Assembly (NCBI GenBank): GCA_003151335.1
Contig: PLXE01000037.1
Location: 9,075 to 43,380 of the forward strand
Direction of reading: 5' to 3'
Source of the DNA: Acidobacteriaceae bacterium
GTDB taxonomy: Bacteria; Acidobacteriota; Terriglobia; Terriglobales; Acidobacteriaceae
DNA length: 34,306 bases
Both the position numbers and the translations under genes were made by a program. The notes beneath the pieces were generated by a model, which saw nothing but the letters and a program-made list of their open reading frames with translations, was not told the origin of the DNA and searched no databases. Shown piece after piece: positions 1 through 34,306 of the stretch (the stretch's first letter is position 1; each line of letters starts with the position of its first letter).

Positions 1-167
1 GATGACATTCTGTTCATCTCATTGGCAGCGCTGGTGCCGGACAGGTAGAATCTAAGTATCAAGTTCGCCGTGAACATCAACGAAGATAGATGCTGGTTAG
101 CTATCACGAGCATAATCATAAGGCGACATTCCAGCACTACCGAGGGGCCACGCTGAGCTCTCACAGG

Positions 168-2705
168 ATGACCACTCCATCACGATCGCTGGTGATCCAC
201 GCTGTTCTCCAGAGCGTGGTGTTGCTCGTGTGGATGCTGCCGCTCTGCGGTTTTCTCTGGGCCTCCGCTCCCAGCGACCCTCGGGCCTACTCCATCAATC
301 TGTCGGTGATCGACGAAAACAACCAGCCTGTTCCTGATGCGATGGTGGAGATTCGCTCCAGCGGCGCGCTCATAAGCACCTCCACCACCAGCGCCACGGG
401 AAAAGTAACGCTTTCGCTCAACGGCGCTGCCAGTTATTCGCTGCGCGTTCAAAAGAAAGGTTACCTGCCGAATGAAACCACCTTGGAGGTCAGCGACAGC
501 AACGCCGCTCAGGACATTGACGTCGTCTTGAGTGCAGCGGCGCTGAGCGAGCAGAGTGTCGAAGTCAAAGGCGAAGCCTCCAATCCGGTCACCGAAACCG
601 CGGGCATTCAATCCACGCTGCCTACCGCTCAGGCCAAGAACAGCGCCCTGCGCCCCGCCACTCTGGCGGACGCGCTGCCTCTCATCCCCGGCATCGTGCG
701 CGCCAAGGACGGCAGCGTGCGCATCGCGGGCCTGGGGGAGAACCACAGCGCCTTGCTGGTCAACTCCGTCGATGTCACCGATCCCGCCACCGGGAGCTTC
801 GGCCTCAGCGTGCCCATTGATAGCGTGCAGACCGTGGAAGTGGCGGAGATGCCGTACCTGGCGCAGTATGGCAAGTTCACCGCCGGTGTGGTTTCTGCTG
901 AGACGCGGCGCGGTGGCGATAAATGGGATTACAGCTTGAACGATCCCTTTCCCGATTTCCGCATCCGCAGCGCACACATGGAGGGCATCGTCGATGCGTC
1001 TCCCCGATTCAATCTGAGCGGGCCTCTGGTCAAGGACAAACTCTATTTCGTTGAGGGCTTTCAGTATCTCTTCAACAATCAGGAAGTGATGACGCTTCCC
1101 TATCCGCAAAATCTCACCCGCTCAAGCGCCTACAATTCTTTCACCCAGCTTGACGCCATTCTGTCTGCCAGGCAGACCCTGACTGCGAGCTTCCATTTCG
1201 CGCCCCACAGTTTGCAATATGCCGGCCTCGACTACTTCAATCCTCAGCCGGTAACGCCGGATGCGAATTTCCACGAATCCACCGCGACACTGACGCATCG
1301 CTGGCAGATCGGCGACGGCCTGCTGCAAACCACATTCTCCGGTACGGGAGTCTCCAGCGCAGTCTCGCCCCAAGGCAACGCTGACATGGTGCTCACGCCG
1401 CTGGGCAATCAGGGAAATTATTTCAGCTACAACTCCCGCAGCGCCACCCGCTTTGTGTGGATGGAGCAGTGGACGCCACGCACTTTGCACTTCCACGGCC
1501 AGCACATTTTTCAGATCGGCTCTGTAATTGGACACAGTGAGAACGAGGGCCGCTTCCTAGGCAACCCAGTGAGCTTGCAGGACGCCAACGGACGGCTGCT
1601 GCAGACGATTGTTTATGTCGGCGGCAAGCCCTACAAGGTCGCCGATACAGAACCTGCGGTTTACGCTCAAGATCACTGGATACTGAACTCGCACCTGGCG
1701 GTTGATCTCGGGATTCGTCTGGAAGGCCAGACCATTACCTCGACCACGCGGGCGGCGCCGCGCACCGGCTTGGTGTGGTCGCCGGGCAAGTCCGGCAAAA
1801 CCGTGCTCCGCGGTGGCATCGGCATCTTTTATGACTCGGTGCCGCTGGATGTCTATGCCTTCAACAGCTACCCCGATCAACTCATCACCACCTACAATGC
1901 GCAGGGCCTGCCGATCGGGCCGCCGGTCCGTTATCTCAACATCACCGGCCAGGCGGCAGAATCGAACTTTCCCTTCATCGATCGCAAGCTCAAGAGCGGG
2001 AACTTCGCTCCGTACAGCACGGCCTGGAACCTCGAATTGGAACGAACGGTGACGCGCTGGTTGGTGGTCCGCGCGAAGTACCTGCAAAGCCACGAGCAGG
2101 ATATGATCACGCTGCAACCCGAGGCCACTCAGGGCCAGCCTGCCTTCGTGCTCAACTCCTCTGGATGGGCGCAAACTCGGCAGGCTGAATTTACCGCCCG
2201 CATCGGGTCGGCCTCGCCGCGTCAGTTCTTCTTCTCCTACGTGCGGCAGTATGCCTATGGTGACGTCAACGACGCCAGCTCCTACCTGGGAAATTTTCCT
2301 TCGCCGGTAATTCAACCCAATCTGACCGCCAGCTTGCCCAGCGAAATACCCAACCGCTTCCTGCTTTGGGGAAGCTACGGTAAACTGCCGAAGAAAATCA
2401 CCTTGTCGCCGCACATCGAGTACCGCAACGGATTTCCTTATCAGCCGACGAATGTATATCAGCAGTACGTGACTGTGACCGGACCTCAGTACCGTTACCC
2501 GAATTACTTCTCGGCGGACATGCGCGTGTCCAAAGACCTGCAGGTGAATCCGCAGCACGCGGTGCGGCTCTCGCTGACGGTCCGCAACTTGACCAACCAT
2601 TTCAATCCGCTGGAAGTGCATTCCAACTTCGCCGATCCCCTGTACGGAACGTTTTTCGGCAATTACGATCGCAAGTTCCTGTTCGATTTCGACTTCCTGT
2701 ACTGA
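168..2705 (+). CDS. TonB-dependent receptor with carboxypeptidase-regulatory-like N-terminal domain
   Basis: Outer-membrane receptor that would import a substrate using TonB energy; the substrate cannot be told. I start it at ATG 168 rather than at the upstream in-frame ATG 90, because 168 puts a normal signal peptide first (basic MTTPSRS, then a hydrophobic stretch ending near FLWASA). The 26 residues before it do not look like a leader. After the signal comes an Ig-like carboxypeptidase-regulatory domain (about residues 40-125, with VPDAMVEIRSSG). A plug-like domain follows (about 140-250, with RIAGLGENHSALLVNSVDV and QYGKFTAGVVSAETRRGG), then a long beta-barrel ending in the aromatic FDFDFLY. 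At 845 residues it is shorter than the roughly 1000-residue Oar-like receptors common in acidobacteria. It stands 366 nt upstream of the cytochrome operon and is probably transcribed separately. The family call is firm; the ligand is unknown. Confidence 0.9.
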   Translation: MTTPSRSLVIHAVLQSVVLLVWMLPLCGFLWASAPSDPRAYSINLSVIDENNQPVPDAMVEIRSSGALISTSTTSATGKVTLSLNGAASYSLRVQKKGYLPNETTLEVSDSNAAQDIDVVLSAAALSEQSVEVKGEASNPVTETAGIQSTLPTAQAKNSALRPATLADALPLIPGIVRAKDGSVRIAGLGENHSALLVNSVDVTDPATGSFGLSVPIDSVQTVEVAEMPYLAQYGKFTAGVVSAETRRGGDKWDYSLNDPFPDFRIRSAHMEGIVDASPRFNLSGPLVKDKLYFVEGFQYLFNNQEVMTLPYPQNLTRSSAYNSFTQLDAILSARQTLTASFHFAPHSLQYAGLDYFNPQPVTPDANFHESTATLTHRWQIGDGLLQTTFSGTGVSSAVSPQGNADMVLTPLGNQGNYFSYNSRSATRFVWMEQWTPRTLHFHGQHIFQIGSVIGHSENEGRFLGNPVSLQDANGRLLQTIVYVGGKPYKVADTEPAVYAQDHWILNSHLAVDLGIRLEGQTITSTTRAAPRTGLVWSPGKSGKTVLRGGIGIFYDSVPLDVYAFNSYPDQLITTYNAQGLPIGPPVRYLNITGQAAESNFPFIDRKLKSGNFAPYSTAWNLELERTVTRWLVVRAKYLQSHEQDMITLQPEATQGQPAFVLNSSGWAQTRQAEFTARIGSASPRQFFFSYVRQYAYGDVNDASSYLGNFPSPVIQPNLTASLPSEIPNRFLLWGSYGKLPKKITLSPHIEYRNGFPYQPTNVYQQYVTVTGPQYRYPNYFSADMRVSKDLQVNPQHAVRLSLTVRNLTNHFNPLEVHSNFADPLYGTFFGNYDRKFLFDFDFLY

Positions 2706-3070
2706 GATCCGAAGCTCAGCGCCGCGCCGCCTTAGTCACCTCGCGCGCTGTGCGTGCATCGTTGCGCTGAGGTTGCGCCAAAATGAATACCCCATCCCTG
2801 TTGGCGTCCGATGTGGACAACCAACGCCTCTGTTGTTATCTTGGTCACAATTCACTGAGGAGGACATGCAACGGCATGTCATCCGTACGGTTCTGAGTCC
2901 ATAGGCATTGCCGACACTAGCAGTCACCGTATTGCCGGCGAGCAAAAGTGTCAAAGGAGTTCACATGGTCATTAAGGTTTGACAGCATGCTGACAACTCC
3001 CTGACAACCTCACTGTCGCATCCCCGTAGCCTCGGGTCTGGATCGAGTTCTGGGCAGGACGGGGGACAGT
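2706..3070. other. intergenic region, 365 nt
   Basis: No normal-sized gene fits here. A small hairpin (CTGAG at 2702-2706, CTCAG at 2715-2719) overlaps the receptor stop codon but has no T-run. A short reading frame with two strong Shine-Dalgarno sequences and an internal stop lies at 2866-2982 and is listed separately. The rest is upstream of the dihaem cytochrome gene and should hold its promoter, but I could not pick out a convincing -35/-10 pair. Confidence 0.5.
2866..2982 (+). pseudogene. possible remnant small ORF with in-frame TAG
   Basis: GAGGAGGAC directly precedes ATG 2866. That frame encodes MQRHVIRTVLSP, then hits TAG at 2902-2904. It continues in the same frame with a hydrophobic stretch (ALPTLAVTVLPA) to TGA at 2980-2982. 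A second strong site (AAAGGAG) precedes the in-frame ATG at 2965, which leads to only five codons. Reading through the TAG, the 38-codon frame looks like a signal peptide. It may be a decayed gene start, a leader peptide for the cytochrome operon, or chance. No function is proposed. Confidence 0.25.
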
Positions 3071-4330
3071 ATGCAGTTCCTGAAGAAATCGCGATTCGTC
3101 GCGATGTCCGCATTGCTGTTGCTGGCCGGGCACTGCGCTTATGCGCAGGTGGGTCGCTCGGGCATAGCGGCACAAAAGGGAAGCGTGAGTAAAGAGGCTA
3201 CGGTGACGGCGGTGGCGGGCGAAAGCTGGCTCACACATCTGAATCGGCCGTTCGACGAAACCAGCATGGGCAAGACCTGGCGCTTAGGCCCGCCTGCGCC
3301 GGCGCCTGGAGAGGCAACTCCCCAGTGGCAAGCTGACTGGCCGTCCGCTGTGGCATCGCAAACTTTGACGCTGCATGGTTCAGACCTGTACCGCATGAAT
3401 TGTCAGGGATGCCATGGCGAATCCGGCGCAGGGGCCCCGCCCGAAATCAACTCGGTCATTAACCCCGTGCGGGCGACTTCGGTCGAGCTGGTAATGGCAC
3501 GCATGAAGGTGTCTGGAATGGAGATCGGCCGGGCCGACGCGGTCAAGCTGGCGCAGCAGTCCAAAACGGCATTGTTGCAGCGACTGCGCAATGGGGGCGA
3601 GAACATGCCGCCGTTTCCTCACCTGAATGAGGCCGAGGTTAATTCGCTTTTCGCCTATCTGAAACAACTGGCCGCAGTTCCCGGCGCAGAAAGAGAGCAG
3701 CTGGCGGTGAAGGAATCGCGCCTCTGCGTGGGCGAGCACATTGTGAAGTCCACTTGTCACACCTGCCACGCCGCAACCGGGCCCGACCCCGGTCCCCAAC
3801 AGATTTGGGATGGAGCGATCCCCCCGCTGAGTACGCTCACCATGCGCAAGAGCCAGCCGGAGTTCATCCGCAAGGTCACTCGCGGAGCGCCGGTCCTGAT
3901 GGGCGCATCGCCAATGCTCTATCGCGGCAGAATGCCGGTTTTTTACTACTTAAGCGAGGACGAAGCGGCGGATGTGTATTTGTACCTGACCCTTGATCCG
4001 CCTTCGCAATCGGCCGGTCTGGGCACCATCGGCGCACTGACGCAACCAGGGTCAGCAGGCGGAGGAACGCCTCCTGTGAATGGGGGTGCATCGTCTGTTT
4101 CCCAGATACCGCAAGTTCAGCCACAACGCGGAGATGCTGACTGGCAAACCGTCCTCTTGCTGACGGGGGTTGCATCGTTCATAATCCTGCTGATGGCAGG
4201 CGGTCTCGGATTCACGATCCAAGAGTTTCAAAGGCTGTCGGCGGCAAAACCATTGCGCAGCCTGACCGTAACAACACAACCTAAAGGGAGGACTAAGGAT
4301 GCAACGGCGACCTTGCAACGCGTTTCGTAA
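3071..4330 (+). CDS. secreted dihaem cytochrome c with C-terminal membrane anchor
   Basis: Periplasmic c-type cytochrome with two haem sites. ATG 3071 is preceded by GGGGGA and opens a signal peptide ending near CAYAQ. The first haem motif is CQGCH at 111-115, in the class I context of an LYRMNCQGCHGE-like start with a later NMPPFP that may supply the axial Met. The second is CHTCH at 229-233, followed by a second module with RMPVFYYLS. A Gly/Pro/Ser-rich linker leads to one transmembrane helix at about 359-380, so the haem part probably faces the periplasm from the inner membrane. It overlaps the next gene by 32 nt, which indicates an operon. Its two class I modules parallel the dihaem Cyc1 of iron oxidisers, but sequence homology to Cyc1 specifically is not established here. 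Confidence 0.88.
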   Translation: MQFLKKSRFVAMSALLLLAGHCAYAQVGRSGIAAQKGSVSKEATVTAVAGESWLTHLNRPFDETSMGKTWRLGPPAPAPGEATPQWQADWPSAVASQTLTLHGSDLYRMNCQGCHGESGAGAPPEINSVINPVRATSVELVMARMKVSGMEIGRADAVKLAQQSKTALLQRLRNGGENMPPFPHLNEAEVNSLFAYLKQLAAVPGAEREQLAVKESRLCVGEHIVKSTCHTCHAATGPDPGPQQIWDGAIPPLSTLTMRKSQPEFIRKVTRGAPVLMGASPMLYRGRMPVFYYLSEDEAADVYLYLTLDPPSQSAGLGTIGALTQPGSAGGGTPPVNGGASSVSQIPQVQPQRGDADWQTVLLLTGVASFIILLMAGGLGFTIQEFQRLSAAKPLRSLTVTTQPKGRTKDATATLQRVS

Positions 4331-5957
4331 GACAAGTCTCTTTCTGATGCCGATGGTGCTGGCTATCGTATTTTCGAGCACCAGCTACGCCATTCCGGCG
4401 TTTTCACGCATGTATGGCACCAGTTGCAGTACCTGTCACGTTGACTTCCCCCAGTTGAACGACTTCGGGAAAGCCTTCAAAGACGCCGGCTTCAAGTTTC
4501 CCAAGGACGACGAGTCGATGATCAAGATTCCGCCGGTAATGCTGGGAGCGCCGGCCAACGCGGAACTGTGGCCGAAGGCCGTCTGGCCGGGCGTCATCCC
4601 CGGTATGCCGCCGATCGGGCTGCGCTATAACCAATACTTTCAGTACACGGGAACCAGCAGCTCGAAGTTCAATCAGTTGCTGCCGCCTGGAACAGTGGCG
4701 CCGTATACTCCGACCACTGACTTCCAGACTGGGCTATTCAGCATCTTTACCGCCGGCAATTTCGGCAGTGACATGGCATTCTGGGTGGACGACGACATCA
4801 GTGTCAGCGGCGCCAACGCCAACGGCGGATTGGGCGATGCCTATCTCAAATTCGTCAATGTCGGCCGGTTCCTGAAACTGCCCCAGAACTTGCTGAGTCT
4901 TCGCGTCGGCCAGTTTGAACTGGAACTGCCCTTTACCCAGGCCCGCAGCATTTGGATCAGTCCCTACGACATCTACACCCAGGCCAATATTGGGGCCATG
5001 AATCCGGCCTTTCCGCAGCAGTTCGTCAATAACCAATTCACCATAGCGGACGCGGGCAAGGGTGTCGAGTTGAGCGGAGGGCTGCACACCGGAGGCTACT
5101 ACTACTCGCTTGCCTTCATCGACCAGAACACCAGTGGATTCGGACAAGACGCGAACGGAGGCATCCCCTATGTTCCCCAGGCCACGGGCAGCAATAATGG
5201 CGGGCTGGGTGTGGCTTCGGATGCGAACTTCAAGGACCTCTACGCTTCGTTTAGCTACCGCTTTAACCTCGAGCGCGACAAGGAAAGCCGTAACGCCATC
5301 CAGGCAGCCGGCCCCACCGGACCGCGCGATCACACGTATCTGAACCTCGGCAGCTACTACTTCTATGGGCGTTCGGTGCAGCGGCTATCGGGGGCCACCG
5401 CCGATGGCGTTCCGACCGTCATCACCGCGCGCGAGCCGTTTTACCGGGTCGGCGGCAACATGACTTTCAACTACCGCTGCTGCCTGCAGTTCAATGCCCT
5501 GTACATGTACGGGCACGATGCCAACCTGCTGCCGGTCGACGCCAATGGCGTGCCGATTGGTTTGCCGGTGGGCACTATGCCGCTACCCGTCGGGTTCATT
5601 TCCGGTCGGGCGGCTACATTTAGCGGAGGCTTCGCCGACGTCGAATGGCTCGCTTATCCTTGGATGATGGTGCTGATGCGCTATGACGCCGTAAACTCCA
5701 ACTCGGACTACGTGAACGGCCTGACGGCGGGCGGATTCAGCGGCTCTCCCTTCAATGGGGCGGCCAGTGTAACGCGAAACCGGGTTACTCCGGGGGTGCA
5801 GTTCCTGATGCACGCTAACATCAAGGCGTCGTTTGAGTACCAGTTCCGTCCGTCGCAGTCGGTCATATTCGGGACAAATCCCGTCACCGGCCTCCCGGTG
5901 GCCCTGAACCCGTTCCATACCAATACGGCAGTCGCAGGTTTAGAATTCGTGTATTAA
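4299..5957 (+). CDS. predicted monohaem cytochrome-porin fusion (Cyc2-like)
   Basis: Outer-membrane-type protein with one covalent haem. GGGAGGACTAAGG just before ATG 4299 fixes the start inside the end of the previous gene. A signal peptide ending near SSTSYA is followed by IPAFSRMYGTSCSTCH: one haem motif (CSTCH, 43-47) directly after the cleavage region. Next comes a short segment with PQLNDFGKAFKDAGFKFP, then about 480 residues rich in alternating hydrophobic/polar stretches and aromatic residues, ending in the aromatic LEFVY typical of outer-membrane barrels. No other CxxCH is present. This layout, including the PxLNxFGxxFK block after the haem, is that of Cyc2-type fused cytochrome-porins, which pass electrons across the outer membrane. 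At 552 residues it is somewhat longer than the Acidithiobacillus protein. The architecture is well supported; an iron-oxidising role is inference. Confidence 0.72.
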   Translation: MQRRPCNAFRKTSLFLMPMVLAIVFSSTSYAIPAFSRMYGTSCSTCHVDFPQLNDFGKAFKDAGFKFPKDDESMIKIPPVMLGAPANAELWPKAVWPGVIPGMPPIGLRYNQYFQYTGTSSSKFNQLLPPGTVAPYTPTTDFQTGLFSIFTAGNFGSDMAFWVDDDISVSGANANGGLGDAYLKFVNVGRFLKLPQNLLSLRVGQFELELPFTQARSIWISPYDIYTQANIGAMNPAFPQQFVNNQFTIADAGKGVELSGGLHTGGYYYSLAFIDQNTSGFGQDANGGIPYVPQATGSNNGGLGVASDANFKDLYASFSYRFNLERDKESRNAIQAAGPTGPRDHTYLNLGSYYFYGRSVQRLSGATADGVPTVITAREPFYRVGGNMTFNYRCCLQFNALYMYGHDANLLPVDANGVPIGLPVGTMPLPVGFISGRAATFSGGFADVEWLAYPWMMVLMRYDAVNSNSDYVNGLTAGGFSGSPFNGAASVTRNRVTPGVQFLMHANIKASFEYQFRPSQSVIFGTNPVTGLPVALNPFHTNTAVAGLEFVY

Positions 5958-6000
5958 CAGCTTGAACCGGAGAGAAGCACAACAACGAAAGGAAATGTTC

Positions 6001-6576
6001 ATGATGCGCAGTTTTCTAGTAACGGTTTTATTGGTCACCGCCGTCGCAGCTACCGCTGTGGCTGGCACCATCGAAGGCAAAGTGTCGCCCGGGAAGTCCG
6101 TCGTTTATGTGGACACCATCCAGGGCAAAACGTTTCCGGCGCCATCGAAGCAGCCGGTCATGGACCAGAAGGGTTTGATGTTTAGCCCGCACGTTATGGC
6201 GGTTCAGGTGGGAACCACGGTCGAGTTCCAGAACAGCGATACCGTTCAGCACAATGTTTTCTGGCCCTCCATCAGCGGCAACAAGAAACTCGGCCACAAC
6301 CTCGGTACCTGGCCCAAGGGCGAGAAGAAGGCATTTAAGTTCGATAACCCCGGTGTGGTGTCGTTGCTGTGTAACGTGCACCCGGAGATGGCGGGATACA
6401 TCGTTGTCAGCCCGACGCCGTACTTCGCTGAGACTGACGCCAGCGGAAACTACAAAATCGAGAACGTTCCCGATGGCAAGTACAACGTGGTCGCCTGGCA
6501 TGAAGGCACCAAGCAGCAGAGCAAGTCGGTTGATGTCGCCGGCACCGGCAAGGCCGACTTCACCCTTTCGAAGTAA
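6001..6576 (+). CDS. secreted cupredoxin (plastocyanin-like) with C-terminal beta-sandwich extension
   Basis: Small periplasmic type 1 copper protein. The frame is open from TTG 5962, but AAAGGA at 5988-5993 best serves ATG 6001 (MMRSFLVTVLLV), which opens a signal peptide ending near AVAG. Numbered from 6001, the copper ligands are His84 (VQHNVFW), Cys124, His127 and Met130 in CNVHPEM, the C-x2-H-x2-M spacing of plastocyanin-type sites. The last 55 residues (from about SPTPYFAETDASGNYKI) look like a carboxypeptidase-regulatory-like domain. It follows the cytochrome-porin gene by 43 nt and is closed by a terminator, so it is the last gene of that operon. It would carry single electrons between outer- and inner-membrane partners, the position rusticyanin holds in iron oxidisers. 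Confidence 0.87.
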   Translation: MMRSFLVTVLLVTAVAATAVAGTIEGKVSPGKSVVYVDTIQGKTFPAPSKQPVMDQKGLMFSPHVMAVQVGTTVEFQNSDTVQHNVFWPSISGNKKLGHNLGTWPKGEKKAFKFDNPGVVSLLCNVHPEMAGYIVVSPTPYFAETDASGNYKIENVPDGKYNVVAWHEGTKQQSKSVDVAGTGKADFTLSK

Positions 6577-6583
6577 ACGCTAC

Positions 6584-6615
6584 GAAGGGCGGGCAGGGCT
6601 CCGCCCTTCTTCTTC
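6584..6615 (+). terminator. intrinsic terminator of the cytochrome/cupredoxin operon
   Basis: A perfect 9-bp stem GAAGGGCGG/CCGCCCTTC (6584-6592 with 6601-6609) around an 8-nt loop is followed by TTCTTCC. It lies 8 nt after the cupredoxin stop and separates this operon from the Rieske/cytochrome b operon. Confidence 0.8.
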
Positions 6616-6653
6616 CAATCACGCCGCGCGCACCTCGTCTCCACAGGGGGCTG

Positions 6654-8636
6654 ATGCAAATTCGCTTCGCTAACAAGAAGGTCGACCGGGAATGGCTGAA
6701 TACCAATTTCCCCTGCATGATGGCGTGTCCCGCGCACACCAATGCCGGCCGTTATGTGACCCTGATCGCCGAGGGGCGCTTCGAAGAGGCATATCGTGTT
6801 GCGCGCGATCCGAATCCTATGGCGAGCATCTGCGGGCGCGTCTGTGCTCACCCCTGCGAAACCGCGTGCCGCCGCGGCCAAATTGACCGTCCGATTTCCA
6901 TTCGCGCCCTGAAGCGGTTCCTCACCGAGCGGCATGGCCCCGAGTCGCGTCATCCGGTTGCGCCCAGTACGCATCCAGTCGGAAAACTTCCTTTCAAGGT
7001 CGCTGTGATCGGCGGCGGACCCGTCGGGCTCTCAGCCGCGCATGATCTCGCCTTGATGGGCTACTCGGTAACAATTTTCGAGGCGTCGCCAGTGGCCGGA
7101 GGAATGTTGTACCTCGGAATCCCGGAGTATCGTCTGCCGCGCAGTGTGGTGGAGGCGCAGGTGCGCGAGATCCTGGAGACCGGCGACATCACGCTGCGCC
7201 TGAACGCCGCGGCCGGGCGCGACTTCACGGTCGGCGAGCTGAGACGCCAGGGCTTCGATGCTGTCCTGATCGCAGTTGGCGCACATCGCAGCCGCGACCT
7301 CTCCATCCCGGGCGTTGATCTCGATGGCGTGCATCGCGGCATTGAATTTCTGCTCAACGTCAATCTCGGCTACAAGTTCACCATCGGGAAGAAAGTCATC
7401 GTGATCGGCGGCGGCAATGTCGCCATGGATGTCGCGCGCTCGGCCGCGCGCGAAGTGCTGCGCCAGCATGATTCGCCCGGTGAGATAACGCCCTCGGAAG
7501 AGAATGTGCAAACCGTCGCCGCGCACGAGATGATGGACATCTCGCTGTCGGCGCTGCGCATGGGCGCTCGCGAGGTCGGCCTGGTTTGCCTCGAGCAGCG
7601 CCACGAAATGCCCGCGGCGTTGGAGGAAATCGAGGAGGCGGAGACCGAAGGCATCGTCATGCATCCGGGTTTTGGGCCCAAGCGGGTCCTCGGACGTGAC
7701 GGCAAAGTCGTGGGCCTGGAATGCCTGAAGACCAAGTATGTCTTCGACGAAAACCACCGATTCAATCCTGCCTTCTACGACAACAGCGATACCCAGTTTG
7801 AGTGCGACACCATCATTCTTTCCATCGGCCAGGCGCCCAACCTGGAATTTCTGCGGCCTGAGGATGGCGTGCTGGTCTCGCCTCGCGGCCTTATTAACGT
7901 GAATCGCGACAGCTTGATGACCTCGGCCCCTGGCGTATTCGCCGGTGGCGATTGCGCATTCGGACCGCGCCTCATCATTGACAGCGTGGGCGACGGAAAG
8001 CGCGCGGCGGTTGGCATTGACGAGTACCTTCGCGGGACCGAGCATCCGGAACCGCAGATTGAAGTACAAGTCCTCGACCGCTGGCAAATGGCAGTAGACT
8101 ACATGAACATCCACCGCCAGGCCATTCCCATGCTGCCGCTCGATCGCCGGACCGGCATGACCGAGGTCGAGCTGGTTTACAGCGAGCAGGAAGCGATGGC
8201 CGAGGCGCAGCGCTGCCTGAAGTGCTATGTCAACACCATTCTCGAAGGCAACGAACACGACGGCACCGCCTGCGTGCTGTGCGGCGGCTGCGTGGACGTC
8301 TGTCCGGAGAACTGCCTGGAGTTGGTGCCGCTGGACCGGATTCAGTTCGAGCCGGACAGCATCGATGCCATCGCCAACCACCCCGAGTGGTTCAGCTTCG
8401 AGTTGGAAAATATACAGCCGGCGGAATTAGGCAGCGTCACCGGAACTGCGATGTTGAAGGACGAGACCCGCTGCATCCGCTGCGGCCTGTGCGCGCTGCG
8501 CTGTCCCGCCAACACCATTACCATGGAGTCTTATAACTTTGTGGCGACCGAGCCGACCGGGCTCATCACCATTCAAAGCTTCGATGGGCCCAAGCCGGCT
8601 GCGGCGCCAGCGTCTATGCCTGCTCCGGCGAAATGA
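6654..8636 (+). CDS. FAD/Fe-S NAD(P)H oxidoreductase, GltD type with C-terminal 2x[4Fe-4S] domain
   Basis: Soluble flavoprotein expected to exchange electrons between NAD(P)H and the adjacent quinone-linked complex. ATG 6654 follows GGGGG. The N-terminal Fe-S domain has Cys at 21, 25, 60, 64, 68 and 72 (CMMACPAHTNAGRY; CGRVCAHPCETAC), as in glutamate synthase small subunits. An FAD-binding Rossmann motif (VAVIGGGPVGLSAA) lies near 115-145 and an NAD(P)-binding one (VIVIGGGNVAMDVA) near 245-275. APGVFAGGD marks the second FAD contact. The C-terminal ferredoxin part has two clusters: C540, C543, C546, C550 and C607, C610, C613, C617. No glutamate synthase large subunit is nearby; the Rieske gene follows after 15 nt. 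It is therefore better read as the NAD(P)H module of the bc complex than as GltD. Confidence 0.85.
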   Translation: MQIRFANKKVDREWLNTNFPCMMACPAHTNAGRYVTLIAEGRFEEAYRVARDPNPMASICGRVCAHPCETACRRGQIDRPISIRALKRFLTERHGPESRHPVAPSTHPVGKLPFKVAVIGGGPVGLSAAHDLALMGYSVTIFEASPVAGGMLYLGIPEYRLPRSVVEAQVREILETGDITLRLNAAAGRDFTVGELRRQGFDAVLIAVGAHRSRDLSIPGVDLDGVHRGIEFLLNVNLGYKFTIGKKVIVIGGGNVAMDVARSAAREVLRQHDSPGEITPSEENVQTVAAHEMMDISLSALRMGAREVGLVCLEQRHEMPAALEEIEEAETEGIVMHPGFGPKRVLGRDGKVVGLECLKTKYVFDENHRFNPAFYDNSDTQFECDTIILSIGQAPNLEFLRPEDGVLVSPRGLINVNRDSLMTSAPGVFAGGDCAFGPRLIIDSVGDGKRAAVGIDEYLRGTEHPEPQIEVQVLDRWQMAVDYMNIHRQAIPMLPLDRRTGMTEVELVYSEQEAMAEAQRCLKCYVNTILEGNEHDGTACVLCGGCVDVCPENCLELVPLDRIQFEPDSIDAIANHPEWFSFELENIQPAELGSVTGTAMLKDETRCIRCGLCALRCPANTITMESYNFVATEPTGLITIQSFDGPKPAAAPASMPAPAK

Positions 8637-8651
8637 TGATATTGAGGATTT

Positions 8652-9146
8652 ATGCCTGACGAACCAAAACCCGCGGCTTCACCCGAGAGCCCGGAGGAGA
8701 TGAGCCGGCGGCAGTTTTTCGTCAAGGTCGGAGTGGGCTCGGTGGCGGTGGCCGCACTGGGCACGGCGGCCTTCTCTTACGAGTACCTGTCGCCGAATGT
8801 GCTCTACGAACCGTCGCCGATTGTGGATGCGGGAAAGCCCGACCACTATCCTCCGGACTCGGTTACGCTCGATCCGGCGACTGCGATCTACGTGGTGCGC
8901 ACGGCGGAGGGATTCTTCGCGCTCTCGGCCATCTGCACTCACCTGGGTTGCATGACGGCCTATAAGCCGGACCTCGGCATCATCGCCTGCCCCTGCCACG
9001 GCAGCAAGTTCAACAAGGACGGCGTGAAGATCGCCGGCCCCGCGCCCAGACCGCTTCCCTGGCTGCGCATGTGGCTGAGCGACGATGGCAACCTGATGGT
9101 TGACCGCTCCAATGCCGTCGCCATCAAGCAACTGGTGAGGGTCTAG
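8652..9146 (+). CDS. Rieske [2Fe-2S] protein of a cytochrome bc/b6f-type complex
   Basis: High-potential iron-sulfur subunit that takes the first electron from quinol. Both Rieske boxes are intact: CTHLGC (Cys95, His97, Cys100) and CPCHGSKF (Cys113, Cys115, His116). The N-terminus carries a twin-arginine-type signal ([13 protein letters not shown]) with a hydrophobic stretch that normally stays as the membrane anchor. GAGG precedes ATG 8652. At 164 residues it is a typical bacterial length. The cytochrome b gene starts 3 nt after its stop, so translation is probably coupled. Confidence 0.95.
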
Positions 9147-9148
9147 CC

Positions 9149-9904
9149 GTGGCCAATACCCTCGATCGCCTCGCTGACCAGGTTCGCGAGAACCGCATAT
9201 GGCGCTCCATTTTTCGCAGCGGCACCGGTGAGAGCAACCTGCACCGTGCGTTAACTGTGCAGCAAAACGTCTTCCTGCACCTGTTCTCGGTCAAGGCGCG
9301 CAAGCGCACGTTGGAGTTCCGTGCGACATGGTATTTGGGGGCGCTGACCTTCGGGACGTTCCTTATTCTCGTGATCACCGGCATTCTGCTGATGCTGTAT
9401 TACCACCCCTCGGTCCCGCAGGCCTACGCCGACATGAAAGACCTGCAGTTCGTGGTCTCGTCAGGCGTGTTTCTGCGCAACCTGCATCGCTGGTCGGCCC
9501 ACGCCATGGTTTTCCTGGTGTTCGCGCACATGTTCAAGGTGTTCTATCGCGGGGCTTATCGGCCGCCGCGTGAGTTCAACTGGGTCATTGGCGTTGTGCT
9601 GCTTCTGATGACGCTGCTGCTGAGTTATACGGGCTACCTGCTGCCGTGGGACCAACTGGCTTTCTGGGCGGTGACGGTCGGCAGCAACATTGCCTCGGCG
9701 GTGCCGGTGATAGGCGCCAAGATGCGGTTCCTGATGCTGGGCGGAACGGCCGTGAACGCCAATGCGCTGCTCCGTTTCTACGTTCTGCACTGCGTAATTC
9801 TGCCCTTTGCCGCGGTTGTGTTAATCGCGATCCACTTCTGGCGGATTCGCAAGGACGGCGGAATTTATCCCGGTGAATCTCCGGCGGAAGGAGACGCCAA
9901 GTGA
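9149..9904 (+). CDS. cytochrome b N-terminal subunit (b6-like)
   Basis: Integral membrane dihaem subunit with four hydrophobic helices. The start is GTG 9149. The haem b histidines are visible: NLHRWSAH to VFAH (first pair, 14 apart) and VLHCVILPF to AIHFW (second pair, 15 apart). The second spacing, with 14 residues between the histidines, is that of cytochrome b6 rather than mitochondrial-type cytochrome b. The [20 protein letters not shown] stretch is the conserved quinol-site region. The b6-plus-subunit-IV split is confirmed by the next gene, which overlaps this one by 4 nt (GTGA). The gene belongs to the operon beginning at 6654. Confidence 0.95.
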
Positions 9905-10605
9905 GCGATCCCAAAGATTTCGTTGCCGTCGTCGACTCCGATGTGCGTAAGACACCCCGGCGCATAGCCTTCATAACCAAGCGGACCTCGCCGCAAGTGC
10001 ACGTGAAGGATGAAGAGCGGGTGATGACCTATCCCGAAGTTTTCTTCCGCACCGCAGTCGCTATTCAAGTCCTCGCAATTATATTGGTCGTCATTTCGCT
10101 GCGCTGGAATGCACCGCTGGAAGGGCTCGCCGATCCCATGCACACGCCCAATCCGGCAAAGGCGCCCTGGTACTTCCTCGGTTTGCAGGAATTGCTGCAC
10201 TACTTCCCGCCGGTGGTGGCAGGCGTTCTCATACCTGGTCTGGTGGTGATGGCACTCATCGTGATTCCCTACTTCAACATCAACATCGAAGCCGAGGGAT
10301 TATGGCTGCGCGACAAAGCTAGGCGTCTGCGAATTTTCGGCATTGTGGTTGTGCTGTTCTGTATTTTTCTGGCAGTGTTCGATGTCTGGGTGGCACTGGT
10401 TCCGACCCTCATCGTCGCCGCGTTCATGCTGCTGGCCGCGCAAACCCCTCCCCAGACAACACGAGGATTCCGCGGCTGGTTGGCCAGTAAACCGCTGTCG
10501 TTCTGGATCATGACATGGTTCTTGTTCGAACTGGTTGTGCTAACTGCCATCGGCACCTTCTTCCGCGGGCCGGGATGGTCGTGGGTTTGGCCATGGAGGG
10601 CTTAG
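9901..10605 (+). CDS. cytochrome b C-terminal subunit (subunit IV-like)
   Basis: Second half of the split cytochrome b. It starts at GTG 9901, overlapping the b6-like gene by 4 nt. The sequence [19 protein letters not shown] corresponds to the quinol-oxidation loop. Where most complexes have PEWY, this has A88-P89-W90-Y91, so the glutamate thought to accept a proton from quinol is absent. From memory, this variant occurs in menaquinol-type complexes of other anaerobe-rich phyla. Hydrophobic helices lie at about 46-66, 105-125, 143-163, 165-180 and 200-222. At 234 residues it is longer than plant subunit IV (about 160), with extra C-terminal helices. Confidence 0.93.
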
Positions 10606-10611
10606 GCTGTC

Positions 10612-12663
10612 ATGAAGAATAACCTTCACGCCCTGTGGCAGCTCTTCTTCGGCGACAGCGCTCGCGCCTTTGGGTCGGCAAGCGTCATCCTACTTGTGCT
10701 GCTGGCCGTCGCGCCCGCCAAAAACCACTTCAGCCAGTGGCGTCACTATCAGAAGCAATACTTACATCTCATCCGCGGCCGCGCCGACGCTGTTACCCTC
10801 GAACGGCACTTCCAAGGCGGCATCCAGCAGATATGGATTCCCGAGCAGCAAGTGACCGACCGTTGCACGACCTGCCATCTCGGGATGAAAGAAGCCAGCC
10901 TTGCAGACGTCAGCTCAGTGGCATTTCGCGAACACCCGGTAATTCCGCACAAATTGACGGAGTTCGGCTGCACGACCTGCCACCGCGGACAAGGGGCCGC
11001 GACCACCGTCGAGGAGGCGCATAGCGCCACGGAACAATGGGAGCAGCCGCTGCTGCCGGCTAAGTACATCGAAGCCGGCTGCGGGCAATGCCATCTGGAA
11101 AATCAAACCGGGACACCGTTTCTCAACCAGGGGCGGCAACTCATCGTCAGCTACGGCTGCACGCACTGCCACACCATCAAGCAGGGGGACGGGACTTACG
11201 TCACTCCAGACGACGATCCGCCCTCGCTGAAGCACATCGCCGACAAGACCACGCGCGAGTGGGTCTATGCCTGGATCAAAGATCCTCAAGCCTATGCCGG
11301 CACGGCTACCATGCCGAACTACCATTTGAGCGATGACGATGCCCGCGACGTCTCGGCATTCATCCTTGCCCAGAGCACACCGCTCGAGCCGCCGCTCCAG
11401 CCGGTGAAGGCTGACACGAAAACGCCAGCCGATCCGGCCGCAGGCACCTCGCTCTACGGCCAATCCTTCTGCGCTTCGTGCCATGCCATGCAGAATGCTG
11501 CCGGCATGATGGTCGGAGGTAATGTCGGGCCTGAGCTGACGGGCATCGGCACGAAAGCGAAACCGGAGTGGCTGCAGGATTGGGTGGCCAATCCCAATCA
11601 CTATGATCCAGGCACCATGATGCCGCACTACCGCTTCGACGCCGCCCAAGTGGCTACCCTGACCGGATTCCTGGAGTCGAAGGTGGAGCCCGACTTCGTC
11701 GCCAATGTGCATCTCGACGCCGCCACGCCGGAGCAAGTCGAACACGGCAAGCGATTGGCGGTCGAGAATGGCTGCGCCAGTTGCCACGAGATCAACGGCA
11801 TCAAGAAGCCGGAGAATTTTGCGCCTGAGCTGAGCCGCATCGGCAGCAAACCACTCAACCAACTGATTTTCGTCGAAGGCGTCGAGCACAGCCTGCCTGG
11901 CTATGTAGCTGGAAAGGTGCGCAATCCGCGCGCCTTCGGGCCGTCGCTGAAGATGCCGCAGTTCAAGTTCACGCCGCAGCAGATCGATGCCATCACCACC
12001 GCGCTGCTGGCGCTGACCGACCGAGCGCAGAGCCAGCCGCCCACCATGCGGATTGCCTCGGTCCAGCAGTCCAAGTATCAGCCGGCAGGAAATGCCGGAC
12101 AGCTCATGGGCGACCTGCGCTGCTTCACCTGTCACATGATCAACGGGCACGGTGGGGACATGGCTCCCGACCTCACCTGGGAAGGGACCGCGGTACAGCG
12201 CGAGTGGCTGACGCAGTTTCTGAAGAACCCGGAAACGCTGCGGCCCGCGCTGATTCGCCGCATGCCCAAGTTCAACCTCCGGGACGCGGAGATCAACACT
12301 CTGGCTGATTACATGATGACCGTGTACCAGACGCCGGAGTTTGACCGCGATTCCCTGCCGGTGTCACAGTTCAATCCCGCGCAGGTGGAACAGGGGCGGC
12401 AGCTTTTCTATTCCAAATTTGCCTGCCAGTCCTGCCACATCGCCGATTACAAGAACGACAAAGGCTACATTGGCCCGGCGCTGGCGGCGACCGGCAAGCG
12501 GTTTAATGCAGCCTGGGTTTATTACTGGCTGAAAGATCCACAGGCGCTGCGTCCGGGGACCATCGAGCCCAACCAGCACATGACCGACGACGAGGCGCGC
12601 GCGTTGACGGCGTTCCTGATGTCGCTCAAGTCTGGCGGCGCACAGGGGGCGATGAAGAAATGA
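10612..12663 (+). CDS. membrane-anchored octahaem cytochrome c of the bc complex
   Basis: Large electron-transfer subunit in the position of cytochrome c1/f. An uncleaved hydrophobic segment near residues 20-35 anchors it. Eight CxxCH motifs start at Cys 85, 120, 157, 183, 287, 388, 504 and 605. The first three are close together in a compact N-terminal part. The last five each open a class I-like module with a shared pattern: CxxCH, then a W-x2-W-(I/V/L)-x-(D/N)-P-like segment, then MP-x-(F/Y), then a helix such as DDDARDVSAFI. The fifth module has IEPNQHM in place of the MP motif, so its axial ligand may differ. It starts 6 nt after subunit IV and overlaps the next gene by 4 nt. It probably conducts electrons away from the Rieske centre toward periplasmic partners. 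Confidence 0.92.
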   Translation: MKNNLHALWQLFFGDSARAFGSASVILLVLLAVAPAKNHFSQWRHYQKQYLHLIRGRADAVTLERHFQGGIQQIWIPEQQVTDRCTTCHLGMKEASLADVSSVAFREHPVIPHKLTEFGCTTCHRGQGAATTVEEAHSATEQWEQPLLPAKYIEAGCGQCHLENQTGTPFLNQGRQLIVSYGCTHCHTIKQGDGTYVTPDDDPPSLKHIADKTTREWVYAWIKDPQAYAGTATMPNYHLSDDDARDVSAFILAQSTPLEPPLQPVKADTKTPADPAAGTSLYGQSFCASCHAMQNAAGMMVGGNVGPELTGIGTKAKPEWLQDWVANPNHYDPGTMMPHYRFDAAQVATLTGFLESKVEPDFVANVHLDAATPEQVEHGKRLAVENGCASCHEINGIKKPENFAPELSRIGSKPLNQLIFVEGVEHSLPGYVAGKVRNPRAFGPSLKMPQFKFTPQQIDAITTALLALTDRAQSQPPTMRIASVQQSKYQPAGNAGQLMGDLRCFTCHMINGHGGDMAPDLTWEGTAVQREWLTQFLKNPETLRPALIRRMPKFNLRDAEINTLADYMMTVYQTPEFDRDSLPVSQFNPAQVEQGRQLFYSKFACQSCHIADYKNDKGYIGPALAATGKRFNAAWVYYWLKDPQALRPGTIEPNQHMTDDEARALTAFLMSLKSGGAQGAMKK

Positions 12664-13388
12664 AGCCTCTGCTCATCGCTGTTTATGCGGCCACGCTGCT
12701 GATGGCTGGATGCTCGCGCAAGAGCAACCAGCCTGCACCTCTGCAATCCACCGCCACCGGAACTGCGATTGTCGAATCTAGCGGCGGCAAGCAGATTGGT
12801 TATGCCGGAATGCTGCTGGATCAACCAGTCGTGGTGCAGGTGAACGACGCCTCAGGAAATGGGGTCGCCGGCACGGCGGTATATTTCAGCGGGCCAGCCG
12901 GTGTGAGTTTTGCCCCAGCCGCTGCGCTGACCGACTCCAGTGGCCAAGTCACCAGCACGGTCGAGCTCGGTCAACAGGCGGGGCGATACAAAATCGTGGC
13001 GAGCACGCGCGATAAATCGGGAAAGGCGATCGACCTCAGTCTCGACGAGATCGCGTTAGGTTACCAGCAAACGGTGGGAGCGCAGCTCAACACGCAGTAC
13101 TGCGTCCGCTGTCACGACCCGGAGTCAACGCCGCAGCGCGTCTCCAACATGGACAACCTCTCGGTCAAGCCACATCCGTTCACCGAAGGCGACACGCTCA
13201 ACAAGATGAGCGATGCCGACCTGGTCGCCATTATCAGCCACGGCGGTCCTGCCTTGAACAAATCGCCGCAGATGCCACCCTGGGGATACACGCTCTCCAA
13301 GAGCGACATCGCTGCGCTGGTGTCGTACATTCGCGCGGTGGCCGATCCACCGTACCAGGCCGGCGGACTGGTGTATGCCCAGAAGTAA
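12660..13388 (+). CDS. lipoprotein monohaem cytochrome c with Ig-like domain
   Basis: ATG 12660 overlaps the octahaem stop (ATGA). The N-terminus is a lipoprotein signal (LLMAGC, Cys18 lipidated) followed by a Ser/Pro-rich linker. Residues about 50-135 look like a bacterial Ig-like (Big_1) domain: VVVQVNDASGNGVAGTAVYF, then GQVTSTVELG. The haem motif CVRCH is at 148-152, in a C-terminal class I module of about 95 residues ending with MPPWGYTLSKSDIAALVSYI. It is likely tethered to a membrane facing the periplasm, and a Big_1-type domain may hold the haem away from the membrane or bind a partner. The fusion is uncommon; its electron partner is unknown. Confidence 0.83.
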   Translation: MKPLLIAVYAATLLMAGCSRKSNQPAPLQSTATGTAIVESSGGKQIGYAGMLLDQPVVVQVNDASGNGVAGTAVYFSGPAGVSFAPAAALTDSSGQVTSTVELGQQAGRYKIVASTRDKSGKAIDLSLDEIALGYQQTVGAQLNTQYCVRCHDPESTPQRVSNMDNLSVKPHPFTEGDTLNKMSDADLVAIISHGGPALNKSPQMPPWGYTLSKSDIAALVSYIRAVADPPYQAGGLVYAQK

Positions 13389-13430
13389 GCCGGAGTTGAC
13401 CCCATCCTTGCCAGAGAAGAAACTGCTGCC

Positions 13431-14684
13431 ATGAAATTTGTAGAAGGCATCGCAGTCCTGAGTGTTGTGCTGGGAACGATCGGTCCCCTCACGGCGCAAG
13501 TTGTCACGCCGATGGAGTTGTCCGATCCGAAAACGCAGCAACTGCAGCAGCGGCACCTCAAGACCTTGATGGCGATCGGGACCGAGATCGAAGCGCACAA
13601 ATTTCCTTATCCTTTCTATTTCAGCCGCGTCCTCGACGTCGATCTCCCCAAGATGCAGCTGGCCGATCAGCGCTCCATCCGCTTCGACATTTACAAGGGC
13701 CAAACTGTGCTGGAAATCACGGGCAACTACTATGCTGCCTATTCGGCCGACCGCATGGATTCTTACGCGCGCCTGAAAGAAACATTTCAGAGCGTCGTCA
13801 TGCCCATGCTGCAAGTCGAGGTGCCGCACTTCCCGGATGATTCGGAATTTTCCGCGTTTGCCATCGAGGTCTCCCATCACGTGCGGCAAAAAGTAATGGG
13901 CGTCAACTCGGAGCGCCCGGAGAACGTCACCGTCATCATTCCGGTTCCGGTTGCCCAGCAGCTGGTGGACGCCAAGACCGACGACCAGAAGCAGTCGGCG
14001 GTCCTGGAAGCGAAGGTGTTCCTGAACGGAGAGCCGTATTCGCTGTGGTTGCAGGAGGGCGCGCCCTCGGAGGAGTGGAAAGAAAAGTTTGCGCCCCTGC
14101 CCGCGACGAAGAAGCCTGTCGAGACGGCAAGCACCGCGCCCAGTCCGGCCGCATCGGCCAATCCATCCGTCTCCGCCAACCTGACTTCACCAACACCAAT
14201 ACGGATCTTTAGTCCGGACGCTTTGGCGAAATTGCAACGCCAGAATGATGACGCCGTCACGCGTATGACCAAGGCCCTCAACCAAGAAGCGCATTTTCTG
14301 CCATACGCGGCGCCCACCTTCATTGGGTTCCGTCAGGGCGCCTACTTGCAACTGTCCATTACCACCAACCTCAATGCGGCCGCCGGAACCTCTCGCTACA
14401 AACTGGCGGCCCTGGCCTTCGATGAGCATATTTCTCATCTGGTGCGGCCGGTGTTGAATTATTTTCCGCAAGATGCGGATTTTGATGGCATTGTTTTCAG
14501 CAGCATGATTCACGTCGCCGACGGTTCGAGTCCGGAGGCGGTGGAATTCTTCCTTCCCTTCCGCGTGATGCGTTGTTTCGCCTCCTACGATTGCACCGGC
14601 CAGCAGTTGCTGGACTCGGGAACGATCGTGATTAACGGGGAACGCGCCGCCCTCGATCTGCAAATCGCTGAAGGCAAGAACTGA
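13431..14684 (+). CDS. secreted protein of unknown function with two homologous halves
   Basis: I do not recognise the family. It has a signal peptide ending near GPLTAQ and no haem, Cys-pair or transmembrane segment after it. Residues about 35-200 and 265-417 look like repeats of one domain. HFPDDSEFSAFAIEVSHHV matches NYFPQDADFDGIVFSSMIHV in pattern. The ENVTVIIPVPV strand matches EAVEFFLPFRV, and VFLNGEPYSL matches IVINGERAAL. The linker (about 225-262) is Ala/Pro/Ser/Thr-rich. It lies 42 nt after the lipoprotein cytochrome on the same strand and is probably the last gene of the bc operon, so it may be an accessory or assembly factor. Confidence 0.7.
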   Translation: MKFVEGIAVLSVVLGTIGPLTAQVVTPMELSDPKTQQLQQRHLKTLMAIGTEIEAHKFPYPFYFSRVLDVDLPKMQLADQRSIRFDIYKGQTVLEITGNYYAAYSADRMDSYARLKETFQSVVMPMLQVEVPHFPDDSEFSAFAIEVSHHVRQKVMGVNSERPENVTVIIPVPVAQQLVDAKTDDQKQSAVLEAKVFLNGEPYSLWLQEGAPSEEWKEKFAPLPATKKPVETASTAPSPAASANPSVSANLTSPTPIRIFSPDALAKLQRQNDDAVTRMTKALNQEAHFLPYAAPTFIGFRQGAYLQLSITTNLNAAAGTSRYKLAALAFDEHISHLVRPVLNYFPQDADFDGIVFSSMIHVADGSSPEAVEFFLPFRVMRCFASYDCTGQQLLDSGTIVINGERAALDLQIAEGKN

Positions 14685-14740
14685 ACCGTTTTCGAATGCT
14701 GGGAGCCTGGAAACACCCGCCGAGGTCTAACTCAACTATG

Positions 14741-15115
14741 TCACCTTTTGAGCAAGCGAGCGATGGTTTCGAACAGCACTTCAGGAGATTCGCCTTTGGG
14801 CAGGAACCCATCGGCAAATTCGATTCCCTCGGGAGTGTCCGAGGCCGCCGAGACGATAAGGATAGGTACGTGCGGCTTGATGGTCTTCATCTCGCTGGCG
14901 ATTTCTGTGCCCGTTTTGTCGGTCAGGAAGTGGTCGGCGATCACCAGATCGACGGCGTCGCGCTTGAATAGTTCCAGGCCTTCTTCGCCCGAAGCCGCGG
15001 TCACCACATCGTAGCCTGCGATGGTAAGCAGAAGTTTACGAACTCGCAGAGCAATCTCGGCGTCGTCAATACACAGAATCGTGGGCCGGACGGAATCCGG
15101 AGGCAAGGGTCTCAT
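14741..15115 (-). CDS. stand-alone response regulator receiver domain
   Basis: A CheY-like receiver of 124 residues with no output domain. The acidic pair is Asp17/Asp18 (LCIDDAE), the phosphoacceptor is Asp61 (VIADHFL), the switch residue Ser89 lies in ILIVSAAS, and the conserved Lys107 is in FLPKGESP. It must act by binding a partner or as a phosphorelay step. No histidine kinase is adjacent. It converges on the bc operon with 56 nt between stops, and lies 171 nt downstream of hemB on the same strand, so co-transcription with hemB is possible but not shown. Confidence 0.92.
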   Translation of the reverse strand: MRPLPPDSVRPTILCIDDAEIALRVRKLLLTIAGYDVVTAASGEEGLELFKRDAVDLVIADHFLTDKTGTEIASEMKTIKPHVPILIVSAASDTPEGIEFADGFLPKGESPEVLFETIARLLKR

Positions 15116-15286
15116 GGGCGCACCGCTGAATGAAGCAACTATACTCCACGCCGCAAGCGAACCACAGCAGATTCGCCGAATATGGTGGCGTCACCAGCGG
15201 CTCGTCATCACGGGTGCAGCCACATATCAGCCTGGGACGAGGGTATTTGCAAAGCGAATACCTGGCGTCAAACCCGCCCGACTCGC

Positions 15287-16417
15287 CTATCCCAGCAACC
15301 TCGCCGCCTCTTTCGCGAAGTAGGTCAGCACGATGGATGCGCCGGCGCGCTCGATACACAGCAGGGACTCCATCATGACGCGATCGTGGTCAATCCAGCC
15401 GTTGCGTGCGGCGGCCTTGATCATGGCGTACTCGCCGCTCACCTGGTAGGCCGCCAGCGGCACATCGAAGCGCAGCCGTGCCTCGTGCAGCACGTCGAGG
15501 TAGGGCATGGCCGGCTTCACCATAATGATGTCCGCGCCTTCCTCGAGGTCGAGCTCGATCTCGCGCATGGCCTCGCGCAGGTTGGCGGGGTCCATCTGGT
15601 AGGAGCGGCGATCGCCAAAGTGCGGCGCCGAATCGGCGGCTTCGCGAAACGGGCCGTAGAATCCGCTGGCAAACTTCGCCGCGTAAGAGAGGATGGGAAT
15701 GTTCTGATAGCCGGCGGCATCGAGCGCGGTGCGGATGGCGTCCACCCGGCCGTCCATCATGTCGGAGGGCGCGATGATGTCCATGCCCGCCTTGGCCTGC
15801 GCCACTGCGGTGCGCGCCAGCAGCTCAAGCGTGGGATCGTTGAGGATCTCGTAATCCTCGGCCGCCAAGGTGGCGACGGCCGGAGCGGTAGCCAGCGCAG
15901 TCGCCGTCGTGGCACCGCCCGACTTAGGTAAGCGAATCGCGATCGCTCTCTTGCCTTGCGCCTCGAGTTCGGAAAGGAACTCGGCCACCTCTTTGCTTGC
16001 GTCCGTCTCCTGGCTGGCCACGATGCCGCAGTGGCCGTGCGACATGTATTCGCACAGGCACACATCGCCCATCAGCAGCAGGCCGGGAACTTCGCGCTTG
16101 ATGGCGCGCGCCGCCTTCTGCACGATGCCATGGTCGGACCAGGCGTCGGTGGCAACTTCGTCCTTCGATTCCGGCAGCCCAAAGAGGATGACGCTGGGGA
16201 TGCCCAGCGACTTCACCTCGGCGCACTCCTTCACTACTTCGTCCACCGAGAGATTGAAGACGCCGGGCATGGAGCGCACTTCCTTGCGCACACCTTCGCC
16301 AGGGCAGACGAACAGAGGATAGACGAAGCCTTCGGGACTGAGCCTGGTTTCGCGAACAAATGAGCGCATCGCTTCCGTGCGACGCAGGCGGCGTGGACGA
16401 TCGGTTGGGAATGGCAT
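15287..16417 (-). CDS. hemB: delta-aminolevulinic acid dehydratase (porphobilinogen synthase)
   Basis: Condenses two 5-aminolevulinate molecules to porphobilinogen, the second common step of haem synthesis. The two active-site lysines are present: Lys248 in [14 protein letters not shown] and Lys301 in [11 protein letters not shown]. The metal-site loop reads [13 protein letters not shown] chose ATG 16417 ([13 protein letters not shown]), the usual HemB opening, over an in-frame GTG at 16435; neither has a strong Shine-Dalgarno. At 376 residues it is longer than the usual 325-340. Some of the excess is an Ala/Thr-rich insert after the [15 protein letters not shown] segment. Its place beside genes needing 12 covalent haems is functionally fitting. 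Confidence 0.96.
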
Positions 16418-16516
16418 AACAGAAAATTCTAGCACCGCCGGGGTGGCGCGGAAGCACGAAAATCTCAGGGATAAGAGTCCGCGGAATTGTGATCGGAATC
16501 ACTGCAAACGCTCAGA

Positions 16517-16544
16517 TCAGTGGTCAGTTGTCAGCGCTCAGCAC
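16517..16544. repeat. heptamer-phased tract, TCAGNNN x4
   Basis: TCAG occurs at 16517, 16524, 16531 and 16538, exactly every 7 nt, with variable bases between. It lies between hemB and the DUF1326 gene. The same unit on the opposite strand occurs at 25506-25533. Confidence 0.75.
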
Positions 16545-16657
16545 TGGGCAGGCAGCCAGCCCGCAGCGCGACACAATCTTGGCCCAGCGTGGGTGATGGG
16601 TAAGCGTTGTTAAATGAAATGAGCCCCTTCAGGGACCACACTCTGTAGCGGGGCCTC

Positions 16658-17377
16658 TTACTCTCCCCCGTGGTGCATGGATGGTCCTTCCGGTGCGGCT
16701 GCCGTGGTGGCGCCGCCTTCGCTGAAACGGCCGAGGTAGGCGCTGCGCCGGTCATGCGTGCTCCACTGCGATCCCAGTCCATCGCCGGCGAACTCATCGG
16801 TCAGCGCCACGGCCGAGGTTGCGTGGTCCAGTTTGGTCAGCGGAGGATAATAGTCGGTCTCGTTACCGCAGATGTGGTCATGGTGGTTGAGCGGGCGGGT
16901 CACGATGGTTGCCAGGCGCCCGGCGCGCAGCACGGCATGTCCATGGTGCGGGTCGTCCGGCACCTCGAGAATGACCGGCACATATTCCACGCGGGCGACA
17001 TGATCCAGCAGTTCCCCACCCTGATGTTGGGCGAGTGCGATCAGCGCCTGGCGCTGCGCAGCATTGGCCGCATCGTCCACCATCAACACCGCCTGCGCGG
17101 GATAGGGCTCGCCGTAGGGATCGCCCAGTGTGGCCCGCACGCGGACGGCAGCCGCGACCGTCAGGCCGTCCAGCTTTACGCCATTCCACGAACCTTCCTG
17201 CACGTGCCACGCCAGCAGGGCCTGGTTGCCGGTGAGACCAGCCTCGCCATTGGCGAAGCATTGCGCCACGTAAACATCGGTAGAGCGCGACTCGATATAG
17301 TCGCCGCGAATTTGTTGGGCCTCAACGGTTGCGGCAACAACTAGAAGACCAGCAAGCAGCAAAACAACTCTACGCAT
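16658..17377 (-). CDS. secreted DUF1326 family protein
   Basis: The frame is open to 17629, but ATG 17377 is preceded by GAGGAG and opens a clear signal peptide (RRVVLLLAGLLVVAATVEAQ), giving 239 residues. The mature start GDYIESRSTDVYVAQCF fits the DUF1326 pattern. Family features follow: KLDGLTVAAAV, then VLMVDDAANAAQRQALIAL with QHQGGELLDHVA. Many DUF1326 proteins have a CxC pair after GDYIE; here only one Cys remains there (AQCF). The C-terminus is His-rich (NHHDHICGNETDYYPP, MHHGGE), which could bind metal. The function of the family is unknown. Confidence 0.8.
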   Translation of the reverse strand: MRRVVLLLAGLLVVAATVEAQQIRGDYIESRSTDVYVAQCFANGEAGLTGNQALLAWHVQEGSWNGVKLDGLTVAAAVRVRATLGDPYGEPYPAQAVLMVDDAANAAQRQALIALAQHQGGELLDHVARVEYVPVILEVPDDPHHGHAVLRAGRLATIVTRPLNHHDHICGNETDYYPPLTKLDHATSAVALTDEFAGDGLGSQWSTHDRRSAYLGRFSEGGATTAAAPEGPSMHHGGE

Positions 17378-17630
17378 GGCTGTGGGACTCCTCAACCCCG
17401 GTTGTGAGCATTTTAGTTCAATTGAGAAACTAATCAATGCAATCCTGAAGTTTGAGTGTGTTCCCTTTTGAACAGACGGCTCAAGCCTCCACCTGTCATT
17501 CTTCTTAAAGACGGGGTTACGCATATCCGATGCCCGCGCCAAGAAGTGGCGCACCCAGCGGCGACTTGTCAAGCGTTCCGTCCAGGCTGCCGCCAACCCT
17601 ATAAGTCGGCCCTTGAAGGAGAACTTCAAA

Positions 17631-17717
17631 ATGAGTATCGAAACGATTTTAATTATCGTCGTGGTTGTGTTCCTGCTTGGTGGAGGCGGTTGGTACTGGG
17701 GACGCGGGCGCGCTTAA
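17631..17717 (+). CDS. 28-residue single-span membrane peptide (DUF3309-like)
   Basis: AAGGAG lies 9 nt before ATG 17631. The product is MSIETILIIVVVVFLLGGGG followed by WYWGRGRA. That is one hydrophobic helix, then a Gly-rich turn and an aromatic, basic tail. This resembles the very small DUF3309-type proteins that begin MSxxTILLII and are found in many proteobacteria and acidobacteria. The strong ribosome site and the clean protein-like composition argue it is real. Function is unknown; neighbours are small stress-type proteins. Confidence 0.7.
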   Translation: MSIETILIIVVVVFLLGGGGWYWGRGRA

Positions 17718-17831
17718 CGCGACCGGTCCTGAAAACGGCTTCTAAGTAGCCGAAACCGGGTTCTCGCTTATGAAGACGGGCGAAAGTCCCGGCTGGCGGC
17801 GTGGGATTGTAGCTGCATGCGAGGAGGGCTT
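17718..17831 (+). promoter_or_regulatory. structured leader between two small genes
   Basis: Two possible hairpins lie here. One pairs CGGCT at 17736-17740 with AGCCG at 17748-17752. The other pairs CCGGG at 17756-17760 with CCCGG at 17788-17792 and encloses a GGG-CGAAAGT-CCC helix. It ends just before the GGAGGG ribosome site of the next gene. I could not match it to c-di-GMP, TPP, cobalamin or fluoride riboswitch consensus. It may simply be a terminator remnant or leader. Confidence 0.3.
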
Positions 17832-18074
17832 ATGAGTCTGTTCGATCTGGTCTTCGGTTGTTGGCACCAACGGCGCAGCTTTCCCATCACGGTGCGCGGC
17901 AAGCAGCGCCGCAGCATTGCAGCAGCGTCCGTAACCGGGACATACGTGGTTTGCCTCGATTGCGGCCGCGAGTTCCCCTACGACTGGTCGCAGATGAAGA
18001 TGCTCGCGTCCAAACCCCGCACGACGTGGGCGGCAGCGCCCGTCACTATCGTTCCCGGTCTCAAGGCAGCTTGA
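17832..18074 (+). CDS. small Cys/His protein, possible zinc ribbon
   Basis: The start is ATG 17832, set by GGAGGG 5 nt upstream; an earlier in-frame ATG at 17817 precedes the ribosome site and is not used here. The 80-residue product has Cys10 and His12 (FGCWHQRR) and a CLDCGREF pair (Cys41, Cys44), enough for one small metal knuckle. A basic segment (RGKQRRS) lies between. There is no signal peptide, so it is probably cytoplasmic. I do not know its function. It lies in a run of small same-strand genes but with independent ribosome sites and gaps of about 80-115 nt. Confidence 0.7.
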   Translation: MSLFDLVFGCWHQRRSFPITVRGKQRRSIAAASVTGTYVVCLDCGREFPYDWSQMKMLASKPRTTWAAAPVTIVPGLKAA

Positions 18075-18154
18075 GGCCTGCGGTAAGCCGTTCGCGAAGG
18101 GAACTTCGTGAACAAGGTTGGTTTTGTGGGCATTCCTGATGCAGGGAGGTTTCG

Positions 18155-18724
18155 ATGAATCTAAATCCGCTGGATCCGAAGTTGATTGTGCTCACCGCCG
18201 TGGTGATTCTGGTCATCGCGGTGCTTGCCTGGCTGTACGTGCGAAAACGCAGGAGTACGACCGCAGACCTGCGGCAAAAATTTGGGCCTGAGTACGAGCG
18301 GGCGGTGCTTGAGCACGGGTCAGAACGAAAAGCAGAAGCGAAATTAGCGGATCGCGAGAAGCGGGTTGAAAAGCTCAACGTTCGCGATCTTGATCCGATG
18401 GAACGCGAACGTTTTTCGAAACAGTGGGCGTCCGTACAGTCTCGTTTTGTCGATTCCCCAAAGGGGGCTGTCACAGAAGCCGATGATTTGCTGTCCTCTT
18501 TAATGAAAACTCGTGGCTATCCCGTATCCGATTTCGATCAACGCGCCGCCGACATTTCTGTTGACCATCCCCGAGTGGTGGAGAATTACCGGTCTGCGCA
18601 TGAGATTGCGCTTCGGGTTGGGAAAGACGCAGCAACCACGGAAGATCTGAGAACGGCGATGATTCACTACCGCTCTCTATTTGAGGAACTGGTACAGGTA
18701 CCAACCGCTGTTGAAAGGAAATAG
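18155..18724 (+). CDS. membrane-anchored helical protein, unknown function
   Basis: GGGAGG precedes ATG 18155. One N-terminal transmembrane helix (about residues 9-27, LIVLTAVVILVIAVLAWLYV) is followed by basic VRKRRS and a long charged helical region. The C-terminal half has a domain with FSKQWASVQSRFVDSPKGAV and later TEDLRTAMIHYRSLFEELV. That domain recurs in the next gene. Proteins of this type occur in acidobacteria as conserved hypotheticals. The charged cytoplasmic part suggests protein-protein contacts. Only 8 nt separate it from its paralogue, so the two are probably co-transcribed. Confidence 0.75.
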   Translation: MNLNPLDPKLIVLTAVVILVIAVLAWLYVRKRRSTTADLRQKFGPEYERAVLEHGSERKAEAKLADREKRVEKLNVRDLDPMERERFSKQWASVQSRFVDSPKGAVTEADDLLSSLMKTRGYPVSDFDQRAADISVDHPRVVENYRSAHEIALRVGKDAATTEDLRTAMIHYRSLFEELVQVPTAVERK

Positions 18725-18732
18725 GTGGCGTA

Positions 18733-19146
18733 ATGGATGAACTGAAGACAAAAGAAGGAGAGCTTACGACGGCCGACCTGGCGAGCCATGGCAGTGCGCC
18801 AAAGCAGCCCGACGGACCCAAGCTGGTGAAGGGCCAAGAGCCGGAAGTTCTGAATAGAGCGGCTGCAGTTTCAGAGCCCATGCCCTTGTTTTCTGAATCG
18901 GAGATGGAAGATTTCCGATCGCAGTGGAGCGACCTGCAGAATGGTTTCGTGGACGAGCCGCGCCGGACGGTCGAAGGCGCTGACAAGCTGGTAGCTGCGG
19001 TGATGCAGCGACTCGCGGAAGGTTTCGCCAACGAGCGCTCGGGCTTGGAAAAGCAGTGGGACCGCGGCGATAACGTGTCCACTGAGGACCTCCGGGTTGC
19101 CCTACAGCGCTATCGTTCCTTTTTTGGCAGATTGCTGAAACTGTAA
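18733..19146 (+). CDS. soluble paralogue of the preceding protein
   Basis: A 137-residue protein without signal or membrane segment. Residues about 55-137 match the C-terminal domain of the preceding gene. FRSQWSDLQNGFVDEPRRTV aligns with FSKQWASVQSRFVDSPKGAV, and EDLRVALQRYRSFFGRLL with EDLRTAMIHYRSLFEELV. The N-terminal 50 residues are charged and probably disordered. A membrane-bound and a soluble copy of one domain side by side suggests the two interact. Function unknown. Confidence 0.75.
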   Translation: MDELKTKEGELTTADLASHGSAPKQPDGPKLVKGQEPEVLNRAAAVSEPMPLFSESEMEDFRSQWSDLQNGFVDEPRRTVEGADKLVAAVMQRLAEGFANERSGLEKQWDRGDNVSTEDLRVALQRYRSFFGRLLKL

Positions 19147-19350
19147 GGATCGCGGTCGCACTGGAAAACGCCGGTAGCACGTATTCCATTGCCCCTGAGC
19201 CATCGTGGAAGACTGTTGTGTGCTCCAGGGCGGCGAAGGTGCTCCCAACGACCTTCGCAACCGGTTCGACGAACAGTCTGCTGTTTCCGGGGCGGGTAAC
19301 GGATGGCCCGCTCCTTAATTAGGCAAGATTCAACGATAAGGAGAAAACAG

Positions 19351-19530
19351 ATGAGCACGGGTACGAAGGACGAGATTGAAGGCAAGTTTCATGAAGTGAA
19401 AGGCAAGGTCAAAGAGAAGACAGGCCAAGTCACGAACAATCCCGACTTAGAGGCTGAAGGCAAAGCCGAACACAGGGCCGGGAAAGTTGAAAAAAAGGTC
19501 GGGCAGATCGAAAAAGTGCTCGAGAAGTAA
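19351..19530 (+). CDS. CsbD-like stress protein
   Basis: The start is ATG 19351, preceded by AAGGAG; an in-frame ATG 48 nt upstream lacks a ribosome site. The 59-residue product is highly charged and low in hydrophobic residues. It has the CsbD pattern: EIEGKFHEVKGKVKEKTGQV, then NPDLEAEGKAEHRAGK. CsbD-family proteins accumulate under general stress in many bacteria; their biochemical role is unknown. It supports reading this stretch as a set of stress-induced small genes. Confidence 0.9.
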   Translation: MSTGTKDEIEGKFHEVKGKVKEKTGQVTNNPDLEAEGKAEHRAGKVEKKVGQIEKVLEK

Positions 19531-19795
19531 ATTAGGCGGGCTCTGTCCGGAGCATGTTCCTGCGTTCGGAGCAACTGACGCACCACCGTTCCCCGCTCGG
19601 TACGGCAGAGATTCGGCGGGCGTCATCTTCGCGCTCGGAGTTCTGTATTAAAGCGGGCCACACATATCAGCCCCACGAACCCAGCACTTCGGCGCACGAA
19701 CCCGTCCTGATGTCCGCGCTAAACGCGTAAATCACAGTTAACACGATCACAACAACTTACCAACAACACTAAAGACCAGCATAAGGAGAAGCAAA

Positions 19796-19975
19796 ATGTC
19801 GGATCAAGAATTTCGCAAACCACAGCACAGCGATCCGCAGAAGCCCGAAGAGCAGAAACCTGTAACCCAGCCGAACGTGCCAGTGCCTCCGAAACAGGAG
19901 GTCCCGACCGGACAGCCCAAAACTCCGCAGCCGGCGCAAGCGGAACATGATCAAGAGAAGAAAAAGCAGGCTTAG
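19796..19975 (+). CDS. 59-residue Pro/Gln/Lys-rich disordered protein
   Basis: AAGGAG precedes ATG 19796 with the same spacing style as the CsbD-like gene (ATAAGGAGAAGCAAAATG against ATAAGGAGAAAACAGATG). The product begins MSDQEFRKPQHSDPQKPEEQ and ends HDQEKKKQA, with about 17% Pro and 19% Gln and almost no hydrophobic residues, so it should be disordered. An intrinsic terminator 37 nt after the stop supports a real transcription unit. The near-identical ribosome-site region suggests common expression with the CsbD-like gene. Function unknown. Confidence 0.68.
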   Translation: MSDQEFRKPQHSDPQKPEEQKPVTQPNVPVPPKQEVPTGQPKTPQPAQAEHDQEKKKQA

Positions 19976-20011
19976 GCTGCAGTGGATTTAGACCGGTGAA
20001 AATGGAGGACT

Positions 20012-20049
20012 CAGGGCGGTTCGATTGACGCAGGGCCGCCCTGATTTTT
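20012..20049 (+). terminator. intrinsic terminator after the small Pro-rich gene
   Basis: A perfect 8-bp stem CAGGGCGG (20012-20019) / CCGCCCTG (20036-20043) with a 16-nt loop is followed by ATTTTT. It closes the plus-strand run of small genes. Confidence 0.8.
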
Positions 20050-20343
20050 GGCAGTCGAGCAGCCCGATGTTTCGTCGGGTTTGCCCGCACAAGTTCGTCC
20101 ACAAACTTATGTGGAAATGAAAAGAAGGAAGCGGCCCGCCTCGCCAATCCAAAGGCAATGTTCCCCGCGTCATTCATGCACAGTCGTGGCCGAGAGCAGT
20201 ATCTCGCAATCCTGACGGGCTTGACCTTGGGATTGTCACGGAGGCTGGGTCCCTAACCCAGTCACGTCCAACTCCGATTTCAATTTCGGGAGTCCCTGCT
20301 CTCGAATTGTTTGCGGTAAGCCGCATCGTTTCTCGCGCGGCCT

Positions 20344-20362
20344 TTGCTAGTTGCTAATTGCT
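20344..20362. repeat. heptamer-phased tract, TTGCTNN x3
   Basis: TTGCT occurs at 20344, 20351 and 20358, exactly 7 nt apart. It ends 3 nt from the stop codon of thiC, on its downstream side. Confidence 0.65.
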
Positions 20363-20365
20363 GCC

Positions 20366-21880
<1,515 letters not shown>

Positions 21881-21883
21881 TTA

Positions 21884-21911
21884 GGGCCGGTGTATTGATG
21901 GTGCCCGGCCC
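21884..21911. repeat. inverted repeat between alpha-mannosidase and thiC
   Basis: GGGCCGG at 21884-21890 pairs perfectly with CCGGCCC at 21905-21911 across a 14-nt loop. There is no T-run, so it is a weak terminator candidate for the mannosidase transcript or an operator upstream of thiC. Confidence 0.45.
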
Positions 21912-22045
21912 TGAGGGAGGCTCTGGAACTTCACTTCGGACCCCCGCAAGCAACGCGGCCGCAATGTCGCTGGCGTGGGCAGTCAGTCCATCTTCGGACT
22001 AACCCTCACCGCCAAGCCGGGTGAGGAGAAAGAGAAGCCGTAGAT

Positions 22046-25000
22046 CTAGTGATCTCGTCCCTGATCGGGCCTCCACTCCTCCCTGTCGAATTTCACCTTC
22101 ACCGTCTTGATCTCGTACGGGTTCGTCGGGACGGTCACCGCATTGCCTGTCGAATCCAACTGGAGCGGGACCGGCGCGACCTCCATCAAGTTCGTCTCCC
22201 AGGCCTGCGTCGCCCTCCACGGAAGCTGGAGAACGACGTCGCCCTTCTTCCCGGCCCACTCATAGAAGCGGACGATGAGCGCATCATCGTCGGCGGCTTT
22301 CTTGATTGCCGTGATGATCACGTTGTCCTGCGCTGTGGCGAAGAACGATTTCTCGGCGGGCAGCGCCCCAGGATGCTGCGTGGTTGTCTGCGTCATCAGC
22401 GGATAATTCAGTTCGTAGCCCTGGCGCACCGTCATCGCCTCGCGCCAGGTGCCGCCATGTGGATAAAGCGAATAGGTGAATTCGTGTTGTCCCTGATCAG
22501 TCTCAGGATCGGGCCAGGTCGGAGAGCGCAGCAGCGACAGGCGCAACACGTTGTCCCTGGCGTCGTATCCGTACTTGCTGTCGTTCAACAGGCTGAAGCC
22601 ATGGCTGGGGTCAGAGACATCGGCCCAGCGCAGCGCCGGAACTTCAAACTGCGCCTGCTCAGCGGGTGTGTTGCGCATTGTGGGCCGCTCGACGCTGCCG
22701 TAGGGAATCTCGAACGTCGCCTTGTCGCTGTGCACGCTGACGGGAAACGCAACCTTCAGCAGGATGTGCTGCTCGTGCCAATCGGCCTGCATGTGAACGT
22801 CAACCCGCGGCACGCCGCGATACATGGTGATGTCCTGCACGAAACTCGACTTCTGAAAGTGGTGGCGGACGCGGATGACGGCACGCAGCGGCCCGGGCTC
22901 TACCAGCTTCACTTCGTCTGCCTGCATCAGGTCCCAATGCTGCTTGACGAAGTCAGCGTCGATGTTCCACGCGTCCCAGCGCTTGGGCTTGTCCACAAAA
23001 GCCTGGAGCAGGTTGGCGCAAGGCAAGCCATCGGGCGATGCCACCGGCGAGCCCTCGCTCTGCACCGGTAGCGCCAGCGCTTCGAGGATGTTGACCTTGT
23101 CGTAGATGCTGGTGATGCAGCCGGTCTTAGGATCGACCTGGAGGCGAATGAATTCGTTTTCCAGGGAATCGGCACTGGCGATCAAGGTTGTTTTTGCTGA
23201 CGGTGGATTTGCCTGCTGAACCAGCCGCACAAGTTCGTAGCCAATTGGGGGTATGTTGGTAGCCAGCAATCGCACTCTCATGAGGCCGGTCGACCAATCG
23301 TAGTTGAGCACTTCCATGGGTATCGTCGTGCCACCAGCTTCCACCGCGCTGACATCCTTCACCCCGGTCGGGAATTGCACCTCGAACTCCACCTCGCCTG
23401 TCCTCGTCCACGACAACGGGTTGAACACCAGCACGCTCACGCCATCTGAAAGCACCCGAGACGCAATATCTTTCAGTCCCCTCTGGATGATGTCGTTGTC
23501 GATGCGCGACGCCACCGCGTACTTGCGCGCAGCGTCCACGTAGTTGATGTGAATGCCCGAGCCCGGCAGGATGTCGTGAAATTGGTTGAACAGGATATTC
23601 TTCCAGGCGATATCAAAGTTCTGCTGCGGATAACCACCCCAATGAGCGCAATGCGCGCACTTATGGGAGAGCCCGGAAGGCCCGCCAAACAGAGTGTCGA
23701 TGGAGGCCACCTTCTCCGCGTTCAGCACCAGTTCTTCGTTCTGGCGGTTGCCGCGCTTCTCCTCCGACTGCGTCGTCTGCACACCGCGATGGTATTGGAA
23801 GTACAGCTCGCCGTCCCACGTCGGAATCTTTAGCTTGCTTTTGTTCTTCTCCAGGTCGGCAAAGTACTGACCAGCGGTGGAGAAATTGATCTGCGGATAG
23901 ACCAGGGCGCCTTTCCGCCAGCGCAGTGCGGTGTCGAGGTCCTGGCGCGTCGGCCCGCCGCCGTGGTCGCCCACGCCGTACAGGTACATCATGTCAAGGC
24001 CACCCGCGGGCGCGGAGTTGCTGCCCCCGTTGTACTTCCACATCATCGGACCATAGGTGGCCGAGTCGCGCGCCATCTTCTGCGGATCAATCTGGTTGGC
24101 ATAGTCGCTGGGGAAGTAGGTCAACAGGCGGCTGCCGTCCGGCGCCTGCCACCAGAACAGGCGATAGGGGAACTTGGTGAACTCCGACGCCCACAGCAGT
24201 TTCTGCGTGACGAAGTAGTCGATGCCGGAACGCTTGTAAATCTGCGGCAGTTGCCAGTTGTAGCCGAACGAGTCGGGGTTCCAGCCGATGTTGATGTCCT
24301 TGCCGAACTTCTGCTGGAAGTAGCGCTTGCCGTAGAGGACCTGGCGCACTAGCGACTCGCCGTCGGGCATGTTGAGGTCGGGCTCGACCCACATTCCGCC
24401 AATGACCTCCCAGCGGCCTTCTTTCACCCGCTGCTGGATCTCCTGGAACATGGCCGGGTATTTCTCTTCGATCCATTCATAGGCCTGCGCGGTGCTGGCG
24501 GTGAATTTGAAGTCGGGATATTCGCGCATCAGTTGCAGCGCGGTGCCGAAGGTGTTGCGGACGACTTCGACCGTCTCCGTCCACGGCCACAACCATGCCA
24601 TGTCGATGTGGCTGTTGCCGACGGCGGCAATGCTGAACTGCTTCATGTAAGGCCGCAACACGTCGAGCTTGGCTTGGGCATCGCGGAGCGAGGCGTCGAA
24701 CGCCTGCTGGTCGCCCTGATCAAGTGCGGCGACATTGATGGCCTTCACGGCCGAGTCCAATTGCTGCTGGCGCTCGGCCTTGCCGTCGGGATACGCGGCG
24801 ATGACCGGCTCAGCCGAGAGAACTTGCAGCCTCATCAGCGCGGGATCGGGACGGTCCTCAGGAGGCTGAATCTGAAGCTCTGCGTGCTCGATGCGAGTCG
24901 AGTCGCCTCCACAGCAGCCTCCACCACCGGAGTCGAGGACGCGAACCGCCAGCACCAGTTTCTGGCCCGCCTGGGCGCTCTCGATGAGCGTGATCGGCAC

Positions 25001-25399
25001 CTGCCCGTCTTCGTCGGTGCGCGCCACCATGTTGCCGTTGGAGAAAACGCTGATCTGGATGGCGTCGTCGCTGCTGACGTGCAGATCGAGAGAAATGCGC
25101 GCCCCTTGCAAACTGTAGCCGTTCAACTGCGCCGGGACCTCGGAGGTCAGTCGCAGCCAGCGCGAGCCTTTCCAGTCCTCTTTCGCCTTCACCGGCTGCC
25201 AGTCGGAAGTATTGATTGCAGGATCTTCCCCGTGCGGCAGGTCGGCGGCGTGCGCTTGCCATGTCAGCAAGGGAATGACCGTGATGGATTGCAGGCGGTC
25301 GAGCACCGGTTTGTAAGGGTCGGGAGGGGCGGAGGCTGATTGGGCAAATGCAAAGCCCGAGACGCACAGAGAAAGGAGAAAACAACGAGTGCGATTCAT
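22046..25399 (-). CDS. secreted alpha-mannosidase, glycoside hydrolase family 38
   Basis: Hydrolyses terminal alpha-mannose residues of glycans, probably in the periplasm or outside: a signal peptide (FLLSLCVSGFAFAQSASA) opens the protein, and GGGAG precedes ATG 25399. An N-terminal beta-sandwich region of about 250 residues precedes the catalytic domain. Zinc ligands are His264 and Asp266 in GNSHIDMAWLWPW. The nucleophile should be Asp376 in GWNPDSFGYNWQLPQIYKRS. FNQFHDILPGSGIH gives the later conserved His/Asp pair. The remaining 450 residues are the usual GH38 beta domains. At 1117 residues it is a normal size for large bacterial GH38 enzymes. The sugar transporter just upstream on the same strand suggests a joint role in glycan use. 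Confidence 0.94.
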   Translation of the reverse strand: MNRTRCFLLSLCVSGFAFAQSASAPPDPYKPVLDRLQSITVIPLLTWQAHAADLPHGEDPAINTSDWQPVKAKEDWKGSRWLRLTSEVPAQLNGYSLQGARISLDLHVSSDDAIQISVFSNGNMVARTDEDGQVPITLIESAQAGQKLVLAVRVLDSGGGGCCGGDSTRIEHAELQIQPPEDRPDPALMRLQVLSAEPVIAAYPDGKAERQQQLDSAVKAINVAALDQGDQQAFDASLRDAQAKLDVLRPYMKQFSIAAVGNSHIDMAWLWPWTETVEVVRNTFGTALQLMREYPDFKFTASTAQAYEWIEEKYPAMFQEIQQRVKEGRWEVIGGMWVEPDLNMPDGESLVRQVLYGKRYFQQKFGKDINIGWNPDSFGYNWQLPQIYKRSGIDYFVTQKLLWASEFTKFPYRLFWWQAPDGSRLLTYFPSDYANQIDPQKMARDSATYGPMMWKYNGGSNSAPAGGLDMMYLYGVGDHGGGPTRQDLDTALRWRKGALVYPQINFSTAGQYFADLEKNKSKLKIPTWDGELYFQYHRGVQTTQSEEKRGNRQNEELVLNAEKVASIDTLFGGPSGLSHKCAHCAHWGGYPQQNFDIAWKNILFNQFHDILPGSGIHINYVDAARKYAVASRIDNDIIQRGLKDIASRVLSDGVSVLVFNPLSWTRTGEVEFEVQFPTGVKDVSAVEAGGTTIPMEVLNYDWSTGLMRVRLLATNIPPIGYELVRLVQQANPPSAKTTLIASADSLENEFIRLQVDPKTGCITSIYDKVNILEALALPVQSEGSPVASPDGLPCANLLQAFVDKPKRWDAWNIDADFVKQHWDLMQADEVKLVEPGPLRAVIRVRHHFQKSSFVQDITMYRGVPRVDVHMQADWHEQHILLKVAFPVSVHSDKATFEIPYGSVERPTMRNTPAEQAQFEVPALRWADVSDPSHGFSLLNDSKYGYDARDNVLRLSLLRSPTWPDPETDQGQHEFTYSLYPHGGTWREAMTVRQGYELNYPLMTQTTTQHPGALPAEKSFFATAQDNVIITAIKKAADDDALIVRFYEWAGKKGDVVLQLPWRATQAWETNLMEVAPVPLQLDSTGNAVTVPTNPYEIKTVKVKFDREEWRPDQGRDH

Positions 25400-25430
25400 T
25401 CGAATCTACTCCCGAGAAAACTAAAGCAGA

Positions 25431-25467
25431 TCCCTCGACTCGGTCGCTGCGGCGACCTCGTTCGGGA
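25431..25467. repeat. REP-like palindromic element
   Basis: A palindrome with core GGTCGC (25442-25447) / GCGACC (25452-25457) and outer TCCC (25431-25434) / GGGA (25464-25467). It sits in the spacer between the MFS gene and the mannosidase gene. I recall similar sequences ending in CGGGATGACA as dispersed intergenic elements in soil-bacterial genomes. It may act as a stem-loop in the mRNA between the two genes. Confidence 0.55.
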
Positions 25468-25505
25468 TGACAATCCGTGATAAGGCTAACGGCATAACTC
25501 CATAG

Positions 25506-25533
25506 CTGACCACTGACAACTGACTATTGACAA
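25506..25533. repeat. heptamer-phased tract, CTGANNN x4 (last unit TTGA)
   Basis: CTGA at 25506, 25513 and 25520 and TTGA at 25527, exactly 7 nt apart. It is the reverse complement of the TCAGNNN tract at 16517-16544. It directly abuts the MFS stop codon. Confidence 0.75.
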
Positions 25534-26874
25534 CTAATACTCAATCCCCAGCTTGCGCTGCATCTGCTCCAGCGTGACGCCTTTGGTTTCGGGGAAGGTG
25601 AACAGCACGACGAAGAACATCAGGGCCATCATGGCGGCAAAGAACACAAACGGATAGCCGCCGCCGAAGCGCACCGCGAAATAGGGAAAGACCAGCGAGA
25701 TGGCGAAGTTCATGATCCAATGGGTCGAGCTGCCCAGGCTCTGTCCCTTCGAGCGAACGCGGTTGGGGAACACTTCGCTGAGGTACACCCAGATGACCGC
25801 ACCCTGAGAGATCGCAAAGAATGCGATGTACACGACGAGAAACCAGACCAGCAGGCCCTGGTGCTGATGGCTGAAGAATATGACGGCTACGCCGCTCAGG
25901 CAGAGGGTCATGCCGACAGCGCCAATCAGCAGCAGCGTCTTGCGGCCAAGCTTGTCGATGAGCGACATGCCCACCAGCGTCGCCAGCAGGTTCATCGCGC
26001 CCACCGCGACCGCCTGCAGATCGCCGGAGACCTTGTTGAATCCCGCCATGGCGAAAATGTAATTCAGGTAATACAGGATGGCGTTGATTCCGGCGAGCTG
26101 GTTGAAGGCCGCGACGGTGAAGGCGAGATAGATCGGGAGCCAGTATTTGCGCTGGAAGAGCGGCTCGGAGTGAGGCGCGTCTCCAACATGCACGGAGGCA
26201 ACAATCTCGTCGAGTTCGCTCTGGGGATTGTCGGACCCCAACTTCTCCAGCACCTGGCGCGCCTCGGGAATGCGATATTGGGTAACCAGCCAACGCGCAC
26301 TTCGTGGAATGCCGAACAGCATGATCAGGAACAGGATGGCGGGAGCGGCGGCGATACCGAGCTGCCAGCGCCATTCGTTCATGCCAAAGCCGGCCAGCCC
26401 GATCAGGTAATTGCTGAGATAAGCAACCAGGATTCCGATCACGATGTTGATCTGGAACGAGCCCACCAGCAGCCCTCGCCAGCGCGCGGGAGCGATCTCG
26501 GCGATATACACCGGCCCCAGCACCGACGAGCCGCCAATGCCCAGTCCGCCGATGAAGCGGAAGATCAGCAGCGATGGCCAGCTCCACGCAAAGGCGCAGC
26601 CGAGAGCAGAAATGATGTAGCAGCCTGCCAGAATGCGTAGGCTCTCGCGCCCGCCTAGCTTGTCGCCCATGATGCCCGAGAACATGGCCCCGATGATCGT
26701 TCCCAGGAGCGCGATCGATACGGTAAAGCCCAGCTCTTTCGCGGTGAGACTGAAAACCTGGCTGAGCTGTTGCGTGGTGCCGGCGATGACGGCGGTGTCG
26801 AAGCCGAAGAGCAAGCCGCCGAGCGCGCCGACTACGATACTCTTCACCAGCAAGGAATTGAGTTTGGTGTTCAC
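25534..26874 (-). CDS. MFS sugar porter (sugar:H+ symporter family)
   Basis: Inner-membrane transporter with twelve predicted helices. Sugar-porter signatures are in order: GGLLFGFDTAVIAG in helix 1, GDKLGGRESL after helix 2, PVYIAEIAPARWRG near helix 4, PRSARWLV at the start of the central loop, NAILYYLNYIF in helix 7, and VYLSEVFPNRVRSKGQS before helix 11. PETKGVTLEQ closes the protein. These match the XylE/GlcP/AraE group, so the substrate is probably a monosaccharide. It is upstream of, and on the same strand as, the alpha-mannosidase, separated by 134 nt with repeats. Released mannose is a possible substrate, but this is inference. Confidence 0.93.
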   Translation of the reverse strand: MNTKLNSLLVKSIVVGALGGLLFGFDTAVIAGTTQQLSQVFSLTAKELGFTVSIALLGTIIGAMFSGIMGDKLGGRESLRILAGCYIISALGCAFAWSWPSLLIFRFIGGLGIGGSSVLGPVYIAEIAPARWRGLLVGSFQINIVIGILVAYLSNYLIGLAGFGMNEWRWQLGIAAAPAILFLIMLFGIPRSARWLVTQYRIPEARQVLEKLGSDNPQSELDEIVASVHVGDAPHSEPLFQRKYWLPIYLAFTVAAFNQLAGINAILYYLNYIFAMAGFNKVSGDLQAVAVGAMNLLATLVGMSLIDKLGRKTLLLIGAVGMTLCLSGVAVIFFSHQHQGLLVWFLVVYIAFFAISQGAVIWVYLSEVFPNRVRSKGQSLGSSTHWIMNFAISLVFPYFAVRFGGGYPFVFFAAMMALMFFVVLFTFPETKGVTLEQMQRKLGIEY

Positions 26875-26880
26875 GCGTGG

Positions 26881-26905
26881 TCGCTATTCGCTATTCGCTG
26901 TTCGC
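26881..26905. repeat. heptamer-phased tract, TCGCTNT x4
   Basis: TCGC occurs at 26881, 26888, 26895 and 26902, exactly 7 nt apart. It begins 6 nt upstream of the MFS start codon, in the place where its ribosome site would lie, and no normal Shine-Dalgarno is visible there. Confidence 0.75.
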
Positions 26906-26933
26906 AAAACAATCGCAGGAACTCGCACGGTGA

Positions 26934-27302
26934 TTATTCGCTCCAGACTGCCAGTTCGTTGCCGTTCGGGTCGGCAAAGTGGAAGCGCTTGCCGCCGGGA
27001 AACTCGAAGATTTCGCGCACGATCTTGCCCCCCGCTGCGGTCACTTTACGGTAGGTGTCGTCCAGCGAAGCAGCGTAGAGAACGACCAACACGCCGCGCG
27101 TCTTGGTGCTGTCCGCGCCTGCGGGTTGCGACTCGCTGTTGAAGCCACCGGCGATCCGGCCATCGTGGAAGCTGGTGTAACCTGGCCCCCAATCCTTGAA
27201 TTCCCAACCGAAAACTTGGTGGTAGAAGCGCTTGGTCGCCTCGATGTCGGTGGCGGGAAACTCGATGTAGTCCATTCGGAAGTTGTGCTCTTTTTGACTC
27301 AT
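26934..27302 (-). CDS. VOC-fold (glyoxalase/bleomycin-resistance superfamily) protein
   Basis: 122 residues with two beta-alpha-beta-beta-beta halves, the typical single VOC unit. The N-terminal half reads YIEFPATDIEATKRFYHQVF with GWEF; the C-terminal half has RKVTAAGGKIV and FADPNGNELAVWSE. GAGG precedes ATG 27302. The subfamily resembles small VOC proteins annotated only as predicted lactoylglutathione lyases. The glyoxalase I metal set is not clearly present, since the first ligand position shows Glu or Ile rather than His. Enzymatic activity and substrate are therefore open. It is upstream of the MFS gene on the same strand. Confidence 0.85.
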   Translation of the reverse strand: MSQKEHNFRMDYIEFPATDIEATKRFYHQVFGWEFKDWGPGYTSFHDGRIAGGFNSESQPAGADSTKTRGVLVVLYAASLDDTYRKVTAAGGKIVREIFEFPGGKRFHFADPNGNELAVWSE

Positions 27303-27360
27303 GCTTGCCTCGGGACCGTCATGGACGGACGGATGAGATTAGCACACCGGCTCTCGACGA

Positions 27361-27390
27361 AAATATAAAAGGCGCGGGTTGCGCCGCGCC
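27361..27390 (-). terminator. intrinsic terminator after the peptidoglycan-binding protein
   Basis: Read on the minus strand, GGCGCGG/CCGCGCC (27371-27390, 6-nt loop) is followed by TTTTATATTT. It lies 25 nt after the stop of the gene at 27416-27904. Confidence 0.85.
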
Positions 27391-27415
27391 TTGCTTGGAC
27401 TAGAAGAAATCGAAG

Positions 27416-27904
27416 TTACTGCTGGTCGGTCGAGCCGCCGGGCTGGGTTCCGCTGTCCACACCGAGTTCATGCGGCGAAGGAATGCTCGCCGTCTCGGGA
27501 TTCAACAGGCCCTTATGATCGGGGCCCAGTCCCAGCTTGATCAACGCCCGGGAATCGGGTGTCAGCTTGGTCTGCCAGCCGTTGGCCGCCTGGTAGCGGG
27601 TCATGGCGTCGCGGGTGGCCTCGTCCCAAGTGCCGGAGGGCCCGCCGGTAAGGTAATGCTCCCGAATGAGGGCATCCTGGATCTCCAGGGTGCGTTGTTG
27701 GTCGATCCCGCGCTGGCCGTGGGAGCGAGAAGCGCTCTTCCTGTTGGATTTACCAGAATGATGGGAGGACGAATGCGTCCGGGTGACCTGTGCGTGCTTG
27801 GTTTTTGGCTTGGCGGTTGTGGTTGCCGACGCCGCGCCAGCCGTCAGCGCCAGCATCAATAGAACACAGGCAAGTTGAGATCTACGATTTCCGATAGGCA
27901 ACAA
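27416..27904 (-). CDS. secreted protein with peptidoglycan-binding domain
   Basis: A signal peptide (about residues 8-27, ACVLLMLALTAGAASA) is followed by a basic Ser/His/Lys-rich linker (about 30-68). One PG_binding_1-type helical domain follows (about 70-115: LEIQDALIREHYLTGGPSG, TWDEATRDAMTRYQAANGW). A Pro/Gly/Ser/Gln tail ends the protein. The start is TTG 27904 or the adjacent TTG 27901; GAGG at 27908-27911 suits the latter slightly better. With no catalytic domain it probably tethers to cell wall rather than cutting it. It has its own terminator and lies between htrA and the VOC gene. Confidence 0.82.
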   Translation of the reverse strand: MLPIGNRRSQLACVLLMLALTAGAASATTTAKPKTKHAQVTRTHSSSHHSGKSNRKSASRSHGQRGIDQQRTLEIQDALIREHYLTGGPSGTWDEATRDAMTRYQAANGWQTKLTPDSRALIKLGLGPDHKGLLNPETASIPSPHELGVDSGTQPGGSTDQQ

Positions 27905-27973
27905 TCACCTCAGAGAAAAAGTTATAGTTCCAGAATGCGCTCCATTGTAATGAAGCTTTAACCTGGGGGAAAC

Positions 27974-28023
27974 AAAAAAAGAGGCCCGGAATCCCAAAAT
28001 GAAACAACAGCGGCACTGGCCTC
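27974..28023 (-). terminator. probable terminator after htrA
   Basis: On the minus strand GAGGCC/GGCCTC (28018-28023 with 27981-27986) is followed by TTTTTTT (27974-27980). The 31-nt loop is long, so efficiency is uncertain. It lies 80 nt after the htrA stop. Confidence 0.6.
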
Positions 28024-28102
28024 GTATGGTTCGATGCGCCAGTACCGCTGGTTGGGTTACTTACTTGTGAACGGGCCCACTCCAATCGAGAGTACTTACT
28101 GG

Positions 28103-29725
28103 TTACTGCAGCGTCCCTCCCATGAAGACCGTGGTGTTATCTCGCGTGCCGCGTGGACGGACCAGGAAGACGACGTCCTGGCCGCTTTTCATCTGCGACT
28201 CGACCTTCTGGAAATCGTCCTCACCGTTCACCGGCTGCTTATTGACTTCCAGAATTATATCGCCGCGGCTCAGTCCCACGGTGTCGCCGAAGCCGTCCGG
28301 CTTCAAGTCTTGCACAATGACGCCCTTGGTACTTGGCAACTGGTAGCGGTTGGCCATGTCCGGCGTGATGCTGCGAACGGTGATGCCGAACTTGCTTTCC
28401 TGCGGCTGGGCCTGCTCACCGCCCTCCTCCTGCTCGCCCAGGCGTGCGGCAAAGAGCTTGGAACGGTCAGCAATGGTGACGTCCGTCGCAGTTGTTTTTC
28501 CACTGCGAATATAGCCGATTTTGGCCGTGCTTCCCGGCTTGATCGAGGAAATCTCCGCCACCAGTTCATCGCCCGTCTTCACTTGCTTGCCGTTGACGGA
28601 AACGATGGTGTCGCCCGTCTTCAGGCCAGCCTTGTCAGCCGGGCCGTTGGGAGTAACGTGAGCGATGGTGACGCCGCTGGTAACCCCATAGACGCGGGCC
28701 ACGGCCGGATTCGGCACGGCGTTGAACTCCACTCCAATCGAGCCGCGCGAAACTTTGTGTTCCGGTTTGATGAGTTCGTTGTAAACATACACCACGGTAT
28801 TGGACGGCATCGCGAAGCCGACGCCCTGGTATCCTCCGCCACTGGTGTAGATGGCGGTATTGATGCCGATCACCTCGCCCGCCATGTTGACCAGCGGACC
28901 ACCCGAGTTGCCGGGATTGATGGCCGCGTCGGTTTGGATGAACGACTCAAACTGCCGGTTGGGAACGATACTGCGGCCCTTGGCGGAAACGATGCCGGCG
29001 GTGACCGTCTCATCGAGACCGAATGGACTTCCCACCGCAAGCACCCAGTCGCCAACCGACATGCTGTCAGAGTTGCCCAGCTTCGCGGCGGGCAACGGCT
29101 TCTTGGCGTCAATCTTGATGACCGCGAGATCGGTTTCCTTGTCAACCCCGATCACGGTGGCGTCGTAGGTCACGGTCGCAGGATCGTCCATCAGCTTCAC
29201 TCGGATGCGGTCGGCTTTTTCGACCACGTGACTGTTGGTAACGATGTAGCCCTTGGGATCGACGATGACGCCGGAGCCCAGGGAGCGCTCGCGCATATCG
29301 TCGGGCCCAAAGCCCTGGTCAGGACCGCCCTGGCCACCTTGACCACCTTGGCCACCCGGTCCGCCAAAAAAGCGGTTGAAGAAGTCCTGGAACGGGCTGT
29401 CTTCGTCGCCGCCACCTGGTCCTTCTTCGCCGGGCGTGCCGCGACGGCCGCGGTGCGGGTTCTTGATCGTCGATTCGGTGCTGATGTTGACCACCGAGGG
29501 CTCCATCTGGCGAGCGATCTGGGAAAACTGGCTCGACAACTGCACCGGCGAGGGAACTTGCAGCGGAGTCGCGTCGGCCGAGGGATTCTTCTCCTTGCCC
29601 TTCACCCCTCCGGAGACAACTGTGCCAATCAGAATACCTAGCGTTAAGGTCGCCAAGACCACCAAGGTTGAGGCAAAGCGATTGGCCCTAAACTTTTGCC
29701 TGAAACCTGAAACTTGCAGATCCAT
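28103..29725 (-). CDS. htrA: HtrA/Deg-family periplasmic serine protease
   Basis: Envelope quality-control protease and chaperone. I start it at ATG 29725, preceded by GGAGGA and by a -10-like TATAAT at 29759-29764; the frame stays open to 29875 but that part looks non-coding. It then has 540 residues. An N-terminal membrane anchor lies at about 20-40 ([19 protein letters not shown]). The trypsin-like domain has the full triad: His166 (TNSHVVE), Asp199 (ETDLAVI) and Ser274 (NPGNSGGP). Two PDZ domains follow (about 330-420 and 445-535). Between the start of the protease domain and the His there is a Gly-rich loop with repeated GGQ units ([20 protein letters not shown]), longer than usual for Deg proteins. 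Confidence 0.95.
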
Positions 29726-29758
29726 CAAGTGTTCCTCCGGCTTAAAAGCCAAATACAA

Positions 29759-29764
29759 ATTATA
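29759..29764 (-). promoter_or_regulatory. -10-like element of htrA
   Basis: TATAAT on the minus strand, 33 nt before the chosen htrA ATG. The -35 match is poor, so an activator or another sigma factor may be involved; no sigmaE-type GAACTT is placed correctly. Confidence 0.4.
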
Positions 29765-30031
29765 CAGTTGGCGCAACTTCGCGGCTGAATTGTGCGGGGA
29801 TTCACTGGGAGTTCTCATGCCATTAAACGTAGGAAACATGGAATTCGTCACCAAACGGCGCTGCTCCACCGGCAACTCTCAGTAGGAATGGACTCGCGAC
29901 GGCCCGGGTTGCCGTTGGGCGGGAATTTCAGCAGATTGAGAACTTTAGACCGGGTTGAAATTGAATGCCTGTAAGCGGTTGTCGGCTCTTGATCAGCCTT
30001 CGAATGGACGTTTCTGGCAAGCGGGTTGTTT

Positions 30032-30060
30032 CCGGATGCCGTCATCCGGGATCAGTTTTT
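30032..30060 (+). terminator. orphan terminator-like hairpin
   Basis: CCGGATG (30032-30038) pairs perfectly with CATCCGG (30043-30049) across a CCGT tetraloop. Six nt later comes TTTTT (30056-30060). No plus-strand gene lies upstream for more than 10 kb, so it could end a small RNA or act in the leader of the DUF4242 gene. Confidence 0.5.
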
Positions 30061-30264
30061 CACGTGCCACAAGCCAACTTATCGGGAGTAATCTCCTACA
30101 AGAGGGTTTCTGGCCAAGGTCCTAATTGCGGCTACACCGACATCGTGAACGGCTGGCTGTCTTTCGACTGCTTGCAACGCTGTGGGCAATGTTCCACGAG
30201 GGCTCCCGCACGCTTCCGAATCACGCTAGGAATCTGCTACCATGGGCCATTCGCTGAGGTGGCC

Positions 30265-30537
30265 ATGCCCCAATATGTGATCGAACGGGAAATCCCGGGC
30301 GCGGGAAGTTTGTCGGATGCGGAGCTGCAGGAAGTCGCCCGAAAGTCGGTGGACATCCTGAAGGGGATGGGACCGGAGATAAAGTGGCTGCACAGCTACG
30401 TCACCGGCGATAAAGTTTATTGCGTCTACCTGGCGCCGGATGAGGAAACGGTTCGCGAACATGCCCGCCGCGGAGGTTTTCCGGCCAATCGCATCTCGGC
30501 GGTGCGGCGAATGATGGATCCCAGTACCGCAGGTTGA
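30265..30537 (+). CDS. DUF4242 family small protein
   Basis: A 90-residue protein starting MPQYVIEREIPGAGSLSDAE at ATG 30265, with GAGGTG just before it. The family pattern continues with GPEIKWLHSYVTGDKVYCVY, then APDEETVREHARRGGFPANR. DUF4242 proteins form ferredoxin-like folds; a Streptomyces member (SCO4226) was described as nickel-binding. The His in WLHSYV and the Cys in VYCVY are the conserved candidates for a metal site. It is cytoplasmic, without a signal. Its stop lies 1 nt from the stop of the convergent kinase gene. The cellular role is unknown. Confidence 0.88.
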   Translation: MPQYVIEREIPGAGSLSDAELQEVARKSVDILKGMGPEIKWLHSYVTGDKVYCVYLAPDEETVREHARRGGFPANRISAVRRMMDPSTAG

Positions 30538-30538
30538 A

Positions 30539-33500
30539 TTATCCGTCGCTTCCAGTTCGCAGAGTGGGCCCTGTGCCGGAGTTAAGCGCTTCCTGGATGG
30601 CCTGTTCCACGGGCAAGGCCCAGCCTTCCATCCACGCTGCCATACCGGCAGCATTGCCCAGGGTTCGACGGGCGAATTCCAGTACCTTCTCCAGCTTATG
30701 TTGTTCGGCGGGCGTGAGCGGAGCAACCAATCGCTCGCGCAGCGCAGCCGCGGCCCCGGCGAAGCGCAGCGATTGCACCGCGTTGGATTGCGCGGCGGCG
30801 TTGGCGGCCAGACACTCCAGCACCCTGGCGATGCCGCGCTTGTGACCCAGATTCTGAAACATCTGGATGCTTTCACCGTACAGCCGGCGTGCCTCGTCAT
30901 TGTCGCCCTGGTCCCAACTAAGACCGGCTAAATCGGACAACGCGCTGGCGATTCCCCAGCCGTCTCGCGAAAGGCTGAACGCCGCCAGGCTCTGCTCGTA
31001 GAAGGAACGGGCCGCGGTCAGATCATTGCCTTCGCGGGCAACATCTCCCTGGTAGTTCAGCGTCCAGGCGATACCGGCCACGTCGTCCACTTTGCGGAAA
31101 ATCGCCAGACATTCATCGTAGAGCGATGCCGCGCGCGCCGCTTCGCCTTGCAGCTTGGTCACGTTCGCCAGATTGCTGAGAGCACGAGCAACGTCCGCTG
31201 GATCTCCCTCGTCTCTCCAAATCGCCACACATCTTTCAAACAGCAGGGAAGCAGTGGCGATTTCGCCACGATCGCGGGCATTTACGGCCAAAGCGTTCAG
31301 CGCAACTGCGACCCCGCGTTTATCGTTCAGCTCCAGACAGGTCTCAAGACTCTCGTCGAACAATCGCTGTGCGGAAGTGTAATCGCCCTGCTCGCCGGCC
31401 AGGACCGCGGCAGAAAACAGCAGGCGCGAGCGCAATTTGGGACGCGCGGCAGCTTCTTCCAGCGCCAGCAGCCTGGCGATGCGGCTGCGGCCCTCGGTGA
31501 GATATTCGCGCGTCTCCCAAAAGTGAAACAGCGCCGTGCCCAGGCGAAGTCCCCAGTCGGCGTCGCCGGTCTTGATGAGGTATTCGAGCGCGGCGCGGAA
31601 GTTATCGTGCTCCACCTCGAAACGATCGAGCCATTCGGGATGAGCGGCCGCTTCCAAAGCACCCTCTTCGGCGAGTACCAGGTAATACGCGGCGTGGGAC
31701 CGGCGAGTGGCAGCTACATCGTCGCTGGCGGCCAGACGTTCGAGTGCGTACTCGCGGATGGTGGAGAGCATGACGAAGCGCGTTTCGCCCGCTGCCTCTT
31801 CCACTTGCTGCGTCAGGCTCTTGTCCACCATGGAAGCCACGCCGTCGAGTACGTCGAGACCCAGATCGCCCGCGGTATCGCAGACCGCCTCCACCGCTTC
31901 CAGCGTGCAACCGCCGCTGAATACCGAAAGCCGGCGGAAGAGCGTTTGCTCGGCAGGGTTCAGCAGGCCGTAACTCCAGTCGACGGTGCCGCGAAGGGTC
32001 CGCTGACGGACCGGCAGGTCGCGGGCGCCGCCGGTCAGCAGGTTCAGGCAGCTTTCCAGGCGCATCAGCATGGCAGACGGCGAGAGGAGCTTGATGCGCG
32101 CTGCCGCCAGTTCGATGGCAAGCGGCAGACCGTCGAGGCGAGCGCAGACGGCAGCCACAGCGGATGCGTTTTCATTGCTCAAGACGAAGTCGTGCTTCAC
32201 GGCGCACGCACGTTCCACAAAAAGCGCAATCGCCGGAAGGCGCGAGAGCGCATCCAGAGGCAGCAGCGATTTCGGATCGGGAAGCGCCAGCGGCGGCAGG
32301 GGAAATTCGTGTTCGCCGTAAACGTGCAGCGGCGACTGGCTGGTGACTACGATCTTGAGCATGGGTCCGGCCGAGAGCAGCTCCGATATGGCCGGGGCGG
32401 CGGAGACCAGGTGCTCAAAGTTGTCGAGCAGCAGAAGCATCGGCTGATCCAGCCCGCCAAGGTAGTCCTTCAGGCCCTCCTGCGCCGACTGATTGCCGGT
32501 CTCGCGCACTCCCACTGCTTGGGCGATGGTGGAAGCGATCAATCCGGGCTCGCCTACCACCGACAGCGAAACGAAGCACACGCCGGATGGAAATTGGTCT
32601 CCGATTTCGCCTGCCACCTGCAAAGCCAGCCGCGTCTTGCCGATGCCGCCGGGACCAGTGAGGGTCACAAGCCGCACATCGTCCCGGCCCAGGAGCTGGC
32701 GGAGCGCGGCCCCCTCGTGCTCGCGTCCGATGAAAGCGGTTCGCGGCACCGGAAGGTTGCTGGGGCGAGGCTCCGCATGGCTGACGTGCGCATCCGCCAG
32801 CCGGTCGCGCACTGCCGCCAGGTCGCGGGCCAAATCGCGGGTGGATGCGTAACGTTGCTGCGGGTCCTTGGCAAGACAGCGCTCCACAATCCAAGTGAAC
32901 GGAGCGGGCGCCTGAAGCATTCTGGAAGCAATGCGCTCCGGCTCGTCGCGAAGGATGGCAGCGGCGGTTTCCGCAGCGGTCTCCTTCTGAAACGCAGGAA
33001 CTCCCGTGACCATCTCGTAGAGCACCGACCCGAAGGAAAACTGGTCGGAACGAAAATCGAGCTTCGAGCCGTTGGCCTGCTCCGGCGACATGTAGCCAAG
33101 CGTGCCCATCACGGCTTCGTCTTTGCTGATGGAGGTGGAAGCGTCGGCATCCGGCGAGGGCTCGAGCGCAAGCAGTTTCGCCAAGCCGAAATCGAGGACC
33201 TTGGCGGCGCCGTCCACGGAAACCATGAGGTTGTCAGGTTTCAAATCGCGATGAACGATACCGATCTCGTGCGCCCGCGCCAGCGCGTCGGCAACCTGTG
33301 CCGCGATGGCGATTGCCTTGCGGAATGGAATGGGACCGGACGCGAGCAACTGACGCACCGTCTCGCCACAAACCAGTTCCATGGCGATGAAGTGCGTGTT
33401 GTCAACGCAACCGAGCTCGTAAATGGTGACGATGTTCGGGTGATTGAGCGCGGACGCGGAACGGGCTTCCAGCTCAAAGCGGGTCAGGGCTTCGGGTTGC

Positions 33501-33679
33501 GAATTATGGTGCAGCGAAACCGTTTTGATGGCGACTTCACGGCCCAGGCGCGTGTCCCGGGCGCGATAAACCTCGCCCATGCCGCCGGCGCCAAGTTGCT
33601 CGAGGATTTCGTACGCGCCGAAGCGGGTACCCGGCGACAAGGCGGACGGAACTGAATCTGGCGTGAGCGGCGGGCCCAT
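30539..33679 (-). CDS. Ser/Thr protein kinase fused to NB-ARC-type ATPase and TPR-like repeats
   Basis: Signalling protein of 1046 residues. The start is ATG 33679 (MGPPLTPDS) with GAGG 3 nt before it, or ATG 33688; the frame is open to 34135 but the upstream part does not look coding. The kinase domain (about 20-285) is complete: GAGGMGEVYRA, VAIK, HRDLKPDNL (catalytic Asp145), DFGLAK, and MGTLGYMSPEQ. Next is an AfsR/LuxR-type P-loop ATPase: FIGREHEG, then GPGGIGKTRL (Lys348), LLLLDNFEHL and a winged-helix part. The C-terminal 400 residues are helical repeats of TPR type (ARALSNLANVTKLQGEAARA and similar). No transmembrane segment or DNA-binding domain is visible. It probably acts as a cytoplasmic, oligomerising signal integrator. 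Confidence 0.93.
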   Translation of the reverse strand: MGPPLTPDSVPSALSPGTRFGAYEILEQLGAGGMGEVYRARDTRLGREVAIKTVSLHHNSQPEALTRFELEARSASALNHPNIVTIYELGCVDNTHFIAMELVCGETVRQLLASGPIPFRKAIAIAAQVADALARAHEIGIVHRDLKPDNLMVSVDGAAKVLDFGLAKLLALEPSPDADASTSISKDEAVMGTLGYMSPEQANGSKLDFRSDQFSFGSVLYEMVTGVPAFQKETAAETAAAILRDEPERIASRMLQAPAPFTWIVERCLAKDPQQRYASTRDLARDLAAVRDRLADAHVSHAEPRPSNLPVPRTAFIGREHEGAALRQLLGRDDVRLVTLTGPGGIGKTRLALQVAGEIGDQFPSGVCFVSLSVVGEPGLIASTIAQAVGVRETGNQSAQEGLKDYLGGLDQPMLLLLDNFEHLVSAAPAISELLSAGPMLKIVVTSQSPLHVYGEHEFPLPPLALPDPKSLLPLDALSRLPAIALFVERACAVKHDFVLSNENASAVAAVCARLDGLPLAIELAAARIKLLSPSAMLMRLESCLNLLTGGARDLPVRQRTLRGTVDWSYGLLNPAEQTLFRRLSVFSGGCTLEAVEAVCDTAGDLGLDVLDGVASMVDKSLTQQVEEAAGETRFVMLSTIREYALERLAASDDVAATRRSHAAYYLVLAEEGALEAAAHPEWLDRFEVEHDNFRAALEYLIKTGDADWGLRLGTALFHFWETREYLTEGRSRIARLLALEEAAARPKLRSRLLFSAAVLAGEQGDYTSAQRLFDESLETCLELNDKRGVAVALNALAVNARDRGEIATASLLFERCVAIWRDEGDPADVARALSNLANVTKLQGEAARAASLYDECLAIFRKVDDVAGIAWTLNYQGDVAREGNDLTAARSFYEQSLAAFSLSRDGWGIASALSDLAGLSWDQGDNDEARRLYGESIQMFQNLGHKRGIARVLECLAANAAAQSNAVQSLRFAGAAAALRERLVAPLTPAEQHKLEKVLEFARRTLGNAAGMAAWMEGWALPVEQAIQEALNSGTGPTLRTGSDG

Positions 33680-34160
33680 GGACCTCATTGGCGCAGCGGT
33701 TGAACAGCCAGGCTGACTGCTCGCGCTACGTGATCGCGTGGAATTGATCCTTAAATCGATGCCGCGACGCCGGCACCACCCCTGTATGCGTTTATAATAC
33801 TCAAAACCCCGGGGGAATTCATGGATATTCGCAGTCTGCAGCGCCCTATCGCAGCTGGAGTTCACCGTCGCTGAGATAAAACCCAGAGCGGCGTCTCGAA
33901 GCGGGCCCGAAGTCGGCTTCTGGGAAGTCTGCCCCTGACAATCACTGAGATTCTCCCCGAGCGACGCGCAATACAGAAGTTGGCTGCGTTTTCGGGATTC
34001 GTACCGACAAACGCGCCTGCGGGCACCAACCTTGCAATCTTCCGAGTGGTCGCTACCCGCAGCCGACCCAGTCACCGCGTTGATTCGTATACTGTCTTGC
34101 CTCCGACTACGGTCCTCAGCACGCGTACCGACCAAAACGAGTTGTCACACACGCTCTAAA
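33680..34160. other. 481-nt spacer between kinase gene and insertion sequence
   Basis: Upstream region of the kinase gene. A plus-strand TATAAT lies at 33793-33798, and its complement gives only a weak minus-strand -10 (TATTAT). A 17-codon plus-strand frame (33821-33874) is preceded by GGGGGAATTC but resembles nothing. The long minus-strand extension of the kinase frame through this region is Arg/Ser/Cys-rich and is judged non-coding. Confidence 0.45.
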
Positions 34161-34306
34161 TGTGATGTTTCAATAGGTTGTTGTCAATTCGGCCAAGAAC
34201 TGGGAAGCTGATGTTGCGAAGCAACAGCTACCGAGGAGACCGAATGGACTATCACCATCATGCTCGACTTACGATTTATCGTCGAGAGGAACTTGCCGAA
34301 ACCGTG
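34161..34306 (+). mobile_element. IS481-family insertion sequence, left end (cut by window edge)
   Basis: TGTGATGTTTCAATAGGTTG begins at 34161. It shares TTCAATAGGTTGT with the start of Bordetella IS481, as I recall it. A transposase gene follows 63 nt later on the same strand. The rest of the element lies outside the window, so completeness, right end and target duplication cannot be judged. Confidence 0.75.
34244..34306 (+). CDS. IS481-family transposase, N-terminal fragment (runs off window)
   Basis: GAGGAG precedes ATG 34244. The 21 visible codons start MDYHHHARLTIY and continue RREELAETV, the typical opening of IS481-type DDE transposases (N-H-x-ARLT-x-Y...), before their helix-turn-helix. 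Only this start is in the window; whether the gene is intact cannot be told. Confidence 0.75.
   Translation, partial: MDYHHHARLTIYRREELAETV

Follow-up and report, generated by a model that had tools for sequence, protein, structure and literature searches.

Comparison of gene clusters shows that one set of predicted Cyc2-like porins pairs with a predicted NAD(P)-linked Rieske/b complex, similar to those known from an anammox bacterium, and not with an oxidase. The window, i.e. the whole stretch of DNA that was analysed, comprises 34,306 nt of an Acidobacteriaceae bacterium (GCA_003151335.1, PLXE01000037.1, 9,075 to 43,380, forward). In this window the functional unit is a larger cluster ending at 14684 (porin-cytochrome, cupredoxin, GltD-like protein, Rieske protein, b6, subunit IV, octahaem and monohaem cytochromes, P417; Table 1) and not the trio of dihaem cytochrome, porin-cytochrome and cupredoxin, which had initially been read as a minimal outer-membrane electron route. 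The idea of such a route stands; its three-gene extent does not, and its inner half is predicted to be the NAD(P)-linked Rieske/b complex. Since the dihaem gene is sporadic and the same inner block is also paired with a different Cyc2-like porin, the cluster looks like a modular electron-exchange system with an exchangeable outer port and inner partner. In a literature search by titles and abstract openings, covering mainly journals without subscription, no description of the pairing of a Cyc2-like porin with a Rieske/b complex was found.

Table 1 Genes and other features of the region. Coordinates are positions in the window.
Feature	Position	Strand	Basis
Dihaem c-type cytochrome (cytC2), C-terminal membrane anchor, sporadic partner	3071..4330	+	CxxCH motifs, Pfam, hydropathy
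Porin-cytochrome (POR), Cyc2-like: signal segment, one CxxCH, predicted 16-strand barrel	4299..5957	+	AF2, VIA, hhalign
Cupredoxin (amicyanin/plastocyanin-type, CxxHxxM) with carboxypeptidase-regulatory-like domain	6001..6576	+	Pfam
Intergenic hairpin, cupredoxin to GltD-like gene	6584..6609	+	fold -20.0 kcal/mol
GltD/NfnB-like FAD NAD(P) oxidoreductase, N- and C-terminal FeS domains	6654..8636	+	Pfam Pyr_redox_2, Fer4_20, Fer4 (two stretches)
Rieske protein	8652..9146	+	Pfam Rieske; PDB matches
b6-type cytochrome b	9149..9904	+	Pfam Cytochrome_B 157 bits; four membrane segments (hydropathy)
Subunit-IV-like cytochrome b C-terminal part	9901..10605	+	Pfam Cytochrom_B_C 25.5 bits
Octahaem c-type cytochrome of Rieske/b complex	10612..12663	+	8 CxxCH
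Monohaem c cytochrome with Ig-like domain (CYC3)	12660..13388	+	Pfam Big_1 and Cytochrome_CBB3
P417, exported protein, accompanies window's porin type	13431..14684	+	AF2 pLDDT 87.7

Porin-cytochrome, cupredoxin and dihaem cytochrome

The adjacency of genes for a dihaem cytochrome c, a monohaem cytochrome-porin and a cupredoxin, as initially annotated, was confirmed by CxxCH counts, by domains and by the 32-base overlap of the first two genes. In the porin-cytochrome (552 aa) the sole CxxCH, at residue 43, is preceded by a hydrophobic stretch (14-32, hydropathy), and in the haem site CSTCHVDFPQL a PxL lies four residues past the CxxCH. The protein has no family in Pfam or NCBIfam, and sequence searches of the PDB yielded nothing convincing (best E 0.71 and 0.17), so that its homology rests on profile comparison and fold. 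The porin family was aligned by hhalign to the rus-like porins of relatives across 405 columns (E 4.6e-35), and by this comparison the protein is homologous, over its full length, to the porin-cytochromes of the relatives' rus-like operons. In plasmid searches the window porin was unmatched, and three short matches were obtained for a group-3 porin.

The AF2 model of the porin is of moderate confidence (pLDDT 63.7, pTM 0.66), with residues 1-73, including the haem domain, scoring <50. It predicts a membrane beta-barrel after the haem segment, with 16 strands of at least 6 residues and four shorter ones, and its closest structures by VIA are OprP (2o4v, Z 24.3, rmsd 3.3, 314 residues) and OprO (4rjw, Z 24.1), other porins following from Z 22.3. 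The initial annotation had let its Cyc2-like porin depend on a barrel in this place and on CxxCH in the homologues. Besides the predicted barrel, CxxCH and PxL were found in 68/68 members collected for the window's porin group (group 1), rows without CxxCH having been excluded beforehand. A Cyc2-like outer-membrane cytochrome-porin next to a cupredoxin and a dihaem cytochrome is supported.

Cyc2 has been described as a 16-strand barrel, with OprP/OprO as templates; its gene serves as a marker of iron oxidation by microbes, although many of its homologues come from organisms for which iron oxidation is not known (PMC8406198). Using the Cyc2 features of Keffer et al. (2021), namely a signal peptide, a single CxxCH, at least 365 aa, a barrel, AXPXFAR[Q/K][T/Y] and PXL, we found that the window porin resembles Cyc2PV-1, the A. 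ferrooxidans Cyc2 and the Leptospirillum Cyt572 in its signal segment, its single N-terminal CxxCH with PxL, its length and its OprP/OprO-like 16-strand barrel. However, its signature, AIPAFSRMY, agrees at five of seven fixed positions and carries two substitutions, and likeness was judged by motifs, fold and the acidobacterial rus-like porins. The exact signature occurs in 15/68 group-1 members and in 9/11 of L140-L150.

The cupredoxin is best started from the ATG at 6001, which gives 191 aa, rather than from the TTG at 5962 of the ORF list, and Pfam Copper-bind matches with 27.9 bits. The CxxHxxM and HNxF ligands are present in 57/57 cupredoxins of relatives under a relaxed pattern (a stricter copper-ligand pattern matched 26/57). 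The 23 PDB matches at E <= 0.1 comprise a blue copper domain protein, plastocyanins, amicyanins, pseudoazurin and copper nitrite reductases. The copper-ligand spacing of rusticyanin is C-x4-H-x4-M, and by its CxxHxxM spacing and these matches the cupredoxin does not look like rusticyanin.

The two CxxCH motifs of the dihaem cytochrome (419 aa) lie at residues 111 and 229. Cytochrome c domains were matched twice in this protein (Pfam Cytochrome_CBB3 61.4 bits), and its single membrane segment is C-terminal (361-379). As in the rus operon of Acidithiobacillus, Acidiferrobacter and Acidihalobacter (cyc2-cyc1-cup-coxBACD-...), the genes of porin-cytochrome, dihaem cytochrome and cupredoxin adjoin; the cluster in the window differs in its order (dihaem-porin-cupredoxin), its amicyanin-type cupredoxin, the absence of oxidase genes from its gene content and the Rieske/b complex with NAD(P) oxidoreductase that comes next. 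The comparison made at the outset with a Cyc1/Cyc2/rusticyanin-type operon holds for the kinds of carrier; a true rus-like arrangement was found in relatives and not in this genome.

A hairpin does follow the cupredoxin gene, but the terminator that had been proposed to close the three genes was rejected as the operon end on account of its z of -1.4 and of the genes beyond it, which keep the order seen in most relatives; in the window the GltD-like gene begins 77 bases past the cupredoxin gene. Among relatives with a gap of 40-150 nt, z was < -2 in 25/34 (2 for controls inside GLTD), and across the region terminator-like sites were not commoner than expected from shuffles (12 observed vs 11.3). 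The hairpin is possibly a partial terminator or an mRNA stabiliser.

The predicted NAD(P)-linked Rieske/b block

NfnA and GltD are among the PDB relatives of the GltD-like protein, a predicted NAD(P) oxidoreductase. The Rieske protein best matches Kuste4569 (9rk4, E 1.5e-27), then Kustd1480 (9rk3, 4e-19), and b6f with 1e-15; its motif CxCHGSxF is kept in 38/38. The tuning Ser is present, and Tyr is replaced by Phe, which the aligned Kustd1480 also has there. In cytochrome b, His44, 113 and 127 occur in 50/50 distinct relatives and His214 and 229 in 49/50, with one gap (63 rows before contigs duplicated under two locus ids were merged). The octahaem cytochrome keeps 8 CxxCH in 44/44 relatives and CYC3 its single CxxCH in 35/35; the relatives' genes were called with a simple ORF picker, by which genes may be missed or fused. 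P417 has no Pfam match at 0.01 and no Foldseek PDB match at E <= 0.001; the best VIA match of its confident AF2 model has Z 6.2, from which we claim no new fold.

The block resembles the Kuenenia stuttgartiensis complexes (Kuste4569-4574, Kustd1480-1485) in its Rieske protein, closest to theirs by sequence, its b6-type cytochrome b with subunit IV, its multihaem cytochrome c (hexa- or octahaem) and its NAD(P) oxidoreductase with FAD and FeS clusters. It differs in being encoded with a porin-cytochrome and a cupredoxin and in that the cluster has no HAO-like subunit. For the Kuenenia type a further b haem has been proposed between the two halves of the dimer, with His43/His62 assigned to it; the invariant His44 of the window protein is a candidate counterpart. 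The Kuenenia-type subunit IV has five membrane helices, whereas hydropathy shows four segments here, the fifth possibly being merged with the third. ExtP/ExtQ/ExtS of selenite/tellurite reduction operons provide the best NCBIfam names for both cytochrome b parts, and ExtS matches the octahaem cytochrome too, but all matches are below the curated cut-offs (263.2 for 290, 56.5 for 150 in ExtQ with subunit IV, 88.8 for 100).

Conservation and exchange of parts

The order porin, cupredoxin, GltD, Rieske, b is kept in most relatives. The check suggested at the outset, whether the three genes stay together across acidobacterial genomes, failed for the dihaem gene, which tblastn detected in 1/25 group-1 loci fetched from a sample of the order (L055 was without upstream sequence). 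We considered the best 80 of 106 relatives as named carriers, all of them MAGs; the source bacterium is likewise uncultured. Of these, 52 loci were evaluable (17 had short flanks and 11 a porin identity <50%). The dihaem gene was present in 8/52, once with the Rieske/b block and seven times without, and 42/52 had the block without the dihaem gene. On these counts the dihaem cytochrome was rejected as the core of the unit; it is an occasional extra, appearing mostly where the Rieske/b complex is absent, in counts that ignore relatedness.

A careful tree was built from 70 of 86 collected porins, those without CxxCH or <380 aa being dropped, among them L139 (broken frame); L112, too short-flanked for the table, was included. 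On this tree at least 5 switches between dihaem gene and block are needed. The labels require 6 changes vs a shuffled mean of 6.7-6.8, and 105-116/500 shuffles were as low; being no more clustered than shuffles, they fit repeated switching. A quick tree with distant porins had very long outgroup branches and served as a rough look, not for the switch count.

The outer port varies as well. The same inner block stands beside a second Cyc2-like porin clade in 14/17 fetched loci of related genomes, and a related hexahaem version stands with a third porin in 9/15 fetched loci plus L070. P417 was not found in 14 stretches carrying the other porin type. The porin haem motif was absent from all 13 fetched Rieske/b loci of other subtypes, cytochrome b matches near 50% identity being represented by 8 fetched, and in L159 the block is present with no porin motif found within 19 kb. 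With ports from two porin clades on the same block and a third on a related one, and with a dihaem cytochrome, a haem-copper oxidase or the NAD(P)-linked Rieske/b complex as inner partners, we tentatively propose, at well under an even chance, a plug-and-socket class of extracellular electron systems in Acidobacteriota in which a cupredoxin hub would join swappable Cyc2-type ports and inner partners, and whose Rieske/b form would couple outer-membrane electron exchange directly to NAD(P)H via quinone-based bifurcation or its reverse.

Direction of electron flow

Sequence comparisons and models support a predicted architecture of outer-membrane porin-cytochrome, periplasmic cupredoxin, inner-membrane Rieske/b6/subunit IV/octahaem complex and cytoplasmic GltD-like oxidoreductase, with the dihaem cytochrome c as an alternative inner partner that this species has in addition. 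We favour an inward over an outward direction, and infer Fe(II) as substrate; a modular whole-envelope system with inward flow and Fe(II) as most likely donor has, in our estimate, nearly an even chance of being correct. The haem in the pore would oxidise a one-electron donor in solution, Fe(II) being the likeliest, and the electron would pass to the cupredoxin, from which two branches would lead. The downhill branch would run through the dihaem cytochrome and the haem-copper oxidase of the cell to oxygen, and the uphill branch through the octahaem cytochrome and the Rieske/b complex, aided by proton motive force, to quinone and NAD(P)+. Acidithiobacillus, when oxidising iron, sends electrons uphill by a bc1 pathway of its own together with complex I; here, unlike there, the uphill branch would be encoded in one operon with the entry port.

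This reading is supported by the rus-like porin homology, the 16-strand barrel, the conserved order, the Kuenenia-like Rieske protein, porin swapping, the alternation of dihaem gene and block, and a single COX1 above cut-off in the source genome, on another contig. Relatives also possess a separate, paralogous rus-like operon (porin-cytochrome, dihaem c, cupredoxin, oxidase genes), and a rus-like porin is more frequent in block-bearing genomes, 15/44 vs 16/156 (kinship ignored; block inferred from cytochrome b of at least 73% identity, which leaves G080, at 64%, outside the block set). Against it, 29/44 block-bearing genomes are without a rus-like porin, among them the source genome, in which neither that porin nor the operon was found; the Kuenenia proposal is opposite in direction, the signature has two substitutions, the barrel model is moderate with its haem domain <50, and L159 is without the porin motif. 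RuBisCO was not found in the source genome, so that the donor would supplement a heterotroph; why such a cell should drive electrons backwards to NAD(P)H is not obvious, a further point against inward flow.

The opposite direction, electron-bifurcating extracellular respiration, is plausible but rather doubtful. Quinol would be split at the Rieske/b complex, one electron running down through Rieske, octahaem, cupredoxin and porin to Fe(III) or oxidised humics as external acceptor and paying for the other, which would go up the FeS chain and FAD to NAD(P)+. Up to the acceptor this equals the scheme published for the Kuenenia complexes, in which quinol electrons go to NAD(P)H and to an acceptor; the Rieske subunits of those complexes were measured at +303 and +335 mV (PMC12954380). 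The closest solved Rieske relatives come from there, and the residues shared with Kustd1480, the lack of an oxidase gene in the cluster and of a detected RuBisCO in the genome, and the naming of palsa, bog or fen in 22/80 record titles (best 80 of 106 relatives) agree with it. However, Fe(II) is oxidised by the three Cyc2 representatives for which biochemical tests exist (PMC8406198), the relatives' homologous porins adjoin oxidase genes, and the organism owns COX1.

It is improbable that the porin moves a solute, e.g. a metal complex or anion, with the haem as a structural element or redox switch and Rieske/b as an ordinary co-regulated quinol oxidase branch: its barrel fold is that of solute porins and an OprP-like pore could carry anions, but the haem motif and PxL are kept throughout group 1, three haem-motif porin types pair with such complexes, and the copper ligands of the cupredoxin do not vary. 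That the trio works as a minimal rus-like pathway independent of the downstream genes is very improbable. The three genes do occur without the Rieske/b block in 7/52 evaluable loci (six with P417), but here the block begins only 77 bases further along the same strand, its gene order is the conserved one, and most evaluable loci have it without the dihaem gene.

If the flow is inward, as we favour, Fe(II) could be a source of reducing power for these acidobacteria; with outward flow, they would respire extracellularly and produce NAD(P)H in doing so. Either direction alters the reading of Cyc2 matches in peat and soil metagenomes, and with either the Kuenenia-type complex would gain an electron partner in bacteria other than anammox bacteria.

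Gene cluster and Cyc2-like porin-cytochrome

The three genes that the initial annotation had placed together, for a dihaem cytochrome c, a 552-aa protein with a CxxCH motif and a cupredoxin, are indeed present where it had located them (see table). The cupredoxin gene is followed on the same strand by genes for a GltD-like NAD(P) oxidoreductase with FeS domains, a Rieske protein, a b6-type cytochrome b, a subunit-IV-like protein, an octahaem cytochrome c, a monohaem cytochrome c and the exported protein P417. From the cupredoxin gene onward, the gaps range from -4 to 77 bases. For P417 we obtained a confident two-part model (pLDDT 87.7) with no clear solved relative. Upstream of the cluster lies a TonB-dependent-receptor-like gene with a carboxypeptidase-regulatory-like domain; among the best 80 of 106 named loci, a close match to it (91%) in this position was seen in L071 only.

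Features of the cluster and its flank. Column Position denotes coordinates in the window. Basis denotes the evidence used.
Feature	Position	Strand	Basis
TonB-dependent-receptor-like gene	90-2705
Dihaem cytochrome c, C-terminal anchor	3071-4330	+	Pfam, CxxCH count, hydropathy
Porin-cytochrome, 552 aa, signal segment, one CxxCH	4299-5957	+
Cupredoxin	likely start ATG 6001	+
Hairpin	6584-6609
P417, exported protein	13431-14684	+

A search of the 552-aa protein against Pfam and NCBIfam gave zero model matches, and a PDB sequence search returned no close solved sequence. The structural model, for which 30 aligned relatives were used as input, has 16 strands of at least 6 residues within residues 75-520 of the mature protein, at a mean pLDDT of 63.7 and a pTM of 0.66. 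Residues 1-73, which hold the haem site, have pLDDT below 50, and the modelled position of the haem domain is therefore of low confidence. VIA-align placed OprP at the top (Z 24.3, rmsd 3.3, 314 residues), then OprO (Z 24.1), with chitoporin and general porins behind from Z 22.3; Foldseek alone ranked OprP third. In the portion of Keffer et al. 2021 used here (PMC8406198), OprP and OprO are the templates named for Cyc2, and the Cyc2 signature is given as AXPXFAR[Q/K][T/Y], CXXCH and PXL. The window porin reads AIPAFSRMY, CSTCH and PQL at these positions. Among the 68 members of its porin type (group 1), the window counted, 15 match the first motif exactly, and PxL and the length criterion are kept in all 68. 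A profile built from groups 1 and 2 aligned over 405 columns (E 4.6e-35) with porins from acidobacterial rus-like operons, which hold a porin-cytochrome, a dihaem cytochrome c and a cupredoxin. Because of the predicted OprP/OprO-like fold and this profile homology, we call the window porin Cyc2-like, a putative divergent member of the Cyc2 superfamily by homology and predicted fold.

The inner Rieske/b complex

The GltD-like, Rieske, cytochrome b, subunit IV and octahaem genes (hereafter the block) encode the same kinds of part as the NAD(P)-linked complexes of Kuenenia stuttgartiensis. The best solved relatives of the Rieske protein are 9rk4 (E 1.5e-27) and 9rk3 (4e-19), with b6f Rieske proteins behind at 1e-15. 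These two entries are Kuste4569 and Kustd1480 of Kuenenia, whose complexes, in the part of the study drawn on here (PMC12954380), comprise a Rieske protein, a b6-type cytochrome b, subunit IV, a hexa- or octahaem cytochrome and an NAD(P) oxidoreductase, and are proposed to form NAD(P)H by quinol bifurcation. In the window cytochrome b there are four membrane segments, and its His pairs are conserved. Subunit IV also has four, a fifth not being clear where the Kuenenia type has five. The octahaem cytochrome is octahaem in 44/44 relatives, and the GltD-like protein has GltD/NfnB-like domains and cysteines for several FeS clusters. His44 of cytochrome b is found in 50/50 distinct relatives and is close, by residue number alone, to Kuenenia His43, a proposed ligand of an additional haem. 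In b6f, haem cN is covalently bound; Cys215 is the sole cysteine in the window cytochrome b, so that a covalent haem cN of this kind is not evident. Elsewhere in the same genome (L155, contig 69) a second cytochrome b gene adjoins a Rieske gene, as judged by eye, together with several cytochromes with at least four haem motifs.

A terminator had been claimed to close the first three genes. A hairpin does exist between the cupredoxin and GltD-like genes, but with a z of -1.4 it is unremarkable in the window. At the same gap, z was below -2 in 25 of 34 relatives with a gap of 40-150 nt, whereas 2 control stretches within the GltD-like gene fell below that value. The recurring hairpin varies in sequence among relatives and its site lies inside a conserved operon; it may determine how much porin and cupredoxin is made relative to the membrane complex.

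Distribution and exchange of parts

The window porin was matched in 96 of the 200 order-sample genomes (E <= 0.001), and 30 of these (L001-L030) carry the group-1 type. Wide neighbourhoods were taken for 25 of the 30 (L031-L055). Porin, cupredoxin, GltD, Rieske and cytochrome b genes stand in the same order in 23 of them, the contig of L045 stopping there; L049 carries the dihaem gene but lacks the block, which is likewise missing from L055, where the contig starts within the porin. In L137 and L055 the group-1 porin and cupredoxin are followed by another exported-looking protein (426 and 423 aa, 86% identical between the two loci), with neither block nor P417. In a sample of the whole phylum, the family profile matched 40/396 genomes (E <= 1e-20); in 13 of these the match covered almost the full profile.

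Scanning named genomes yielded 106 relatives, and the best 80 were kept. All 80 titles denote MAGs, 79 with Acidobacteriota names and one binned as Ignavibacteria, and 22 of them name palsa, bog or fen. The Ignavibacteria contig (L139), possibly misbinned, shows the acidobacterial variant in which the dihaem gene and P417 are present; its porin frame is broken. Among these best 80 of 106, 52 loci had enough flank and a porin identity of at least 50%: 42 have the block without the dihaem gene, 7 the dihaem gene without the block, 1 both and 2 neither (Fisher p = 2e-6, without correction for relatedness). The sole locus with both, L071, has a porin 99% identical to that of the window, which is itself an additional such case. 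Mapped on a careful tree of the porins, the two types swap 6 times, supported branches forcing at least 5. The dihaem gene occupies one of three places: ahead of the porin, between cupredoxin and P417, or beyond P417. These varied positions fit repeated independent replacement.

With the window cytochrome b as query, 77/200 order-sample genomes matched at E <= 1e-60. Beyond the loci already seen, we took 40 neighbourhoods, 17 at a cytochrome b identity of at least 64%, 15 at 53-59% and 8 near 50%. A different Cyc2-like porin stands before or after the same block in 14 of the 17, with the motif PS[Y/F]ARQTG..C..CH, mostly Y at the F position of the Cyc2 signature. L159 has no porin motif of this kind within 19 kb, the contig of L163 stops inside the cupredoxin gene, and L173 is without the block. 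P417 was looked for in the 14 second-porin stretches and not found; it thus goes with the group-1 porin, not with the block.

At 53-59% identity, a third porin type (PAFARK[Y/F]GVKC or PAFARRY) was found in 9 of the 15 loci (L174, L176, L177, L179, L181, L182, L183, L185, L187), and L070 is alike. Its companions are one or two small monohaem cytochromes, GltD, Rieske, a fused cytochrome b and a hexahaem cytochrome c; in L070 a sigma-54 response regulator and a histidine kinase precede the set. L180 has a hexahaem-type block at the contig start and a porin motif about 7 kb further on the opposite strand. Five loci (L175, L178, L184, L186, L188) have Rieske, a fused cytochrome b and a heptahaem cytochrome, with GltD a few genes on, and no porin-cytochrome motif, which suggests another partner for their complexes. 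The eight loci near 50% have no porin motif either, so that it occurs in 0/13 Rieske/b loci of these other subtypes. Yet another pairing is seen in L069, a porin-cytochrome beside a Rieske protein and a cytochrome b with fused cytochrome c.

Seven loci (L062-L068), picked from the order-sample matches to the window porin, carry a further porin paralogue with an exact or near-exact Cyc2 signature. After it come genes for a dihaem cytochrome and a cupredoxin in 7/7 (about 3 kb away in L062) and COX2, COX1, COX3 and COX4 genes in 4/7 (L063 at 8688-17481, L065, L066, L068); the L063 operon also has UbiA. At E <= 1e-60 this rus-like porin is present in 31/200 order genomes and was not found in the window's own genome. 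It occurs in 15/44 genomes with the block vs 16/156 without (p = 3e-4, with no correction for relatedness), and by presence of the group-1 porin alone in 11/30 vs 20/170.

Direction of electron flow

In the proposed path, electrons would pass between the outer membrane and NAD(P) through the porin-cytochrome, the cupredoxin and the octahaem or dihaem cytochrome, and then through the Rieske/b complex and an FeS chain to FAD. We tentatively favour inward flow, from the outer membrane to NAD(P), since the biochemically tested Cyc2 proteins in the portion of PMC8406198 used here are Fe(II) oxidases, porin homologues in relatives adjoin oxidase genes, and block and rus-like porin co-occur, which may be compared with the downhill and uphill branches of Acidithiobacillus. 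Outward flow through the same parts appears somewhat less probable, although it is the direction proposed for the Kuenenia complexes, which the window Rieske protein resembles at tuning positions. The operon is without an oxidase, and the RuBisCO large subunit was looked for in the genome and not found, both of which would also suit outward flow. One COX1 over the cut-off is present in the genome.

The initial annotation had read the first three genes as a compact operon resembling a Cyc1/Cyc2/rusticyanin-type route; its observations were mostly right, and the interpretation half right. The system joins a Cyc2-like port to an NAD(P)-linked Rieske/b complex; its parts are swappable and of known kinds, newly combined, and the combination has so far been seen in acidobacterial MAGs.
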